Below, in pieces: positions 1-64,000 of a stretch of 64,000 bases of DNA. Under the pieces are notes generated by a model that saw nothing but the letters and a program-made list of their open reading frames with translations, was not told where the DNA came from and ran no database searches. Position 1 is the stretch's first letter. Each line of letters starts with the position of its first letter. Source of the stretch: Verrucomicrobiota bacterium (GTDB taxonomy: Bacteria > Verrucomicrobiota > Verrucomicrobiia > Opitutales > Opitutaceae); the NCBI GenBank assembly GCA_016222805.1, contig JACRQG010000018.1, forward strand, positions 1 to 64,000, given 5' to 3'. A program made the position numbers and the translations under genes.

Positions 1-2
1 TC

Positions 3-113
3 CTCTCCGTGAACGCGTTTCAGAAAGTACCTATCGTTGAGTTGTTTGCCGAACCTGATACAAGCAAGTCCGATTCCAATACACAGAACCAGCTAACGTT
101 GAATGGGTTCTGA
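3..113 (+). CDS. possible 3' end of a gene cut by the window edge
   Basis: A reading frame open from the first bases ends at a TGA at 111-113 after 36 codons. The peptide (ending LTLNGF) is hydrophilic and unlike the Arg/Pro-rich translations of non-coding DNA elsewhere in this window. The stretch is clearly less GC-rich than everything to its right, so it could be the tail of a gene of different origin or simply non-coding DNA. No family is recognisable. Upstream sequence would decide. Confidence 0.25.
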   Translation, partial: LSVNAFQKVPIVELFAEPDTSKSDSNTQNQLTLNGF

Positions 114-120
114 TTGGACG

Positions 121-196
121 CTATTGGGGGCGACCCCGCCCCGCGGGAACGGGACCTCGATTCGCCCAGGGCGGGGCGCGGTCGCCCCGCCTACAC
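121..196. repeat. palindromic repeat, two-armed copy (family A, locus 1)
   Basis: The left arm (127-144) carries the family word CGACCCCGCCCCGC. The right arm is a perfect 8-bp hairpin, GCGGGGCG (171-178), loop CGGT, CGCCCCGC (183-190), followed by CTACA (191-195). It lies directly downstream of panC, which is read from the other strand, so it may also act as a transcript end. It belongs to the dispersed family described in the findings. Confidence 0.75.
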
Positions 197-237
197 GCGT
201 GCAACGAAATTCCAAGACAGGCCCCGGGCCGCCGGTC

Positions 238-1080
238 CTACAACTCCACGTTGTCGATCAACCGCACTTCGTCGATCCACACGGCGATGGCGAGGAGCGT
301 CCGGCCCGGCACCACCTCGCGCAGCGGCTCCATGGTCGCCGGGTCGACGATCGAGACATAGATCACCCTTACGCGGCGGCGCTCGCCGAGCAGGTGCGTG
401 ACTTCCGCGATGATCCGGTCCGGGATGCGCACTCCCTGTGTCACCATCTCCCGGGCGCGCTGCAGCGCGGCGTGCATCGCCGCCGCCTCCTGCCGCTGAC
501 CCGCGGTCAGATCCCGGTTGCGCACCGTCGCGACGAGGCCGTCGGCTTCGCGCACAATCGGCACCACGACCACCTCCACCCCAAGACACAGGTCGGCGAT
601 CATCTTACGCACGACCGCCACCTGCTGGGCGTCCCGCTGGCCGAGGAACAGCAAATCGGGGTGCACGATGTTGAGCAGCTTCAGCATTCCCGTCGTGACA
701 CCTCGGAAATGCGACGGCCGGGAGACCCCACAAAGCGGCCGGCTCACCGCCTCCTCCGTTACGTAGGTAGAGAACCCGCGCGGGTACATTTCCTCCACGC
801 CCGGCTGGAACACGATGTCGACCCCGAGTTCCCGGCACAGCTTCAGGTCCGCCTCCGGGGTGCGCGGGTAGCGGGCAAAATTCTCGCTCGGACCGAACGC
901 CAGGGGGTTGGCAAAGACCGACACCACCACCACCGCCCCGCGAGCCTTCGCCGCCGCAATCAGCGCCGCGTGCCCGGCATGGAGCGCCCCGCTCGTCGGC
1001 ACCAGCGCCACCGTGGCGCCCGGCGTCTTCGCCTGCGCCGCGAGGACCCGCATCTCGGAAACGGATTCGACTTTGTGCAT
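238..1080 (-). CDS. panC: pantothenate synthetase (pantoate--beta-alanine ligase), divergent active site
   Basis: Cytoplasmic ligase that adenylates pantoate with ATP and couples it to beta-alanine, the last step of pantothenate (vitamin B5, coenzyme A precursor) synthesis. The 280-residue length is normal for PanC. Family landmarks are present: PTSGALHAGH (29-37), FGPSENFARYPRT, SRPSHFRG, PIVREADGL and the C-terminal RLIDN. Several usually invariant positions differ: Ser30 instead of Met in PTMG, Ala61 where the pantoate-binding Gln sits, Arg149 for Lys in GxKDxQQ, and Thr185-Val186 for the Ser-Ser of SSRN. Both HxGH histidines (34, 37) and the Gln pair (152-153) remain. It is divergent from dapL across about 300 bp. 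It is either a drifting PanC or a relative with changed substrate; I favour PanC. Confidence 0.88.
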   Translation of the reverse strand: MHKVESVSEMRVLAAQAKTPGATVALVPTSGALHAGHAALIAAAKARGAVVVVSVFANPLAFGPSENFARYPRTPEADLKLCRELGVDIVFQPGVEEMYPRGFSTYVTEEAVSRPLCGVSRPSHFRGVTTGMLKLLNIVHPDLLFLGQRDAQQVAVVRKMIADLCLGVEVVVVPIVREADGLVATVRNRDLTAGQRQEAAAMHAALQRAREMVTQGVRIPDRIIAEVTHLLGERRRVRVIYVSIVDPATMEPLREVVPGRTLLAIAVWIDEVRLIDNVEL

Positions 1081-1210
1081 GGAGAAAGGGACGAAACCGG
1101 CCCCAAGGCCGGACTTGAACTAACCCCGCGCGCCACGTTTGTTCAAGTATTTCGGCCCACCACGTTCCCGCCTCCCACCTTCCACCGCCCTCCGATCCCG
1201 CCTGCCATCC

Positions 1211-1374
1211 GTCTCCCTCTCCCCGCGTCTTCCGCACTTCCTGGTCTCCCTCACTCCCCGTCTCCCCCGTCTTCCCCTCTCCCCAGTCTCCCCCGTCTCC
1301 CTCTCTTCCAAGTCTCCCCAGTCTTCCCCGTTTCCTCTCTTCCGCGTCTCCCTCTCTTCCTTTCCCTCTTTCCC
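1211..1374. repeat. pyrimidine-rich 9-bp-period tract in the dapL leader
   Basis: The plus strand is almost pure C/T here. The word GTCTYCC recurs about eleven times at spacings of 9 or 18 bases and runs to within a few bases of the dapL start codon. A second tract of the same kind ends at the dioxygenase start near 18155. In the rest of the panC-dapL gap there is only a small hairpin, CCGGCC-CCAA-GGCCGG (1097-1112), just before panC. No clear promoter was seen. Confidence 0.7.
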
Positions 1375-1376
1375 AC

Positions 1377-2600
1377 ATGATTCGCATCAACGAGAACTAC
1401 ACGAAGCTCAAGGCCTCCTACCTTTTCAGCGATATCGCCAAGCGCGTGAGCGCCTATGTCGCGGCGAATCCCGGCAAGCCGGTGATTCGTCTCGGCATCG
1501 GGGATGTCACCGAACCGTTGCCCCAGGTTTGCATCGAGGCGCTGCACGCCGCCTCGGATGAGATGGGCCAGCGGGCGACCTTCAAGGGCTACGGCCCCGA
1601 GCAGGGGTACGCCTTCCTGCGCGAGGCCATCGCGCAGCACGACTACGCCGCTCGCGGCTGCCCGATCGAGGCCGACGAGATCTTCATCTCCGACGGAGCG
1701 AAGTGCGACTGCGGCAACATCCAGGAGATCTTCGCTTCCGACATCCGCCTCGCGATTCCTGATCCGGTCTATCCCGTCTACATCGACACCAACGTCATGG
1801 CCGGCCGCACCGGCGCCAACGTCGACGGCCGCTATGCCGGTGTCACCTACCTCGACAGCACCCCGGCCAACGGCTACGTGCCTGCGATCCCTTCGGTCGC
1901 GACCGACCTGATCTACCTCTGCTTCCCCAACAATCCCACCGGCGCCGTCGCGACCCGGGCCCAGCTCGCCGCCTGGGTCGCCTATGCGAAGCAGCACCGC
2001 GCGATCATCCTCTTCGATTCCGCGTACGAGGCCTTCATTCGGGATCCGCAGATCCCCCACTCCATCTATGAGATTGAGGGCGCCCGCGAAGTGGCCCTGG
2101 AGTTCCGCAGCTTCTCCAAGACCGCCGGCTTCACCGGCACCCGTTGCGCGTACCTCGTGGTGCCCAAGTCCGTCGTGGCCTATGATGCCGCGGGCAATGC
2201 CCAGCCCCTGCATGCCCTCTGGAACCGCCGCCACACGACAAAATTCAATGGGGTCGCCTATCCCATCCAGAAGGCCGCCGCCGCGACGTACACCGAGGCT
2301 GGCAAGCAGCAGACCCGGGCGCTGATCGATTTCTACCTCGGCAACGCCCAACTCATCCGCGAGGCGATGACCAAGCTGGGCTTCACTTGCACCGGCGGCG
2401 ACAACGCGCCCTACATCTGGGTCAATACCGGTCGCGATTCCTGGGAGTTCTTCGACCTGCTGCTCCAGCGCGCCCAGGTCGTGTGCACGCCGGGCGCCGG
2501 CTTCGGCAAGTGTGGCGAGGGCCACGTGCGCATCAGCGCCTTCAATTCCCGCGAAAACGTCGAGACCGCCCTCGCCCGCATCGCGGCGGCGCTGAAGTAA
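1377..2600 (+). CDS. dapL: LL-diaminopimelate aminotransferase
   Basis: PLP-dependent cytoplasmic enzyme that converts tetrahydrodipicolinate directly to LL-diaminopimelate using glutamate, for lysine and peptidoglycan. The single-step DapL route is typical of Verrucomicrobiota, Chlamydiae, plants and some other bacteria. The 407-residue length fits. Visible landmarks are the N-terminal [25 protein letters not shown] in the cofactor domain, and [12 protein letters not shown], in which Lys248 should bind PLP. The ATG at 1377 directly follows a pyrimidine tract and has no Shine-Dalgarno sequence, but it matches the usual family N-terminus. The S46 peptidase gene starts 63 bp downstream. Confidence 0.96.
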
Positions 2601-2663
2601 TCCCACGCTCGCCCCACCCTTCGCTCCCGGCCCCGGCCGGGGCCACACCCTTCCCGTCCCTTC

Positions 2664-4856
2664 ATGCGCCCCTCCCGCCTCCTGAACGTCCTCACGTTCG
2701 CCCTCGCCGCCATGTCCAGCCCGCTCGCCGCCGATGAAGGCATGTGGATGCCCCAGCAAGTGCCCGCCCTCGCCGAGCGGCTCGCCGCAGCCGGCTTTCA
2801 GGGTGATCCCCGGACGTTTGCCGATCTGACGGGGTTTCCCATGGGCGCCATCGTTTCGCTCGGAGGCTGCAGCGCCTCGTTCGTGTCGCCGGACGGCCTC
2901 ATCGTCACCAATCACCACTGCGTGCAGGGTGCGCTGCAGTTCAACTCGCGCCCGGACCGCAACCTGATGGTCGACGGGTTCCTGGCCCGCACCCGCACCG
3001 AGGAACTGCCCAGCGGGCCCGGCTCGCGGGTCTTCGTCACCCTCGCCGTCGAGGATGTCACCGCCGCGGTCACGGGCGACATCCCCGCCGCCGTCACCGG
3101 GCGGGCCTACCACGACCTGATCGAGCGCCGACAGAAGGAACTCACCGCCGCCCGCGAGAAACAGGAAGGCTACCGCTGCACCGTCGCGTCATTTTTCCAG
3201 GGGCTGAAGTATTTTGCGATCACGCAACTCGAGATCCGCGATGTCCGCCTGGTCTACGCACCCGCCGCCGGCATCGGCAACTTCGGCGGTGAAACCGACA
3301 ACTGGCAATGGCCGCGGCACACGGGGGATTTCTCCTTTCTGCGCGCCTACGTGAGCCCGCAGGGCCGGCCGGCCGCGTACTCCCCCGACAACGTGCCGTT
3401 CCAGCCCAAGCACTGGCTGAAGGTCTCCGCCCGCGGTGCGTCGCCGGGCGAGGTGGTTTTCGTGGCGGGTTACCCGGGCCGCACGGCCCGGTTCGTCACC
3501 TATGACGGCGTGCGCGAGACCGTCGACTACCAGCTGCCGCGGACCATCCGGCGGAATACCGAGATGATCGCCCTTCTCGAAAAAGTCGGCGTGGGTCATC
3601 CCGAAACCGCTCTCCGCGTCTCGACCCGCATCCGCAGCCTCAACAACGGCCTCACCAAGACCCGCGGCGTGCACGAAGCCATGGTCCGCGGCGGTGTCCT
3701 GCGCCAGAAGGAGCGCCAGGAGGCGGAGCTGGTCGCCTGGATCGCCGCCGACCCGGCGCGACAGTCAAAGTACGGCACCGTCATCCCGGCCATCTCTGCC
3801 CTCAATGCCGAACGCACCCGCACCCGCGAACGCAACCAGCTGCTGGCCGACTTTGCCGGCGCCACCGGCTCCGCCCTCGGGGCCGCGGAGACGCTGTACC
3901 GGCTCGCGGCCGAACGCGCCAAGCCCGACGCCGAGCGCGACCCGGTCTTCCAGGAACGCAATTGGCCACGCACGCGGGAGAACCTCGACCGGCTGCAGCG
4001 CAACCTCGACCGCCGCGCCGATCACGCCGTGATGACCTACAACCTCGCCGCGATCGCCCGCCTGCCCGCCGACCAGCGAATCGAGGTCATCGACCGCCTC
4101 GTCGGGCTGAAACCTGGGCAACCCGACGCGGAGGCCGCAGCCGCAATCGATCGGTGGGTCGGCGCTCAGCTCGAAAAGAGCCGCCTGTACGATCGCGACT
4201 TCAGGCTCGGCTGCTTCGACCGCTCCCGCGCCGAACTCGACGCGATGGAGGATCCCCTGCTGCGCGTCGCGGCCGCGCTCTACCCAGTCCAGGAGGGAAT
4301 CCGCAACCAGGCGAAGGAAACCGGCGGCAAACTGGAGCGCCTGACGCCCCTCTATGCCGAAGCCGTGCTGGCCCGCGCCGGCGGCCTCGTCGCCCCCGAT
4401 GCCAACGGCACCCTGCGCGTGACCTTTGGCACGGTGAAGGGAGTGGAGAATCGCGACGGCCTCTTCTACCTGCCGCAGACGACGCTCAAAGGGGTTGAGC
4501 AGAAGGCCACTGGCAAAGGCGAGTTCAACGCCCCGGCCGCGCAACTTGCGGCCATCACAGCCCTCCGCACAGGCCGGACTTCCCCCTACGTCGACTCCCG
4601 GCTGAAGGACGTGCCCGTCAATTTCCTCTCCACCGTCGACACGACGGGAGGCAACTCCGGCTCCGCCACCCTCAATGCCCGAAACGAACTCGTGGGGCTG
4701 CTCTTCGACGGCACCTACGACACCGTGGCGTCCGACTACTTCTACGACACTGAACGCACCCGCAGCATCCACTGCGACACGCGCTACCTGCTGTGGGTGA
4801 TGACCGAGGTCGACCGCGCCGACCACTTGCTGCGCGAGATGACGATCGTGCCCTGA
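2664..4856 (+). CDS. secreted S46-family dipeptidyl-peptidase
   Basis: Serine exopeptidase of the DPP7/DPP11 family, which removes dipeptides from peptide N-termini in the periplasm or at the cell surface. A signal peptide covers roughly residues 1-23 (cleavage near PLAADEG). Catalytic elements are in order: TNHHC with His84/His85, the GGETDNWQWPRHTGDFSF segment that carries the Asp, and GNSGS with nucleophile Ser665. The 730-residue length is usual for S46. Substrate choice (hydrophobic versus acidic P1) depends on a residue just after the serine, in the stretch FDGTYDTV; I do not assign it. It lies 63 bp behind dapL and may be co-transcribed, though no functional link is evident. Confidence 0.93.
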   Translation: MRPSRLLNVLTFALAAMSSPLAADEGMWMPQQVPALAERLAAAGFQGDPRTFADLTGFPMGAIVSLGGCSASFVSPDGLIVTNHHCVQGALQFNSRPDRNLMVDGFLARTRTEELPSGPGSRVFVTLAVEDVTAAVTGDIPAAVTGRAYHDLIERRQKELTAAREKQEGYRCTVASFFQGLKYFAITQLEIRDVRLVYAPAAGIGNFGGETDNWQWPRHTGDFSFLRAYVSPQGRPAAYSPDNVPFQPKHWLKVSARGASPGEVVFVAGYPGRTARFVTYDGVRETVDYQLPRTIRRNTEMIALLEKVGVGHPETALRVSTRIRSLNNGLTKTRGVHEAMVRGGVLRQKERQEAELVAWIAADPARQSKYGTVIPAISALNAERTRTRERNQLLADFAGATGSALGAAETLYRLAAERAKPDAERDPVFQERNWPRTRENLDRLQRNLDRRADHAVMTYNLAAIARLPADQRIEVIDRLVGLKPGQPDAEAAAAIDRWVGAQLEKSRLYDRDFRLGCFDRSRAELDAMEDPLLRVAAALYPVQEGIRNQAKETGGKLERLTPLYAEAVLARAGGLVAPDANGTLRVTFGTVKGVENRDGLFYLPQTTLKGVEQKATGKGEFNAPAAQLAAITALRTGRTSPYVDSRLKDVPVNFLSTVDTTGGNSGSATLNARNELVGLLFDGTYDTVASDYFYDTERTRSIHCDTRYLLWVMTEVDRADHLLREMTIVP

Positions 4857-4923
4857 GCCGGGCGACCGACCCGCAAGGCAGGGGTAGCCAGGCGCACGGA
4901 GCCCGGTCGGAAGGAAAGTCCAC

Positions 4924-4962
4924 CCTACACGTCCCTCGCCGCGGTCACCGCCCGCGGCTACA
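4924..4962. repeat. palindromic repeat, short copy (family B, locus 2)
   Basis: Hairpin GCCGCGG (4938-4944), loop TCACCGC, CCGCGGC (4952-4958), closed by CTACA (4958-4962). It occupies the convergent gap between the S46 peptidase and the lipid-transport operon. A second stem, CCGGCC-TCAC-GGCCGG (4980-4995), straddles the stop codon of the operon's last gene but has no U tract. Confidence 0.6.
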
Positions 4963-4985
4963 GCAGAACCAGCGCGCTTCCGGCC

Positions 4986-5621
4986 TCACGGCCGGGGAGC
5001 GGCAGCGATCGCTTCCGCCAACTGGGCCACTGCCGTGCTTAGGCCTGCCGCCAGTTCCGCCTCACTCTTGCCGCTCCAGCGCAGTCCCTCCGCCCGAAAC
5101 TCGCCCCCGGCCATCCGGACCACGGGCGAAATCCCCTTTGTCAGCTCCCACGCCGCCCGAAACTCCACCGCCCCGGCCGCGGTTCCCTCGCACGCCAGTA
5201 CGCGGACCGTGAGGAGCGGAAGCTCCGCATTGTTGTAGCGGGTGCCACCCGCACCCAGGTGGATCCCCCGGCCGTGCATCTCTTCGCGCAGCACGCGCGC
5301 GACGCCCTGCTCCAGGGGCTCACCCCAGCGGGCGTACTCGCGAAACTCCACCTCGTTGGCCCCGCGGCGCACCACCAGCGGCGGATTCCGCAGGTAGCTC
5401 GCCACCTCGATCGGACGCAACTGCCAGGTCCCGCGATCCGCCGTCGGCGCGGCCCGCTCCGCCGTCGAGGTCAGGACATAAAAACGCGTGGGATCGGGTT
5501 TGGCCTCCGGCAGCAGCGAGCACCCGGCGAGCGTCAATCCCAGCCAGCCCAGCAGGCCCGCCGCCAGCCACCTTCCCGGGCCACCCCTGAACTGCGCCCG
5601 AGAGGGTTCTCCACCTGCCAT
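4986..5621 (-). CDS. ABC-transport auxiliary lipoprotein (PqiC/DUF330-like)
   Basis: Outer-membrane lipoprotein partner of an MCE-type lipid transporter. It has a hydrophobic segment ending in the lipobox LAGC, then RFYVLTS and a short alpha/beta domain typical of this family (visible words: RPIEVASYLRNPPLVVR, WELTKG). The frame is open up to an ATG at 5744, but that would put more than 70 residues before the lipobox cysteine. I chose the ATG at 5621; the one at 5651 is the alternative. Neither has a convincing Shine-Dalgarno sequence. It is the last gene of the operon mlaE-mlaF-mlaD-lipoprotein, which is the usual Verrucomicrobiota order. In the family it probably contacts the MCE assembly from the outer membrane side. 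Confidence 0.8.
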   Translation of the reverse strand: MAGGEPSRAQFRGGPGRWLAAGLLGWLGLTLAGCSLLPEAKPDPTRFYVLTSTAERAAPTADRGTWQLRPIEVASYLRNPPLVVRRGANEVEFREYARWGEPLEQGVARVLREEMHGRGIHLGAGGTRYNNAELPLLTVRVLACEGTAAGAVEFRAAWELTKGISPVVRMAGGEFRAEGLRWSGKSEAELAAGLSTAVAQLAEAIAAAPRP

Positions 5622-5756
5622 TGCACCTGACGTCACAGTGGGTGCCTTCATTGAAGTAAGTCGATTGTCGGGGTCCATCCGGCGGTCACGGTGCCAGGCC
5701 GGGCGCCGGGAAAGGCCATCGTCGAAGTGGTGGTATCCAGGCATGGGATTCGCGCG

Positions 5757-6755
5757 CTACGGTTTCTTTTTCCCCGTGAGCAAGGCATTGGGGTTGCGTT
5801 CCAGGAAGTCCGCCAGGCGCGCCACCGCCTCGGCGGCCTCGTTCAGGCGCCCCAGGGTTTCACCGACGTCCGCCCCGAAGCCGGCATGCGTCGCGAAGAA
5901 ACCGCGCACCTGGGCCGCCGCCTCCGAAAACGCCTGCACCGCCCGACGCGTTTCGCCAAGCGTCGCCGCCAGTTCCTTGCCGGCCGGCTCGACCTGGGTG
6001 TCGATTCGGTGCAGGACCGAGCGCAGCTCGCCGACCGCCACGTTCATCTGCTCGAAGGTGCGCTTCAGCTCGGGATTGGCGGCGAGCGCCTCCACCGCCG
6101 CCCCGGTCTTCTTCCACTGCTCGACCACCCCGCGCACATCGATGCCCGCGACCTGCTTGCGGGTCTGCGCGACGAGATTCTTCAACTCCTCCGAGAGCCC
6201 GGCGAAATCGATCTTGCGGATCTTGGAGAGAATTTCCGAGGCGCTCGCCTGGAAGGCCGAGATCGCCGACGGCATCGCCGGCACCACCACATACCGGGCA
6301 TCGCTGGCGCTCTTCTCGGCCGGGAAGTCCTTCGGGTTGACGATGTCGAGTTCGACGTAGAGCAGGCCCGTCGCCAGCCCCAGCACCCCGAGCTGCGCGC
6401 GCAGCCCGCGATCGACCAGCCCCTGCAGCGCCTCGCGATCCGCCACGTTGATGCCCGTCCCACTGGCGTCGGTCATCGCGTCCTTGCCGAACTCGCACAC
6501 CACCGCGACGACCGAACGGTTGCTGCCCGTATCGTACCGAATGTTAAGATCCACCACCTTGCCGACCCGCACGCCCCGCAGCTTCACCGGGGAGCCGACG
6601 TCGAGCCCGTGAATCGACTCGTTGAAGAACACGAGGAAACGCTGCGGCTTGGAGAAGAAGGTCACGCCGCCGAAGGAAATGAGCGCGACCACGAGCAGCG
6701 CGAACGCGCCGATCACAAACGCTCCGACGACCGATGGACTGACCTTGGTTTTCAC
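5757..6755 (-). CDS. MCE/MlaD-family substrate-binding protein
   Basis: Membrane-anchored, periplasm-facing component of an Mla-type phospholipid ABC transporter. One N-terminal transmembrane segment (about residues 9-30) is followed by the MCE domain (about 38-120), marked by GLDVGSPVKLRGVRVGKV and ATGLLYVELDI. A long helical C-terminal region (about 165-320) follows, rich in Ala, Glu and Leu, which in this family forms needle or barrel assemblies bridging the periplasm. The 332-residue length is normal. It begins 70 bp after the ATPase gene and ends before the lipoprotein gene. The substrate is presumably phospholipid or another hydrophobic molecule; the direction of transport cannot be read from the sequence. 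Confidence 0.92.
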   Translation of the reverse strand: MKTKVSPSVVGAFVIGAFALLVVALISFGGVTFFSKPQRFLVFFNESIHGLDVGSPVKLRGVRVGKVVDLNIRYDTGSNRSVVAVVCEFGKDAMTDASGTGINVADREALQGLVDRGLRAQLGVLGLATGLLYVELDIVNPKDFPAEKSASDARYVVVPAMPSAISAFQASASEILSKIRKIDFAGLSEELKNLVAQTRKQVAGIDVRGVVEQWKKTGAAVEALAANPELKRTFEQMNVAVGELRSVLHRIDTQVEPAGKELAATLGETRRAVQAFSEAAAQVRGFFATHAGFGADVGETLGRLNEAAEAVARLADFLERNPNALLTGKKKP

Positions 6756-6825
6756 GCGGCGACAGCCTCCGACAAAGGAAGGAAAGACGGTAGGATCAAC
6801 AGAGTCGGCGCGGTGGCGAGCGTGT

Positions 6826-7602
6826 TCATTTCTCCCCCCGGCTGAGGAACTCCCGCACCCGCGGGTCGCGGCTGCGCTCCAGCAACTCCCGCGGCCGGCC
6901 TTCGGCGATGATGCCCTGCTCCGACCGATCCAGCATGATGGCGCGGTCCGCCAGCTCGAAGATCGAGGCCAGCTCGTGCGACACCACCACGCAGGTCGTG
7001 CCGAAGGTGTCGCGGATGTGCTTCACCAGCTCGTCCAGCTTGCGCGACGTAATCGGATCGAGCCCGGCCGAAGGCTCGTCGAAAAACACGATGTCCGGAT
7101 CGAGGGCGAGCGCCCGGGCCAGGCCGGCGCGCTTCTTCATCCCGCCGCTGATCTCCGCCGGATAGTAGTCCTCGAAGCCGAGCAACCCCACCTGCGCCAG
7201 TTTCAGCGTGGCGATCTCCTCGATCTCCCGCCGGCTGAGCGTGGTGTACTCCTCCAGCGGCAGGGCGACGTTCTGCCGCAGAGTCAGGGAGGTCCAGAGC
7301 GCCCCGCCCTGGTAGAGCAGACCGAAGGTCTTCAGCATCTCGCGCCGGCCCGCCGCATCGGCGTCGGTGAACGACCGGCCGAGGAATTGTACCGTGCCCC
7401 GGGTCGGCGTGTGCAGTCCCACCAGATGCCGCAGCAGCGTGCTCTTGCCGCAGCCCGAACCGCCGATGACGAAGAAGATCTCCTGGCGCGCCACCGTGAA
7501 GGAGACGTCCTTCAGCACGACCTTTCCGTCGTACCCACATTCGAGCCCGGCCACCTCGATTGCCGGTCCGGCACCGTCCCCGCCTTGGGTCATCAGGCTC
7601 AT
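6826..7602 (-). CDS. lipid ABC transporter ATP-binding protein (MlaF-like)
   Basis: Cytoplasmic ATPase of the MCE transporter. All motifs are intact: Walker A GGSGCGKST, signature ISGGMKKRAGLARAL (with the Met-Lys-Lys typical of the MlaF branch), Walker B DIVFFDEPSAGLDP and the switch His in VVSHE. The 258-residue length is standard. It starts 7 bp after the permease stop, so translation is probably coupled. It should dimerise and drive the MlaE-like permease encoded just upstream. Confidence 0.95.
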   Translation of the reverse strand: MSLMTQGGDGAGPAIEVAGLECGYDGKVVLKDVSFTVARQEIFFVIGGSGCGKSTLLRHLVGLHTPTRGTVQFLGRSFTDADAAGRREMLKTFGLLYQGGALWTSLTLRQNVALPLEEYTTLSRREIEEIATLKLAQVGLLGFEDYYPAEISGGMKKRAGLARALALDPDIVFFDEPSAGLDPITSRKLDELVKHIRDTFGTTCVVVSHELASIFELADRAIMLDRSEQGIIAEGRPRELLERSRDPRVREFLSRGEK

Positions 7603-7609
7603 GCGCGGC

Positions 7610-8737
7610 TTAGATCCCCAGTTTGTTGAAGGCCACCGCGAACAGCGCGTCCGCGATCACCAGCATGAGCAGCGCGGTCACGACCGCCGAGGTGGCGGCC
7701 CGGCCGACACCCGCCGCGCTGCGTTCCGCCTGCAGGCCGCGCAGACAACCCGCCAACCCGACGATCAGCCCGAAGGCCCCCGCCTTGATCAGGCCCGACG
7801 CGATGTCCGAGGCATCGACGATGGTCTGCATCTCGATCCAGTACGCCGCCGCGGGAATCGACAGCAACCCGTAGGCGACCACGCCGCCGCCCAGGATGCC
7901 CAGGGCGTTCGCGTAAAGCGTGAGCAGCGGCATCATCACGCACAGCGCCAGCAGCCGCGGCAGCACGAGGAACTGCACCGGGGGGATCCCCAGCGTCTCC
8001 AGCGCGTCGATTTCCTCGTTGGCCTTCATGTTGCCGAGGTGGGCCGCAAACGCGGCCCCGGTGCGCCCCGCCAGCACGACCGCCGTCATCACCGCCCCCA
8101 TCTCCCGCACCATCGAGAGGCCGATGATGTCCGCGATGTAGATGTCGCCCCCGAACTGCCGCAGCACGATGGCGCCGGTGTAGGCCAGCGTTACGCCCAC
8201 CAGGAAACTGATCAGGCTCACGATCGGCAGCGCCATCGCCCCGCATTGCTGCATCTCATTCAGGCAATCGCCCCAGCGGAACTTCCGCGGGCTCCGGACG
8301 AGGCGCACCGTGCTGAGCACGCACTCCCCGATGAAATCGAAGATCCCGCGGGCCTGCACGGCCACGTTCTCCGTCGCCACGCCCACGCTGGTGAGAAAAC
8401 TCTCCGTCCGATCAAACGGCACGCTGCTCTCATGCGAACGATCGAGTTCGGCGAGCAGTTCGCGCACCTTCGCCGGCAGCGCGTCGAGGTCGCAGTAGCT
8501 CCCCTGCTCCCGGCACCACTGCTGCGCCGCAAAGAGAAAGAGCAGCAGCGAACTGTCCCACCGCACCCCGTCCGCCAGGCGCAGCTGCACCCGCTCCGGC
8601 CGGGTCGACCCGAGGATCTCCGGCCAGGTGGGCCGCGCCTCGGTAATCCGCCATGCTCCGTCCAGGATCACCGTGAGCCGGTTCCCGGACGCTTCGGTCC
8701 GGGCGGTCGCGGGCGGGATCTCCGGGCGTGCCGACAT
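7610..8737 (-). CDS. STAS-domain plus MlaE-type ABC permease fusion
   Basis: Inner-membrane permease of the lipid transporter with a built-in STAS domain, which replaces the separate MlaB protein of enterobacteria. Residues about 20-105 form the STAS part (GNRLTVILDGAW, VRWDSSLLLFLF). Residues about 130-375 form the MlaE domain with its conserved signature GRTGAAFAAHLGNMKANEE and five or so membrane helices. The frame is open to 9031, but that extension reads through the palindromic repeat at 8831-8873, so I start at ATG 8737. It is the first gene of the operon; its promoter must lie in the 240-bp divergent gap. Confidence 0.92.
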   Translation of the reverse strand: MSARPEIPPATARTEASGNRLTVILDGAWRITEARPTWPEILGSTRPERVQLRLADGVRWDSSLLLFLFAAQQWCREQGSYCDLDALPAKVRELLAELDRSHESSVPFDRTESFLTSVGVATENVAVQARGIFDFIGECVLSTVRLVRSPRKFRWGDCLNEMQQCGAMALPIVSLISFLVGVTLAYTGAIVLRQFGGDIYIADIIGLSMVREMGAVMTAVVLAGRTGAAFAAHLGNMKANEEIDALETLGIPPVQFLVLPRLLALCVMMPLLTLYANALGILGGGVVAYGLLSIPAAAYWIEMQTIVDASDIASGLIKAGAFGLIVGLAGCLRGLQAERSAAGVGRAATSAVVTALLMLVIADALFAVAFNKLGI

Positions 8738-8830
8738 CGCGCGCAGCTTCACTCGTCCGCCACCCGGCCGCCAAACCAAATCTCCGCCACGGAGGGCGCT
8801 GATGCGTGCCTCTGCCACCTGGCGCTGGTA

Positions 8831-8873
8831 GCCGGCCGCGGTGAGGCCGGCCGCCGGGGTCCCCGCCCCCGGC
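8831..8873. repeat. palindromic repeat, double hairpin (family B, locus 3)
   Basis: Two hairpins sit side by side after GGTAG: GCCGGCC-GCGGTGA-GGCCGGC (8831-8851) and GCCGGGG-TCCCCGC-CCCCGGC (8853-8873), both perfect. They occupy the divergent gap between the transporter operon and the oxidoreductase gene, where both promoters must be. I saw nothing else in 8738-8978. Confidence 0.7.
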
Positions 8874-8978
8874 GACACCAGACCAACGACCGCCCACCGG
8901 GAGCTGCCCTCAACTCCGGCGCGCGCGATGAAAGTGTCGACGCCGGCGCCGCGAATCCCTTTCCTGCCCAAACCGCTT

Positions 8979-10226
8979 ATGTCCACCAGCACGCAGCGCC
9001 TCGGGGTCGGGATCATCGGCAGCGGATTCATGACCCGGTTTCACCTGCAATCGTGGCAGGCGGTGCGCGATGCCGACATCGTCGGCCTCTGGAGCCCCAA
9101 CGCGGCCCACGCGGCCGAGACCGCGGCCCTGGCGCGCTCGCTCGGCGTCGGTGAGACCCGCGCGTACCGCTCCATCACCGAGATGGTGGCCGATCCCGCC
9201 ATCCATGCGCTCTGGATTTGCGGTCCCAACCACCGCCGCGTGGAGAACCTCGAGGAGATCGTCGCCGCGCTGGAGGCCGGCCGGGGCAGCCTGATCGGAA
9301 TCGCCTGCGAGAAACCCCTCGCCCGCAATGTCGCGGAGGCGCGCCGCTGCCTCGAGCTGATCCAGCGGGCCGGCGTCCTCCACGGCTACCTCGAGGACCA
9401 GCTGTTCATCCCGCAATTGGTGAAGGGACGCGCCCTCGCCTGGGCCCGGGGCGCCTCGATCAGCGGTCGTCCCTACCTGGCGCGCGCCGCCGAGGAGCAC
9501 AGCGGCCCGCACATGCCGTGGTTCTGGCAGGGCGATCTCCAGGGCGGCGGGGTGCTCAACGACATGATGTGCCACAGCGTCGAGGTCGCCCGCTGCCTGC
9601 TCACCGACCCCGCCAAGCCGCGCTCCAGCCTCACGCCCGTCCGGGTCACCGGCCACATCCACAGCCTGAAATGGTCGCGGCCCGACTACGCGCAGCAGCT
9701 GCGGGAGCGCATGGGCGCCGCCGTCGATTACACGCGCCGCCCGTCCGAGGATTTCGCCCGGGCCACGATCGAATACGTCGACGACGCCGGCCACCCGCTG
9801 ATGGCGGAGGTCACGACGTCGTGGAGCTTCGTCGGCGCCGGCCTGCGGCTGAGCATGGAACTGCTCGGCCCGGAATACTCCTTCTCCTACAACTCCCTGA
9901 ACGCCGGCGCCCAGCTCTTCCTCAGCCGGCGCGTGACCGGCCGCGCGGGCGAGGATCTGGTGGAGAAGCAGAATGCCGAGCAGGGCCTCATGCCGCTCGT
10001 CGGCAACGAGGTGGCCGAGTACGGCTATGAGAACGAGAACCGGCACTTCGTGCGCTGCTTCCGGGAAGGCCGCCAGCCGGAGCTCGGTTTCGCCGAGGGT
10101 CTCGAGGTGGTGGAGATGCTGATGACCGCCTATATGAGCGCCGAGCAGGGCCGCACGCTCCCGTGGAAACCGCCGGGCCTGGAGACGTTTGTCCCCGCGG
10201 TGGCGCAAGGCACCTGGAAACCCTGA
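8979..10226 (+). CDS. Gfo/Idh/MocA-family oxidoreductase
   Basis: NAD(P)-dependent dehydrogenase acting on sugars or sugar derivatives. The Rossmann fold opens with VGIIGSGFM, and the family's EKP motif appears as CEKPLARN. The C-terminal half is the usual mixed beta-sheet substrate domain. The protein is 415 residues from ATG 8979; the longer in-frame start would read through repeat DNA. The MFS transporter gene follows 15 bp after the stop, so the pair probably imports and oxidises one carbohydrate, a common arrangement in this phylum. The substrate is unknown. Confidence 0.92.
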   Translation: MSTSTQRLGVGIIGSGFMTRFHLQSWQAVRDADIVGLWSPNAAHAAETAALARSLGVGETRAYRSITEMVADPAIHALWICGPNHRRVENLEEIVAALEAGRGSLIGIACEKPLARNVAEARRCLELIQRAGVLHGYLEDQLFIPQLVKGRALAWARGASISGRPYLARAAEEHSGPHMPWFWQGDLQGGGVLNDMMCHSVEVARCLLTDPAKPRSSLTPVRVTGHIHSLKWSRPDYAQQLRERMGAAVDYTRRPSEDFARATIEYVDDAGHPLMAEVTTSWSFVGAGLRLSMELLGPEYSFSYNSLNAGAQLFLSRRVTGRAGEDLVEKQNAEQGLMPLVGNEVAEYGYENENRHFVRCFREGRQPELGFAEGLEVVEMLMTAYMSAEQGRTLPWKPPGLETFVPAVAQGTWKP

Positions 10227-10241
10227 ACCCCGACTCTTCCG

Positions 10242-11579
10242 ATGACTACTCCCAACAAAACTCCCAAGGGCTCGCTCTTCGCGATGATGGCCCTCGAATT
10301 CTTCATCTGGGGCGCCTGGCTCCCCCTGATCTTCGGCTACCTGCCGAGCCTGGGGTTCACACCGGTCCAGCAGGCGTGGATCCTCAACGCCTTCCCGATC
10401 GCCGCGATCGTCGGCATGTTCTTCAGCAATCAGTACGCGGACCGCCATTTCGCCGCCGAGAAGTTCCTCGCCTTCTCGCACCTCGTCGGCGGGCTCGCGA
10501 TCCTCGGCTGCGCCTTCACCCGGCAGTTCACGCCGTTCTTCATCCTGATGCTGGTGCACTGCCTGCTCTACGTGCCCACGATCTCGATCACCAACTCGAT
10601 CGCCTTCGCCGCGATGAAGGACCCGGCGAAGGAATTCGGCATCGTGCGCATGGGCGGCACCATCGGCTGGATCCTCGCCGCCTGGCCGTTCACGTTCATC
10701 CTCGTCGACTGGGCCAAGGTCGACGCCGCCAACGCGCAGGGCTTCGTCAACTGGCTCGGCACCGTCCTCAGCTCCGGCCTCAGCGGTGACGCCCTCAAGG
10801 ACGCCACCCGCTACACCTTCATCGTCGCCGGCGTGGCTTCGCTCGTCCTTGCCGGGTTCAGCCTCACGCTCCCGCACACGCCCGCCAAGAAGGCCGGCGA
10901 GGGCGGCGCCGAAAACCTCGCCTGGCTCGAGGCCATGAAGCTGCTCAAGCACCCGTTTGTCCTCGTGCTCTGGCTCGTCACCCTGATCGACTCCTTCGTC
11001 CACAACTGCTACTTCAACTGGACCGGCGTCTTCCTCGGCACGGCCAAGGAGGCGGGCGGAGTCGGCATCGCCGGCAACTGGATCATGCCGGTCATGAGCA
11101 TCGGCCAGATTGCCGAGATCCTCACGATGTTTGTGCTCGGCGCCACCCTCAAGGCCTTCGGCTGGCGCACCACGATGATCTTCGGCATCCTCGGCCACGC
11201 CGCGCGCTTCGCGGTCTACGCCTTCTTCCCGCAGAGCCCCGCGCTCATCATCGTCGTCCAGATCCTCCACGGCATCTGCTACGCCTTCTTCTTCGCGACG
11301 GTGTACATCTTCGTCGACGCGTACTTCCCGAAGGACATCCGCTCCAGTGCCCAGGGTCTCTTCAACGTGCAGATCCTCGGCATCGGCGCCCTGCTCGCGA
11401 ATTCGATCTGCCCGTGGCTGATCCAGAACGTCTACACGGTGAAGTCCGTGACCGACTTCCGCGGCCTCTTCCTCGTCCCGCTGATCACCGCGTCGGTCGC
11501 CGCCATCGCGCTCGCGCTGTTCTTCCATCCCCCGAAGGACACCAGCGCCGCCGGCAGCCCGGCCGCGGCGCCGCACTGA
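10242..11579 (+). CDS. MFS transporter, nucleoside:H+ symporter-like
   Basis: Integral membrane transporter of 445 residues with about 12 predicted transmembrane helices. The opening (MALEFFIWGAWLPLIFGYL) and the segment SITNSIAFAAMKDP followed by RMGGTIGWILAAW resemble the NupG-type nucleoside:proton symporter family, which in Verrucomicrobiota usually sits beside Gfo/Idh dehydrogenases and may carry sugars rather than nucleosides (inference). It probably shares a transcript with the oxidoreductase 15 bp upstream, and the transcript ends at the terminator at 11595-11624. Confidence 0.88.
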   Translation: MTTPNKTPKGSLFAMMALEFFIWGAWLPLIFGYLPSLGFTPVQQAWILNAFPIAAIVGMFFSNQYADRHFAAEKFLAFSHLVGGLAILGCAFTRQFTPFFILMLVHCLLYVPTISITNSIAFAAMKDPAKEFGIVRMGGTIGWILAAWPFTFILVDWAKVDAANAQGFVNWLGTVLSSGLSGDALKDATRYTFIVAGVASLVLAGFSLTLPHTPAKKAGEGGAENLAWLEAMKLLKHPFVLVLWLVTLIDSFVHNCYFNWTGVFLGTAKEAGGVGIAGNWIMPVMSIGQIAEILTMFVLGATLKAFGWRTTMIFGILGHAARFAVYAFFPQSPALIIVVQILHGICYAFFFATVYIFVDAYFPKDIRSSAQGLFNVQILGIGALLANSICPWLIQNVYTVKSVTDFRGLFLVPLITASVAAIALALFFHPPKDTSAAGSPAAAPH

Positions 11580-11594
11580 GTCCTTTGCTCCCGC

Positions 11595-11624
11595 GCCCCG
11601 GCCGTCATCCGGCCGGGGCTTTTT
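11595..11624 (+). terminator. rho-independent terminator
   Basis: A GC-rich stem, GCCCCGGCCG (11595-11604) against CCGGCCGGGGC (11609-11619) with a TCAT loop, is followed by a T run. It lies 15 bp past the MFS stop and is the clearest intrinsic terminator in the window. Confidence 0.85.
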
Positions 11625-11679
11625 CTTGCGGGCTCCTTTTCCTTCGCCTCCTCCCTCGCCGCTTTCCCCTCACCCGGCC

Positions 11680-12855
11680 ATGTCCACCCCCGCCGCTCTC
11701 TCGCGCTGTTCCCGCCCTCTCGAAGGCCTGTGGGTGGGGCGACCCCGCCCCGCCGAACACCGGCCACCACCGGTTCGCGCCGCCGCGCCGCGGCTTTCCG
11801 CACCGCCCGGCCGCGCCAGCCTCGTCGCCCTCACCCTGACCCTGCTCCTCGCCGGCGGGCTGCACGCCGAACGCCTCGAACTCGTCGCCGGCGGCACCGA
11901 GTCGGCCACGGGCATTGCGGCAACCCGCGCCGCCCTGCGCGAGCCGTTCGGCGTCGACTTCGATGCCGCCGGCAATCTCTACGTGATCGAGATGGCCGCG
12001 GGCAACCGCCTGCTGAAAATCGACCGCGGCGGCCGGCTCACGCACGTCGCCGGCCAGCCCACCGCCGGGGATTCCGGCGACGGTGGTCCCGCCCTCGCGG
12101 CGCAATTCAACGGCCCGCACAACCTCGCCGTCCTCCCGGATGGCGACATCCTCATCGGCGACACCTGGAACGGCCGCGTCCGGCGCTTCTCTGCCGCCGA
12201 CGGCACCGTTTCGAGCCTGCCCGGCTTCTCGGTGCCCGCCGCCCAGGCGCGTGCCTCCGGCCCCTACTGCATCACGCTCGACTTCACCGGCCGGACCCTT
12301 GTGGTCGCCGACCTTCGGCGCGTGCATGCCATCGATCTGGCCACCGGTCGTGCCCGCGTGCTTGCCGGCAATGGCCAGAAGGGCGTGCCGCCCGACGGGG
12401 CTCGCGCCCTCGACGCCCCGCTGGCCGACCCCCGCGCCGCCGCGCTGGATCGCCAGGGCAATCTCTATATCCTCGAACGCGGCGGCCATGCCCTCCGCCA
12501 CGTCGATCGCGACGGGCGCATCCGCACGGTCGTCAACGCCTCCGGTCGCAAGGGAGCGGAGGGAGATGGCGGCCCCGCGCTCGCCGCCACGATGAACGGC
12601 CCGAAGCACCTCTGCATCGACCGCGACGACTCCGTGATCATCGCCGACGCGGAGAATCACCTCATCCGCCGCTACATCCCAGCCACCGGCCGGATGGAAC
12701 GGGTGGCCGGCAACGGCCGCAAGGGCACCGCCGGGCTGGGAGGACCACCGGCCCAGGCGGAGTTGAACCGCCCCCATGGCGTCACCGTGCACCGCGACGG
12801 GACCCTCTACATCACCGACAGCTACAACCACCGGATCCTGCGCATCGCGCGGTGA
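11680..12855 (+). CDS. NHL-repeat beta-propeller protein, exported
   Basis: Six NHL-like blades fill the mature protein. Each blade reads roughly 'G/P-h-h-h-D-x-x-G-N-h-Y-h-x-D-x-x-N-x-R-h': for example FGVDFDAAGNLYVIE, HNLAVLPDGDILIGD, HGVTVHRDGTLYITD. Function is unassigned; propellers of this type bind ligands or act as lyases. A hydrophobic export segment (SLVALTLTLLLAGGLHAE) lies unusually far from the start, because the 5' end of the frame reads through a palindromic repeat copy (11734-11753, translated as VGRPRPA). No ATG or GTG exists between the repeat and the export segment, so I start at ATG 11680; 11626 is also open. The ceramidase-like gene follows 94 bp on. Confidence 0.82.
   Translation: MSTPAALSRCSRPLEGLWVGRPRPAEHRPPPVRAAAPRLSAPPGRASLVALTLTLLLAGGLHAERLELVAGGTESATGIAATRAALREPFGVDFDAAGNLYVIEMAAGNRLLKIDRGGRLTHVAGQPTAGDSGDGGPALAAQFNGPHNLAVLPDGDILIGDTWNGRVRRFSAADGTVSSLPGFSVPAAQARASGPYCITLDFTGRTLVVADLRRVHAIDLATGRARVLAGNGQKGVPPDGARALDAPLADPRAAALDRQGNLYILERGGHALRHVDRDGRIRTVVNASGRKGAEGDGGPALAATMNGPKHLCIDRDDSVIIADAENHLIRRYIPATGRMERVAGNGRKGTAGLGGPPAQAELNRPHGVTVHRDGTLYITDSYNHRILRIAR
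11731..11753. repeat. palindromic repeat inside a reading frame (family A, locus 4)
   Basis: The hairpin GTGGGGC-GACCCC-GCCCCGC (11734-11753), with one G-T pair, is the family A unit. It lies in frame within the N-terminal codons of the NHL-protein gene. Confidence 0.7.
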
Positions 12856-12949
12856 TGCCGATCGGGGCGCCGGAACCGATCCAACCGGAATGCCGGCGCG
12901 CCGCAAATGCCCTTGCGTCGCTTCGCGCGCGGCGATTATTCGCCCCCGC

Positions 12950-14344
12950 ATGCACGCGCCCCTCGCTTTCGATCGCGTTCGCTGGTTCTGCGTTCTCCTC
13001 GGCACGCTCGCCCTCGCGCTGGCCGCCCCCGCCGCCACCGCCACCTGGCGCGCCGGCACCGGCCGGGAGATCATCACGCCCCCCGCTGGCCTCTGGATGA
13101 CCGGCTACGCCTCGCGCGACCGTCCCGCCGACGGCAAGGCGCAGGATCTCTGGGTCAAGGCGCTGGCGGTCGCCGATCCCGCCGGCAATCGCGGCGTGCT
13201 CCTCACCCTGGACCTGTGCGGCATTTCCCGCGAGAGCAGCGAAAAGGCGGCGACCGAGATCTGCCGTCGTTATCGCCTGCCGCGCAGCGCGGTGATGACC
13301 AATGTCTCGCACACGCACTGCTCCCCGGCGGTCGAGGGGAATCTCCTCGGCATCCGCGTCCTCCCGCCCGACGGCATCGCCAAGATGGTCGCCTACACGC
13401 GCGAGCTCGAGCAGAAGATGATCCGGGCCGCCGCCACCGCCCTCGATTCGCTCGCCCCCGCCGTCATCACCTGGGGCGGCGACGAGGCGCACTTCGGATT
13501 CAATCGCCGCGAAAACCCGGAAAAGGACGTCGTCGCCCTCCGGGCGGCGGGAAAGCTCAAGGGCCCCTTCGACCCGCGCGTACCCGTCCTGGCAGTACGT
13601 ACCACCGCCGGCGAACTGCAGGCCCTCTTCCTCTCCTACGCCTGCCACAACACCACGCTCTCCTTCTTCCAGTGGCATGGGGACTACGCCGGCAGCGCGC
13701 AGGCCGAACTCGAACGCCGCCACCCCGGGGCCACCGTGCTCTTTGCCATCGGGTGCGGCGCCGACATCAACCCCGGCCCGCGCCGCGAGCTTCCCTACGT
13801 CGAGCAGCACGGCCGGGCCCTGGCCGACGCCGCCGACCGGGCTCTTGCCAAGTCCATGACCCCCGTCTCCGGCCGGTTTGCCAGTGATTTCGCCGACATC
13901 ACCCTGACCTTCTCGCGCCAGCCGACGGAGGCGCAGCTGGTCGAGGCCGAGACGAAGCAACAAGCGAACAAGGAAATGCACCAGGCCTGGGCCGCCGCCG
14001 TGCGCGCCCAGATGCGCAGCCGCGGCGCCAAACTCCTCGACTACGACTATCCGATCCAGGCCTGGCGCCTCGGCAACCTCTCCTGGGTCGCCCTCGGCGG
14101 CGAGGTGGTTGTCGATTACGCCCTGCGTCTGCGCCGCGAGGCCGGCGACGCCTTGTGGGTCTTCGGTTACTCCACCGACGTCATGGCCTACATCCCCAGC
14201 GAGCGCGTCCTGAAGGAGGGACGCTATGAAGGGGAATCCTCCATGGTTCCGTACGGGCGCCCCGGCCCGTGGACGCCCGGCCTCGAGGAGAAGATCATCG
14301 CCAAGACCCACGAGTTGCTGGCCCGCACCGCTGCGGCGAAGTGA
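12950..14344 (+). CDS. neutral/alkaline ceramidase-like exported protein (N-terminal domain only)
   Basis: Resembles the catalytic N-terminal domain of neutral ceramidases (zinc amidases that split the N-acyl bond of ceramides). A signal peptide (FCVLLGTLALALAAPAATA) leads into AGTGREIITPPAGLWMTGYASR, the usual family start. NVSHTHCSPAV corresponds to the zinc-site HTH segment, and GCGADINPGPR matches the family GxxGDxxPN region. At 464 residues it lacks the C-terminal immunoglobulin-like domain of full ceramidases (650 residues or more). Such short forms are abundant in Planctomycetes and Verrucomicrobiota and their substrates are unknown. It lies between the NHL gene and the MetE-like gene, 22 bp before the latter. 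Confidence 0.87.
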   Translation: MHAPLAFDRVRWFCVLLGTLALALAAPAATATWRAGTGREIITPPAGLWMTGYASRDRPADGKAQDLWVKALAVADPAGNRGVLLTLDLCGISRESSEKAATEICRRYRLPRSAVMTNVSHTHCSPAVEGNLLGIRVLPPDGIAKMVAYTRELEQKMIRAAATALDSLAPAVITWGGDEAHFGFNRRENPEKDVVALRAAGKLKGPFDPRVPVLAVRTTAGELQALFLSYACHNTTLSFFQWHGDYAGSAQAELERRHPGATVLFAIGCGADINPGPRRELPYVEQHGRALADAADRALAKSMTPVSGRFASDFADITLTFSRQPTEAQLVEAETKQQANKEMHQAWAAAVRAQMRSRGAKLLDYDYPIQAWRLGNLSWVALGGEVVVDYALRLRREAGDALWVFGYSTDVMAYIPSERVLKEGRYEGESSMVPYGRPGPWTPGLEEKIIAKTHELLARTAAAK

Positions 14345-14366
14345 CCCCGAGCCCACCTTTTCCCTC

Positions 14367-15395
14367 ATGCCCAACGCCAAACTCCCGAAATCCCCGCGCA
14401 TCCTCACGACCACCGTCGGTTCCTACCCGATTCCCGACTGGCTGGCCGCCCTGCCCAGCGAGCAGGCGGTCGTTGATGCGACCCGCGTCGTCTTCGACCT
14501 GCAACGCCAGGCCGGCATCGACCTGCCCACCGACGGCGAACTCTACCGCTTCGACATCAATCATCCCGACACCAACGGCATGATCGAGTACTTCATCCGT
14601 CCGATGGCCGGCGTGTCGTCGGTCGTCGGCCGTTCGATCACGGATGAATTCTCGCGCCACCACCCGATGGGGTTCCGCCGCAAGCCCGCCGGCGTGGTGG
14701 TTGGCCCGCTCGGCGAAGGTTCGCTCAACCTGCTCGCCGACTGCCAGCGCGCCGCCGCTGTCGCCGGCGGACCGTTCAAGTTCACGGTGACCAGCCCCTA
14801 CATGCTGGCGCGCACGCTCCTCGACCATCACTACCGCGACTTCGATCGGCTCACGATGGCGCTGGGCGAGGTGCTCGCCGCCCAGGTGCGCGGCCTGCCC
14901 ACCGCCTGCGTCCAGGTCGACGAGGCCAACATCCCGGGAAACCCGGCCGACGGCCCGCTGGCCGCCGCCTCGATGAACCTCGTGCTCGACGCCATCGACG
15001 CCGGCACCGAGCGCGCCGTGCATTTCTGCTTCGGCAACTACGGCGGCCAGACCATCCAAAAGGGCAACTGGAAGAAACTGCTCGGCTTCCTCAACGCCCT
15101 GCACACCGATCACCTCGTCCTCGAACTCGCCCACCGCCCGGCCGCCGATCTCGACGCCCTCAAGGGCATCGACCAGCGGATCGCCCTCGGCGTCGGCGTG
15201 ATCGACATCAAGGTGAACCACATCGAAACCCCCGACGAAATCGCCGCGCGCATCGAGGCGGTGGAGAAGAAGGTCGGCCCGGGCCGGGTCCGCTGGGTCC
15301 ATCCGGATTGCGGTTTCTGGATGCTCAAGCGTTCGGTCGCAGATCGGAAGATCGAAGCCCTCGTCCGCGGCCGCGACCTCTACCTCGGGCGGTAG
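14367..15395 (+). CDS. MetE-like cobalamin-independent methyltransferase (C-terminal catalytic domain type)
   Basis: A 342-residue protein with only the catalytic barrel of the MetE/UROD superfamily, opening with ILTTTVGSYPIPDW. All four expected zinc ligands can be placed: His219 and Cys221 (HFCFGNYGG), Glu253 (VLELAHR) and Cys315 (HPDCGF). It should therefore be catalytically competent. Short core forms of this kind use methyl donors other than folate in some archaea and bacteria, and others act in catabolic demethylation, so a methionine-synthase role is only one option. The start at ATG 14367 gives the family N-terminus; longer frames read into the ceramidase gene. Confidence 0.87.
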   Translation: MPNAKLPKSPRILTTTVGSYPIPDWLAALPSEQAVVDATRVVFDLQRQAGIDLPTDGELYRFDINHPDTNGMIEYFIRPMAGVSSVVGRSITDEFSRHHPMGFRRKPAGVVVGPLGEGSLNLLADCQRAAAVAGGPFKFTVTSPYMLARTLLDHHYRDFDRLTMALGEVLAAQVRGLPTACVQVDEANIPGNPADGPLAAASMNLVLDAIDAGTERAVHFCFGNYGGQTIQKGNWKKLLGFLNALHTDHLVLELAHRPAADLDALKGIDQRIALGVGVIDIKVNHIETPDEIAARIEAVEKKVGPGRVRWVHPDCGFWMLKRSVADRKIEALVRGRDLYLGR

Positions 15396-15446
15396 GCTCC
15401 CGTCGGAGGCGGTGTCGCAACCTCCGCACGGAACCGCATCGTTGCC

Positions 15447-15527
15447 TTTAGGCGGGCGGGGTGACAGCGCCCCGCACGCTGTGCTTTGATGCCCGTCTGG
15501 CGCGGGGCGAGGGCGCCCCGCCCACAG
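15447..15527. repeat. palindromic repeat, two-armed copy (family A, locus 5)
   Basis: The first arm, GCGGGG-TGACAGCG-CCCCGC (15456-15475), follows TTTAGGCG. The second arm is a perfect 8-bp hairpin, GCGGGGCG-AGGG-CGCCCCGC (15502-15521), ending in CCACA. It fills the first half of the 302-bp gap between the MetE-like gene and the next gene. Confidence 0.75.
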
Positions 15528-15619
15528 GGAATCCCAGAGGACGCAGATCCGTGCGGCGCGGGCGATCGTCCCCGACTCCGGGGAGTCCGGAAACTCCTCC
15601 GCCGGCGCCCTCGCTCTTC

Positions 15620-15636
15620 TCCTGAAATTTTCAGGA
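15620..15636. promoter_or_regulatory. perfect 17-bp palindrome, candidate operator
   Basis: TCCTGAAA-T-TTTCAGGA has 8-bp arms with a single central base. It is A/T-rich in a GC-rich setting and lies about 60 bp before the start of the glycosidase-like gene. The size, symmetry and position fit a repressor site. No regulator gene is nearby, so the cognate protein is unknown. Confidence 0.5.
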
Positions 15637-15697
15637 ATGTTCATTTTGACTCGGGCAGCGGCGGGGGAAGTGATCGCCTCCGGCTGCCGCCCTACCC

Positions 15698-18010
15698 ATG
15701 CCCGTCGCTTCCCTGCCTGCCCTCCGCGCCATCCTGCACCCCGCCACGGCCACTCCGGGCGAGGTGACCGCCGCCACCGAACTCGCCCGGCTCACGGCCG
15801 CCACGGCGGGCCCGGCGGCCGCTCCCGGAGCCGGGGTTGCGGTCGCGCTGGCCCACCGCCAATGGGTGCCGGCCTCCCGCCTCCCGTCCGCCGCCGCCTC
15901 GACTCCCGCGTGGATGTGGCTGCGCCTCGCCGAGGACGGCACCGGCGAGATCATCGCCACCCACGGTTCCTTCCTCTTCGCGGCGGTGCGGTTGCTCGCC
16001 AACGGCGTCGCCTCCTGCACCCGCGAGAAGCTCGCCGCCGGTCTGTTCGTGCCGGCCGCATTTTCCTGGCACCGGCCGCACTGGGATGCCTGCTACACGC
16101 AGTACTGGCGTTCGGCGCGCGGTTTTGATCCCGAGCACTACGTCGCCACCCTCGCCGAGGCCGGTTTCACCCACTGCGAGGTCAACGGCCTCCAGGCCCA
16201 CTTCCCGCACGAGGACCTCGTCGCGCACGAGTACTACCCGCAGTTCTACACCTACGCCCCGGGGTTTAATCACTTCGTCGCCACCGAGCTCACCAAGGGC
16301 CTCTGGCCCGCGCTCTACCTCGACGCGAACCTCAACCACCTGCTCAAGCTCGCCGCCCTCGGCCGCCGCTACGGCCTGAAACCCGGCGTCTGCATGTTCG
16401 AGCCGCGTACCTTTCCCGAGCGGTTCTTCCAGAAGTACCCCACGCTGCGCGGCGCCCGCGTCGACCACCCCTTCCGCTCCCGCCTGCCCCGTTTCACGCT
16501 CGCGCAGGATCACCCGGTCACCCGCCGGCACTTCCGCGAGGCCCTGCAGAAACTGATGCGGCACGTGCCGGACCTCTCGTACCTCTCACTCTGGACCAAC
16601 GACAGCGGCGCCGGCTTCGAACATACCGCCTCGCTCTATGTCGGGCGCAACGGGGGACCCTACCTCATTCGCGAGTGGCGCAACCACGACAAGGTCGCCG
16701 AGGCCGCCGGCCAGAGCATCGCCCGCTTCCTCCACAACCTGCGCGACGCCGCCGCCGAGCTGAACCCCGACTTTGACGTCCTGCTCCGCATCGAACCCTT
16801 CAAGGTCGAGCACGATCACATCAAGGCCGGCATGGGCGGGCACGTTGCCTACGAGGCCCCTTCGCTGCTGGTACGCGGCTACTCCCTCCCGTACCCGCAT
16901 CCCAAATACCCCGAGAACATGGGGGTGGCCGGCAGCATCTTCCACGCGACGATGGATCCCGCCGAAGCGGCGGCCCTTGCCGAGTCGCGCGCCCGGGGGA
17001 TTGAGCCCGTCCTCCATTATTCGGTCAGCGGCGTGATGAACCACGAGCCGCTCCTCGGACTGCCCTTCCCGCGGCTGCTCCACGCCAAGCTGCTCGCCGC
17101 CCGGCGCACCGGGTTGACGCGCCTGAGCGCCCTCGGCGGCCTCGCCAACACCGCGCGCACGCCGTACTGGCCCAACCCCGTCGCCCTCCAGGCCGCCCAG
17201 TTCTTCCCGGAACGCCCCCTCGACGAGGTCCTCACCGAGTACGCCGCCCGGATCACCGGCCCCGCCCACGCCGGCGACCTCGTGGCCGCATGGCGCGACT
17301 TTGAGGACGCCCTGGTCTGGCAGCCGCTGGTGCCGCTCTTCTGCGTCTTCGGCTTCTGCTGGCAACGCACGTGGGACCGGCCGTTCGTGCCCGACCTCGA
17401 GGCGGTGCCCGCCGCCGAGCGCGAATACTACGAGCGCCATGGCTGCTTCCAGTTCAACAACCCCGGACTGAACGACCTCGGCAAGGACGTCCTCTTCGAC
17501 CTCATCACCCGCGAAAGCGGGGCGAAGATGGCCGCCGACATGGATCGCGAACTCACCCCGCGCCTCCGGAGCCTGCTCGCCCGCCTGGCTCCGCTCGCCT
17601 CCCGGCACCCCGCCTTCGTGGACCTGCGCGATCGTGTCCAGGCCTACCTGCATTGGGTCACCACCCTGCGCAACGTCTGCGCCTGGTGCGAAAACGTCTA
17701 CGGCTACCTCGATCCGGCGTCCGATGCCGCCACGAAATCCGCCTGCGAGCAGCGCCTGCAGGCCGCCATCGACCTCGAACTCGCCAACACACGCGGCCTG
17801 ATCGAACTCCTCGAATCCTCCCGCACCGAGGTCCTCGCCCTCTCCGCCGTCGCCGAAAACACGTTCTTTTACGGCGAGAACCTGGTCGAACACCTCCGCA
17901 CCAAGATCCGCCTCACCGAGCGCTACCGTCATGTTCCGCCGCGGATCGACCGGAACATCTACTGGCGTCCCGCCCCGGGCACCCACTGGCCCGAAGGCTG
18001 GGTCGGATAG
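15698..18010 (+). CDS. uncharacterised TIM-barrel glycosidase-like protein
   Basis: A 770-residue protein with no obvious export signal. Residues about 1-110 resemble the alpha/beta N-terminal domain that precedes the barrel in GH20/GH67-type enzymes (ATHGSFLFAAVRLLANG corresponds to the 'xGxxxGxxxL' helix). Residues about 125-480 contain segments typical of a TIM barrel: WDACYTQYWRSARGFDP, HCEVNGLQAHFPHEDL, YLSLWTNDSGAGFEHT. The C-terminal 280 residues are largely helical. The order of domains is why I suggest a glycoside hydrolase relative; no catalytic pair can be assigned with confidence. It is first in a run of plus-strand genes with a PhyH dioxygenase, a ferritin-like protein and a Gfo/Idh oxidoreductase, possibly one pathway, with a candidate operator upstream. 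Confidence 0.6.
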   Translation: MPVASLPALRAILHPATATPGEVTAATELARLTAATAGPAAAPGAGVAVALAHRQWVPASRLPSAAASTPAWMWLRLAEDGTGEIIATHGSFLFAAVRLLANGVASCTREKLAAGLFVPAAFSWHRPHWDACYTQYWRSARGFDPEHYVATLAEAGFTHCEVNGLQAHFPHEDLVAHEYYPQFYTYAPGFNHFVATELTKGLWPALYLDANLNHLLKLAALGRRYGLKPGVCMFEPRTFPERFFQKYPTLRGARVDHPFRSRLPRFTLAQDHPVTRRHFREALQKLMRHVPDLSYLSLWTNDSGAGFEHTASLYVGRNGGPYLIREWRNHDKVAEAAGQSIARFLHNLRDAAAELNPDFDVLLRIEPFKVEHDHIKAGMGGHVAYEAPSLLVRGYSLPYPHPKYPENMGVAGSIFHATMDPAEAAALAESRARGIEPVLHYSVSGVMNHEPLLGLPFPRLLHAKLLAARRTGLTRLSALGGLANTARTPYWPNPVALQAAQFFPERPLDEVLTEYAARITGPAHAGDLVAAWRDFEDALVWQPLVPLFCVFGFCWQRTWDRPFVPDLEAVPAAEREYYERHGCFQFNNPGLNDLGKDVLFDLITRESGAKMAADMDRELTPRLRSLLARLAPLASRHPAFVDLRDRVQAYLHWVTTLRNVCAWCENVYGYLDPASDAATKSACEQRLQAAIDLELANTRGLIELLESSRTEVLALSAVAENTFFYGENLVEHLRTKIRLTERYRHVPPRIDRNIYWRPAPGTHWPEGWVG

Positions 18011-18084
18011 GGACCAAGGGACCTGGGACAAAGAGACCAAAGACAAGAGACCGTTTTCTTCTTTTTGCCGTTTTTCCTTTTCCC

Positions 18085-18155
18085 CGTTTCGTCCCCCCGT
18101 CCCTCCCGTCTCTCCCGTCTTCCACGTCTTCCTCTCTTCTCTGTCTTCGTCTCCC
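18085..18155. repeat. pyrimidine-rich 9-bp-period tract before the dioxygenase start
   Basis: GTCTCTCC, GTCTTCC, GTCTTCC and GTCTTCG follow each other at about 9-base spacing on an almost pure C/T strand and end exactly at the ATG of the next gene. It is the same kind of tract as in the dapL leader at 1211-1374. Confidence 0.65.
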
Positions 18156-19091
18156 ATGCCCACGCTCAGCAACCTTCCCCAACTCCATTCCTACGGTCAC
18201 CCGCTCGACATGGACGACGACAAGGTCGGCCTGTTGCGCGATTCCAGCGACGCCGCGGAGGACTTCGACGAACTGCGCCGCCGCTTCGACACCGACGGGT
18301 ACCTCTACATGAAGGGCTACCTCGATCGCGACGAGGTCCTTCGCGCCCGGGCCAGCCTGACCGATCGGCTCGCCGCCGCCGGCGTCCTCGATCCGGCGCA
18401 CCCCGCGATCGACGGCATCTGCCGGCCCGGCGCCGGCTACGTCTTCAAGCCGGAGATCACGAACCACAATCCCGCCGTCCAGGATCTCCTTTACTCCGGC
18501 CGGCTCGTGGAGTTCTACCGCGGGTTCTTCGGGGAGGAGATCAGCCATTACGATTTCACCTGGCTGCGTGCCATCGGCCCCGGCAAGGGGACCAACCCGC
18601 ATTGCGACCTTCCCTACATGGGACGGGGCACCCACCGCCACCTGACCTGCTGGCTGCCTTACGGCGACATCTCGTTCGAGCTCGGCGGCCTGATGATTCT
18701 CGAGGGATCCCACCGCCGGATGGACCTGCTGAAAAACTACGTCTATCGCGACGTCGATTCCTACTGTGCGAACAAGCCCGAGCAGGTCGCGAACGCCCAG
18801 AACGGCCACCACAACTCCGGCTGGACCTTCACCGGCACGCTCTCACACCACCCACCGATGATTCGCCGGAAGTTCGGCGGCCGCTGGCTTACCACCGAAT
18901 ACGAGGCCGGCGATTTCCTCACGTTCGGTATGTTCCTTGTCCACGCCTCGCTCGACAACCGCACCGAGAACCGCCTGCGCATCTCGAGCGACAGTCGCTA
19001 CCAGCGCGCCTCCGAACCCCGGGACGAGCGCTGGATCGGCCTCAATCCGCCGGGTCACAGCGTCGCCGGCAAGCGCGGGAGGATTTGCTGA
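18156..19091 (+). CDS. phytanoyl-CoA dioxygenase (PhyH) family protein
   Basis: Fe(II)/2-oxoglutarate-dependent oxygenase, 311 residues, cytoplasmic. The iron triad is His149 and Asp151 (NPHCDLP) with a distal His263 (LVHASLDN), and an Arg shortly after (RLRIS) should hold 2-oxoglutarate. The family hydroxylates diverse small molecules, so the substrate cannot be named. The start at ATG 18156 directly follows a pyrimidine tract; longer frames run back into the previous gene. It is followed 122 bp later by the ferritin-like gene, so two non-haem iron proteins sit together. Confidence 0.92.
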   Translation: MPTLSNLPQLHSYGHPLDMDDDKVGLLRDSSDAAEDFDELRRRFDTDGYLYMKGYLDRDEVLRARASLTDRLAAAGVLDPAHPAIDGICRPGAGYVFKPEITNHNPAVQDLLYSGRLVEFYRGFFGEEISHYDFTWLRAIGPGKGTNPHCDLPYMGRGTHRHLTCWLPYGDISFELGGLMILEGSHRRMDLLKNYVYRDVDSYCANKPEQVANAQNGHHNSGWTFTGTLSHHPPMIRRKFGGRWLTTEYEAGDFLTFGMFLVHASLDNRTENRLRISSDSRYQRASEPRDERWIGLNPPGHSVAGKRGRIC

Positions 19092-19213
19092 CCGGATCGT
19101 TCTCTTTCGCCTGCATCTTCCTCCTTCGTCCCCTTCGGAGCTGAGAGAGAGGACGAGAACAAGGAAAGCGAACAACCACGACGCCGCTCGCGCTGTCCCG
19201 CCGCCCGCCCCCC

Positions 19214-20587
19214 ATGGCCACCCCGCCCCCCTTGTCTGCCGCCCCCTCCGGTGGTGCGACCGGCCGGATGGCCGCGGTGCAGGAGATGGCGCGGCTTCTC
19301 CGCCTGCTGTTCGAGGTCGAGCGGGAGTTTGTTCGCACCGCCACGACGCTCATCTACCGCGTCGGCGAGCCGGAGCTGAAGTACCTCCTTTGCCAGCACG
19401 TCTGGGAGGCCGCCGGTCACGCGCGGTTCCTGCGGGAGCGCGGCCGGGAGCTTTCCGGTTTCGGCAGCGACGAGGACACCCGACCCGCGCTGCGCGCCGT
19501 CTTCGAGGAGGCCGTCCGGCCGGACCACGGCCCCACCGCCCTCACGGGTTTCTATGCCGTCCTGAAGCCCGCGCTCCTCGCCGGCTACCGCCATTACCTG
19601 CACGTCACCGAACCCCTCGCCGACTGGCCGTCCCGAAAGCTGGTGGAGGAATTCGTCGCCGACGAGGAACGGCACGCCCGGGAGATGGCCCCCTTCCTCA
19701 AGGCAGCAGCACACGAGGTTGCCGCGCTCGGTGAACCCGGCCAATCCCCGACGACCGCCGCGTGGTGCGATCATCTCGCCGCCGCCCTGGCCGCGCGCGG
19801 TGGCTGGCTCGGCACGAATCCGCCGGTCCCGCTGCCCCCCGGATTCCGCTGGGAACACGAAGGTCGCGCCTACACGCATCCCCCGACCTGCCACCGCGGC
19901 CGCTATCCCACCTGCTCCAGCGTCTTCGGCCATGATCCCGCCGAGGTGCCCATCGTCCGCCCCTGGCTCGTCGATCCGCAGACCGACGCCCGCGTCATCC
20001 GCCTCATGGTCTACGTCTGGCTGATGATGGAGATGGATGCGGTCGATTACCTCGCCACCGTCTTCTACGACACCCCGCAGGCCCCGTTTGATCTCCATTT
20101 CGATCTCGCCCGCCACCTCTGGGACGAGTCCCGGCACAGCGCCTTCGGCTACCGGCAACTTCCCAAGCTCGGCGTCGACCTCATGACGCTCGAGCACTCG
20201 CTCGACCTCTACCACATCCTGGTGCAGATGACGCCCCCGGAGCGCTACGCGATGATGACGATGGAATTCGAGGCCGGGAGTTTCCCGACCAAGGCGCACG
20301 TGATGGATCGCATCCGCGAGCTCAACGATTTCGAGGCCGACACCCTGCTCGCCTTCGATCGCAACGACGAACAGAACCACGTCCGCTACGGCCACCACTG
20401 GCTGCCCCGGATGATGGCGCTCTTCGGCGAGCCGCGATCGGTGGAGGAGTTCGTCCGCGCCACCCAGGAGCGGTTCCGACAGCTCGCCGCGATCCACGGC
20501 GGCCGCACCCCGCATTCGCTTCCCCCGGAAGTGCGCCTGACCGGCGAGAAGATCCGCCGGCTTGCCCTCGGGGCCCCGGGGCCGTGA
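19214..20587 (+). CDS. tandem ferritin-like di-iron protein, function unknown
   Basis: A 457-residue, mostly helical cytoplasmic protein not matching any enzyme I recognise. The C-terminal half has a complete ferritin-type carboxylate-bridged di-iron pattern: Glu273, E305-x-x-H308 (DESRH), Glu374 and E386-x-x-H389 (DEQNH). The N-terminal half has a partial repeat of it: Glu38, Glu65 with His69 one residue too far, and E151-x-x-H154 (EERH). This looks like an internal duplication with the first site decayed. Several cysteines and histidines lie in the linker (THPPTCHRGRYPTC). Oxidase, oxygenase or hydroxylase activity is plausible. The neighbours are the PhyH dioxygenase and a Gfo/Idh oxidoreductase. 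Confidence 0.7.
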   Translation: MATPPPLSAAPSGGATGRMAAVQEMARLLRLLFEVEREFVRTATTLIYRVGEPELKYLLCQHVWEAAGHARFLRERGRELSGFGSDEDTRPALRAVFEEAVRPDHGPTALTGFYAVLKPALLAGYRHYLHVTEPLADWPSRKLVEEFVADEERHAREMAPFLKAAAHEVAALGEPGQSPTTAAWCDHLAAALAARGGWLGTNPPVPLPPGFRWEHEGRAYTHPPTCHRGRYPTCSSVFGHDPAEVPIVRPWLVDPQTDARVIRLMVYVWLMMEMDAVDYLATVFYDTPQAPFDLHFDLARHLWDESRHSAFGYRQLPKLGVDLMTLEHSLDLYHILVQMTPPERYAMMTMEFEAGSFPTKAHVMDRIRELNDFEADTLLAFDRNDEQNHVRYGHHWLPRMMALFGEPRSVEEFVRATQERFRQLAAIHGGRTPHSLPPEVRLTGEKIRRLALGAPGP

Positions 20588-20660
20588 ATTCAATCCCGTG
20601 GCCTTCAGCCCGGCGGCGGGGTTAACACCTCCCGCCCACCCACCCCGTTTCCCGACTTTC

Positions 20661-21755
20661 ATGACCAAGACCTATCGCGCAGTCATCGCTGGAACCGGCG
20701 GCGTCGCGGACGCCCACGTGCGGGCCGTGGAGGCAACCCAGGGCCGCGTGCACCTGGTCGCCGCCGCCGACATCGATGAGTCGCGCGTGCGCGCCTTCGC
20801 CACCCGGAACCGCGTCGCGGCCACCTACACGGACTACGCCACGATGCTGCGCGAGACCCGCCCCGATCTCGTGATCATCGCCTCCCCGCCGGCGACCCAC
20901 ACCGCGATGTGCGTGGCCGCGATGGAGGCCGGCGCCTGGGTCTGGTGCGAGAAGCCCCTCTGCGGCTCCCTGGCTGACTTCGACACCCTGACCGCCGCGG
21001 AAGCACGCACCGGGAGGTTCATCTCCTGCGTGTTCCAGATGCGGTTTGCCTCCTCCACCGCGCACCTGCGTTCCCTCGCGGAGTCGGGTCAGCTCGGCCG
21101 GCCGCTCGTCGCGGTGTGCAATACCCTCTGGTACCGCGACGCCTCCTATTACGCCGTGCCCTGGCGCGGCACGTGGGCGAGCGAGTTCGGCGGTCCGACC
21201 ATGGGGCTCGGCATCCACGCGATGGATCATCTCCTCCACCTCTGGGGCGACTGGTCGGAGGTCCGCGCGGTCACGGCGACCCTCGATCGCACGATCCAGG
21301 TCGAGGACGTTTCGGCCGTGCTGATCACTTTCGCGAGCCGGGCCATCGCCACGGTCACCAACAGTGCGCTCAGTCCCCGCCAGGAGACCTACATCCGCCT
21401 CGACTACCAGAAGGCCACCGTCGAGCTCACGCACCTCTACAGCTACACCCGCGAAAACTGGCGGTTCACCCCCGCGCCCGGCGGCAACGACGAGAGCCTG
21501 GTGCGCGCCTGGGAGAGTTTTCCCCCCGACGTCGGTTCCACCCATGCCGCGCAACTGGCCGAGATCGTCTCGCATCTCGACGCCGGCACCCGCCCGCTGG
21601 TGTCCGGGCGCGAGGTGCGGCGCACCCTGGAACTGCTCTCCGCCATCTACAAATCCGCCTTCACCGGCCAGGTGGTGCGCGCCGGCTCCATCCAGCCGGG
21701 AGATCGCTTTTACACCGCGGTCAACGGCGGCGGCCCCGCCCCGACCGGCGCCTGA
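20661..21755 (+). CDS. Gfo/Idh/MocA-family oxidoreductase
   Basis: NAD(P)-dependent oxidoreductase of 364 residues. The nucleotide-binding loop is GTGGVADAHV, the EKP motif is CEKPLCGS, and the substrate-domain stretch FGGPTMGLGIHAMDHL contains the His/Asp pair common near the active site. It is only distantly similar to the paralogue at 8979-10226. The start is the ATG at 20661; the frame is open further upstream but over repeat-like, non-coding sequence. It is followed by a small secreted protein after 16 bp, which suggests shared transcription. Confidence 0.92.
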   Translation: MTKTYRAVIAGTGGVADAHVRAVEATQGRVHLVAAADIDESRVRAFATRNRVAATYTDYATMLRETRPDLVIIASPPATHTAMCVAAMEAGAWVWCEKPLCGSLADFDTLTAAEARTGRFISCVFQMRFASSTAHLRSLAESGQLGRPLVAVCNTLWYRDASYYAVPWRGTWASEFGGPTMGLGIHAMDHLLHLWGDWSEVRAVTATLDRTIQVEDVSAVLITFASRAIATVTNSALSPRQETYIRLDYQKATVELTHLYSYTRENWRFTPAPGGNDESLVRAWESFPPDVGSTHAAQLAEIVSHLDAGTRPLVSGREVRRTLELLSAIYKSAFTGQVVRAGSIQPGDRFYTAVNGGGPAPTGA

Positions 21756-21771
21756 ACGTCCCGCCCTCCAC

Positions 21772-22302
21772 ATGCACTCCCCCCGTCTGCTGTTTCTGGC
21801 CCTGCTGGCGGCGGTCCCGGTCGCCGCCCAGGACGCCTTTCCCGGCCTCCAAAAGGTCCTCACCGCCGAGGAATGGAAGCGCGCCGGTCTCGAACGGCTC
21901 ACTCCCGATCAGATCGGCGTGATCGACGCCGCGCTGATCCGCCACCAGGCCGCGGAGCGGAAACGGCTGCTCGCCATCGTCGAGAACCCGGTGCCGACCG
22001 AGCCGCCACCCGGCGCCAATCCCGCCGAGTCCGCCGCCCTCCGCTCCCGCTACTGGGAGAGTTTCGGGCTGGAGAAGATCCGCGGCGACTGGCGCGAGGC
22101 CCCGCCGATGAAGGCCCGGGTCACCTCGTGGCAGGGAGCAAACCGCTTCGCCCTCGATACCGGCCAGGTCTGGGAGGGCCTGGAACCCATCCCCTTCGAC
22201 CTGCTCGGCCAGGAGATCACGATTGAGGCCCGGCCGTTGAACAACTTCGCCCTCAAGGTCGGTGACAACGCCCTTGCCGTGCGGGTGCGCCGCCTCCGTT
22301 GA
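21772..22302 (+). CDS. small secreted protein of unknown function
   Basis: A 176-residue protein with a clear signal peptide (LLFLALLAAVPVAAQ, cleavage near AAQDA). The mature part starts with a helical segment (LTAEEWKRAGLERLTPDQI) and ends in a beta-rich stretch (NFALKVGDNALAVRVRRL). I recognise no domain; the pattern looks like a conserved periplasmic hypothetical of this phylum. It lies 16 bp behind the oxidoreductase gene. Confidence 0.75.
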   Translation: MHSPRLLFLALLAAVPVAAQDAFPGLQKVLTAEEWKRAGLERLTPDQIGVIDAALIRHQAAERKRLLAIVENPVPTEPPPGANPAESAALRSRYWESFGLEKIRGDWREAPPMKARVTSWQGANRFALDTGQVWEGLEPIPFDLLGQEITIEARPLNNFALKVGDNALAVRVRRLR

Positions 22303-22331
22303 TCGGGCGCCGCCACCCGTCGCCGCCCCCC

Positions 22332-22356
22332 TGTAGGCGGGGCGACCCCGCCCCGC
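22332..22356. repeat. palindromic repeat, canonical unit (family A, locus 6)
   Basis: TGTAG (22332-22336) followed by the perfect 7-bp hairpin GCGGGGC-GACCCC-GCCCCGC (22337-22356). This is the cleanest copy of the unit in the window. Confidence 0.8.
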
Positions 22357-22419
22357 TCCCCCTCGCCCCGGCCCGCGACTCCGACAGCCGCCCCTCGGGG
22401 GCCCGGCCGCCTCCATTCC

Positions 22420-23271
22420 ATGCTGATCCTCGGGAACGCCGAACTCCGCCTCGAACTCCTGGATCCCGCCGATCCGCCCGACCAGGCCCGCCAGGGCGCC
22501 CGGTACTGTTGGGGAGGATACCTCTGGCAGGTGCACGATCTGCGGCTCGGACCGCTGGTGGCGGGCCCGGAGTTTCCGCATCCGACTCCCACGCCGTTCA
22601 ACGGGCAGGGACTGCCGGAGTCATTCCGCCATCGCACGCGCGACGGTCGTCCGCTGACATGGCGCGGTCGCGAGGGGCTCGGACTCGGGGCGGGCCGGCT
22701 CACCGCCGACGAGAAGGGCGAGGTTTCGCTCACGGAACCGTGCACTTGGCACGTCACCCGCGGCCCCGGCCACCTCTCCTTCCAGACGCGGCAGGCCGGC
22801 GCGGGCTTCTCCTGCGAGCTCTCGCGCGAGATTGAACTGCGCGATCGCTCGGTCATCTCCCGTTCGCGGCTCACCAATGCCGGCGACACCGCGCTCACGC
22901 TGGAGTGGTTCGCCCATCCGTTCTGGTGCCTGACCCGCGGCGAGGCCCGCGTACGCCTGCCCTTGGGCACAACCGTGCCGGACAACCCGGGGTTCGCGAT
23001 CGACCGCGACGGTCTCCTGACCTTCCGCCGTCCTTTCCGGACGCCCGAGGACAGCCAGTTCGCCCTCCTCGACCTGCCCGCGGGCCAGGCCCTGCGCCTG
23101 GAACTTGATCATCCCCGCCTCTCCCGCGTCACCTTCGCGACCAGTTTCATCCCCAACGAATGCCCGGTCTGGGCCAATGCGCAGACCCTCTCGATCGAGC
23201 CCTATCTGCATCTCTCGCTCGCCCCCGGCGAGACGCGAGCCTGGCAGATCGAGCACGGGTTCGAGGCGTAA
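22420..23271 (+). CDS. galactose-mutarotase-like (aldose 1-epimerase superfamily) protein
   Basis: A 283-residue, beta-rich cytoplasmic protein. The pattern of strands and the C-terminal segment NECPVWANAQTLSIEPYLHLSL, with ahead of it the motif NAGDTALTLEWFAHPFW, resembles the aldose 1-epimerase / glucose-6-phosphate 1-epimerase fold, in which a Glu and a His catalyse anomer interconversion. A binding-only or lyase role for the same fold is possible. It is the last gene of the plus-strand run; it converges on the PepE-like gene with only 24 bp between. Confidence 0.7.
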   Translation: MLILGNAELRLELLDPADPPDQARQGARYCWGGYLWQVHDLRLGPLVAGPEFPHPTPTPFNGQGLPESFRHRTRDGRPLTWRGREGLGLGAGRLTADEKGEVSLTEPCTWHVTRGPGHLSFQTRQAGAGFSCELSREIELRDRSVISRSRLTNAGDTALTLEWFAHPFWCLTRGEARVRLPLGTTVPDNPGFAIDRDGLLTFRRPFRTPEDSQFALLDLPAGQALRLELDHPRLSRVTFATSFIPNECPVWANAQTLSIEPYLHLSLAPGETRAWQIEHGFEA

Positions 23272-23295
23272 CCAGCGCGTCTCCGCCACCCGCCG

Positions 23296-24165
23296 TTACC
23301 GCCCGGCCGCCGGTTCGGTCTCGCCCACGTTCAGTGTCCGTACCCCGGAGGCGGTGTAGATCCACGCCGTCCCGGCCGTGAGGGTCAGCCGCCCGGCGTG
23401 CAGACGGACCATCGAGGCGTTGGCCAGGCCCAGCACTCTTTCCGTCGGGTTGAACTGGAGGTAGGTTCGAATCTTCCCCACCCGGCTGTCGAATTCGCCC
23501 CGCTCCTGCGGCAGCGGGTGATGGGGATTGATCGTCATCGGGAGCAGCGCGAGCGCCTCCCGGCTGGACACCTCTGCGGTGGGAAAGTCGTTGGTCGTCC
23601 CGATAATCAGCCCCGCCACGTTGGCACCGGCACTGGAGCCGGCATACGGCACCCCGGCCAGCACCCGCTCGCGGATCAGCCCAAGCTGGCCCGAGCGCTG
23701 CAGTTCGGCCAGGAGCACAAAGGTCTCGCCGCCGCCGACAAAGATTCCGTCCGCCGTCGCCAGCAGTTTCCGCATGCCGGCGGGATCCCGCCGATGCAGC
23801 GACTCCGCCGCCGGGACGCCGAGGTGCGCAAAGGCCTCGCGCAACCGTTGCTCCATCCGGTCCCGTTCCGAGGGATGCGTGGCATGCAGCACCAACGCCA
23901 CCTGCCGGCAATCCCGGTAATGCTCCCGCAATGTCGGCAGCGTTCCATCGGCGAAGCGGTTGCCCTTCATCATCGTCCCCCCGATGACGAGCACCGACGC
24001 GGCCGGCGACGTGCGCCAGGCCACGTCCGCCGCCCGCGCCCCCGCGGCCAGCATCGCCGCCCCCAGGAGGCCAAGGGCCAGTCGCGTCCACCGGGCAGTC
24101 GCGGTCACCGACCCCGGCCACGATCGGGCGCCTGCGCCTCCTCCAAACCGGCATGCTGGAGCCAT
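23296..24165 (-). CDS. exported peptidase E / cyanophycinase-like S51 serine peptidase
   Basis: The S51 fold is marked by GGGETFVL, the nucleophile elbow GSSAGANV (Ser178) and INPHH (His215), which correspond to the Ser-His of E. coli PepE (alpha-aspartyl dipeptidase). Unlike cytoplasmic PepE, this protein has a hydrophobic export segment (LALGLLGAAMLAAGARA), preceded by about 28 residues. Exported relatives process peptides in the periplasm. The ATG at 24165 is one base past the stop of the sulfatase upstream, so the two are co-transcribed. Confidence 0.87.
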   Translation of the reverse strand: MAPACRFGGGAGARSWPGSVTATARWTRLALGLLGAAMLAAGARAADVAWRTSPAASVLVIGGTMMKGNRFADGTLPTLREHYRDCRQVALVLHATHPSERDRMEQRLREAFAHLGVPAAESLHRRDPAGMRKLLATADGIFVGGGETFVLLAELQRSGQLGLIRERVLAGVPYAGSSAGANVAGLIIGTTNDFPTAEVSSREALALLPMTINPHHPLPQERGEFDSRVGKIRTYLQFNPTERVLGLANASMVRLHAGRLTLTAGTAWIYTASGVRTLNVGETEPAAGR

Positions 24166-24166
24166 C

Positions 24167-25639
24167 CTAGTTCTTCTCCTCCGCGCGCTTCTTCTTGCCG
24201 CCCTTCTTCTTCGCGGGCGGCTCCGCCGTCATTTCGGTGTTCTTGGTCGGCATCGGTGCGTTGGTCGCGGTGCGCCAGGCGACCAGTCGCGCGTGCAACT
24301 CCCGCGTCCGGGCCGGCTCGGCCGTCGCCAGGTTGCGGGATTCCCCGATGTCGTCCCGCAGGTTGTAGAGTTCCAGGCGGCCATCCTCGAGGTACTCCAT
24401 CAGCTTCCAGTCGCCGGCGTGGATCAGGCTCACCGGCGTCGTGCGCCACTGGCCCGGACCCGCCCCGAGGTAGCCCGGGAAGTGCTGGTAGATCGCGTCC
24501 CGGCTGAGCCGCGCATTCACATCGCGCATCAGCGGCACGAGGCTCTCACCATCGAAGACCTGCGTGGTCGGCATCCGGCCGCCCGCGATCCCCACCAGCG
24601 TCGGGTAGATGTCGACGTGAATCGTCGGCACGGCGCACACCGCGCCCGCCTTCACCTGGCCGGGCCACCGGACAATGAAGGGCACGCGCGTGCCGCCCTC
24701 GTACAGGCTGCCCTTGCCACTGCGCAAGGGGGCATTGTCGGTGATGTCCTCCTTGCCGCGCTGCAGGCCGGCGCGGGCGTAGCCGCCCACCCCGCCGTTG
24801 TCGCTGGTGAAGATCAACACCGTGTTGTCCGCGAGCTTCAGGGTGTCGAGCAACGCCATCACCCGTCCGACGCTTTCGTCGACGCTCGCGATCATCGCCG
24901 AGTAGACGGGATTGTTGTGTCCGCCGACGCCCGGCTTGGGCTTGAAGCGTTCGATCAGCGAGGCCTTGGCATCGTGGGGGGCATGCACCCCGAAATGCGG
25001 CAGGTAGAGGAAGAACGGATGGTCCTTGTGCCGCGTGATGAAGTCGACCGCCTTGTCGGTGAGAAAGTCCGCGAGGTACTGGCCCGCCGGGTACTTCACC
25101 TGGGGATTGGTCCGGAAGTCGAAGTGCGCCCCGGCGCTTTCAATCGCCTCGTCGAATCCGCGCTTCGACGGGTGGTAGGCCGGCTGCTGCCCGATGTGCC
25201 ACTTGCCAAACATCCCCGTGGCATAGCCGGCGGACTTCAGCGCCTGCGGCAGCAGCGTGCGGTCCAGGGGCATGTTGGTGACGTTGTCCACCGGCCGGAG
25301 CGGGCGCGTCTTCCAGTCGAACCGGTCGATCCCCCCCACCGTGTACATCCCTGTCCGGACCGAGTACTGGCCGCTCATCAGTGCGGCCCGCGTCGGGGTG
25401 CAGTTCTGGTGGTGATGGTGGTTGGTGAAACGGGTGCCCTGCGTCGCCAGGCGATCGATGTTCGGCGTCTCGTAGTACTTGCTGCCGAAACAGGCGACGT
25501 CCGTGTAGCCGAGGTCGTCGGCCATGATGAAGACGATGTTGGGGGGGCGCGACGCGGCGGCCAGCGCCAAGGTCGGCGCCAGGAGCGCCGCAAAGAGGGT
25601 CGAGCGAATCTTTGGCGGAAGGAGGTTGGGCGGGACCAT
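24167..25639 (-). CDS. sulfatase (arylsulfatase-type, S1 family), exported
   Basis: Formylglycine sulfatase of 490 residues with a signal peptide (residues about 1-29). Metal-binding Asp41-Asp42 (FIMADDLGY) and the maturation motif CTPTR (Cys80, converted to formylglycine) are intact. FGKWHIGQ and TSDNGG are also present. The tail is Lys-rich (KKKGGKKKR). It probably removes sulfate from a polysaccharide; S1 subfamily and substrate cannot be told here. The frame is open to 26263 but the extension overlaps the next sulfatase gene, so the ATG at 25639 is chosen. Order on this strand: serine hydrolase, sulfatase, this sulfatase, peptidase. Confidence 0.94.
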   Translation of the reverse strand: MVPPNLLPPKIRSTLFAALLAPTLALAAASRPPNIVFIMADDLGYTDVACFGSKYYETPNIDRLATQGTRFTNHHHHQNCTPTRAALMSGQYSVRTGMYTVGGIDRFDWKTRPLRPVDNVTNMPLDRTLLPQALKSAGYATGMFGKWHIGQQPAYHPSKRGFDEAIESAGAHFDFRTNPQVKYPAGQYLADFLTDKAVDFITRHKDHPFFLYLPHFGVHAPHDAKASLIERFKPKPGVGGHNNPVYSAMIASVDESVGRVMALLDTLKLADNTVLIFTSDNGGVGGYARAGLQRGKEDITDNAPLRSGKGSLYEGGTRVPFIVRWPGQVKAGAVCAVPTIHVDIYPTLVGIAGGRMPTTQVFDGESLVPLMRDVNARLSRDAIYQHFPGYLGAGPGQWRTTPVSLIHAGDWKLMEYLEDGRLELYNLRDDIGESRNLATAEPARTRELHARLVAWRTATNAPMPTKNTEMTAEPPAKKKGGKKKRAEEKN

Positions 25640-25758
25640 GGAGGGAGGTAAGATCAACGGGCAAGACGCCACAAGCCCCCGCGCGGATGCAGTGCGTTTT
25701 CCGCCGCCCTGGGCCGGCAACCGGGGAACGTGGCACCTTCGCCCGGATGCGCCCGGGT

Positions 25759-27282
25759 CTATCCCTTCGGTCGCGCAAACCCGCGCCAGAGCCGCTCGCT
25801 CAGGGCCCGGATCACGGCGGCCTGCTCGGGCTGGGCGGCAAGGTTGGCGTTCTCCTCCGGATCGCGCACCTCGTCGTAGAGTTCCCGCGCGGCGGTGCGC
25901 CCGGTGGCCTTCTCCACCCACTCCACGTAGCGATGCTGCTCGGTGCGCACCGCGTAGCCCATGTAGTCCCGTCCCTCGTGGCGCCGCGGAAACTGGCTGA
26001 AGGCCGCGTCCTTCACGGAGCTCCCCGGGTCCGCCAGCAGGGGCGCCAGGCTGCGGCCTTCGAGGTGCGACGGCACGGGCAAGCCGGCCAGCTCGCACAG
26101 CGTCGGATAGAGATCGACGAGTTCGGCCAGCGACCGCGTCGTCTGGCCGTTGGCCGCGGCCCCAGGCGCCCGGATGATCAGGGGCACCCGCGTGTCGATC
26201 TCGAAGTTCGTCTGTTTGCACCAGCCGCCGTGCTCCCCGAGTTTCCAGCCGTGGTCGCCCCACAGCACCACGATGGTGGATCGCGCGAGGCCCATGGCGT
26301 CCAGTCCGTCCAGCAACCTCCCCACCTGCGCGTCCACGAACGACACCGACGCATAGTAGCCGTGCCGCAGTTCCCGCTGTTGCTCCTCGGTCAACGGGCG
26401 GTCGAATGGAGACGGGGCGTCGGCATAATCCAGGTAATCCCGCAGTTCATAGAAACCACCCATCGAGCGATCCCCGTAGGCCATGGGGGGCATGTCGCGC
26501 GGGAGGAACGGATTCGTCGCCAGCGGAATCTTCGCCCGGTCATACAGCTCCCAGTATTTCTTCGGGGTGATGAACGGCAGGTGTGGCCGGATGTACCCGA
26601 CCGCCAGGAAGAAGGGTCCGCCCCGCCCGGCCAGTTCCCGGAGCTTCACCAGCGCCTCGGTCGTCTGCCGGCCGTCGAAGTTCATCTCATCGGGCTGTTC
26701 CTGCATCTCGGTCGCGGGTCCCCGCATGCGGGTGATCGCCGCGGGTGGCTTGCCGTCCGCCTTCATCCGCTCCCGGTACTCCGCCAGGCGCCGCTGGTTG
26801 GCTTCGGAATACCGCACGACGCCCTGCACGTTGTGGGTCGGCTCATCCCACGATGCCCCGTCCGGGAAGGTGTTGTGGTAGATCTTCCCGTACGCCACCG
26901 CCCGGTAGCCGAACTTGCGGAAGTGCTGCGGCATCGTCACCGCGTCGGGCATCGTCGTCCGCAGGTTGGTCACGAGATCCCAGACCTTTGTCGTGTCCGG
27001 CCGGAGGCCGGTCATCACGCTCGCCCGGGAGGGATTGCACACCGCCTGCTGGCAGTAGGCCCGGGCGAAGGTCACGCCGGTGGCCGCAAGCCGGTCGATC
27101 TGCGGCGACCGCACGTGACGCACCCCGTAGGCGCCGAGGTCACAGCGCAGGTCGTCGACCGCGATGAACAGGATGTTCGGACGGGACGCCGCCGCCGGCG
27201 CGACGGAGGCGAGGAGCGCCAGGGCAGCAACGTGGGCAAGCAGGCGGAAGGCAGGGGTCACGCCTGCCATGCCAACCGGCAA
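25759..27282 (-). CDS. sulfatase (iduronate-2-sulfatase-like), exported
   Basis: A 507-residue formylglycine sulfatase. The signal peptide runs to about residue 33. Asp43-Asp44 (AVDDLRCDLGAYG) and CNPSR (Cys82) are the metal and maturation sites; DLRCDLGAYG followed by PQIDRLA and the later WGDHGWKLGEHG are typical of the iduronate-2-sulfatase branch. ATGs at residues 1 and 5 are both possible starts. It lies 34 bp behind the serine hydrolase gene and 119 bp before the next sulfatase; I saw nothing in that gap. Confidence 0.94.
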   Translation of the reverse strand: MPVGMAGVTPAFRLLAHVAALALLASVAPAAASRPNILFIAVDDLRCDLGAYGVRHVRSPQIDRLAATGVTFARAYCQQAVCNPSRASVMTGLRPDTTKVWDLVTNLRTTMPDAVTMPQHFRKFGYRAVAYGKIYHNTFPDGASWDEPTHNVQGVVRYSEANQRRLAEYRERMKADGKPPAAITRMRGPATEMQEQPDEMNFDGRQTTEALVKLRELAGRGGPFFLAVGYIRPHLPFITPKKYWELYDRAKIPLATNPFLPRDMPPMAYGDRSMGGFYELRDYLDYADAPSPFDRPLTEEQQRELRHGYYASVSFVDAQVGRLLDGLDAMGLARSTIVVLWGDHGWKLGEHGGWCKQTNFEIDTRVPLIIRAPGAAANGQTTRSLAELVDLYPTLCELAGLPVPSHLEGRSLAPLLADPGSSVKDAAFSQFPRRHEGRDYMGYAVRTEQHRYVEWVEKATGRTAARELYDEVRDPEENANLAAQPEQAAVIRALSERLWRGFARPKG

Positions 27283-27316
27283 AACCGCCCCGACGCCACG
27301 GAAATCCGCCGGCCGC

Positions 27317-28372
27317 TCACTGCCGGGCTTCGCGAATCAGCCGCACGAGCCGCCCAAACTCCCGGTCGTTCACCCGGGGTCCGGCGCCGTCGGTGTTGAC
27401 GCGATGGACGATGACCAGGCTCTCGGGCGGAATCACCAGCACGAAGTGCCCACCCGCGCCGCGGGCCGAAAAGGTGCCCTCCGGCAGCTCCACTCCGGGC
27501 AGGTGCGGGTGCTTGTTGTGCCGCCGCGCCACCCACCACATGTAGCCGTAGCCGTCACACGCATACAAGGTGGCGTCCGAATGGTACCGCGTGCTCTCGT
27601 CCACCCAGGCGGCGTCGAGGACCTGCCGTCCGGCCCAGTTTCCGCGGTGCAGCATCAGCCACCCGAACCGGGCCAGATCCCGGGCGGTCACGCGAAAGGG
27701 ATAGGCCGCGTGCCGCGACTCCGCTCCGCGCTCATACTTCCCGTCGGCCGGCGAGTAATCCTCCATCCCGATCGGGCGGGCGATGTCCTCCGCGATCGCG
27801 TCGAAGATCCCGCGGCCGGTCGCCCGCTCGTAGATCGTCCCGGCCACGTTGAAATCCCAGTTGTTGTAATACCAATGCGTGCCCGCCTTCTCCGAGTGCC
27901 GCGGCGGCTTGAGTTTCTTCATCCCGGCCGACTCGTAGAGCGCCGGGTGGTAGATCCCCGAGCGGGCCTTCAGGCAGTCGCGAACCGTCGCCTTCTTTTC
28001 CTCCTCCGTGAGGCCTTCGACGTCATCGATGCCCAGTTCCCCCATCGTGGCGTCGAGCTTGATCACGCCACTTCCGACCGGCGCCCCATACAGGGCGCTG
28101 AGAAAACTCTTCCGGATGGAGTGGGTGTTGAACTTCCGCGCCACATCCCCCCACTGCGCCACCACCACGCCGTCCCGCACCACCATCACCGCGGCGGTCG
28201 CGATGGTCTCGGAATAGGCCCGGGCGGCGGCCAGCTTCTCGGCGGAAAACCCCTGGTCCTCCGGCCGGGCCGCCACCGTCCATTGCGCTCCGGGAAAGAC
28301 CGGGGGCGGCGTCGCCCCTGCCAGGGCACCGGCCAGAAGGAACAGGAGGAAGGGGAGAAGGGGGCGGGGCAT
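27317..28372 (-). CDS. exported beta-lactamase-fold serine hydrolase
   Basis: A class C beta-lactamase / esterase-type serine hydrolase (351 residues). Its signal peptide is LLPFLLFLLAGALAGA. The catalytic Ser85-x-x-Lys88 (SIRK) and Tyr169-x-Asn171 (YNN) pairs are present, and GAGGHF stands where the KTG-type motif falls. Many such proteins are esterases or peptidases, so no antibiotic role is implied. It is the first gene of the four-gene minus-strand set with two sulfatases and a peptidase. The 204-bp divergent gap to the next gene should hold both promoters; none is obvious. Confidence 0.9.
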   Translation of the reverse strand: MPRPLLPFLLFLLAGALAGATPPPVFPGAQWTVAARPEDQGFSAEKLAAARAYSETIATAAVMVVRDGVVVAQWGDVARKFNTHSIRKSFLSALYGAPVGSGVIKLDATMGELGIDDVEGLTEEEKKATVRDCLKARSGIYHPALYESAGMKKLKPPRHSEKAGTHWYYNNWDFNVAGTIYERATGRGIFDAIAEDIARPIGMEDYSPADGKYERGAESRHAAYPFRVTARDLARFGWLMLHRGNWAGRQVLDAAWVDESTRYHSDATLYACDGYGYMWWVARRHNKHPHLPGVELPEGTFSARGAGGHFVLVIPPESLVIVHRVNTDGAGPRVNDREFGRLVRLIREARQ

Positions 28373-28576
28373 GCCGACCTTCTTTCACCCCATCGGGAAG
28401 GCGGCAACCCCGGAACGGACCGCCGATGCCCGCGGCCGGGTGGACCTCTTCCCCGGCGCCCCACCCCTGGGAAAGCGGCAAAGGAAGGGTTGCGATACGG
28501 GGGAAAAGGGGATTACCTTCCCCTGTCACTACGACGCTCGCCCCTCCCTTCAACCTGCCGCGGTGACTCGTCACCC

Positions 28577-29464
28577 ATGCGCCCCCGCCTTCGCCTCCTC
28601 CTGTCGCTTCTCGCCGCCGCTGGCGTGCTGCTCCTGAGCGCCGGCTGCGCCACCACCCATCGGCGCGCCGACGGCAATCGCGTCGCCATCGCTCTCACGG
28701 TCAATGGCACGGACCAACCCACTCCGGAACAGTGGGCCAACCTCATCGCCGCCCTGAAGCCCCGGCTTGCGGCGTTGAACATGGTGCTCGTCAACAATCT
28801 CAGCGACGCCGACCGCATTCTGCGGATCGACTTCACGCCGGACCCCCTTTCGCCGAACACCGCCGGTAATGCTGTCTTCCTCGGCTGGCGCATCAATCCC
28901 CTCCGCGCCCTGACCTACGTCTCCTCCCCGTCGTCCAGCGTCTCCTCGATCAATTACTCCTCGGGCCTCTACGCGTACCATAGTTCCCCGTACGGCTACG
29001 ACCGGTTCAGCGACTATGGTCATTCTTCCTACAGCTATTCCGGCGGCACCACGTCCGCGCCCCCCTCCAAGAACCAGGCCACGGCGCCGGCGACATCGGG
29101 CGATGACAGCGTCCCGGGCATGACCCCGCCGCCGCGCAGCGGCGCCGGCCGGTTTGTCGGCGTCGATCCGGACGGACCCGCCAAGCCCGGACCGCACCCG
29201 CCCTACCCGTCGCCGCGGTACCCGGCCTCCACGGGCGGCTACAGCTCCTCTTCCTCGGGCAGTTCCTCCTCCTACAGCTCGTCGTCGAGCTCCTCCAGCT
29301 CCTACTCCTCCGGCTCCTCCAGCTCGTACTCGTCGAGTTCGTCCAGCTCCGGCGGCGGTTCCAGCTACAGTGGGGGATCGAGCTACAGCGGTTCGAGCTC
29401 CTCGGGCGCGTCGTTCTCCGGCTCGTCCGGGACGCACGAGACCTCGACGCAGAAGCAGAACTAG
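28577..29464 (+). CDS. lipoprotein with Ser/Tyr/Gly low-complexity tail
   Basis: A 295-residue lipoprotein: export segment and lipobox LSAGC (residues about 20-24), then a compact domain (about 30-115; WANLIAALKPRLAALNMVLV, ADRILRIDF), then a disordered region. The last 75 residues or so are almost only Ser, Gly and Tyr in runs such as SSSSSYSSGSSSS. Such tails in other systems self-associate or serve as flexible surface spacers. Function unknown. It stands alone between divergent genes and the TonB receptor 240 bp away. The start at ATG 28577 is the only one that gives a signal sequence. Confidence 0.82.
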   Translation: MRPRLRLLLSLLAAAGVLLLSAGCATTHRRADGNRVAIALTVNGTDQPTPEQWANLIAALKPRLAALNMVLVNNLSDADRILRIDFTPDPLSPNTAGNAVFLGWRINPLRALTYVSSPSSSVSSINYSSGLYAYHSSPYGYDRFSDYGHSSYSYSGGTTSAPPSKNQATAPATSGDDSVPGMTPPPRSGAGRFVGVDPDGPAKPGPHPPYPSPRYPASTGGYSSSSSGSSSSYSSSSSSSSSYSSGSSSSYSSSSSSSGGGSSYSGGSSYSGSSSSGASFSGSSGTHETSTQKQN

Positions 29465-29514
29465 GAGACCCGGAACTCGTGGCGGATGGGTCGAGTATCT
29501 CCAACCAGAGAACG

Positions 29515-29581
29515 ACGAATGAACACCCACGCACACGGATGAAATTCGACCCTTTCGTGTCCATTCGTGTTCATCCGTGGT
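29515..29581. repeat. ACGRATGRACAC-word repeat cluster
   Basis: The word ACGAATGAACAC (29515-29526) and ACGGATGAA (29535-29543) are followed by reverse-complement versions at 29557-29568 and 29570-29578. It is notably A/T-richer than its surroundings. A similar word (CCACGAAGGGACACGAA) lies inside the element at 61139-61299, so this is a second dispersed repeat type. The rest of the 240-bp gap shows nothing clear. Confidence 0.55.
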
Positions 29582-29704
29582 CTTGAAGGTGTGGGCCGCC
29601 CTCTCGCTGGACGTCCCCTCCCCTGGCCCGCGAAGATCGGCCGCCGCGCCGCTCTTGCGCCGGCCTGATGGCACGTTCCCCCGTTCCTCCCCGCTTTTTT
29701 CGCC

Positions 29705-32704
29705 ATGCACCACCGTTTACCTGCTGCGTTCCTCTGCTCCCTGCTCGGCGCCGTCCTCGCCGCCCTGGCCGCCACCGGTTACGCGGCCACCGTCACCGTC
29801 ACGGTCAGCAGCGCGGACTCGGCCCAGCTGCTCCAGCAGGCCCGGGTTGAGCTGGCTCCTTCCGGCCGGGAGGCGATGACCGACAACCTCGGCACCGCGG
29901 TCTTCCTCGACGTCGCCCCCGGCGACTACACCGCCCGCATCACCTACCTTGGCTTCGCGGACCAATCCGTGACCGTCCGGGTGACGGACCGGCCGCGCGT
30001 CGACGTCAGTGTCCCGCTGAAGACCGAAGCCGCCGTGCAGCTCGACGCCTTCGTCGTCACTTCCGAGCGCGAGGGCAACGCCGCCGCCCTGACCCGCCAA
30101 AAGAATGCCGCCAGCGTGCGCAACGTCATCGCGATGGATGCGCTCGGCGTGCTGGCCAACGACAACCCCGCCGAGTTGCTGAACCGCCTGCCGGGAATCT
30201 ACTCCCTGCCCTCCGACGAGGGCAACCTGGACCGGCCCACCATCCGCGGCCTTCCCGCCACCATGAACGTGACCACGATCGACGGCGGCACGGTGGTCTC
30301 GCAGCTCGCGATGAGCCGCAGCCCGATCTACACCAACATGACGGCGACCAACTTCGAGGAGATCGAGGTCACCAAGTCGCTCACCCCCAATCTCCCCGCC
30401 GATTCGATCAGCGGCCGGGTCAACTTCAAGACCAAGAGCACGCTCAACCTGAAGGGAAAGCGCGAGCTGACCTTCCGGTTCGGCGGCAAGTGGTCGCCGA
30501 CCTTCTTCGAGCTCACCCCGCGCCGCACCACCCCGCAGGTGCAGCCCAACCTCTCGGTCAGCTACCGCGAGGCGTTTGGAATCTTCGGTGAAGCGCGCAA
30601 CCTCGGACTCAGCGCCAACTTCGTCTACAACGACAACATCACCCAGCGCATGCGCACGCTGTCGACCCTCGACACCGTCGAGCGGCTGCCGCGCTTCACC
30701 CACAGCTACTCGCGCACCGACGGCGTACAGGACCGCATCCTCTACACCGGCAACGTCCGGACCGACTTCCGCCTCGGTCCCGACTCCCGGCTCTTCTTCA
30801 GCGCGATGCGGAGTTTCCAGGAGCAGGCGACCAAGCGCCCGCAGAACTACCAGGTCGCGTACAACGCGAATGTCGCCACCGCCGGCCGCTCCTTCGCCAC
30901 CGGAGTCAACGCCGACGGCACCCCTTCCGGCGGAGGCAACATCCGTCCCGGCTCGACCGTGCTCCGTACCGAGGTCCTGCGCTCGACCCGCACCTCCTTC
31001 CAGGCCGCCACCAATCCGTTTGAAGCCGATGACATGACCGACTACCAGCAGTTCGGCGGCGAGCATCGCTTCGGCCCGTGGCGGCTCGACTACACGCTCA
31101 GCAACTCGCGCAGCGAGCGCAACACCGGCGCCTACCGCCAGCACTCGGTGCGCCGCAACTGGACGGCCAGCGTCACCAACGTCGGCTGGATCCTCGACAA
31201 GACCGCGAGCGAGGAATTCCCCACGTTTACCCAGACCTCCGGCCCGAGCATCCTCGACCCCCGCAATTATGCCAGTGGCAGCGTTTCCCAGACGTCGGCC
31301 GTGTCCGTCAACCGCGCCACCAGCGCCGAACTCAACCTCAAGCGGGAGGTGGAGGTGGTTGGCCAGCGGATCCTGCTGGCCACCGGCAGCCTCGCCACCA
31401 GCCAGTCCTCGGTGCAGGACTCCGGCTCCCGCACCTCCACCTACGTCGGCCCCGACGGTGTCGCCGGCGTCAATCCGGTCACGCGGGTCAACGACGACGA
31501 CCTCTCCCGTTTCGCCTCCTTTCCGCCCCTGATGCCGCGGCTGGGGCTCGGCCCCGTGCCGACCTTCGACCCCGGGAAGTACAGCTACTCGCTCGATCAC
31601 GAACCGGCCCAGTGGCGCGTCGATCCGTATCAGGTCGAGTCCGCCCGGCGCGCCGGCCAGTCGGCCGTCCGCGAGCGCATCCTCGCCGCCTACGCCATGG
31701 GTACCGCGCGGGTCGGCCGGCTCGGGGTTGTCACCGGCGTGCGCTGGGAGGAGTCGCGCACCCGCTCCAGCGGCTTCCTCAAGCGCGCCACCCTGCCTGC
31801 CATCACGGACCCGGTCGCCCGGACCGACGCGGAATACGGCAAGGAGCCGGTCGTCCGCCGTGGGCGGACCAGCGACTTCTTCCCGAGCCTGCACTTCCGC
31901 TATGCCTTCACCCCGAACCTCGTCGGCCGGGCCAGCTGGTCGACCAGCATCGGTCGCCAGGCCCTCGGCGATCTCGTGCCCGCCTTCTCCGCCTCCGACC
32001 TCGAGCAGACCGTCACCCTCGACAATCCGTCGCTCAAGCCGCAGTTCGCGGACAGTTACGATCTTTCGCTGGAATACTACCTCAAGCCGGTCGGGCAGCT
32101 GATGGTCACGCTGTTCCGGAAGGATCTCACCGACTTTGTCTTTCGGCAGGAGATGGGGGTCGTCGCGGCCGGGCCGGACAACGGCTTCGGCGGCCAGTAT
32201 GCCGGCTACGACATCATCTCCAACGGCAACGGCGGCCGCGGACGGGTCGACGGCATCGAGTTTTCCTACCTCCAGCAACTCACCTTCCTGCCCGGGGCGC
32301 TGCGCGGCTTGTCCGTCCTGCTCAATTACACGCACCTGTCCGCCACCGGTGACTACGGCCAGGGCAGCGGCGGCACCACCGGCCTGGTCGGCTTCGTACC
32401 CGATACCGCCAACGCCCGGATCGGCTACAAGTACCAGTGGTTCGCCCCGTATGTGCAATGGACCTACACCGGGCGCAGCCTCGGCAACTTCGCGACCGAC
32501 CCGCAGCTGCAGTCCCACCGGCTGGAGCGGCGCATCGTGAACGTCGGCTTCTCCGTCCGCCTGCCGCGCAACCTCGAGTTCTTCTTTGATGCGGCCAACC
32601 TCTTCGACGAGCCCCAGCGCACGACGCACTACGTGAGCGGCAACCGGATGAGCACCTATTACAACGGCCCGTTCGTGAGCTTCGGGATCAGCGGGCGGTA
32701 CTGA
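29705..32704 (+). CDS. TonB-dependent outer-membrane receptor
   Basis: A 999-residue receptor for energised uptake of large or scarce ligands. Signal peptide about residues 1-27. A carboxypeptidase-regulatory-like domain follows (about 28-115), then AFVVTSERE, a linker seen in Opitutaceae receptors. The plug (about 140-260) contains ELLNRLPGIYSL and RPTIRGLPATMN. A long beta-barrel ends in SFGISGRY, with the C-terminal aromatic needed for insertion. No SusD-like partner is present, which is normal for this phylum. The ligand is unknown; the next gene is an FG-GAP protein 101 bp downstream that may act with it. Confidence 0.95.
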   Translation: MHHRLPAAFLCSLLGAVLAALAATGYAATVTVTVSSADSAQLLQQARVELAPSGREAMTDNLGTAVFLDVAPGDYTARITYLGFADQSVTVRVTDRPRVDVSVPLKTEAAVQLDAFVVTSEREGNAAALTRQKNAASVRNVIAMDALGVLANDNPAELLNRLPGIYSLPSDEGNLDRPTIRGLPATMNVTTIDGGTVVSQLAMSRSPIYTNMTATNFEEIEVTKSLTPNLPADSISGRVNFKTKSTLNLKGKRELTFRFGGKWSPTFFELTPRRTTPQVQPNLSVSYREAFGIFGEARNLGLSANFVYNDNITQRMRTLSTLDTVERLPRFTHSYSRTDGVQDRILYTGNVRTDFRLGPDSRLFFSAMRSFQEQATKRPQNYQVAYNANVATAGRSFATGVNADGTPSGGGNIRPGSTVLRTEVLRSTRTSFQAATNPFEADDMTDYQQFGGEHRFGPWRLDYTLSNSRSERNTGAYRQHSVRRNWTASVTNVGWILDKTASEEFPTFTQTSGPSILDPRNYASGSVSQTSAVSVNRATSAELNLKREVEVVGQRILLATGSLATSQSSVQDSGSRTSTYVGPDGVAGVNPVTRVNDDDLSRFASFPPLMPRLGLGPVPTFDPGKYSYSLDHEPAQWRVDPYQVESARRAGQSAVRERILAAYAMGTARVGRLGVVTGVRWEESRTRSSGFLKRATLPAITDPVARTDAEYGKEPVVRRGRTSDFFPSLHFRYAFTPNLVGRASWSTSIGRQALGDLVPAFSASDLEQTVTLDNPSLKPQFADSYDLSLEYYLKPVGQLMVTLFRKDLTDFVFRQEMGVVAAGPDNGFGGQYAGYDIISNGNGGRGRVDGIEFSYLQQLTFLPGALRGLSVLLNYTHLSATGDYGQGSGGTTGLVGFVPDTANARIGYKYQWFAPYVQWTYTGRSLGNFATDPQLQSHRLERRIVNVGFSVRLPRNLEFFFDAANLFDEPQRTTHYVSGNRMSTYYNGPFVSFGISGRY

Positions 32705-32773
32705 GTAGGCGGCGACGACGCTGGAAGCGGGTCCGCGATTCCAGGATCGCGGGGCGGAGTCGCCCCGCCTACA
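32703..32773. repeat. palindromic repeat, two-armed copy (family A, locus 7)
   Basis: It starts with GTAGGCGGCGACGACGC immediately after the receptor stop and ends with the perfect hairpin GCGGGGCG-GAGT-CGCCCCGC (32749-32768) and CTACA (32769-32773). Confidence 0.75.
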
Positions 32774-32805
32774 ACTGCCCTCCGGTTCCTCAACGACCTC
32801 TGCTC

Positions 32806-34887
32806 ATGGCTTTCCCGGCTCCGTGGCCTTCCGTTCGCACCTGCCTCGCGCTCGCCGCTGTCGTCGGCACCCTCTGCGCCGGCGCTCCTCCGGGACCGGC
32901 CGCCGACTTGCAGCCGCTGCCCTCCGCCGCACCGCAGGGCTTGGGGCCGATCGCCCTGCCGGGACTGAGCCATACCGCGCTGGGCACCGCGCACGTGTTT
33001 CGCTCCGCCCGCCCGGACGTCTTCATCTTCACCCGTGGCCGGGCGGCCGGCCTGCACCTGCTCCCGTTTCTGCGCACCGGGCCGGACGACGCGCCCGTTT
33101 TCGCCCCGCCTCGTCCGCTGCGGGCACCCTTTGACGGCGACCGCGGCGCGATCTTCGAAACCCCGGACGGCGCCATCCGCTGCTTCTGGATCGAGAAGAA
33201 CACGCTAAGACAGTTCACCTTCGACCGGACGACGCTCACGTTTGCCCCGGCCGGATCCGTATCGCTGCCCAGCGCCGTCGGCGGCGCACAAAGCCTCGCA
33301 GTCTTCCCTGTCGCCGATGGCGCGATCGACCTCGTCTTCGAAGTCGCCGGGGAGGCGACTCCAGCGCGCAGCACCGTTACCAATGCGTCTTCCGCGGACT
33401 GGCGCCCCTACGATGCCGCCGGCATCTCGACTGCGGCCTTCCGCTATCGTTACCTCGTCGCCGCCCGCCTGCCGGCCTCCGGACGCGGCCCCCTGGCGAA
33501 CCTTCGCCAACTCTCGGCGACTCGCCGGGAAACCTATTGGGGCATGATGCAGCTGTCACCCCTTCCGCTCGGCCTCGATCGCGCCCGTGGGCTCATCGCG
33601 GGCTCCCGGCTCGGCACCTTTCACTTTCACCCGACGATCGACGCCCCGCCGAAGACCTCAGAGCCCCTGCTCGTCGCCGGGGAGGATGGCAATGCCCTCC
33701 GCCATCCCAGCGTGGGTGCGGCGCCTTTCGCGTACCCTTCCTCAACCGCCGGGTCTTGCCACTTCCTCGCCAGCGGTGAAAGCGCGCTCTACTTCTACGG
33801 CTCTACCGGACGTTTCTCCGCGCGCGGAGCGCCCGTCTTCCGCGACCCGGTGCCACTGCTGCAGGAACAGGCCGCGCTCTACGCGGGCACGCTGCCGAGT
33901 CCCTCGGTGGTGGATTGGGACGGCGATGGCGTCACGGATCTGGTCGTCGGCAATTCCGAGGGGTTCATCCTCCTTTTCAAGAACGTCGGCACCGACCTTG
34001 CCCCGCGCTTCTTTCCCGGGGAACGCCTTCGGGCCGCCGGGCGGGATATCCATCACCAAGCCGGCTATTCCGGCAGTGTGCAGGGAACCGGCGAGGCCCG
34101 CTGGGGCTATGTCTCGCCCACGGCGTTTGACTGGAACGAAGATGGGCGCCCCGACCTGATCGTCGGCGACATCACCGGCAACTACGTGATCTACCTCAAC
34201 CGCGGCACGCCCACGGTCCCGGCGCTGGAAGCCGCTCGTCCGCTCTACTGCGATGGCCTCGATCTCCACGGCATGTGGAGGTGCCGCCCCGCCGTCGGCC
34301 GCCTCGGGCAGCGGATCGCGCTCGTGCTCCCGGACGGCGACGACCACCTGCACCTGTATTGGAAAATCGATGACTTCAACGTCGCCGACGGCGGCAAGCT
34401 CCGGCTCGACGATGGCTCGCTCATCTCCACCACCTACGATCCGGCCGGCGGCACCGGGCGCTGCAAACTCGACTTCTTCGACTACGACGGCGATGGCCGC
34501 CTCGACCTTCTCGCCGGCACAGGGCGCCGCGGGGCGATTCCCAATCGCCAGAGCGGCTACCCGCTGCCGATCCTCGGCCAGCAGACGCTCAACACCCCGC
34601 TGCTCCTGCGCAACGTGGGCACGAACGAACGGCCGGTCTTCGCCGCCCCGCAGCCCTTCGCCCATGCGACCCACGGACTCGTCCAACCCGGCGGCAGCCA
34701 CGAAAGTGGCGTGGTCGGGACCAAGCTCGGCGGCGGCCCGGGCGCCAACCTGCTCGTCGCGAACGAGGCCGGGCGCCTCTTCCTGCTCCGCGGTGAAAAC
34801 CTGCGCCTCCTCACGCCGTCCGAAGCCGCCCGCTATCGCAATCAGCCCAATCCCTTCCCGGTGTCGGCTCCCGCGCCACCGAAATAG
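32806..34887 (+). CDS. exported FG-GAP/VCBS-repeat protein
   Basis: A 693-residue exported beta-propeller. Signal peptide about residues 1-30. At least three blades carry calcium-binding DxDxDGxxDLxxG loops: DWDGDGVTDLVVGN, DWNEDGRPDLIVGD and DYDGDGRLDLLAGT. The N-terminal half is beta-rich and may add degenerate blades. In this phylum such proteins accompany TonB receptors and polysaccharide-degrading enzymes; a ligand-binding or lyase role is possible but unproven. Confidence 0.85.
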   Translation: MAFPAPWPSVRTCLALAAVVGTLCAGAPPGPAADLQPLPSAAPQGLGPIALPGLSHTALGTAHVFRSARPDVFIFTRGRAAGLHLLPFLRTGPDDAPVFAPPRPLRAPFDGDRGAIFETPDGAIRCFWIEKNTLRQFTFDRTTLTFAPAGSVSLPSAVGGAQSLAVFPVADGAIDLVFEVAGEATPARSTVTNASSADWRPYDAAGISTAAFRYRYLVAARLPASGRGPLANLRQLSATRRETYWGMMQLSPLPLGLDRARGLIAGSRLGTFHFHPTIDAPPKTSEPLLVAGEDGNALRHPSVGAAPFAYPSSTAGSCHFLASGESALYFYGSTGRFSARGAPVFRDPVPLLQEQAALYAGTLPSPSVVDWDGDGVTDLVVGNSEGFILLFKNVGTDLAPRFFPGERLRAAGRDIHHQAGYSGSVQGTGEARWGYVSPTAFDWNEDGRPDLIVGDITGNYVIYLNRGTPTVPALEAARPLYCDGLDLHGMWRCRPAVGRLGQRIALVLPDGDDHLHLYWKIDDFNVADGGKLRLDDGSLISTTYDPAGGTGRCKLDFFDYDGDGRLDLLAGTGRRGAIPNRQSGYPLPILGQQTLNTPLLLRNVGTNERPVFAAPQPFAHATHGLVQPGGSHESGVVGTKLGGGPGANLLVANEAGRLFLLRGENLRLLTPSEAARYRNQPNPFPVSAPAPPK

Positions 34888-34980
34888 CCGGCGACACCCT
34901 CGCTCTGCCGCCCGCGCCACGCTTTGACGCAACCAGCCGCTCCGGAACAGGAACCGTTCGGAGCCCATCGTCCGCTGGGT
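34888..34980. other. start of a 560-bp gene-free region
   Basis: No gene lies between 34888 and 35447. The region holds the 170-bp element (34981-35150), a pyrimidine/purine inverted repeat (35240-35332), and otherwise unremarkable GC-rich sequence. I see no promoter, RNA gene or broken gene in it. Confidence 0.6.
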
Positions 34981-35150
34981 CCCCTCTCGAGCCGGAACGA
35001 TGCAGTCGAAGTCGACGTGCACCGCAGCAATGTAGGCGCGACGACCTCGTCGCGGAGCGGGGCGCGGTCGCCCCGCCCACAGGCCACCGTTTCGTCAGTG
35101 GACTCCCGCAGGTGCGTCAGCCCGACTGCATGGTTCCGGCTCGAGAGGGG
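34981..35150 (+). mobile_element. 170-bp MITE-like element, copy 1
   Basis: Terminal inverted repeats of 28 bp (left end CCCCTCTCGAGCCGGAACGA, right end its complement) match at 27 of 28 positions. The centre is a palindromic-repeat core: TGTAG (35031-35035), hairpin CGCGACGA-CC-TCGTCGCG (35037-35054), hairpin GCGGGGCG-CGGT-CGCCCCGC (35057-35076), then CCACA. A second copy of the same length lies inverted at 60941-61110 (about 86% identical by hand count, no gaps). It encodes nothing; a target duplication is not evident. Confidence 0.8.
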
Positions 35151-35239
35151 TGGCGCGCCAGCGCCGGGGTGTGTCTGCTCCGCCGAAACCGGTAAGCTAC
35201 CGTCGAGCCACGTCGTACAATCTCGCGAAGACAGGGTGT

Positions 35240-35332
35240 CTTTCTCTCTCCTCTTTCTCTTTCTTTTTTCTCCCCGGTTGGGAGGAATCGGGAACTCCTG
35301 ACGAAGGATGAAGAGAAAGAGGAAAGAGAAAG
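35240..35332. repeat. long pyrimidine/purine inverted repeat behind the ligase gene
   Basis: The left arm 35240-35263 is pure C/T and the right arm 35310-35332 pure A/G. They are complementary except for one substitution and one length difference, with a 46-base loop. It starts about 116 bp beyond the stop of the minus-strand acyl ligase gene and could form a 23-bp hairpin that ends the cluster's transcript. Confidence 0.6.
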
Positions 35333-35447
35333 ATCCAGAAAGGAACGCCTCGGGTGGCGGTCCCCGGGCCCCGCTGGAATGCATCCCGGCTGGCAGCCAC
35401 GCCCTCGCCTTCGGCTTACGCGCGGTGACGAAAGATTCGAACGCGCG

Positions 35448-37034
35448 CTACCCCAGCATTCGCCGCAATGCCGGGTAGTCGATCTTCGCGTTGTGCCGAC
35501 GATCCACCGGGATCGCGCGAACCATCCGCACTTCGTCGAGGTGAGCCCAGACCAGCGCGGCGCGCAGCGAATCGAGGCACTCCGTCGGCGCTTCGACCAC
35601 CAGCAACCGCCGGTCGCGGTGCGCGATGGCCGCCGCCCGACGCACCCCAGAAATCTCCATCGCCACACATTCGACCGCGAACGGGTAGAGCCGTCCCCGC
35701 GCGTCGTCGATCCTGGCCGCGCACCGGCCCAGCAGCCACAACCGTCCCCGGTCGTCGATTCGTCCCGCATCTCCGGTGCGATGCCAGACCCTGCCATCGA
35801 CCCGGAACTTCGTTTCCTCGTCGCCCACGCCGCCCAGATAGCCTGGCAGCACATGTTCCCCCGCCACCACGATCTCCCCGACCTCCCCGGTGGGCAACGT
35901 CTCCGCCGCGAACTCCGCCGCGCCGAGGGCACCTCGCGGCGTTCCCCAGCGATCCCGCACAATCCGGAGATCGATCGCCTCCACCGGCTGGCCCGCCAGC
36001 AGCCCCCCGCCGGATCGCATGGCCGCCAAGTCGTCTTCCGTGATTTCCTCCGCGGCGAGATGCGCGATGGGTTCCGCCTCGGTGGATCCATAAACGGCCA
36101 CCACTTCCGCCTGGGGCGCCACCGCACGCAGATCCGCCAGGACTCGGGGAAACACCGGCGCTCCGCCCGTGTGCACGTGCCTCAGGGTTGTCAGGACCGC
36201 GCCCCCCGCCCGCGCCGCCGCCACGAGGCGCTCGAAGAACGCCGGCGAGGCCGCAATCCGGTTCACCCGATGCCGCCCAATCTCCTCCATCACCTGCGCC
36301 CCGTCCACCGCGCCCGGGCGCCGCAGCTCCGTCGCGGAAAGGACCGTCGTCACCCCGGAGGCCAAGTTCGCCAGCGTGAAGATTGGCAGCGTGCCCAAAT
36401 CCACGTCACCCGCGGCCAGCCCAATCGCCGGCGCCAGCACGCGATGCTGCGCCACCAGGAATCCATGTGTGCGCACTGCCGCCTTTGGTCCACCGGTGCT
36501 GCCGCTCGTGAAGGTCACAAGTGCCGGGTCCTCCGGCCGGACATCCCCCCTCGCCGGGAGCGAAGCGGGGTGACGCGCCGGCGCTCCCGGCCGCCGGCTC
36601 CAACCCGGCCAGCAACGCGTGTTCGGCCACCAGCCCGAAGGGATCAACTTCAACGGGATCCTTTGGAGCGCGGGGCAGACCAGCCGCAACAGGTGCGCGC
36701 GCCGCGTCGCCAGCAGGGCGCGCGGAGGCCAGCGCTGGCAGCACTGTTCCAAGTGGCGCCGGCCCGCCGAGGGATCGAGAAACAGCGCCACCACGCCGAG
36801 CCGAAACATCGCCAGCAACGACACGTAGAGATCCACGGACATCGGCACGAAGACCAGCACGGCATCCCCGCGGTGCAGCCCCCACGCCGCCAGTTCCGCC
36901 GCCGCCCGTTCGACCTCCCGCTCCAGTTCGCCAAACGTCAGTCGTCGGCCTCCCGTCGGCCGCGCCTCGACCAGCGCCAGGGTGTCCGGTCGTGCCCGCG
37001 CCTGCCCGCTCAGGATCTCGGCGATGGTCGTCAT
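35448..37034 (-). CDS. AMP-forming acyl ligase (acyl-CoA synthetase / OleC-like superfamily)
   Basis: Adenylate-forming enzyme (528 residues) that activates a carboxylic acid with ATP. Landmarks: phosphate loop TFTSGSTGGPKAA, YGSTEAEP, RTGDAGRIDDRGRL, and the C-terminal Lys in HNAKIDYP. The sequence around GGAPVFPRVLADLRAV is reminiscent of OleC-type ligases, but no OleA, B or D is here. The stretch at about residues 133-155 is unusually Trp/Arg/Pro-rich (see rejected items). ATG 37034 gives the normal N-terminus; the longer frame overlaps the acyltransferase gene. It is last in the seven-gene cluster, 107 bp behind the previous gene with a hairpin between. Confidence 0.9.
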   Translation of the reverse strand: MTTIAEILSGQARARPDTLALVEARPTGGRRLTFGELEREVERAAAELAAWGLHRGDAVLVFVPMSVDLYVSLLAMFRLGVVALFLDPSAGRRHLEQCCQRWPPRALLATRRAHLLRLVCPALQRIPLKLIPSGWWPNTRCWPGWSRRPGAPARHPASLPARGDVRPEDPALVTFTSGSTGGPKAAVRTHGFLVAQHRVLAPAIGLAAGDVDLGTLPIFTLANLASGVTTVLSATELRRPGAVDGAQVMEEIGRHRVNRIAASPAFFERLVAAARAGGAVLTTLRHVHTGGAPVFPRVLADLRAVAPQAEVVAVYGSTEAEPIAHLAAEEITEDDLAAMRSGGGLLAGQPVEAIDLRIVRDRWGTPRGALGAAEFAAETLPTGEVGEIVVAGEHVLPGYLGGVGDEETKFRVDGRVWHRTGDAGRIDDRGRLWLLGRCAARIDDARGRLYPFAVECVAMEISGVRRAAAIAHRDRRLLVVEAPTECLDSLRAALVWAHLDEVRMVRAIPVDRRHNAKIDYPALRRMLG

Positions 37035-37078
37035 GGCCCCGCTTTCAGCGCCCGCCCCCGCACCGTTCGAACCTGAGG

Positions 37079-37098
37079 GCGGGACAACCCCGTCCCGC
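37079..37098. repeat. palindromic repeat within the cluster (family A, locus 9)
   Basis: The perfect hairpin GCGGGAC-AACCCC-GTCCCGC lies between the acyltransferase and ligase genes. Both arms differ from the family consensus by a complementary pair of changes, so the stem is kept. Confidence 0.7.
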
Positions 37099-37141
37099 GC
37101 CTTGAACACCGCCCACCCTCGCAGTCGCGTTCCATGGACGT

Positions 37142-38059
37142 TCACGCCGCGCGCAGCGAACGCGCCAACAGCGTGTACCGCCGGATCGTCACCGCGTAAT
37201 GGGCACTCAGGTTGCGCGACTGGTTGGACTCGTGCATCAGCGCGTGAATCGCCCGACGAAAGCCGAGGGTGTGGCCCGCGGCATGCACCCGATCCACGAG
37301 CAGCGCCCCCAGCCCGGCGTAGGAGCGCCCGGGCAGCACGGCGAGGGTCTTGAGAATCAGGGTTGTCACCGGCTCGCCGCGCTGCGCCTGCGCCCAGTCC
37401 GGCACCGCAAACACGTAGCCGACCGGGCGCCCGGCCTGCTCGGCCAGCAACACCAGTTCCGGCCGGACCCGCGCCTGCACTGCGCGGTATTGCTGGAGGA
37501 ATTCTTCCCGCGCGAGCGGGGTGTACAGGAAGTTGCCCTGAAACGACACCACGGAGACATCGTAGATCTTCCCCAATTCGTCCTCGAATCGCGTCGGATC
37601 CAGCGACCGCACCGTCACGCCCGCCGCCGTCATCCGCGCCGCAACGCCCGCCACCCGGGTATCGCGCGTCGTGAGGTCCGGTGTGGCCGACGAGTAGAAC
37701 TCCGCCAGCGGCGCAAATCCGGCGCCGCGCCACCACTCCGGCCACACCGCCGGGTTTGGCGGCTCCAGGAAAAACGGCGGCTCTGTGCCGGCGTCGGTCA
37801 CAAACCGATAGCGCCGCCACGTATTCCCGTCCATCGGCCCGACCGCCAGCGTGCATCCCTCCGCCCGCAGCCGCGCGGCCGCCTGCCCGAGGGTGTCGTG
37901 GGTCGCCGGCTCTGTCGTCGCCTGAAAGCCGCCGATCACGCCCAGTCGCTCGCCCGCCAACGCGGGCACCTGGCGCCACCACAGGAGCGCCTCCCCGCTG
38001 CCGGACGCGCCCCCCGCGGTCACCCGGCCATCCGCTCCCATCGGTAGATCGCCACTCAT
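37142..38059 (-). CDS. GNAT-family N-acyltransferase
   Basis: A 305-residue acyltransferase candidate. The C-terminal part has the GNAT acyl-CoA fold: RPVGYVFAVPDW (strand 4), LILKTLAVLPGRSYAGLGALL (acyl-CoA-binding region, with a relaxed R/Q-x-x-G-x-G/A loop), and MHESNQSRNLSAHY (helix 4 region). The N-terminal part is an additional alpha/beta region. The ATG overlaps the stop of the kinase-like gene by four bases (ATGA), so translation is coupled. Within the cluster it could acylate the amino group introduced by the DUF3419 enzyme (inference). Confidence 0.8.
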   Translation of the reverse strand: MSGDLPMGADGRVTAGGASGSGEALLWWRQVPALAGERLGVIGGFQATTEPATHDTLGQAAARLRAEGCTLAVGPMDGNTWRRYRFVTDAGTEPPFFLEPPNPAVWPEWWRGAGFAPLAEFYSSATPDLTTRDTRVAGVAARMTAAGVTVRSLDPTRFEDELGKIYDVSVVSFQGNFLYTPLAREEFLQQYRAVQARVRPELVLLAEQAGRPVGYVFAVPDWAQAQRGEPVTTLILKTLAVLPGRSYAGLGALLVDRVHAAGHTLGFRRAIHALMHESNQSRNLSAHYAVTIRRYTLLARSLRAA

Positions 38060-39384
38060 GGCCGCATCAAAGCGAGTCCCGCGAGTGAGGCGAGCACCGC
38101 GGTGACTCCCTGCCGCCACCAACGGGCGTACAGATCCTCGGGTTCCGCCAGGTTTCGATCCCAGACCATAAAGCCGGCCAGGGCCACTCCGACCACCACG
38201 GCGCCGCTCGCCCACGACCAGCCGGAGAGTGCGTCCACGCCGTTGACCGCGAGGAACAGCAGCCCTTGCACGCCTACCGCCTGCACCAGCGCGACGGCCC
38301 ACCATGCTCCCGGCCACCACCGGGGTCGCCCCTGCGAGAATCGCACCACCGCGATAATAGCCTGGTGGGTGGCGATGCCCAGGGTGTAGGGCCAGAGCCA
38401 ACCGGCTCCGGGCAGCCAGGCATTCGCCACCGCCCAACCGATGCCGGCGGATCCGAGGCAGAGGACTGCCCCGAGATAGTGCCGATCCGGCCCCCCAGGC
38501 ACCGTCGGCATCAGCCGCGTGTAGCTCGCCCGGAGAACCACCGGGGCCACCAGCCAACGCCAGTCGCCCAGCGACCAGAAGAGGTACAGCATCAAACCCG
38601 CGCCGAGCCGCGCGCTCGAGTCGAGCAGCCGCTTGCGCCAGCCCAGCATGAAGGCGACCAGGACACCCATCACCAGCGCGCGTCCCACGAGATCCGGCCA
38701 GGTGAGTTGCGGGTAGAAACGCATCTGCCCCACGGCCACGATCGGGACGAGCAGGTTGTCCAGGCCGCGCCAGGACACCGCCTCCACCAGCGCCGCAAAC
38801 CCGCCCATGATGAGGCCGATCACCACCCTCTCGGGCCACGGCACCGGGGTCCACACTCCCACGATGATCATCACCGCGACCCAGGTGACGCCAAATACCG
38901 CCGCCGAACCTTCCAGCGACTTCAGGCTTTCCACCGCCCGATAGCGGGTCTTTCCCCAGCGCCGGCCCACCAGCGCCCCGGCCGCGTCAGCGTAGGCGAG
39001 GATCGCCACCGGGGCGGCGAAGACGGCCACCTCCCCCCGGGCCAGGGTAAAGGCGAGGGCCACCGCCACCGGGAAATACACCTCGCCCAGCGAGGTCCGC
39101 TCGACGCTGCCGAGCACGCCGCCCATCGCCGCCTGCAGGGCGCCGACGTGCCGCACCGCCAGCATCAGCGCCACCGCCACACCCGCCAGCACCCACACCG
39201 GGCCGGGCGTCCGGAAAATCGCGGGAAAGCCCAGACACACCGTGCCCATGCCCATGTGCACGAGCTTCCGGGCCAACTCCGGGCCCACTGCGCCGCGCTG
39301 TTGCAACGCCCGCACGCCAAGCATCAGCGCCGCCAGCAGGCCCAAGACCAGAACGATTCCCAGAATCGGGCTCATCGCAGTCAC
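38056..39384 (-). CDS. phytol/dolichol kinase-like membrane protein with extra C-terminal membrane half
   Basis: Integral membrane protein of 442 residues. The N-terminal half (about 1-220) matches the SEC59/DGK1/VTE5 family of CTP-dependent lipid-alcohol kinases: RKLVHMGMG near the start, then YADAAGALVGRRWGKTRY and KSLEGSAAVFG. The C-terminal half adds about seven membrane helices with no recognisable motif, doubling the usual length of about 220. If active it would phosphorylate an isoprenoid or diacylglycerol alcohol in the membrane. It overlaps both neighbours by four bases, so it belongs firmly to the operon. Confidence 0.82.
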   Translation of the reverse strand: MTAMSPILGIVLVLGLLAALMLGVRALQQRGAVGPELARKLVHMGMGTVCLGFPAIFRTPGPVWVLAGVAVALMLAVRHVGALQAAMGGVLGSVERTSLGEVYFPVAVALAFTLARGEVAVFAAPVAILAYADAAGALVGRRWGKTRYRAVESLKSLEGSAAVFGVTWVAVMIIVGVWTPVPWPERVVIGLIMGGFAALVEAVSWRGLDNLLVPIVAVGQMRFYPQLTWPDLVGRALVMGVLVAFMLGWRKRLLDSSARLGAGLMLYLFWSLGDWRWLVAPVVLRASYTRLMPTVPGGPDRHYLGAVLCLGSAGIGWAVANAWLPGAGWLWPYTLGIATHQAIIAVVRFSQGRPRWWPGAWWAVALVQAVGVQGLLFLAVNGVDALSGWSWASGAVVVGVALAGFMVWDRNLAEPEDLYARWWRQGVTAVLASLAGLALMRP

Positions 39385-40484
39385 ACCACTTCCTCCACCA
39401 CCAGGGCGCTGTAGAAAAACGCCTTGTCCCGGGCGAAGAGCGGCCCCGCCAGGTCCTCGCGCGGTCGGAGCCGGGCCGCGAGGGCCTCCGGCCGACGGCG
39501 CGGGGCAAGCATGTTCCAGTAGGCCAGGCGCCCGCCCGGCCGGCTCGCCGCCGCCAGCCGCTCCAGGAGGGCCGCGGTGTTCTCCGGCGACATGTATTCG
39601 AAAATGTCGCTGAGGTTGAACTTATCGATCCGGGCACCCGCCGAACCCGCCCGCCCCAGATAGGCCTCCAGCGTGAGTTCGTGCCACTCCAGCCGACCCA
39701 GCCGCGCTCGGATCCGCTCGAAGTTCTCCGCACGCAGGGCCCAGGGAAGCGCCTCTCCGTGCGTGCCGGTCAGGATCCAGTGCAGGTAGGGATTCTCGGC
39801 GGGATTCAACTCCGTCAGCGCGTGTCGCGTTCGCCCGAGGATCCGCTCCGCCACGGAGCCTTCGACGTACTTGAAGAAAGCCGGATCACGCCCCAGCCGA
39901 CCCATCACGAAGCGGGAGAAGAAGACGCGAAACAACAACCGCCAGCGCCACGTATCCCATTGGCCGCGGTAAAACGCCTCCCGCGCCGCCCGGTCGCCGC
40001 CGCGGAGCAGGGCCGCCACGGTCGATCGCCGGTGCACCAGCGGCAACACGCGCGAACGGAAGAGCCGAAAGTAGTCCTCAAACTTCCCCGCTCCGCCCAC
40101 GCCCGCGGCGATGCACACCGGCCTCGCATCCCAGAAATCGCGGACCGCGGGAGCCAGCATCGGCCGGCATCGCCGGTACAGCTCCACACGGCGATCGCTC
40201 GGCCGCGAACCCAGCAGTTCCAGCAAACCCTCATGCGACAGCTCGCGATACGCCGCCACCCGCAACGCCAGGCAGGCTAGTTGCGCAGGGTTGAGGTCCA
40301 ACGCCACCACCCGCGCGGCCCCCGCTCCCAGCAGCGCCAGCGCGTTGTCCCCGGCCGAGGCGATCGACACCACGGTGTCCTCTGGCCTGACGTCGAGCGC
40401 AGCCAGGAGCACATCCGCATCCTCCCAGACCTGCGCGTACCGGATGCGCGAAAAGTCTGCTCGCTGCGCCGCTTCCGTGCTCAT
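39381..40484 (-). CDS. DUF3419 / BtaA-like S-adenosylmethionine-dependent aminocarboxypropyltransferase
   Basis: A 367-residue member of the BtaA family, which moves the 3-amino-3-carboxypropyl group of S-adenosylmethionine onto diacylglycerol to begin betaine-lipid synthesis. Diagnostic words: RYAQVWEDADVLL at the start, the SAM-binding loop IASAGDNALALL with VALDLNP, and FNLSDIFEYMSP near the end. There is no BtaB methyltransferase in the window, so the product is probably not a standard betaine lipid. It overlaps the kinase-like gene by four bases; the gap to the upstream gene (40485-40596) contains a palindromic repeat. Confidence 0.88.
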   Translation of the reverse strand: MSTEAAQRADFSRIRYAQVWEDADVLLAALDVRPEDTVVSIASAGDNALALLGAGAARVVALDLNPAQLACLALRVAAYRELSHEGLLELLGSRPSDRRVELYRRCRPMLAPAVRDFWDARPVCIAAGVGGAGKFEDYFRLFRSRVLPLVHRRSTVAALLRGGDRAAREAFYRGQWDTWRWRLLFRVFFSRFVMGRLGRDPAFFKYVEGSVAERILGRTRHALTELNPAENPYLHWILTGTHGEALPWALRAENFERIRARLGRLEWHELTLEAYLGRAGSAGARIDKFNLSDIFEYMSPENTAALLERLAAASRPGGRLAYWNMLAPRRRPEALAARLRPREDLAGPLFARDKAFFYSALVVEEVV

Positions 40485-40504
40485 GGTGAAACCGCCACCC
40501 CCCC

Positions 40505-40560
40505 TGTAGGCGGGGCGACCCCGCCCCGCGATGGCCGTCGGGGTCGCCGCCCCCGGCTAC
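40505..40560. repeat. palindromic repeat, double hairpin A+B (locus 10)
   Basis: TGTAG (40505-40509), perfect hairpin GCGGGGC-GACCCC-GCCCCGC (40510-40529), then an imperfect second stem closing with CCCCGGCTAC (40551-40560). It sits between the DUF3419 and PEP-synthase-like genes of the cluster, so it would be transcribed within the operon. Confidence 0.8.
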
Positions 40561-40596
40561 CAAGCTCTCCCCGCGGCCTTTGACCGGCCATTTGCC

Positions 40597-43179
40597 TCAC
40601 GTTGAGCCCTCCTTCACACCCTGCCCCTCCACCTTGCGCACCACTCCCGTCGCTCCGTCCATCTCCAACCACTCCCCGGTCTTCACCCAGGCGGTCACGC
40701 CACCGGCCGCCACGATCGCCGGGATTCCCATTTCGCGGGCGACGATCGCCGAGTGGGACAGCAGGCTGCCGTGCTCCACCACCAAGCCGGCCGCCGAGGG
40801 AAACAGCATGATCCATCCCGGGTCGGTCCGGGGTGCCACCAGGATCTCCCCGGACTCGATCACGGCGTGGCGCGGATCGGTGATCACTCGCGCCCGGGCC
40901 CGCACCACACCCGGGCAGCACCCGAGCCCGCGCAGCGAATCTCCCTCCGGCGGGACCGCGGGCCGGGTGGCGAGAAACGCGTTGCCGAGGTGCACGGCGC
41001 CGCGCGTCGAGAAGCGGTCCGCCGGAGCCGGCCGCGTGCGGTGGGCCGCAAACTCCCGCTGCCGCAGCGCGACCAGCGCGATCAGATCGGTCGTCACGGT
41101 CGTGCCCTCCATGAAGCCCAGGACCTCCTCGACCGTCAGGAAGAAGATGTCGCGCGGATCGTGCAGCCGGCCGGTGGCGTGCAGGCGCTTTCCAATCTCG
41201 AGGTGAATGCGCCGCACCCGCCCAAACAGGCGCGTGCGTTCGAACCGCAGATTCTCCCGATCCCGCACTCGGGCCCGGGCATGGCGCAACACCCAGCCGA
41301 AGACGATCCGGCCACCGACCCTTCCGCGCAGCACCCCCGCCACCCGCGCCTCCGCCGCCGCCCGCAGTTTCGCCTCCGTGCCGGCCTCCGCCGCCAGGCC
41401 CGCGGCGCCAAAACGACACGCGTACTGCCCGACCGAGCGCAAGAGGGTCAGCGGCTCGTCGTGCAGGGTGAGGCTTTCCAGTTTCAACTCCTCCAGACAG
41501 CGGTCGCCAAATTTCTCCAGGTAGGCTCCATAGCGCGCCCGGAAATCGGCGCGGGTCGCCAGCCAGGCGTCGATCGCCCGACGGCTCCCGGAGCAGAGCG
41601 TCTCCACCGCTGCGGCATCCCCGGCCACGAGGGCCGCCAGTTCGCGCACGCGCTTGGCCGGCTCCGCGCTGATCATGCCGCCTTCCGCGCACAGGAGATC
41701 GTTCTGCAGTGTGCCGTCGGCGTCGTCACACCACCGCGCCGTGAGTCGGCGCAGCACCCCGTAGAAAATCATCGCGAAGAAGTCGTTCACCAGCGGCGCG
41801 TCCCAGCGCAACAGCAGCTGCCGCTCGAGATCGCGGTAATGGGCCGCGAGTTCGTCCGGTCGCATCTCCTCCAGGGCGGTCCCGCCCGGGCGCAGCGCGT
41901 GGCTCAACCGCGCGTAAAACCGGTCAATCTGCCCCGGCAGGGTGAGGTGATTGCGCAGGAGGCCGGCGAGCGAACCGGCCAGGGCGACCCCGTCGCGCAA
42001 CCGCGCCCACCCGTTGGCGCGAGGCAGTCGCGCCTCCACCTCCGGGGGCAGTCCCTCCTTCACGCCCATCATCTGCTCCATGAAGCCGCGGTTCACCGCA
42101 AACCCCGGGAGCAACGCCAGCAGCCGATACCAGCTCGCGAGATTATAGTAGATGCGCCCCCCGACGAGTCCGAGCATGCGCGGAAACAGATCCCGATTCT
42201 CCTCGATCCGCGCCGCCGACACCCCCATCAGGCGCGCGAACTCGCGGTAGACCGCCTCGTAGATCCCGCGGGCAAACGAGAAGGTGAGCGGGGTCGTCAC
42301 CCCGCTGTAGCTTTCCGCGATGTTTGCGTTGTCCCACAGGTTCAGCTCGCCGTCCGGATCCGCCACCTGGGCGAGCGAGGTGATCGGCCGCGACTGCAGC
42401 AGCCAGACCTTTCCGCCGGCCACCGCCCACTCGATATCCTGGGGCCGGCCGAAATGCCGCTCCGTGGCCCGGGCCAGGCGCGCCACCTCCGCGGCCAGCT
42501 CGTCCGTCAGTACGGGGGCGTCCGCCAGGTCGGCCGGCACGGGCGTCGCCCCCAAGCCTTCCGTGGAGCCGGGAGCCGCGCGGTGCGCGACAGTCTTGCG
42601 CGCGATCGCGCGCGCCACCACCGCGCCGCGGCGATCGACGGTGTAAGTATCGGCGTCCGCCTCCCCCGAAACCAGCGCCGTGCCCAGGCCAAACACTGCC
42701 GACACCACCGCGTGGCCGCGCCGGCCGCTCACCGGATCCGCGCTGAACGCCACGCCCGCCGCTTCGGCGTCGATCATCCGCTGCACGAGCACCGCCGGGG
42801 GCTGCGTCGGCGGGCCGAGACCGCGTTCCCGGCGGTAGGCGAGAATGCGATCGCTCGCGCCCGATCGCCGCACCGCCTCCACCTTGGCCGCGAGATCCGC
42901 GAGCGGCACGAACAGGAAACTGTCGAGCTGGCCGGCGAACGAATGCTCCCCTCCGTCCTCCTCGACCGCCGAGGATCGCACCGCAAAGTGCGTCGCGCCC
43001 GGGGCCACTTCCCGCGCGCAGTCGGCGAGGCGCGCGTCGACGGCCATCTCCGGCGGCACCACCAGCCACTCCGGCACCGGGAGACCTGTGCCCGTCAGCC
43101 GCGCGAGCGCGCCGGCCTTGCCGCCCAGCACCGCCCCGGGGGGCAGGTCGTCGTTGTGGCGCAGGTAGGTGTTCATCAT
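40597..43179 (-). CDS. PEP-synthase/rifampicin-phosphotransferase-like dikinase
   Basis: An 860-residue protein with the layout of PEP synthase relatives: an N-terminal ATP-grasp part (about 1-280: GGKAGALARLTGTGLPVPEW, FAVRSSAVEEDG, VLVQRMIDAEAAGVAFSADP), a long helical middle domain (about 300-730), and the C-terminal swivelling phosphohistidine domain with GSLLSHSAIVARE, His809 being the phospho-carrier. There is no C-terminal PEP/pyruvate barrel, so it resembles the phosphotransferases that use ATP to phosphorylate other molecules (as rifampicin phosphotransferase does). In the cluster it may phosphorylate a lipid or isoprenoid intermediate (inference). Confidence 0.88.
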   Translation of the reverse strand: MMNTYLRHNDDLPPGAVLGGKAGALARLTGTGLPVPEWLVVPPEMAVDARLADCAREVAPGATHFAVRSSAVEEDGGEHSFAGQLDSFLFVPLADLAAKVEAVRRSGASDRILAYRRERGLGPPTQPPAVLVQRMIDAEAAGVAFSADPVSGRRGHAVVSAVFGLGTALVSGEADADTYTVDRRGAVVARAIARKTVAHRAAPGSTEGLGATPVPADLADAPVLTDELAAEVARLARATERHFGRPQDIEWAVAGGKVWLLQSRPITSLAQVADPDGELNLWDNANIAESYSGVTTPLTFSFARGIYEAVYREFARLMGVSAARIEENRDLFPRMLGLVGGRIYYNLASWYRLLALLPGFAVNRGFMEQMMGVKEGLPPEVEARLPRANGWARLRDGVALAGSLAGLLRNHLTLPGQIDRFYARLSHALRPGGTALEEMRPDELAAHYRDLERQLLLRWDAPLVNDFFAMIFYGVLRRLTARWCDDADGTLQNDLLCAEGGMISAEPAKRVRELAALVAGDAAAVETLCSGSRRAIDAWLATRADFRARYGAYLEKFGDRCLEELKLESLTLHDEPLTLLRSVGQYACRFGAAGLAAEAGTEAKLRAAAEARVAGVLRGRVGGRIVFGWVLRHARARVRDRENLRFERTRLFGRVRRIHLEIGKRLHATGRLHDPRDIFFLTVEEVLGFMEGTTVTTDLIALVALRQREFAAHRTRPAPADRFSTRGAVHLGNAFLATRPAVPPEGDSLRGLGCCPGVVRARARVITDPRHAVIESGEILVAPRTDPGWIMLFPSAAGLVVEHGSLLSHSAIVAREMGIPAIVAAGGVTAWVKTGEWLEMDGATGVVRKVEGQGVKEGST

Positions 43180-43279
43180 CGCCTTCTACCCTGCCATGCG
43201 TCGGATGCGATTGGGCCCGATCGCCCTTCCGAGCCCACGCCCATCCGCCGCTCGCTGGCATTTTCCCCGGGTCATGACC

Positions 43280-44185
43280 TCAACGCGGCCGCAGCAGCAA
43301 CGGCACGACTCCGAGCATCAGATACAAGGCGAGGGTCCATCCGCCCGAGTAGGCCTCGATCGCCTTGCCCAGCCGGCCCCGCGCCGTCCGCACAAACGTC
43401 CACCCCAGCGCGTGCGCGCCGAGCCACAGCAGCCCGAGCACCGCGGCCACGGGAACGAGAAACCCGATGCGCCCGGCCGCCTCCAGCGCACAACCCAGGG
43501 TCGCCGCCTGCGCCGCCAGCCAGGATCCCACCGCGACCGGACGTCCCCAGAGGAAGGTGTAGGTTTCCACTCCCTTCTCCTCCTGCTCCGGCGCGCGAAT
43601 TTTGCGGCCGATTTCGAGCACGACGCCGTTGCAGAAACTCGCGGCGAGGAACCAGAACAACCCCTCCGGCATGCCTCCGCCCGCCCGCACCCAGTCGCAG
43701 CCGGTCGCAAACCAGTCGATCAGCGGCATGATCATCATGTGGCTGAAAAGGTAGACCACCGGCCGGGCCTTCAGCCACGTGCGCGCGAAGAACTCGACAC
43801 TCATCAGCGCAAAATAGGTCCAGGTCACCGCCAGCAACCCGACCAGCGGCCAGCCGATCGGCAGCGCCAGGGCGAGCTGCACCACGGCGATCGCGCCACC
43901 CAGCCGGCCCAGTTCCCGCAGCGTCACCAGCCCACGGGGCACCGGCCGGTAGGGACGATAGCGCGCATCCTCCTCGGCATCCTTGAACTCATCCGCGATT
44001 CGCAGCAGCGCGAAGGAGCCGAGCGAGACGCCGAACGCCACGGCCAGCGATGCCGCCGCCGGTCGCGCCCCGTCCCCGCGCAGCAGGGCCGAGTAACTCA
44101 CCGCCGACGCGCTGAACGCCGCGATCAGCGGGCCGTGCGCGGCGAGCGGAAAACGCTCCCGCTGGTAGATCCACCAGCGGTTCAT
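43280..44185 (-). CDS. UbiA-superfamily prenyltransferase-like membrane protein
   Basis: A 301-residue membrane protein with about eight helices. The first Asp-rich motif, ADEFKDAEEDARYRPYRPVP, matches the N/D-D-x-x-D-x-x-x-D-RPxRP pattern that binds prenyl diphosphate through magnesium. The second expected Asp motif is altered to GRKIRAPEQEEKGVETY, with Lys/Arg/Glu in place of Asp. It should condense an isoprenoid chain with an acceptor, or have drifted from that role. Its ATG overlaps the HMG-CoA reductase stop by four bases. The 100-bp gap before the PEP-synthase-like gene shows nothing. Confidence 0.87.
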   Translation of the reverse strand: MNRWWIYQRERFPLAAHGPLIAAFSASAVSYSALLRGDGARPAAASLAVAFGVSLGSFALLRIADEFKDAEEDARYRPYRPVPRGLVTLRELGRLGGAIAVVQLALALPIGWPLVGLLAVTWTYFALMSVEFFARTWLKARPVVYLFSHMMIMPLIDWFATGCDWVRAGGGMPEGLFWFLAASFCNGVVLEIGRKIRAPEQEEKGVETYTFLWGRPVAVGSWLAAQAATLGCALEAAGRIGFLVPVAAVLGLLWLGAHALGWTFVRTARGRLGKAIEAYSGGWTLALYLMLGVVPLLLRPR

Positions 44186-45486
44186 GCGGGTCCCGGATCC
44201 CCGCCGGACGCGGGTTTGCGCCCGCGTGCGAGCCGCTCGTGGGCCTGCGCAAACTGGTGCGCGCTGAGTGCCGCGATGATCGAAATCTCCCCGGCCAGCG
44301 CCAAGCCCCCGCAGATCTCGGCCAGCGCCCGTGCATGTTCCGGTCCCGCCAGCCCCATGATCTCCAGACAGGCCCGCTGGCTCGGCAGTCCCGTGCCGCC
44401 GCCCACCGTGCCGACGATCAGGTTGGGCAGCGTCACCGCCGTGTAGAGGGCATCCGCCGCCCGATCGATCTCGAACCGCGTCACCCCCACCGCGGCCTCC
44501 GACACGCACGCCGCATCCTGCCCGCACGCGATGAAGAGCGCGGCGAGCCCGTTGGCATAATGGCCCTGCACGCCGATCGTGCCGCTCATCACCCCGCCGA
44601 GTGCCGACATCCGCCAGTAGTCGATCATCTTCTCCGGCGTCGTGTGCAGGTGGCGCTCGACAATCTTCCGCGGCAGCCGCACCTCCGCGCTGACCTTCTT
44701 CCCGCGCACACTGACAAACGACTGCGCGCTCGCCTTCTTGTCCCCCGAGAGGTTGCCCTCGACGAAGAAGTACTTCGGCTGGATGGGACAGTGCGCGGCG
44801 ATGTGATCGCAGACGGCCTGGGTGGCGATGGTGACCATGTTCTGCCCCGCCGCGTCCCCGGTCGTGTAGTCGAGCAGCAGGTAGACGTGGTTGCCCTCGA
44901 CGGTGAAACGCAGGTCGCGCAACCGGCCATGGCGCGTGGTGGCCTCCGCCGCGGCGCGCAGGGCTTCGAAGTGCTGCAGGCACCAGATGACGAAGTTCCC
45001 GACCTCCAGCAGCGTCGCAAACGCGTAGGCCGGGGCGCGGCAGACGCCCTCGTTGAGAATCGCCGTCGTGCAGCCGCCCGCGAGCGTGATGACGCTGGCT
45101 CCCCGATGGTAGCTCGCCACCAGCGCCGCCTCCGTCGTGGCCAGCGGCAGATAAAAATCGCCCTGCGCGGCGAGGCCGTTCACGCGCAGGGGCCCGGCGA
45201 GGCCGACCGGCAGTTTCACCGTGCCGATGAAGTTCTCGATGTTGCGCGCGTAGGCCTCGTGCCGGCCCAGCGACACGGGATCGGCCACCTCCGGCCGCCC
45301 GGCGGCGGCGTGCGGGAGCAGCGCCCAGCGTTTGTCGACGATGGCGGGATCCGTCTGCGTGGCGCCCGGCACACGCGGAGGCGAATCATGGGTCTTGGGG
45401 GCGAGCCGACGGGCAATCTCCTCCGGAGTCAGGCTGCCGATGATGCTCTGCAGATGCTCGCGGGTGCCCTGGTGGGTGGCGGACAT
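44182..45486 (-). CDS. HMG-CoA reductase
   Basis: Reduces HMG-CoA to mevalonate with NAD(P)H. The catalytic set is complete: Glu119 (ATTEAAL), Lys250 (GNLSGDKK), Asp211 (TTGDAAGQNM) and His416 (QAHERLARGR); ENFIGTVKLPVGLAGPL and VGTVGGGTGLPSQ are also present. The DAAGQNM version of the dimer motif and the 434-residue length mark a bacterial branch distinct from the Pseudomonas class II enzyme. No other mevalonate-pathway gene lies in the window, which makes its use as a dedicated first step of this cluster interesting. The frame is open to 45663 through a repeat, but ATG 45486 gives the natural start. It is the first gene of the cluster. Confidence 0.94.
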   Translation of the reverse strand: MSATHQGTREHLQSIIGSLTPEEIARRLAPKTHDSPPRVPGATQTDPAIVDKRWALLPHAAAGRPEVADPVSLGRHEAYARNIENFIGTVKLPVGLAGPLRVNGLAAQGDFYLPLATTEAALVASYHRGASVITLAGGCTTAILNEGVCRAPAYAFATLLEVGNFVIWCLQHFEALRAAAEATTRHGRLRDLRFTVEGNHVYLLLDYTTGDAAGQNMVTIATQAVCDHIAAHCPIQPKYFFVEGNLSGDKKASAQSFVSVRGKKVSAEVRLPRKIVERHLHTTPEKMIDYWRMSALGGVMSGTIGVQGHYANGLAALFIACGQDAACVSEAAVGVTRFEIDRAADALYTAVTLPNLIVGTVGGGTGLPSQRACLEIMGLAGPEHARALAEICGGLALAGEISIIAALSAHQFAQAHERLARGRKPASGGDPGPA

Positions 45487-45559
45487 GCCGGCAGGTAAGC
45501 CGTCCCGCCAGCGCGACACAAGCTCCGGAGGCCAAAGGGCGCGGACGCAGGTTCCGGCC

Positions 45560-45636
45560 TGTAGGCGGGACGACCACGTCCCGCGCCATCCGGCCAGGGT
45601 CTCCATTACGGCGGGGCGAGGTCGCCCCACCCACAG
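45560..45636. repeat. palindromic repeat, complete two-armed copy (family A, locus 11)
   Basis: TGTAG (45560-45564), hairpin GCGGGAC-GACCAC-GTCCCGC (45565-45584), a 26-base spacer, hairpin GCGGGGCG-AGGT-CGCCCCAC (45611-45630), then CCACA. It fills the centre of the 311-bp divergent gap between the cluster and the next sulfatase; the flanks should hold promoters but none is clear. Confidence 0.8.
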
Positions 45637-45797
45637 GAAAGACAGGAGGTCGCCAGCAATCACCCGCCGGCTGACGTTTCAGGAGCCTGCCGAAGTGCGG
45701 TCCACCCTGCCTTCGCCCGCGCCCTGCGCTGCGCACGGGAATAGGCCTTGCTGGCCAGGCCACTCCGCGACTTGAGTCGATCCGCCCCGACGTCCCG

Positions 45798-47303
45798 ATG
45801 AAACGGTTTCTCGTCTGCCTCACCCTCGCGATCGTCCTGCGGGCGGCGTTCGCCGGCACCACCCCGCCGCCCCGCCCGGACCTGCTCTTGATCATGCCGG
45901 ACCAAATGCGCGGCGACTGCCTCTCGGCCGTCGGCCATCCCCAGGTCCGCACGCCGACCCTCGATGCTCTCGCCGCCCAAGGCACGCTGTTCCGGCGCGC
46001 CTACTCGACTGTGCCCTCGTGCATCCCGGCGCGCTTCGCGCTGCTGACGGGCCGCCAGGCGCAGTCGAGCGGTGTCGTGGGTTACGCGATGCGACGCGTC
46101 ACCGAACCCACCCTGCCGGCCACCCTGGCCGCGGCCGGCTACGCGACCGTCCTCGTGGGTCGCACCATGCACCAGTCGGCCGACAGCGGCGACCTCGGTT
46201 ACGCCCGCCAGTTGCTGGGATCAACCTACGTGGCGGATGACGACTACGATCAGGAGCTAAAACGCGCGCTCCCCGACAGCGGCGGCATCCGGGGCATCGT
46301 CGCCACCCTGCGGCTCGACAACAACCGCTGGCCGGCCGCTCCCTGGCCGCATCCCGAGGAACTTCACCCCACCGCGTGGATCGTCCGTCGCTCGCGCGAG
46401 ATCATCACCACCACCCCGACCGAACGCCCGTTGTTTCTCACCGCGTCGTTCTACGCGCCCCATCCGCCCCTCTTTCCGCCGCGCCGGCTGTACGAAAAGC
46501 ACCTCGGCTCGGCGCTTCCGCCCGTCGCGATGGGTGCGTGGGTGGATCGCGGCCGGCTCCGGCCCGAGGGCGACAAGCAGGGCGCCCGCGTGCTGCTCGA
46601 AGGTGACACCCTGCGCCGCGCCCAGGCCGGGTATTTCGGGTTGATCGAACACATCGATGAGCAGATCGCCGGCTTGATCGCCGACTTTCGCACCCGCAGC
46701 GAACGGGCCGGCCGGCCCTGGGTGATTCTCGTCACCACGGATCACGGCGAAATGCTCGGCGACCATGGGTACTTCCGGAAGTGCGAGCCCTATGAGGGAT
46801 CGGGGAACATCCCCTTCATCGTCGCGGCCGACGCGGCGCTCGGCCTGAGGCGTGGACTGCAGTCGCTCGCGCCGGTCGGCCTCGAGGATGTCATGCCCAC
46901 CCTGCTCGATCTTGCCGGCGTGCCGCGGCCCGCAACGGTCGACGGCCTCAGCCTCGTGCCGGTGCTGCGCGGCCAGGCCACGCGCGTGCGCGACTGGCTC
47001 CATTTCGAGCACGCGCCGACCTACAGCGAGGAGCAGGGGTTTCACGCCCTGGCCGACGGCCGCTATAAGTACATTTGGCGGCCCAAGTCCGGTCGCGAAC
47101 AACTCTTCGATCTCGCCCAAGACCCGCATGAACTCGTCGACCTGGCCTCCCAACCCGGCCAGGCCGACTTGCTCGCTCCATGGCGCCAGCGCCTCACCTC
47201 TCGCCTCGCCGGTCGACCCGAAGGTTTCTCCGACGGAGAAAAACTGATCCCCGGCCGTCCGTACCCGCGCCTGCACCCAGCCCCCAAAACGATCCGACCA
47301 TGA
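45798..47303 (+). CDS. sulfatase (S1 family), exported
   Basis: A 501-residue formylglycine sulfatase. Signal peptide about residues 1-19. Asp35 (LLIMPDQMRGD; only one acidic residue where most have two) and the maturation motif SCIPARFALLTGR (Cys75) are seen; Ala in place of Ser/Thr is tolerated in the family. TTDHGEMLGDHG is the second metal-binding region. The motif variant and PDQMRGD point to a branch different from the other sulfatases here. The next sulfatase gene overlaps its end by four bases. Confidence 0.93.
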   Translation: MKRFLVCLTLAIVLRAAFAGTTPPPRPDLLLIMPDQMRGDCLSAVGHPQVRTPTLDALAAQGTLFRRAYSTVPSCIPARFALLTGRQAQSSGVVGYAMRRVTEPTLPATLAAAGYATVLVGRTMHQSADSGDLGYARQLLGSTYVADDDYDQELKRALPDSGGIRGIVATLRLDNNRWPAAPWPHPEELHPTAWIVRRSREIITTTPTERPLFLTASFYAPHPPLFPPRRLYEKHLGSALPPVAMGAWVDRGRLRPEGDKQGARVLLEGDTLRRAQAGYFGLIEHIDEQIAGLIADFRTRSERAGRPWVILVTTDHGEMLGDHGYFRKCEPYEGSGNIPFIVAADAALGLRRGLQSLAPVGLEDVMPTLLDLAGVPRPATVDGLSLVPVLRGQATRVRDWLHFEHAPTYSEEQGFHALADGRYKYIWRPKSGREQLFDLAQDPHELVDLASQPGQADLLAPWRQRLTSRLAGRPEGFSDGEKLIPGRPYPRLHPAPKTIRP

Positions 47304-48709
47304 CCACGCCCTCCCCCACCCGGTCTTCGCCCCCGCGCCTGGTGAACCTCATCCGACGCGCCCTTCTCGCCGTCTTCCTCCCGGCCGTGCTCCCGCCCGG
47401 CTACTCCGCCGCTCCAGGCCAACCCAATCTCCTCCTCATCGTCTCCGACGACCACGGCTACGCCGATGCCGGCTTCCAGGGCGCCAAGGATCTGCGCACG
47501 CCCCACCTCGATCGCCTGGCCGCCAGCGGGGTCCGTTTCACCAACGGCTACGTCTCGCACCCGTTCTGCAGCCCCACCCGCGCCGGACTCATGACCGGGC
47601 GCTACCAGCAGCGCTTCGGTCACGAGCGCAACCCGTTCTACGATCCCAACGACGCCCGCGAGGGGCTGCCGCTGACCGAGAAGCTGCTGCCCGCACACCT
47701 GCAATCCGCCGGCTACCTCACGGGCTGGGTCGGCAAGTGGCACCTCGGCGCCGCCCCCGCCCTCCGCCCCGAACGCCGCGGGTTTGCCGAAACCTACGGC
47801 TTCATCGGCGGCGGCCACCGTTTCCGCGAATGGCAGGAGAACGTCGCGGTCGAATACAACGTGCCGATCGAGCGGAATGGTCAGCGCGAACCCGCCCCCG
47901 AGCACCTCACGCCTGCCTTTGGCCGCGAGGCCGGGGCCTTCATCCGGCGGCACCCTGCTCAGCCCTGGTTCCTTTACCTCGCCTTCAACGCCCCGCACAC
48001 GCCCCACGAGCCCACCCCCGAACGGCTCGCGCGCTTCTCCGCCATCAAGGATCCGGTGCGCCAGAAATACGCCGCCCAGCTCAGCCTCATGGACGACGCC
48101 ATCGGCGAAGCCCTCGCCACGCTGCGTGACACCGGCCAGGAACGACGCACCTTGATCTTCTTCTTCAGCGACAACGGCGGTCCCGTCTCGGTCAACGGCT
48201 CCGACAACACACCTCTCCGCGGGGCGAAGGGCTCCGTCTACGAAGGCGGCGTGCGGGTGCCGTTTCTCGTCGCCTGGCCCGGCCGGATTGAGGGCGGGCG
48301 CACGGACCACCGGATGGTGAGTTCACTCGATGTGTTCGCCACTGCGCTCGCGATGGCCGACGTGCCGATGCCAACGGACCGGAAATACGACGGCGTCAAC
48401 CTCGTGCCCTACCTCACCGGCGAGAAGGTCGGCCAGCCCCACGAGCGGCTCTTCTGGCGCAATGCCAACCTGCTGGCTGTCCGCGACGGCCACTGGAAAC
48501 TCGTGCGCGGCGCGGGAAAGTCCGATGAGCTGTACGACCTGGAGAAGGATGTCGGCGAAAAGAACGATGTCGCGTGGGCCAATCCGGCGGTGACCACGCG
48601 CCTGGCCGCCGCCCTCGAAGCCTGGAACAAGGAGCTGATCGATCCCGTCTTCCAGGGCACCGCCGGCCGGGCCGGCAATGCCAAGAAGGCGAAACAGAAA
48701 AAGAAGTAG
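47300..48709 (+). CDS. sulfatase (S1 family), exported
   Basis: A 469-residue formylglycine sulfatase with export segment ALLAVFLPAVLPPGYSAA, Asp50-Asp51 (IVSDDHGYAD), CSPTR (Cys90), VGKWHLG and FFSDNGG. It ends in a Lys-rich tail (KKAKQKKK) like the sulfatase at 24167-25639. ATG 47300 overlaps the previous stop (ATGA), so the two are translationally coupled and probably act on linked or successive sulfate groups (inference). Confidence 0.94.
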   Translation: MTTPSPTRSSPPRLVNLIRRALLAVFLPAVLPPGYSAAPGQPNLLLIVSDDHGYADAGFQGAKDLRTPHLDRLAASGVRFTNGYVSHPFCSPTRAGLMTGRYQQRFGHERNPFYDPNDAREGLPLTEKLLPAHLQSAGYLTGWVGKWHLGAAPALRPERRGFAETYGFIGGGHRFREWQENVAVEYNVPIERNGQREPAPEHLTPAFGREAGAFIRRHPAQPWFLYLAFNAPHTPHEPTPERLARFSAIKDPVRQKYAAQLSLMDDAIGEALATLRDTGQERRTLIFFFSDNGGPVSVNGSDNTPLRGAKGSVYEGGVRVPFLVAWPGRIEGGRTDHRMVSSLDVFATALAMADVPMPTDRKYDGVNLVPYLTGEKVGQPHERLFWRNANLLAVRDGHWKLVRGAGKSDELYDLEKDVGEKNDVAWANPAVTTRLAAALEAWNKELIDPVFQGTAGRAGNAKKAKQKKK

Positions 48710-48811
48710 TCGCGGACCCGGCGCCGGCGGCGGCCCAGAACAGACTGGATCGGTCATTCTCGCCGGGCGCGTCGAGCCAGGCCGATCGCACTACGCGACC
48801 AATCCCGATCG

Positions 48812-48836
48812 GCCGGGGTCACCGCCCCCGGCTACA
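48812..48836. repeat. palindromic repeat, single hairpin (family B, locus 12)
   Basis: The perfect hairpin GCCGGGG-TCACCGC-CCCCGGC (48812-48832) is followed by CTACA (48832-48836), in the 200-bp gap between two sulfatase genes. Confidence 0.7.
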
Positions 48837-48909
48837 TCCCCGGCGCTCTTCACGGAGGTTGCACCCGCGGGCAGCGCCGTGAAATTCTTCCCTGCAACCG
48901 CCTTTCCCG

Positions 48910-50877
48910 ATGCCCCTGATCCCCCGCCCGCTCGTCTTCGCCCTCGCCGTCGCCACCGGGACCACCGGCCTCGCCGCCACCGCGGCCCGCCGCCCCAATG
49001 TCGTCATGTTCCTGGTCGACGACATGGGCTGGGTCGACTCCGGCGTGTATGGCTCACGCTACTACGAAACACCGCACCTCGACGCCTTTGCCGCCCGGGC
49101 AATGCGCTTCACCGACGCCTACGCCCAGCCGCTCTGCTCCCCGACCCGGGCCAGCCTGATGACCGGCAAGTACTCCGCGCGCCACGGCATCACCACCGCC
49201 TCAGGGCACCAGCCTCCCCAGCCTCCCGGCCACGTCTTCCGCCCCGCCTCTGCGCCGGCAAACCAGGCGCTGCTGACGCCACAGAGCAAGAACTATCTCG
49301 ACCCCGCCGAAATCACCTATGCCGAAGCCCTGCGCGCGGCCGGCTACCGCACCGGGCACTTTGGCAAGTGGCACCTCGGGCTGACCGAACCGCACTGGCC
49401 GGAACGCCAGGGATTTGACGTCGCGTTTCACTGCCACCCGGACCCCGGACCGCCCGGAGGCTATTTCTCACCGTACGGGGTCATCGCCTCGGGCACCCCG
49501 CGCGGGCAGCAGCGCGTCGGCACGATCACCGACGGGCCGCCGGGGGAGTACATCGTCGATCGGGTGACCGATGAGGCGATCCGCTTCCTCGAAGCCAGCC
49601 GCGATCGGCCCTTTCTGCTCAACGTCTGGCAGTATGGCGTGCACGGGCCCTGGGGCCACAAGCTCGAGTACACGCGGCAATTTGCAGGCAAGCAGGACCC
49701 CACCGGCCGGCAGGGCAATCCGATCATGGCCTCGATGCTGCGCAGTGTCGACGAGAGCTTCGGCCGGATCCTCGCGGCGCTCGATCGCCTTGGCCTCGCC
49801 GACCACACCATCGTGATCTTCAACTCCGACAACGGCGGCAACGTGCACAGCAACGTGCCCGACACCGCCAAGACCGCCAGGGCCGAGAAGGCCAAGTCCG
49901 GCCAACTGGCCGACTGGCGCAAGTGGGCCGGCAACCTCCCCCCGACCAACAACGCCCCGCTGCGCGACGGCAAGGGCACGCTCTACGAAGGCGGCACGCG
50001 GGTGCCGCTGCTGTGGAGCTGGGCCGGGAAAATTCGCCCGGGCACCACCAGCGACGCCGTGGTCGGGCATATCGACTTCTACCCCACCCTGCTCGAACTC
50101 CTCGGCCTGCCGCGCCCGGCGCAGCAGGTGATGGACGGCGTGAGCTACGCCCGCGTGCTCACCGCCGGAGTCGGCCTCGAGCGCCGCGCGTTCTTCAACT
50201 ACTTTCCCCATGCCCGCAACAGCGGCGGCGTCTCGGTGCGGGCCGGCGACTGGAAGCTGATCCGCTGGTTCGATCCCCAGGCGCCGCGCGAGCTCTACCA
50301 CCTGCGCGAGGACTTGGGCGAGGCCCGCAATCTCGCGGAGACGCAACCCGCGCGCGTGCGTGAACTCGATGCGTTGATCGACGGCTTTCTGCGCGACACC
50401 GGAGCGCTGGCGCCTGTTCCGAACCCCGCCTACAACGCGGCGGCCCCGAGCCGCAAGCGCGCCGCCGGTGCTCCCGCCACCGCCGCCGCGCTGCGGCGCT
50501 GGGTCCCCAAGGCCGCCACCGTCACGACTCGCGAAGGGGCACTGGTGGTCGAGGGAGACGGGCGCAGTCCGTTCCTCGCGGTCACGCGACTCGACCAGGC
50601 CGGTCCGGTAACCCTCACGCTCCGCGCGCGGACCGCCGGCGGCGTCGCCAGAGTGCAATGGCGCACGGCGGCCCAGGCGGAGTTTCCGGCCACGGGGCAG
50701 TCGGTGGAGTTCACGCTGGCGGCGTCGACGGAATGGAGCGAGGCCCGGGTCACCCTGCCCGTCGAAGGATCGCTGCAACACCTCCGCCTCTACCTGCCGG
50801 CCCAGAAGGCGCCGGTCGAAATCGACTGGATCGATCTGGTCTCCCCCGGCCGCGCCCCCCGGCGGTGGGATTTCTGA
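48910..50877 (+). CDS. sulfatase with C-terminal beta-sandwich extension, exported
   Basis: A 655-residue protein. Signal peptide about residues 1-26; catalytic domain about 27-510 with Asp37-Asp38 (LVDDMGWVD), CSPTR (Cys76), FGKWHLG and NSDNGG. After a Pro/Ala linker, residues about 525-655 form an added beta-rich domain (VTLTLRARTAGGVARVQW, EIDWIDLVSPG) that looks like a carbohydrate-binding-type sandwich. This tail occurs with certain polysaccharide sulfatases. It is third in the plus-strand sulfatase run. Confidence 0.92.
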   Translation: MPLIPRPLVFALAVATGTTGLAATAARRPNVVMFLVDDMGWVDSGVYGSRYYETPHLDAFAARAMRFTDAYAQPLCSPTRASLMTGKYSARHGITTASGHQPPQPPGHVFRPASAPANQALLTPQSKNYLDPAEITYAEALRAAGYRTGHFGKWHLGLTEPHWPERQGFDVAFHCHPDPGPPGGYFSPYGVIASGTPRGQQRVGTITDGPPGEYIVDRVTDEAIRFLEASRDRPFLLNVWQYGVHGPWGHKLEYTRQFAGKQDPTGRQGNPIMASMLRSVDESFGRILAALDRLGLADHTIVIFNSDNGGNVHSNVPDTAKTARAEKAKSGQLADWRKWAGNLPPTNNAPLRDGKGTLYEGGTRVPLLWSWAGKIRPGTTSDAVVGHIDFYPTLLELLGLPRPAQQVMDGVSYARVLTAGVGLERRAFFNYFPHARNSGGVSVRAGDWKLIRWFDPQAPRELYHLREDLGEARNLAETQPARVRELDALIDGFLRDTGALAPVPNPAYNAAAPSRKRAAGAPATAAALRRWVPKAATVTTREGALVVEGDGRSPFLAVTRLDQAGPVTLTLRARTAGGVARVQWRTAAQAEFPATGQSVEFTLAASTEWSEARVTLPVEGSLQHLRLYLPAQKAPVEIDWIDLVSPGRAPRRWDF

Positions 50878-51049
50878 TCCCGGTCTTCGTCCCCGTCCGC
50901 CTCCTTCGCGCCCCTGGCGGCCCCGCGTGCGCCCGGCTTGGGCAGGCTCGCGGCAGCGATCCGCGGCCTGACCGATGAACTCCCCGCCGGCTTCAATGGT
51001 GTGCTCGCCCCTCTCCCGGGCCAGTTAAACAGGCCCCGCCGTGTTCCCG

Positions 51050-51154
51050 CCCGCCGTCGGCGTTGAACCCCACCACCACCCCAACAGAGCGCAGCGCCTC
51101 ACAGAGGCGCCGCGCCGCCTCCGCGTCCTGCGAAGCGTAAGAAAGGAAGATGGA
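51050..51154 (-). pseudogene. stub of a second TIR-domain gene
   Basis: Ten bases beyond the stop of the TIR-TPR gene, the same strand encodes SIFLSYASQDAEAARRLCEA and then LRSVGVVVGFNADGG. This is clearly homologous to the first 35 residues of the TIR domain next door (FLSYASQD, EALR, GV and V-x-F conserved). There is no start codon in a natural place and the homology stops abruptly. It is the remnant of a tandem paralogue, not a functional gene. The rest of 50878-51164 is unremarkable. Confidence 0.75.
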
Positions 51155-51164
51155 GCGGCTGGCC

Positions 51165-54100
51165 TCAGCGGAGCTCCTGCAACTGCTCGTCGTGCAGGCC
51201 AATTTTCCGCAGGAAGGCCGGCCAGCGGGGGTCGGCGTGGAGGGATTCGAACAAGATCTCGGATCCGCAAAAACTGAGCCCCGGATCGCGTTGCCGGAGG
51301 GCACGCTCCAGCCAGCGGAACGCGTTGTCGGCATCGCCGCGGAAGCCATATACCTGGGCTACCTGATAGGCCGCCACGTCTCCCTCGCGCTCACTGAGCT
51401 CGGCGAGGGCAGCCTCCGCACCCGCGCGATCGCCCTCGCCCCATCGGGCCAGCGCGATCGCCTGGGTCCGCGCCCATCCGGAGCTCTCCCGGTTGGCCGC
51501 GGCTGCGGCCTCGCCGGCCTTCCCTTGCAGGAGCTTCACCAGCGCAATCCCGGCGTAGCCAACCGGCGAGGCCACGCTCATTTCGACCGCCCGCCGAAAC
51601 TCCGCTTCGGCGTCCTCCAGGCGCCGCGCATTGACCAGGGCGAAAGCAAAGTTCACCCGCAGTTCCGGATTCACCGGGTCCGCCGCCACCGCCTTGCGTC
51701 CGGCCGCCACCGCCCGATCCCGCTCTCCGAGCGCCGTCGCCAGCCGCATCTCGCTTTCCAGCGCCGTGGTCGGCGCGAGTTCCAACAGGCGACGCACCGA
51801 GGCCCGGGCGCCCTTCCAGTCAAAAGCGATCAACTGGAAGTTGACCCGCGCCAGGTGCGCCTCGGGCAGATCGGGCGCCAGCTCCACCGCGCGGCCCGAA
51901 GCCCGCTCGGACAACGCGTAGCCAGCCTCCACCTCCGGACGCGTGTTTCCCCAGCCACTGCGCAGGCGGCCGACCTGCGCCAACAGCGCCCACGCCAAGG
52001 CAAAGTTCGAGTCGCGCTCGACCGCCTGCTGCAGCAGCGCCTCCGCCCGGGCGAAACTCTCCAGCGAAAACTGATTCGCCAGGAACTTGCCGCGCAGATA
52101 GAGCTCGTGCGCCTCGGCGTTTTTCGTGCCGCCTTTCTGCGCGGCTTGCACCAGGGCGACCATCTCCGTGGCGGCCACCCCCGTGGAATCGCCCGTGAGC
52201 CTCCCGCGCAACTCCGTCGCGATCGCCGCCGCCAACTCGCTCTGCGTGGCAAACAAATCGGTGGGTTCGAGCGGCCCAAAGCTCTTCGACCACACTGCAA
52301 CATTCGTCGCCGCCCGGCTGAGACGGGCGGTGATTTTGACCTTGTTGCCGAATTTCTGCACGCTGCCCTCGACCACGTGGGCCGCGCCGAGTTTTTCGCC
52401 CACCTCCTGCGCCGTGGGGTTCTTCCCTCTGAAGGACCACGCCGAGGTCCGCGCCGCGACGCGCAGGCCGGGAATCTTCTGCAGGACCGTCAGCAGTTCC
52501 TCGGCGATGCCGTCGGAAAAGTACTCGTTGTCCTTGTCCGCGCTTTGATTGACGAACGGCAGCACGGCGACGGATTTTTCGCCCGGCTTCGCCGTGGCCT
52601 CAGCCGGTGCGGGCGCCGCCTGGACGATTTCCTGAAAACGCGGATCGGCGCGCAACGGGTCGAAGGCCGGATCGAGTTCGAGCACGGCGCGGGTGATGAC
52701 ATAGCCATCGGTGAACGCGGTCCGATAGGTGCGCAGATCCTGCAGGGCCGCATCCACCAGGCCGGCGGTGGCGAGCAGCGCGGAGAGATGTGTGCCGCGC
52801 AGGAACACCGGCTGATCCCCCTGGGATCGCTGCTGGATCAAGGCACAGAGGGTACGCGCCGTCTCCAGATCGCCGAGGCGGGCCAGCGCCCAGGCTTTCC
52901 AATACAGCGCGGAAAGCTCGTCGGGGTGGAGCGCCAACTCGCGCTCCGCCACCTGCACCACCTGACGCCAGTCGGCCTGCGCCGCGACGGTCTGGCCTGC
53001 CCGTTCGTAGGCCCGGGCCGAGAGCACGGCCCGGGGGCCGGAGAAATTGGCGTCGCGCAGATAGTCGCGCGGCACTCCGCGCACCACCGCAAGCGCGGGG
53101 TCGGCCCGCCCCGCCCAGAAATAGGCCTGCCAAGCGAAGAACGCGCCCCGATCCTCCCGCGTCAGCCACGCCGGCCAGGCCTCGGATTCCACGGAAGAAA
53201 CCGCGGCCGCGGTGTCCCCGCGCCACCGCGTCTTCAGCAGGACTGCAAACGTGAGGAGCCGGCCGGTGGGCCGGCGCGCCAGCCCCGAAGCCAGCACGGT
53301 CTCCGCCTCGGTGTGCCGGCCCCGTCGGACCAGCACGTTGATGAGATCCCCGACTGCAGTCGGATGCCCGCCGGAAAGTGCGACCGCGCGTCGCATCGCC
53401 GCAATCGACTCGTCGGTGCGATTGAGAAACCGATAGGCGGTGGCGAGCGCCCGCTGGATCTGCCAGTTCTCCGGCTCACGCTGCGCGAGTACCTGCAGAT
53501 CCCGCTCAATTTCCTGGATGGCCTTCTCGCGGGTGGACTGCACCGTGGCCCCGGCCCAACCGGGCGTAAGCCGAGCATTGGCATGCACGATCCGGGCGGA
53601 GACCGATTCTGGCGCGAGGGCCAACAGACGAGTCGCTTGCCGGCTGAGTTGGTCGCGGCGGGCCTCCGAGCCATCAATGCTGTGCCAGACCATCGTATAA
53701 GACAGCCAGGTCGCCAACTCCCACGCCGACGCCTCGGCCGGGTCGCGATCGATGGCCCGCTGCACGAGTTCTTCGGCCAGAAGCAGGTTCTCGCGGTTCA
53801 GTTCGTCGCCGTCATCGTAGATCTTCCGCGCCTGCGCCACCAGCTTTTGGGCTTCACTCCCGGGGGCGGCGGCTGTTTTCGGAGGCGGCGAGGCCGGCAC
53901 GCCAGAAGACCGCGGGGCGCCCGGCTTCAGCCCGAAGTAGAGCGTCGCGGCAATCCCGGCTGCCACCAGGCCGCCCCACCTCCAGGTCCGCCACGCCCTT
54001 CCCGCCTGGGTCCGCGGCGGCGGCAACAAGGACTGGGCGTTTTCCGTGGCTGCAAACATCGCCGTCTCCCCGGTGGTACCTGTCAACACCCGCTGCACCC

Positions 54101-54533
54101 GCGCACAAAATTTCTCGATGGACTCGCTCCCGGGCAGGCGCGTCCACTGCACGGCCTTGAATTCCGCCGGCACGCGCGCGTCCGCATCCCGGGTGTCGTC
54201 GATAACCACGGGAAGCAGGAAGGTCGTGTCGTCCGACATCGCATGCGTCCGCTGCGCCGCCAGCCGCCATTCGATCCGAAAGTACCCCTCGCGGCGCGCC
54301 TGCGTCGCCGCCGAGATCACCGGCACAAACAGGGCGCACTCCGCGATCTGCCGGCGGATCTTCGCATCCCACGCGTCACCGCCCACCAGCTCGTCGCGAT
54401 CGAACCAGACTTCGACACCCGCCGCCCGCAAGGCCTCGGCGATGCGCTGCACGGCCGCCGCGTCCTGGGAAGCATACGAGAGAAAGACCGCCGAAGGTGG
54501 GGCGCCGGTCATGGGTGGGTAGAGGCGGCGCAT
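51165..54533 (-). CDS. TIR-domain / TPR / TolB-like signalling protein
   Basis: A 1122-residue protein. The TIR_2-type domain spans about 14-145 (VFLSYASQD, WFDRDELVGGDAWD) with Glu88 in RIEWRLA at the position of the catalytic Glu of TIR NADases. Then come a transmembrane segment (about 186-203), TPR-like helices (about 230-620), a TolB-like domain (about 650-770: KSVAVLPFVNQS, YFSDGIAEELL, HVVEGSVQ) and more TPRs to the end. The TolB-like plus TPR part is common in proteins fused to adenylate cyclases or response regulators; here TIR replaces the sensor or effector. It may be a defence, stress or signalling protein. ATG 54533 or 54512 starts it; it is divergent from the PQQ-like gene over 172 bp. 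Confidence 0.88.
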   Translation of the reverse strand: MRRLYPPMTGAPPSAVFLSYASQDAAAVQRIAEALRAAGVEVWFDRDELVGGDAWDAKIRRQIAECALFVPVISAATQARREGYFRIEWRLAAQRTHAMSDDTTFLLPVVIDDTRDADARVPAEFKAVQWTRLPGSESIEKFCARVQRVLTGTTGETAMFAATENAQSLLPPPRTQAGRAWRTWRWGGLVAAGIAATLYFGLKPGAPRSSGVPASPPPKTAAAPGSEAQKLVAQARKIYDDGDELNRENLLLAEELVQRAIDRDPAEASAWELATWLSYTMVWHSIDGSEARRDQLSRQATRLLALAPESVSARIVHANARLTPGWAGATVQSTREKAIQEIERDLQVLAQREPENWQIQRALATAYRFLNRTDESIAAMRRAVALSGGHPTAVGDLINVLVRRGRHTEAETVLASGLARRPTGRLLTFAVLLKTRWRGDTAAAVSSVESEAWPAWLTREDRGAFFAWQAYFWAGRADPALAVVRGVPRDYLRDANFSGPRAVLSARAYERAGQTVAAQADWRQVVQVAERELALHPDELSALYWKAWALARLGDLETARTLCALIQQRSQGDQPVFLRGTHLSALLATAGLVDAALQDLRTYRTAFTDGYVITRAVLELDPAFDPLRADPRFQEIVQAAPAPAEATAKPGEKSVAVLPFVNQSADKDNEYFSDGIAEELLTVLQKIPGLRVAARTSAWSFRGKNPTAQEVGEKLGAAHVVEGSVQKFGNKVKITARLSRAATNVAVWSKSFGPLEPTDLFATQSELAAAIATELRGRLTGDSTGVAATEMVALVQAAQKGGTKNAEAHELYLRGKFLANQFSLESFARAEALLQQAVERDSNFALAWALLAQVGRLRSGWGNTRPEVEAGYALSERASGRAVELAPDLPEAHLARVNFQLIAFDWKGARASVRRLLELAPTTALESEMRLATALGERDRAVAAGRKAVAADPVNPELRVNFAFALVNARRLEDAEAEFRRAVEMSVASPVGYAGIALVKLLQGKAGEAAAAANRESSGWARTQAIALARWGEGDRAGAEAALAELSEREGDVAAYQVAQVYGFRGDADNAFRWLERALRQRDPGLSFCGSEILFESLHADPRWPAFLRKIGLHDEQLQELR

Positions 54534-54705
54534 TACGGCCGAGCACCCGCCGTGACGGAAGCTTTTTTCGGCCGCCGACCGGGAGCGTCGGCCCTCGCCA
54601 GCCCCGCTGTGCCCCCTGACCGCCCGCCGCGCCCCCTCGTCGTTCATCGCAAGGACATTGCCGGGCGTCGTCCGATCGGCCGGAGTGCGCGTTCCCTCCC
54701 CCCAG

Positions 54706-56103
54706 ATGCGCCCCACCTTCCTTGGTCTTCTCTTCGCCCCCGCCCTCTTCGCCGCCGAGCCGGCGTGGCCCCAATTCCGCGGTCCCGGCGGCGTGGCGGT
54801 CGCCGACGACGCCCGGCCGCCCGTGTCCTGGTCGCCCACCCAAAACGTCGCGTGGGTAGCCGAGGTCCCGGGGGATGGTTGGTCTTCACCGATCGTGGCC
54901 GGCCACCGCGTGTTTGTCACCAGCGCGCGCGGCGGCCTCAAGCCCGCGCAGACCGGTATTTTTGGCAACGACTACGTCGCCGAACTGCAGAAGCAGGGCC
55001 TGCCCGACGAGGAGGTGAACAAGCGCGTCATCGCCCGAGACATCGAGTTGTCGCGCGAGGTCGAGGAGGTGAGCTACCTCGTGCACGCCTATGACGCGCA
55101 GACCGGCAAGCCGCTCTGGCAGCACGAGGCCCACCGCGGCAAGCCGTTTGGCGGCCGGCATCGCAAGAACACCTACGCCTCCGAGACCCCGGCCACCGAT
55201 GGCGAGCGCCTCTATGCCTCGTTCGGGGCCAACGTCGGGCTTTTCTGCCTCTCGCTCGACGGCCAGGTGCTCTGGCGCCGCACCTGGGAGCCGCAGTCGA
55301 TCTACCTCGACTTTGGCACCGCCTCCTCCCCGGTCGTGCACGGCGGCTGCGTGTACGTGCAACGCGACTGCGAGGGCGAGTCGTTTCTCACCGCGCTCGA
55401 CGCGAAAACCGGAGACGTCAAGTGGACGGCCTCCCGCACCGAACTCGCCGCCAAGGTGAAGTCCGGCTGGGCCACGCCCTTTGTCTGGGTCACGCCGGAG
55501 CGCACCGAGATCATCACCGTCGGCCGGGGCCTGGTGGTAAGCTACGGCCTCGACGGCCGGGAACTCTGGCGGCTGCGCGGCATGACGCAGGCGACGCCGT
55601 CGCCCGCCGCGGGAGCCGGCCTGCTCTTCGTCGGCTCGGGCTCGCAGGGGGAAAACAACCGTCCGCTCTACGCCATCAAGCCGGGTGCGACCGGGGACAT
55701 TTCGCTGGCCGAGGGACAGACTTCCGGCCCCTTCGTCGCGTGGTTTCAACCGCGTGGCACGCCCTACACCGGTTCGCCCCTCTATTATCGCGAACGGCTC
55801 TATTCCCTCAATGACACCGGCATGATGCAGGTCTTCGCCGCCGCGACCGGCCGCGAGCTCTACCGCGAACGCGTGGGCGGGACCGGCAACACGTTCTCCA
55901 GTTCTCCGGTCGCCAGCGCCGGCCGGATCTACGCCCTGAACGAAAACGGCACCACCATCGTGTTCTCGGCCGGCGAAACCTACGCCGAGCTCGGCCGCAA
56001 CGTCCTCGGCGAAATGAGCCTCGCCACCCCCGCCCTCGCCGGCTCCAGCCTCTACCTTCGCACCAAGACCAAGCTGTATCGCCTCGCGGAAACGGCACTC
56101 TAG
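54706..56103 (+). CDS. exported PQQ-binding-like beta-propeller protein
   Basis: A 465-residue propeller of the BamB/PQQ-dehydrogenase-like superfamily. A short signal peptide (FLGLLFAPALFAAE) leads straight into WPQFRGPGG, the hallmark start of these planctomycete/verrucomicrobial proteins. Blade motifs of the AxDAxTGxxxW type are seen: AYDAQTGKPLW, ALDAKTGDVKW, VFAAATGRELY. No catalytic residues can be assigned; a scaffold or binding role is most likely. The frame opens 48 bp earlier, but ATG 54706 gives the proper signal peptide. Confidence 0.88.
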   Translation: MRPTFLGLLFAPALFAAEPAWPQFRGPGGVAVADDARPPVSWSPTQNVAWVAEVPGDGWSSPIVAGHRVFVTSARGGLKPAQTGIFGNDYVAELQKQGLPDEEVNKRVIARDIELSREVEEVSYLVHAYDAQTGKPLWQHEAHRGKPFGGRHRKNTYASETPATDGERLYASFGANVGLFCLSLDGQVLWRRTWEPQSIYLDFGTASSPVVHGGCVYVQRDCEGESFLTALDAKTGDVKWTASRTELAAKVKSGWATPFVWVTPERTEIITVGRGLVVSYGLDGRELWRLRGMTQATPSPAAGAGLLFVGSGSQGENNRPLYAIKPGATGDISLAEGQTSGPFVAWFQPRGTPYTGSPLYYRERLYSLNDTGMMQVFAAATGRELYRERVGGTGNTFSSSPVASAGRIYALNENGTTIVFSAGETYAELGRNVLGEMSLATPALAGSSLYLRTKTKLYRLAETAL

Positions 56104-56436
56104 GGAAATGCCGGGCACTCCATGGGGGCAGGTGCAAGTCGTGAAGGCAGTGTCCGGGACACGTTACCCAACGCCCAGCCGGACACACGACGGGCACACG
56201 CCTCACCGGCTCGCACGACTCGGCGCGGACGAGTCCGCCCGAGCACCGAATGGATCAGGCTAGCAGAATTGGGCGGCGGAGGAGGCACCTGATTCTCGGT
56301 GTCTCACGCTTGAGACCAGATACCCCAAGGCCTGGCCTGAAATTTTCGCTTTCACGAGTCCGCGTGGGAGCGGCATTGCTCCTGACCCTTAACGGACTCG
56401 TCGGCCCCGGACGCCTGCTGGGTCCCACCCGAGAGG
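56104..56436. other. 333-bp convergent gap with one stem-loop
   Basis: There are no genes here. The only structure I see is GTGTCCGG (56150-56157) paired with CCGGACAC (56179-56186) around a 21-base loop, about 50 bp after the propeller gene. The region is less GC-rich than its surroundings. Confidence 0.55.
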
Positions 56437-57258
56437 TCAAAGAAGTACTCTTCTTCGATACCAGAGTGCCATCGCGCCGGAGCCCAAAAACAGCAGGAGA
56501 ATCGCGGAGGGCTCTGGGACCGGTGAGAACGCAACGCGGTCCAGGACGAAGCCATCGTTGAAGCCGAACCGTCCGTTGGTCAGCTGCAGGGAGGAGATCG
56601 TCTGCCCGGGCAACGCATCGATGCGGACATACCCATACCGACCACCGTTTGGCGCCAGGCCGGTCAAGGACTGCACGCTGCCGACATTGATCCCGTTCAC
56701 CACCAAGCCGACATCAAAGTCATTCTGCTGCAGACTGAATCCCACCGAGGTGACGGGCGTCGGGAAGGCGAGGACGATGTCGCCCCAGTTGGCGACGGCG
56801 GAGTAAACGTATGACTGGTTTGTGCGGGTGTTTACCAGGACGAGCGAGCCATCCCAAACACCCGTGTGAAATGCAGTCCCGTAAGGATCCTGCGTCACGG
56901 GGTCGAAGGTGAACGGGAGCACCGCTGCCGGCGTCGTATTGCCGGCGGGTGTCTGCCATCCAATCAACAAACCAGTGGCCAGAACCGAATCCTCGAAATC
57001 CTCGAGCACGAAACCGGTGATCCCCAGGGCAGCATCTGATGCCCCCCAGAGACCTGGGCCAAACCCGGTGACCGTGACAATCGCCTGGGCCAGGCCCGTG
57101 GCCTGAGACCCCGCCAGGAACAGGGCCAGCAGGGCTGCTCTGGCACGGGGATGCAGGCGCTCGGTGATCGCGGCAAGTGAGAGTAACACTGTAATGAGGC
57201 GCGACCAGCGTGCGCAGGGAATGGGGCTTTGTCGAGGCACCTCCAGAGCCGCACACAT
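56437..57258 (-). CDS. PEP-CTERM-anchored exported protein
   Basis: A 273-residue exported protein of unknown role. Its C-terminus is a textbook PEP-CTERM sorting tag: VPEPS, a hydrophobic helix, then Arg-Arg-Arg, recognised by an exosortase and linked to extracellular polysaccharide production. The mature part is a beta-rich domain with DPYGTAFHTG and NGGRYGYVRIDALPG, similar in style to sandwich domains of PEP-CTERM proteins. The N-terminal region before the hydrophobic stretch is long, so a start further inside is possible. Composition is noticeably less GC-rich than its neighbours, suggesting separate ancestry. No exosortase gene is in the window. Confidence 0.85.
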   Translation of the reverse strand: MCAALEVPRQSPIPCARWSRLITVLLSLAAITERLHPRARAALLALFLAGSQATGLAQAIVTVTGFGPGLWGASDAALGITGFVLEDFEDSVLATGLLIGWQTPAGNTTPAAVLPFTFDPVTQDPYGTAFHTGVWDGSLVLVNTRTNQSYVYSAVANWGDIVLAFPTPVTSVGFSLQQNDFDVGLVVNGINVGSVQSLTGLAPNGGRYGYVRIDALPGQTISSLQLTNGRFGFNDGFVLDRVAFSPVPEPSAILLLFLGSGAMALWYRRRVLL

Positions 57259-57426
57259 CAGATTGCGGGCGAGTGGAGGTTGAAACCGCTCGGGGCCACC
57301 CGGAGGATCGCGCACCCTTGGCGGCTTCGCGCGACCTCGGTATGGCCGGGTCGCCGCCCGGCGGTGGCGCGCGCCGCAGCCTTGTCGCGGCCCGTTGCAT
57401 CGGCTTCCGTCTTCCACCGCACCGCC

Positions 57427-60400
57427 ATGCCCGCCGCCGTCACCGCCTGCTTCGAGGACCTGATCCTGCCGACCTACCCCGTCGGCCGGCCGGAGAAGAA
57501 CCCGGTCTTCTTCGAGAAACGCGTGTATCAGGGTTCCAATGGCAAGGTCTACCCCGTGCCGTTCATCGACAAGGTCTTCGACGAACCGCACCCGGTCCGC
57601 TACCGTTCCGTCCGCCTGGAGAACGATCACGTCCGCCTGGTCCTGCTCCCGGAAATCGGCGGCCGCGTGCTGCGCGCGCAGGACAAGACGAACCGCGACT
57701 ACGACTTCTTCTACCGGCAGGACGTGATCAAACCGGCCCTGGTCGGGCTGGCCGGCCCGTGGATTTCCGGCGGCGTCGAGTTCAACTGGCCGCAGCACCA
57801 CCGCCCCGGCACCTTTCTGCCGGCCGATGCCTGGATCGAGGAGGAGGCGGACGGTGCCCGCACGGTGTGGTGCGCCGAACACGACCCGATGGGCCGGCGC
57901 CGGGAGTTGCACGGTCTTCGCCTGCGCCCCGGCAGCGCGCTCATTGAGCTGCGCGTGCGGCTGCACAACTGCACCGCCCTGCCGCAGACCTTTCTGTGGT
58001 GGGCCAACGTCGCCGCGCGCGTCCACGACCAGTACCAGTCGTTCTTTCCGCCCGACGTCCACTACGTTGCCGACCATGCGGTGCGCGCGCAGGTGAGCTT
58101 CCCGATCGCGCAGGGCCCGTACTACGGCGTGCCCTACCAGGATCGGCCGGGCGCGAACGACCTCACGTGGTACCGCCACATTCCGGTGCCGACCAGCTAC
58201 ATGGTCTGCGAGACGGCCTTCGACTTCTTCGGCGGCTACGACCACGCCGCCCAGGGCGGATTCGTCCACGTCGCCAACCGCCACCTCGCGCCCGGAAAAA
58301 AGCAATGGACCTGGGGCAACCATGCCTTCGGGCACGCCTGGGATCGCGAGCTCACGGACCAGGGCGGTCCCTACATCGAGCTCATGGCTGGCGTGTACAC
58401 GGACAACCAGCCGGACTTCTCCTACCTCGCCCCGGGCGAGACGAAGGTCTTTTCCCAATACTGGTGGCCGCTGCAGCGGATCGGACCCGTGCAGGCGGCC
58501 AATGAACACGCCGCCCTCCGCCTCGTGATCGACAGCGACGGTCGCCTGGACTTTGGCGCCGCAGCGGCCGCGCCCCTGCCGGGCGCACGTCTCGTGCTGC
58601 GCGAGGGTGATCGCCCGCGCCTGTTCGAGCGCCTCGATCTCGCCCCCGGGCGCCCCTTCGTCGGTCCCCGCCTGGCGCGTTCCGGAGGTCCGGAGACCGC
58701 ACTCGAGCTCACCCTCGAGGATGCCGCCGGACGGCCCATTCTGTCTTACCGTCACACCGTACCGGACACCACGCGGCGGACTCGGCCCGTCGCAGTGGAG
58801 CCACCGGAACCCGCCGCGACCGGTTCGGCGGACGAACTCTTCTTCGCCGGCGAACACCTGGAGCAGTACGATCATCCCACGCGCGCCCCCGAGGCCTATT
58901 GGCGCGAGGCCCTGCGCCGCGATCCGGGTGACGCCCGCTGTCACCTTGCGCTCGGTCGCCGCCTCCTCCGTCGCGGCGAGCTGGCGGCGGCCGCGGAGCA
59001 CCTCGGCGCGGCGGTCGCGCGCCTGACCGCGCGGCACCCGAATCCGATGACCGGCGAGGCCCACTACCACCTCGGTCTGGTACGGCGCTGGCAGGGACGC
59101 GGCGAGGAAGCCTACGCGCTGTTTTACAAGGCGACCTGGGACTACGCGTGGCGCGCCCCGGCCTACCTCGAACTCGCCAACCTCGATGGCCGCCGGGGCG
59201 ATTGGTCGCGCGCCCTCGCCCACCTCGACGCCTCCCTCGACACCAACCGCCTGAACAACCGCGCCCTCGTCCTTCGGGCGGTCGTCCTCCGCCGGCTCGG
59301 CCGCGCCCCCGAGGCCGCGGCGGCCCTGGCCGCGCTGAGGGCCGTCGATCCACTAGACCCCTGGGCGCACGCCGAAGCGGCCACGACCACGGACGACTGG
59401 GAGGCCTTTCTCGCCCTGACGCGGAACGACGCGCAGACGATCCTCGACGTGGTGTTCGACTACGCGGAAGCCGGGCTGCTTGCCGAAGCGCTGGCCGTGC
59501 TGGAACGCCACCACGCCGCGCCGGTGGTGCCCGTCGCCGTGCCCAACCCCCAGGCCCGCTCCGCCGGCACACGTTATGCCCTCGCCTGGTTGCAGGCCCA
59601 GGCGGGCGCCGCGCCGGCGGAAGTGACCGCCGCCCTCGCTGACGCGCGCGCACAGTCTCCGGACTACTTCTTCCCCTCCCGCCTGCAGGAGCAGATCGTG
59701 CTCGAGTGGGCCCTCACCCAACCCGGCCAGGACCCGCTCGCCCACTACGGCCTGGGTAACCTCTTTTACGATCGTCGCCGCCACCTGGAGGCGATGGCGC
59801 ATTGGGAGCGCTGTGTCGCTTCCGGCGTCCGTTGGTCCACCCCGCACCGCAACCTGGGCATCGCCGCCTGGAATGTGCGCCGGGATGGTTCCGCAGCCCG
59901 CGCTGCGTACGCCCACGCGCTGGCCCTGGATCCGTCGGACGCCCGCCTGGTTTACGAGGCCGATCAACTCCGCAAGAAACTCAACGATCCTCTCGAGGAG
60001 CGGCTCGCCTTCCTGGAACAGCACCGCGGGCTCGTCGACCAGCGCGACGACGCCTCGGTCGAACTGGCGGCTCTCTACAACCTGCTGAACCGGCCGGCCG
60101 CGGCGCTCGCCCTCCTCTCGAACCGGCGCTTTCACCCCTGGGAAGGCGGAGAGGGCGTGGTCCTGCGCGAGTACAAGGCGGCGCACCTCCTGCTCGGCCG
60201 CGCCGCCCTGGCGGCGGGCGACGCCGCGGGCGCCCTGCGGCATTTTTCCGCCATCCTCCAGGTGCCCGCAAACCTCGGCGAAGCCTGGCACCTGCATCAG
60301 GCGGTGGCGGATGTGAACTACTGGCTGGGCCGCGCGCTGCGCGCCCTGGGTCGGGACGCCGAAGCCGCGGAACACTTCGCCGCGTGCGCCGCCGAACGCG

Positions 60401-60759
60401 GGGATTTCAGCGAGATGGCCGTCGCGGTCCACAGCCCGCTCGGCTACCATCGGGGCCTCGCGCTGCGGGAACTCGGCCGCGAGGAGGAGGCCCGCCGGGT
60501 CTTCGTCGAACTGCGGGCCTACGGCCTCGCCCGGATCGGTCAGCCGGCCCGGATCGACTACTTCGCGACTTCGCTGCCCAACCTCCTGGTCTTCGACGAG
60601 GATCTGTCCGCGCGACGCGACGCCGAGCACCACCTTCTGGTCGCCCTCGGGGCGCACGGTCTGGGCGAGGCGACGGAGGCGCGCACGCACCTCGCCGCCA
60701 CGCTGCGCTTCAGCCGCGCCGACCGCACCGCCGTCGAACTGGCCCGCGAACTCGGATGA
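57427..60759 (+). CDS. DUF5107 domain plus TPR protein
   Basis: An 1110-residue cytoplasmic protein. Residues about 1-330 form the DUF5107 domain, a galactose-mutarotase-like beta-sandwich (VRLENDHVRLVLLPEIGGRV, GVEFNWPQHHRP, LWWANVAARVH). The remainder is a long array of TPR-type helical repeats (for example HPNPMTGEAHYHLGLVRRW, DPLAHYGLGNLFYDRRRHLEA). The combination is widespread in carbohydrate-using bacteria but has no proven activity; sugar binding or isomerisation joined to protein scaffolding is a reasonable guess. ATG 57427 is chosen because the longer frame reads back over the divergent gap. A family B hairpin lies 46 bp past the stop. Confidence 0.87.
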   Translation: MPAAVTACFEDLILPTYPVGRPEKNPVFFEKRVYQGSNGKVYPVPFIDKVFDEPHPVRYRSVRLENDHVRLVLLPEIGGRVLRAQDKTNRDYDFFYRQDVIKPALVGLAGPWISGGVEFNWPQHHRPGTFLPADAWIEEEADGARTVWCAEHDPMGRRRELHGLRLRPGSALIELRVRLHNCTALPQTFLWWANVAARVHDQYQSFFPPDVHYVADHAVRAQVSFPIAQGPYYGVPYQDRPGANDLTWYRHIPVPTSYMVCETAFDFFGGYDHAAQGGFVHVANRHLAPGKKQWTWGNHAFGHAWDRELTDQGGPYIELMAGVYTDNQPDFSYLAPGETKVFSQYWWPLQRIGPVQAANEHAALRLVIDSDGRLDFGAAAAAPLPGARLVLREGDRPRLFERLDLAPGRPFVGPRLARSGGPETALELTLEDAAGRPILSYRHTVPDTTRRTRPVAVEPPEPAATGSADELFFAGEHLEQYDHPTRAPEAYWREALRRDPGDARCHLALGRRLLRRGELAAAAEHLGAAVARLTARHPNPMTGEAHYHLGLVRRWQGRGEEAYALFYKATWDYAWRAPAYLELANLDGRRGDWSRALAHLDASLDTNRLNNRALVLRAVVLRRLGRAPEAAAALAALRAVDPLDPWAHAEAATTTDDWEAFLALTRNDAQTILDVVFDYAEAGLLAEALAVLERHHAAPVVPVAVPNPQARSAGTRYALAWLQAQAGAAPAEVTAALADARAQSPDYFFPSRLQEQIVLEWALTQPGQDPLAHYGLGNLFYDRRRHLEAMAHWERCVASGVRWSTPHRNLGIAAWNVRRDGSAARAAYAHALALDPSDARLVYEADQLRKKLNDPLEERLAFLEQHRGLVDQRDDASVELAALYNLLNRPAAALALLSNRRFHPWEGGEGVVLREYKAAHLLLGRAALAAGDAAGALRHFSAILQVPANLGEAWHLHQAVADVNYWLGRALRALGRDAEAAEHFAACAAERGDFSEMAVAVHSPLGYHRGLALRELGREEEARRVFVELRAYGLARIGQPARIDYFATSLPNLLVFDEDLSARRDAEHHLLVALGAHGLGEATEARTHLAATLRFSRADRTAVELARELG

Positions 60760-60800
60760 AATCGCATCGGTCCGCCATCAAGAGATAAGATCCTGCCCGA

Positions 60801-60825
60801 GGTAGCCGGCCGCGCCGAGGCCGGC
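60801..60825. repeat. palindromic repeat, single hairpin (family B, locus 13)
   Basis: GGTAG followed by the perfect hairpin GCCGGCC-GCGCCGA-GGCCGGC (60805-60825), 46 bp after the DUF5107-TPR stop. The stem is identical to the first hairpin of locus 3 at 8831. Confidence 0.7.
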
Positions 60826-60940
60826 CTCGTGCAGGAGAACAAACGTGCCCGCCGGGGCCGGCGCCCCTCGAGCGCCCACTTCGTCCGCGATCGTCACCGA
60901 TGAGAAAGCCCGGCCAGCACACCCCGTCGCTGACGCGACA

Positions 60941-61110
60941 CCCCTCTCCAGCGGGAACCATTCAGTCGGGCTGGCACCCCTGCGGGAGTCTACTGACGAT
61001 ACGGTGACATGTAGGCGGAGCGACCACGCCCCGCTCCGCGGCGAGGTCGTCGCGGCTACATGACTGCGGATCACGACGACTCCGATTGCATCGTTCCCGC
61101 TGGAGAGGGG
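60941..61110 (-). mobile_element. 170-bp MITE-like element, copy 2 (inverted)
   Basis: Reverse complement of the element at 34981-35150: exactly the same length, about 146 of 170 positions identical by hand count. Its own terminal repeats match at 25 of 28. Where copy 1 has CGAGCCGG at both ends, copy 2 has CCAGCGGG at both ends, so the two arms changed together. The core TGTAG...CTACA lies at 61010-61060. Confidence 0.8.
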
Positions 61111-61138
61111 ATCGTTCCGAATCCAAGCTCGCCCGGGT

Positions 61139-61299
61139 CCCCTCTCGAGCCGGAGCAATTCAGTGGAAAACCACGAAGGGACACGAAATATCAGCCCGCG
61201 CGCCGCGTTCACCTTTGGGTGGGTGGCAAGACTTCCTCTTCCGTAGGGTATTTCCATTGGTGTCTGTTCGAACCACGAATGGCTCCGGCTCCAGAGGGG
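61139..61299. mobile_element. related 161-bp element with different interior
   Basis: The ends, CCCCTCTCGAGCCGGAGCAA (from 61139) and the complement of CCCCTCTGGAGCCGGAGCCA (to 61299), match those of the 170-bp element, but the interior is unrelated and holds the word CCACGAAGGGACACGAA. It starts 28 bp after copy 2. Confidence 0.65.
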
Positions 61300-61326
61300 C
61301 CCGGACATGAACGGTCCCGGAAGGAT

Positions 61327-61355
61327 CCCCTCCAGGGAGGGGTGCCCGGCAGGGC
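61327..61355. repeat. double hairpin, possible further dispersed repeat
   Basis: CCCCTCC-AG-GGAGGGG (61327-61342) is followed by GCCC-GGCA-GGGC (61344-61355) and AGGGTGGGTA. Only one copy lies in this window, so membership of a repeat family is a guess. Confidence 0.4.
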
Positions 61356-61560
61356 AGGGTGGGTAATCTGGTCGGGCGAAGGAGCAAACAGCACACCTGT
61401 GTGCGCGTGGAAACCCAAGCAGGCGCTGATTGTACGCGCCCCCGCCTACCACAGGACTGCCGCGGAACGACACGAGGTGGATCGTTCGTGGTAAACCTCC
61501 CTGGTCACCAGCCCGCCGATTTGGCTCGCCCCGTCGCAGGCGAGTTCTCCGATAAGCGCC

Positions 61561-62982
61561 ATGATGCTGCTACCCCTGCTCCGCGCCCGGTTCGCCGGCC
61601 TGGTCTTCGCGGCCGCCGCCGCGCTCAGCCCAAGCCGGGCCGCCGATCGTCCGAACGTGCTGCTCATGGTCTCCGATGACCTCGCCGCCACGCTCGGTGC
61701 CTTCGGCCACCCGCTGGCCAAGACCCCGCACCTCGACGCCCTCGCCGCCCGCGGCGTGCGCTTCGACCGGACGTACACGCAGTTTCCCCACTGCAATCCG
61801 TCGCGCTCCTCAATGCTCTCCGGCCTCCGGCCCAACTCGACCCGGGTCACGCTCAATTCGGACAACCTCTACAAAAACGTGCCCGGCGTCGTCACGCTGC
61901 CGACGCACTTCCGTCGCCATGGCTACGCGACGGCCCGCTGCGGGAAGATCTTCCACCTCGGGGTGCCATCCGGCAACGAGAGCATGGACGACCCGCAAGC
62001 CTGGGACTTCGGCACCCCCTTCAAAGACGAGCGGCCCTATCCGCCCAGCCGCGCGAGCGCGGTGCGGGTCTCGACCGGCCAGCGCCAGGGATTGCCATGG
62101 CAGGAGATCGAATGTGCCGACGACGATCTCGTCGACGGCAACTTCGCGAAGACCGCCATCGGCTGGCTGGAAAAGCGCGATCCCAAGAAACCCTTCTTTC
62201 TCGCCGTGGGTTTCCATCGCCCCCATCTGCCCTTCGCCGCCCCGGCCCAGTACTACGATCTCTATCCCTTCGAATCGATCCCGCTGCCGCCGGAACCGGC
62301 CAACGACGTCGACGACATCCCCCTGCCCGCCCGCAACGAGTCCGTGCCCCAGTATGCACTGACCGCGACGCCGGACCAGCGCCGCGCGGCCATCCGCGCC
62401 TACCTCGCCACGGTCAGTTATATGGACGCGCAGGCCGGGCGGGTCTTCGCCGCCCTCGAGCGTCTGAAAGTCGCCGACAACACCATCATCGTCTTCACCG
62501 GCGACCACGGCTGGCATCTCGGCGAGCATGGCCTCTGGCACAAGCGCAGCCTTTTCGAAGAATCCGCCCGCGTGCCGTTCATCATCCATGCGCCGGGAGC
62601 CCGGGGCAACGGACAGGCCACGCGGAGCCTGGCCGAGATGCTGGACGTCTATCCCACCCTCTGCGACCTCACCGGCGTGCCGGCACCCGCGGTCCTGCAG
62701 GGAAAGAGCCTGCGGCCCATCCTCCAGGACCCGCGTGCCTCCGTCCACGATGCCGCCTTCACCCAGGCCCGTCGCGGCCCCAAGGCCGAGTACTGGGGCC
62801 GCAGTGTGCGCACGGCCCGCTGGCGCTGCACCGAGTGGAATGAAGGCCGCGATGGAATCGAACTCTACGATCATGACCACGACCCGCGGGAGTTCACCAA
62901 TCTGGCCCAGGATCCGCGGCATGCCACCGTCCTGAAGGAACTGCGCGCCCTGCTCGCCGCCCGCGTGCCACCCATCCCCTGA
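61561..62982 (+). CDS. sulfatase (iduronate-2-sulfatase-like), exported
   Basis: A 473-residue formylglycine sulfatase. Signal peptide to about residue 28; Asp39-Asp40 (MVSDDLAATLGAFG), CNPSR (Cys78), CGKIFHLG and TGDHGWHLGEHG place it in the same iduronate-2-sulfatase-like branch as the enzyme at 25759-27282. ATG or the adjacent ATG codon starts it. It is followed after 98 bp by a LamG-type gene on the same strand, so the two may work on one extracellular glycan. Confidence 0.94.
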   Translation: MMLLPLLRARFAGLVFAAAAALSPSRAADRPNVLLMVSDDLAATLGAFGHPLAKTPHLDALAARGVRFDRTYTQFPHCNPSRSSMLSGLRPNSTRVTLNSDNLYKNVPGVVTLPTHFRRHGYATARCGKIFHLGVPSGNESMDDPQAWDFGTPFKDERPYPPSRASAVRVSTGQRQGLPWQEIECADDDLVDGNFAKTAIGWLEKRDPKKPFFLAVGFHRPHLPFAAPAQYYDLYPFESIPLPPEPANDVDDIPLPARNESVPQYALTATPDQRRAAIRAYLATVSYMDAQAGRVFAALERLKVADNTIIVFTGDHGWHLGEHGLWHKRSLFEESARVPFIIHAPGARGNGQATRSLAEMLDVYPTLCDLTGVPAPAVLQGKSLRPILQDPRASVHDAAFTQARRGPKAEYWGRSVRTARWRCTEWNEGRDGIELYDHDHDPREFTNLAQDPRHATVLKELRALLAARVPPIP

Positions 62983-63080
62983 CCGGCCCGCCTCCAAAGC
63001 GCTCAAGCGAAGGAGCGGCCCGCCGGCAATCGGCCGCGGAAGGGTTTCCGTCGCGACCGAAAAGTCTTATCGTGGGGACG

Positions 63081-64000
63081 TGAACCTCTCCGCCCGCCTG
63101 CTCCGCCCGAGTTGGATCGCCCTCAGCCTGATCGCCGCCTGCCTCCGGGCCCAGGACGCCGAGACATGGCAAAGCGGATACACCGGCGCCGAGGCCACCG
63201 GCCCCCGGGTGCTGGGTTACTGGAGATTTGAGCCGGGTGCCGAGACCGCGGACTCCTCGGGTCGCGGCCACACGCTCACCTTCGCCGGGGCCGTAGCGTC
63301 GCCGACGGGGAAGTTCGGCGGCGCGCTGGAGTCATTTCCGGGCGGCGCCACACAGGATGTGCGGCATGCCGCGCTCGCCGCCGCGCGTCCGACCCTTTCA
63401 CCCCAGGGGGCATTCTCCCTCGAGATGTGGATCAAACCCAAGGCCGACCTGCGCGCCGAGGCGTCGCCGGTTCTCGTGGACAAGAAATACGTCGCCCACT
63501 CCGACTACCAGTGGCGGCTCACCGCGGCGGACAAGGGCGGGGCCCGGCGCCTGTTGGTCTCCCTCGGCTTTGGCGAAGCCTCCGAAACCTACCGATCGGA
63601 ACCGTTCACGCTGGGGACGGAATGGCAGCACCTCGCCTTCACGTACGATGGCGCCGGTGAGGTGCGGTTCTTCCGCAACGGCGGTTCCCTGGGCGGCGGA
63701 CGCCAGCCCGGCCGGGGACCGATCACGGCGGGCCCGCGCGCACTTTCGCTGGGCGATCGCGGCGGCAGCACCTACGCAGGCTTCCCGGGCTGGATCGACG
63801 AAGTGCGCCTGTGCGACGGCGCCCGCGAATTCCGCCCCTTCGCCGTGAGCTTCGAGATCGAGCGCCGCACGTGGCGTCGAATGGAAGCGGCTCCCACGGT
63901 CCGCGTGGTCGTTCGCAACCTGACCAAGGGGACCTCGGCTCCCGCCGCGCTGAAGCTCGGTTGGGAAGGCCTCGAACAAGTCGCCGCCACCGTCCCGTCC
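63081..64000 (+). CDS. exported LamG-domain (concanavalin A-like) protein, 5' part
   Basis: An open frame from GTG 63081 runs off the end of the window (306 codons, no stop). It encodes a signal-like start (SWIALSLIAACLRAQ), then a LamG/concanavalin A-like fold of about 200 residues: VLGYWRFEPGAETADSSGRG, FSLEMWIKPKAD, TEWQHLAFTYDGAGEVRFF, FPGWIDEVRLCDGAREF. Laminin-G-type domains bind glycans or proteins, and in this phylum they are often the N-terminal module of larger enzymes. The GTG start is the only one that gives an export signal. The catalytic part, if any, lies beyond the window. Confidence 0.82.

Follow-up and report, generated by a model that had tools for sequence, protein, structure and literature searches.

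What do seven adjacent genes make whose products bear the family names of isoprenoid and lipid enzymes? The window analysed here is a 64,000-nucleotide stretch of a contig from a Verrucomicrobiota bacterium (GCA_016222805.1, JACRQG010000018.1). A first-pass annotation had claimed seven minus-strand ORFs, and all seven were found at 35448-45486:

44182..45486, minus strand: HMG-CoA reductase (HMGR) homologue, most likely FcrA-type, predicted long-chain acyl-CoA reductase (Pfam HMG-CoA_red, 6.9e-113, and residue pattern)
43280..44185, minus strand: UbiA-superfamily transferase (Pfam UbiA, 1.2e-12; conserved motifs)
40597..43179, minus strand: PEP-synthase/rifampin-phosphotransferase-like enzyme, PEPS (Pfam PPDK_N, 4.2e-55; PEP-utilizers, 5e-24)
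40485..40596, minus strand: intergenic gap with a REP-like palindrome (40509-40527)
39381..40484, minus strand: divergent DUF3419 (BtaA-like) protein, predicted 3-amino-3-carboxypropyl transferase (Pfam DUF3419, 1.3e-66)
38056..39384, minus strand: phytol/dolichol-kinase-like membrane protein, predicted CTP-dependent lipid-alcohol kinase
37142..38059, minus strand: tandem-GNAT acyltransferase (Pfam Acetyltransf_1 at the cut-off, 20.7 bits; fold model)
37035..37141, minus strand: intergenic gap with a REP-like palindrome (37078-37096)
35448..37034, minus strand: AMP-forming acid ligase, FadD/OleC-like (Pfam AMP-binding, 1.4e-53)

ATGA overlaps had been reported at three junctions. They are present at HMGR/UbiA (44182-44185) and kinase/GNAT (38056-38059), whereas the DUF3419/kinase overlap reads GTGA (39381-39384) and exists only if the kinase-like gene starts at the GTG at 39384 and not at the ATG at 39375.

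Conservation of the seven-gene set

We collected 63 comparison loci via the kinase-like protein. All seven genes occur in 34 of them and in 30 the order and strand are identical, the conserved loci belonging to Verrucomicrobia, Proteobacteria, Acidobacteria, Planctomycetes and Gemmatimonadaceae (group names as in the sequence records). Three further loci show the order GNAT-ligase-HMGR-UbiA-PEPS-DUF3419-kinase. The genes are thus kept together and not scattered, and the shared order and strand bear out the proposal that they form one functional unit. That they are unrelated housekeeping genes, neighbours by accident, might be argued from the fact that three junctions have gaps of ~100 bp and that two of these gaps contain REP-like palindromes, but an identical arrangement in 30 of 63 loci over five phylum-level groups refutes this explanation, to which we give practically no credence. 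Pairwise distances among the seven genes correlate at 0.79-0.94, and for no pair was the observed value reached in 200 permutations; shared vertical descent would produce such a correlation too. A cultured Roseinatronobacter carries a complete copy on a plasmid. In this annotated copy the gene products are named only generically, after their families, and two are called 'hypothetical proteins'.

The set also varies. In genome G273 it is split into two halves ~437 kb apart. GNAT and ligase genes were not seen within the 3-10 kb of sequence available downstream of the kinase gene in L013, L015, L018, L019, L046, L049 and L065; in several of these loci the sequence ends before the upstream site that the two genes occupy in L048 and L054, and a different AMP-binding gene is present further along in L065. 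Two MMPL genes lie within the set in L019. Mutually related P450 or PAP2 genes were observed near the cluster in 8 loci. Non-core ORFs fell into seven groups common to at least 4 loci, of which the largest, in 8 loci, is the only one annotated; a conserved regulator may be among the others. A PHROGs search with three cluster proteins returned zero matches. The H2 match on a Rhizobium plasmid, unannotated, covers 22% of the query.

The HMGR homologue and the mevalonate pathway

FcrA is an HMGR homologue that reduces long-chain fatty acyl-CoA and not HMG-CoA (Grossi et al. 2025, PMC11948995). Its marks, as given in the main text of that paper, are Ser684 replaced by Glu, loss of the HMG-binding Lys and Leu862 replaced by a bulky residue; the Lys is printed as Lys795, which we read as 735 because the corresponding Gly411 of FcrA lies 44 residues past the Lys691 equivalent. 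All 47 cluster HMGRs, the window's included, retain the catalytic E559, K691, D767 and H866 (human numbering), and all 47 carry Glu at position 684 and Phe at position 862. Column 735 holds M in 33, V in 11, T in 2 and I in 1, with Lys in 0/47; the next column holds S in 36, A in 9 and T in 2, gap placement is ambiguous by one, and Lys stands one column before in 3/47. This residue pattern suggests that the cluster protein is most likely an FcrA-type fatty-acid reductase and no isoprenoid enzyme.

We dropped Glu684 as a cluster-specific mark because six non-cluster HMGRs of the host's class that keep the Lys share it; these read DKHL or DKQL, with the Lys one column past 735 in the alignment. 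Lys loss likewise occurs outside the cluster, in L084, L091 and L092. No related gene set was found among the proteins beside the non-cluster HMGRs of L091 (7 proteins), L092 (3) and L083 (9). Within the host's class, DUF3419 was present in 11/11 other genomes with a cluster-type HMGR and in 0/6 genomes whose HMGR keeps Lys at or beside column 735. The cluster HMGRs form a clade with weak support (0.565) in a tree built without the published FcrA sequences.

The host carries the MEP gene GcpE, and GcpE was found in 7/8 further cluster genomes, making the MEP marker 8/9 in all. HMG-CoA synthase was detected in neither the host (0/1) nor the eight further genomes (0/8, completeness unstated); the same search matched 4/14 control genomes. 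Whole-genome searches of six hosts of unstated completeness (L022, L030, L035, L039, L047 and L066) gave no HMGR, and a candidate replacement was present in L066 only. In this Bacteroidetes locus a NAD_binding_4 protein ('male sterility', 5.2e-50, fatty acyl reductase type) heads the set directly before PEPS, and phosphatidylserine-decarboxylase and MMPL-like genes are also present.

These data bear on the earlier proposal of a lipid fed by mevalonate, in which the HMGR supplies a prenyl chain or building block. Its family name and retained catalytic residues favour that role, and leucine breakdown could in principle give HMG-CoA without the synthase. However, the Lys that salt-bridges HMG (as described in the main text of PMC11948995) is lost in all 47 sequences together with the changes at 684 and 862, the synthase was undetected in nine genomes of which eight hold the MEP marker, and in L066, which gave no HMGR match, a NAD_binding_4 protein heads the set. 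On the pocket residues and the undetected synthase we rejected the mevalonate pathway, and a mevalonate-fed isoprenoid lipid appears very improbable. Since the HMGR homologue is most likely non-isoprenoid, the claim of a prenylated product now leans solely on the UbiA-type protein. We agree with the first-pass annotation that neither betaine-lipid nor mevalonate synthesis accounts for the set.

The other enzymes and a proposed product

The UbiA protein conserves the motifs DExKDxxxD and ExGRK...ExxGVxtY over 55 sequences; we take the second to be an E-rich motif in place of a classical DxxxD. PEPS combines an ATP-grasp with a swivelling phospho-His domain, whose His motif LSHsAIV.RE is conserved over 56 sequences, and the PEP-binding barrel had no match. 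Its closest solved structure is 5fbs (E 2.3e-61), presumably a rifampin phosphotransferase. The kinase-like window protein had no Pfam match, Pfam on all 23 of its family members gave a single, unrelated match, and Foldseek with its model returned nothing under E 0.001. Relatives are named phytol kinase, and from these names, one motif and a middling fold match a kinase is predicted. The GNAT protein model (pLDDT 94.3) has a tandem GNAT fold and matches the tandem GNAT 7q3a (Foldseek probability 1.00, TMq 0.59). The ligase's best NCBIfam model is PRK09274.1, 'fatty acid CoA ligase family protein', at 373 bits, below the cut-off of 478.

BtaA transfers the aminocarboxypropyl group of SAM, according to PMC10491745. 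The DUF3419 protein of the window is related to BtaA, though divergent in sequence. DUF3419 relatives are abundant, 7055 of 7998 scored candidates from public genomes and metagenomes passing E 0.001, a count that takes no account of membership in clusters. G110 holds a further weak DUF3419 match.

We consider it fairly probable that the genes form one cluster for a novel, non-isoprenoid fatty-alcohol lipid with a 3-amino-3-carboxypropyl head of homoserine-ether type, and the lipid is probably N-acylated; the earlier suggestion of an amino-acid-type head, possibly N-acylated, is accordingly retained as probable. In the proposed pathway the ligase would activate a long-chain fatty acid to acyl-CoA (step 1), and the FcrA-type HMGR homologue would reduce this with NADPH to the fatty alcohol (step 2). 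The phytol-kinase-like membrane enzyme may then phosphorylate the lipid alcohol with CTP (step 3), and PEPS, spending ATP, may add a further phosphate or activate the partner (step 4), before the UbiA-type protein would couple the activated chain to an acceptor (step 5). The DUF3419 enzyme would transfer the aminocarboxypropyl head from SAM (step 6), and the tandem GNAT would acylate the amine (step 7). The analysis establishes that the seven genes are present and conserved, and that the proteins assigned to steps 1, 2, 6 and 7 carry the respective marks in sequence or fold. The substrates, step order, acceptor and final structure we infer, steps 3-5 being the weakest. The substrate that UbiA enzymes normally require is an allylic diphosphate, and a saturated fatty alcohol would not yield one.

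A bolder version, put forward tentatively as possible though not likely, is a new multi-phylum class of membrane lipid: a non-glycerol alkyl ether aminolipid whose backbone the UbiA protein, here handling a non-isoprenoid chain, would make out of a fatty alcohol activated by the kinase, with an N-acylated 3-amino-3-carboxypropyl group as its cap.

In an alternative that resembles phytol salvage, ligase and HMGR homologue would yield an allylic alcohol by reducing an acid of isoprenoid or 2-enoic type, and the two phosphorylating enzymes would convert this alcohol to its diphosphate; UbiA would transfer the chain to a ring or glycerol, as in tocopherol synthesis, and DUF3419 and GNAT would decorate the product. 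This scheme accounts for the presence of a UbiA-type protein beside two phosphorylating enzymes, and fits the phytol kinase names of the kinase's relatives. Cyanobacteria own phytol, and the cyanobacterial loci with downstream room, L015 and L047, show no ligase, the L047 genome also giving no HMGR match. However, PEPS and the known phytyl-phosphate kinase presumably belong to different families, and the full set occurs also in groups for which we know of no phytol synthesis. FcrA, moreover, was assayed on straight-chain acyl-CoA, as the main text of PMC11948995 reports. On balance we think this scheme unlikely. A diffusible signal or antibiotic of the N-acylated homoserine type, instead of a membrane lipid, would agree with the patchy distribution, the one plasmid copy and the resemblance of a SAM-derived aminocarboxypropyl group plus an acyl-transferring GNAT to signal chemistry; the integral membrane kinase and UbiA and the MMPL or PAP2 neighbours at some loci suggest a lipid, and we judge such a signal improbable.

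Should the product be a lipid, numerous environmental bacteria may contain one that is as yet unassigned, and FcrA-type enzymes, if the assignment is true, would gain a context beyond wax esters. An 'HMG-CoA reductase' annotation in bacteria can mislead pathway maps. Cultured carriers exist, among them Roseinatronobacter sp. S2, Erythrobacter ramosus and Methylomonas sp. SURF-1, which makes the cluster directly testable.

Comparison with known systems

No description of the gene set was found in the open-licence PMC literature, in keeping with the first-pass statement that no described pathway has this combination; in the main text of PMC11948995, UbiA, prenyl, gene cluster and Verrucomicrob are absent, and no description of the cluster was found there. 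As far as that text goes, the cluster HMGRs resemble FcrA in class-I HMGR homology, kept catalytic residues, the same three pocket changes and bacterial hosts without a mevalonate pathway. They differ in that the FcrA that was assayed possesses a carrier domain at its N-terminus and works for wax esters; in the N. pharaonis FcrA there is an additional N-terminal domain, and residue 862 is Trp, where cluster copies have Phe. The window homologue, at 434 aa, has about the length of a 427-aa archaeal HMGR. The wax-ester family PF03007 was found in 0/20 genomes and likewise in 0/14 controls.

The BtaA/BtaB system shares with the cluster the DUF3419 family and its predicted aminocarboxypropyl transfer from SAM, but the seven genes include no BtaB methyltransferase, the cluster protein is 24-26% identical to DUF3419 proteins adjoining a methyltransferase gene, and two genomes contain it alongside btaAB-like pairs. 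Phytol salvage for tocopherol comprises phytol kinase, phytyl-phosphate kinase and a UbiA-type phytyltransferase. The cluster likewise has a lipid-alcohol kinase-like, a second phosphorylating and a UbiA-type protein, but its second kinase would be PEPS-like, DUF3419 and GNAT are added, and an aromatic-ring gene is absent among the seven. In the Elb/FarA bacterial ether lipids, as presented in the main text of PMC11948995, a ligase and a fatty acyl reductase also feed an ether-type lipid, whereas the seven genes hold UbiA, PEPS-like and kinase-like proteins instead of a PlsC or ElbD-type gene.

Layout and conservation of the seven-gene set

The seven genes are a genuine biosynthetic cluster of lipid type, conserved widely and made up of known enzyme families. 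No description of this combination of families was found in the open-licence PMC literature searched. The window belongs to contig C13 of the 7.9 Mb host genome, and Opitutaceae is the label on homologues of the kinase-like protein.

Cluster and GC-rich REP-like palindromes in the window
45486 to 35448, minus strand: cluster, 5' to 3' HMGR homologue, UbiA, PEP-synthase-like protein (PEPS), BtaA-like DUF3419 protein, phytol-kinase-like protein, GNAT acyltransferase, AMP-forming ligase
173-191, 22336-22354, 32751-32769, 35035-35053, 35059-35077, 37078-37096, 40509-40527, 45564-45582: REP-like palindromes

Of the 4-bp ATGA overlaps that the first-pass annotation placed at three junctions, two were found; the third junction reads GTGA, provided that translation begins at the GTG codon. 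The PEPS gene has a gap on either side, of 100 and 112 bp, and one of 107 bp precedes the ligase gene. REP-like palindromes, with 8 copies in the window at ≤2 mismatches versus 0.24 expected, lie inside two of these three gaps and, once, immediately upstream of the cluster. Judged by eye, three long plus-strand ORFs adjoining the cluster (45798-50877) are candidate sulfatases, and a large ORF (29705-32704) is a candidate TonB-dependent receptor.

Matches to a kinase-like protein profile in the GTDB species set gave 63 loci, whose gene content was determined by tblastn with the seven window proteins. The grouping recognised in the first-pass annotation holds in other genomes: the set is complete in 34/63 loci, with order and strand identical to the window in 30/63. 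GNAT and ligase are shifted to the front in three other full sets (L032, L048, L054), and in the remaining one (L058) the ligase-like match is only weak and located in front. Going by record titles, full sets occur in Verrucomicrobia, Gamma- and Alphaproteobacteria, Acidobacteria, Planctomycetes/Phycisphaerae, Gemmatimonadaceae and Desulfobulbus; partial sets additionally in Cyanobacteria, Burkholderiales, Armatimonadota, Sumerlaeota, Salinivenus, Obscuribacterales, Bacteroidetes, Ktedonobacteria and Anaerolineae MAGs. Plasmid NZ_CP121116.1 (Roseinatronobacter sp. S2) carries all seven genes in order, its HMGR gene straddling the record start and matched as two pieces.

Twenty of the 29 incomplete loci have a contig end ≤1.5 kb from the outermost match. 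Among the nine with more room, tblastn did not find GNAT or ligase downstream in L015 and L018, HMGR in L030 and L035, or either HMGR or ligase in L047; L024 and L028 have kinase, GNAT and ligase only, L042 matched the kinase alone, and L066 is a variant set. In some contig-end loci a gene is missing even from the side covered by sequence: HMGR was not found there in L022 and L039, PEPS was not found within 3.3 kb upstream in L023, and neither GNAT nor ligase was found within 3-10 kb downstream in L013, L019, L046, L049 and L065; L044 matched the kinase alone.

The distribution around the host is patchy. Any HMGR match was present in 18/286 genomes of its class and, within its own family as sampled there, in the host only. 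Twelve of these 18, host counted, have the cluster-type HMGR, with the seven genes adjacent in 10/12; G273 has them in two parts ~437 kb apart, and in G138 HMGR and UbiA-PEPS-DUF3419 were seen on separate contigs. Of 296 genomes sampled from the order to which Sphingomonas gei belongs, 6 gave an HMGR match and 3 hold the full set.

Residues and role of the HMGR homologue

Cluster HMGR copies (n=47) were aligned to human and archaeal HMGR (human numbering). All 47 retain Glu559, Lys691, Asp767 and His866, the catalytic residues according to PMC7503714, where Ser684 and Lys735 belong to the HMG pocket. Ser684 is replaced by Glu and Leu862 by Phe in 47/47; Lys occurs at the 735 column or the next in 0/47, and one column earlier in 3/47. 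PMC11948995 describes an HMGR homologue, FcrA, that reduces long-chain acyl-CoA to fatty alcohol and does not turn HMG-CoA into mevalonate, and names the same three substitutions; we read the lysine printed there as 795 as 735, because Gly411 in that text lies 44 residues past the Lys691 equivalent. By these residues, the cluster homologue is probably a non-isoprenoid enzyme. Genome content agrees with such a role: the host has the MEP gene GcpE, and HMG-CoA synthase was not found in its genome; in eight further cluster genomes GcpE was present in 7/8 and HMG-CoA synthase found in 0/8. In L066 a NAD_binding_4 protein, by its family a putative fatty acyl reductase, immediately precedes PEPS, and HMGR was not found in that genome.

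Proposed route and accessory genes

In the proposed route the ligase would form an acyl-CoA (step 1) and the HMGR homologue a fatty alcohol (step 2). The kinase-like protein would phosphorylate a lipid alcohol, PEPS would attach another phosphate or else activate the partner, and UbiA would couple the chain to an acceptor (steps 3-5), before DUF3419 would add an aminocarboxypropyl head (step 6) and GNAT acylate the amine (step 7). Tested sequence marks point to steps 1, 2 and 6, the predicted fold to step 7 and family resemblance to steps 3-5. As to what UbiA joins, saturated alkyl diphosphates make poor donors, so the alcohol may be allylic, derived from a 2-enoyl acid, or UbiA may put a prenyl group onto the alkyl part, or it may carry out other chemistry.

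Accessory genes such as MMPL, PS decarboxylase, P450 and PAP2 fit an exported or tailored lipid. L066 has a PS decarboxylase and an MMPL-like gene, and L019 two MMPL genes. Eight loci (L007, L024, L025, L027, L028, L029, L065 and L072) carry P450 or PAP2 stretches close to the cluster that are related among themselves, with a short match in L046 (tblastn, 85 loci). Pfam, run on three of these, gave PAP2_3 and P450 in L024, P450 with an adjoining sulfotransferase in L025, and PAP2 in L065. Two 582-aa proteins, P0097 and P0107 (JGI names dolichol kinase/YncA and YncA), match 59% and 56% of the kinase-like query; P0097 has a GNAT domain, which suggests that they are natural kinase-GNAT fusions.

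HMGR homologues outside the cluster

A second class-I HMGR group in the host's class (L077, L079-L083) combines Glu684 and Phe862 with a retained Lys adjacent to column 735 (DKHL/DKQL). No DUF3419 match was found in these genomes, and MMPL-like matches lie near the HMGR homologue in L080-L083. Three other non-cluster homologues (L084, L091, L092) are, like the cluster copies, without Lys735; the Salinivenus genome holds both L084 and the cluster variant L019. At position 862 these three have Trp, as in the published FcrA of N. pharaonis.
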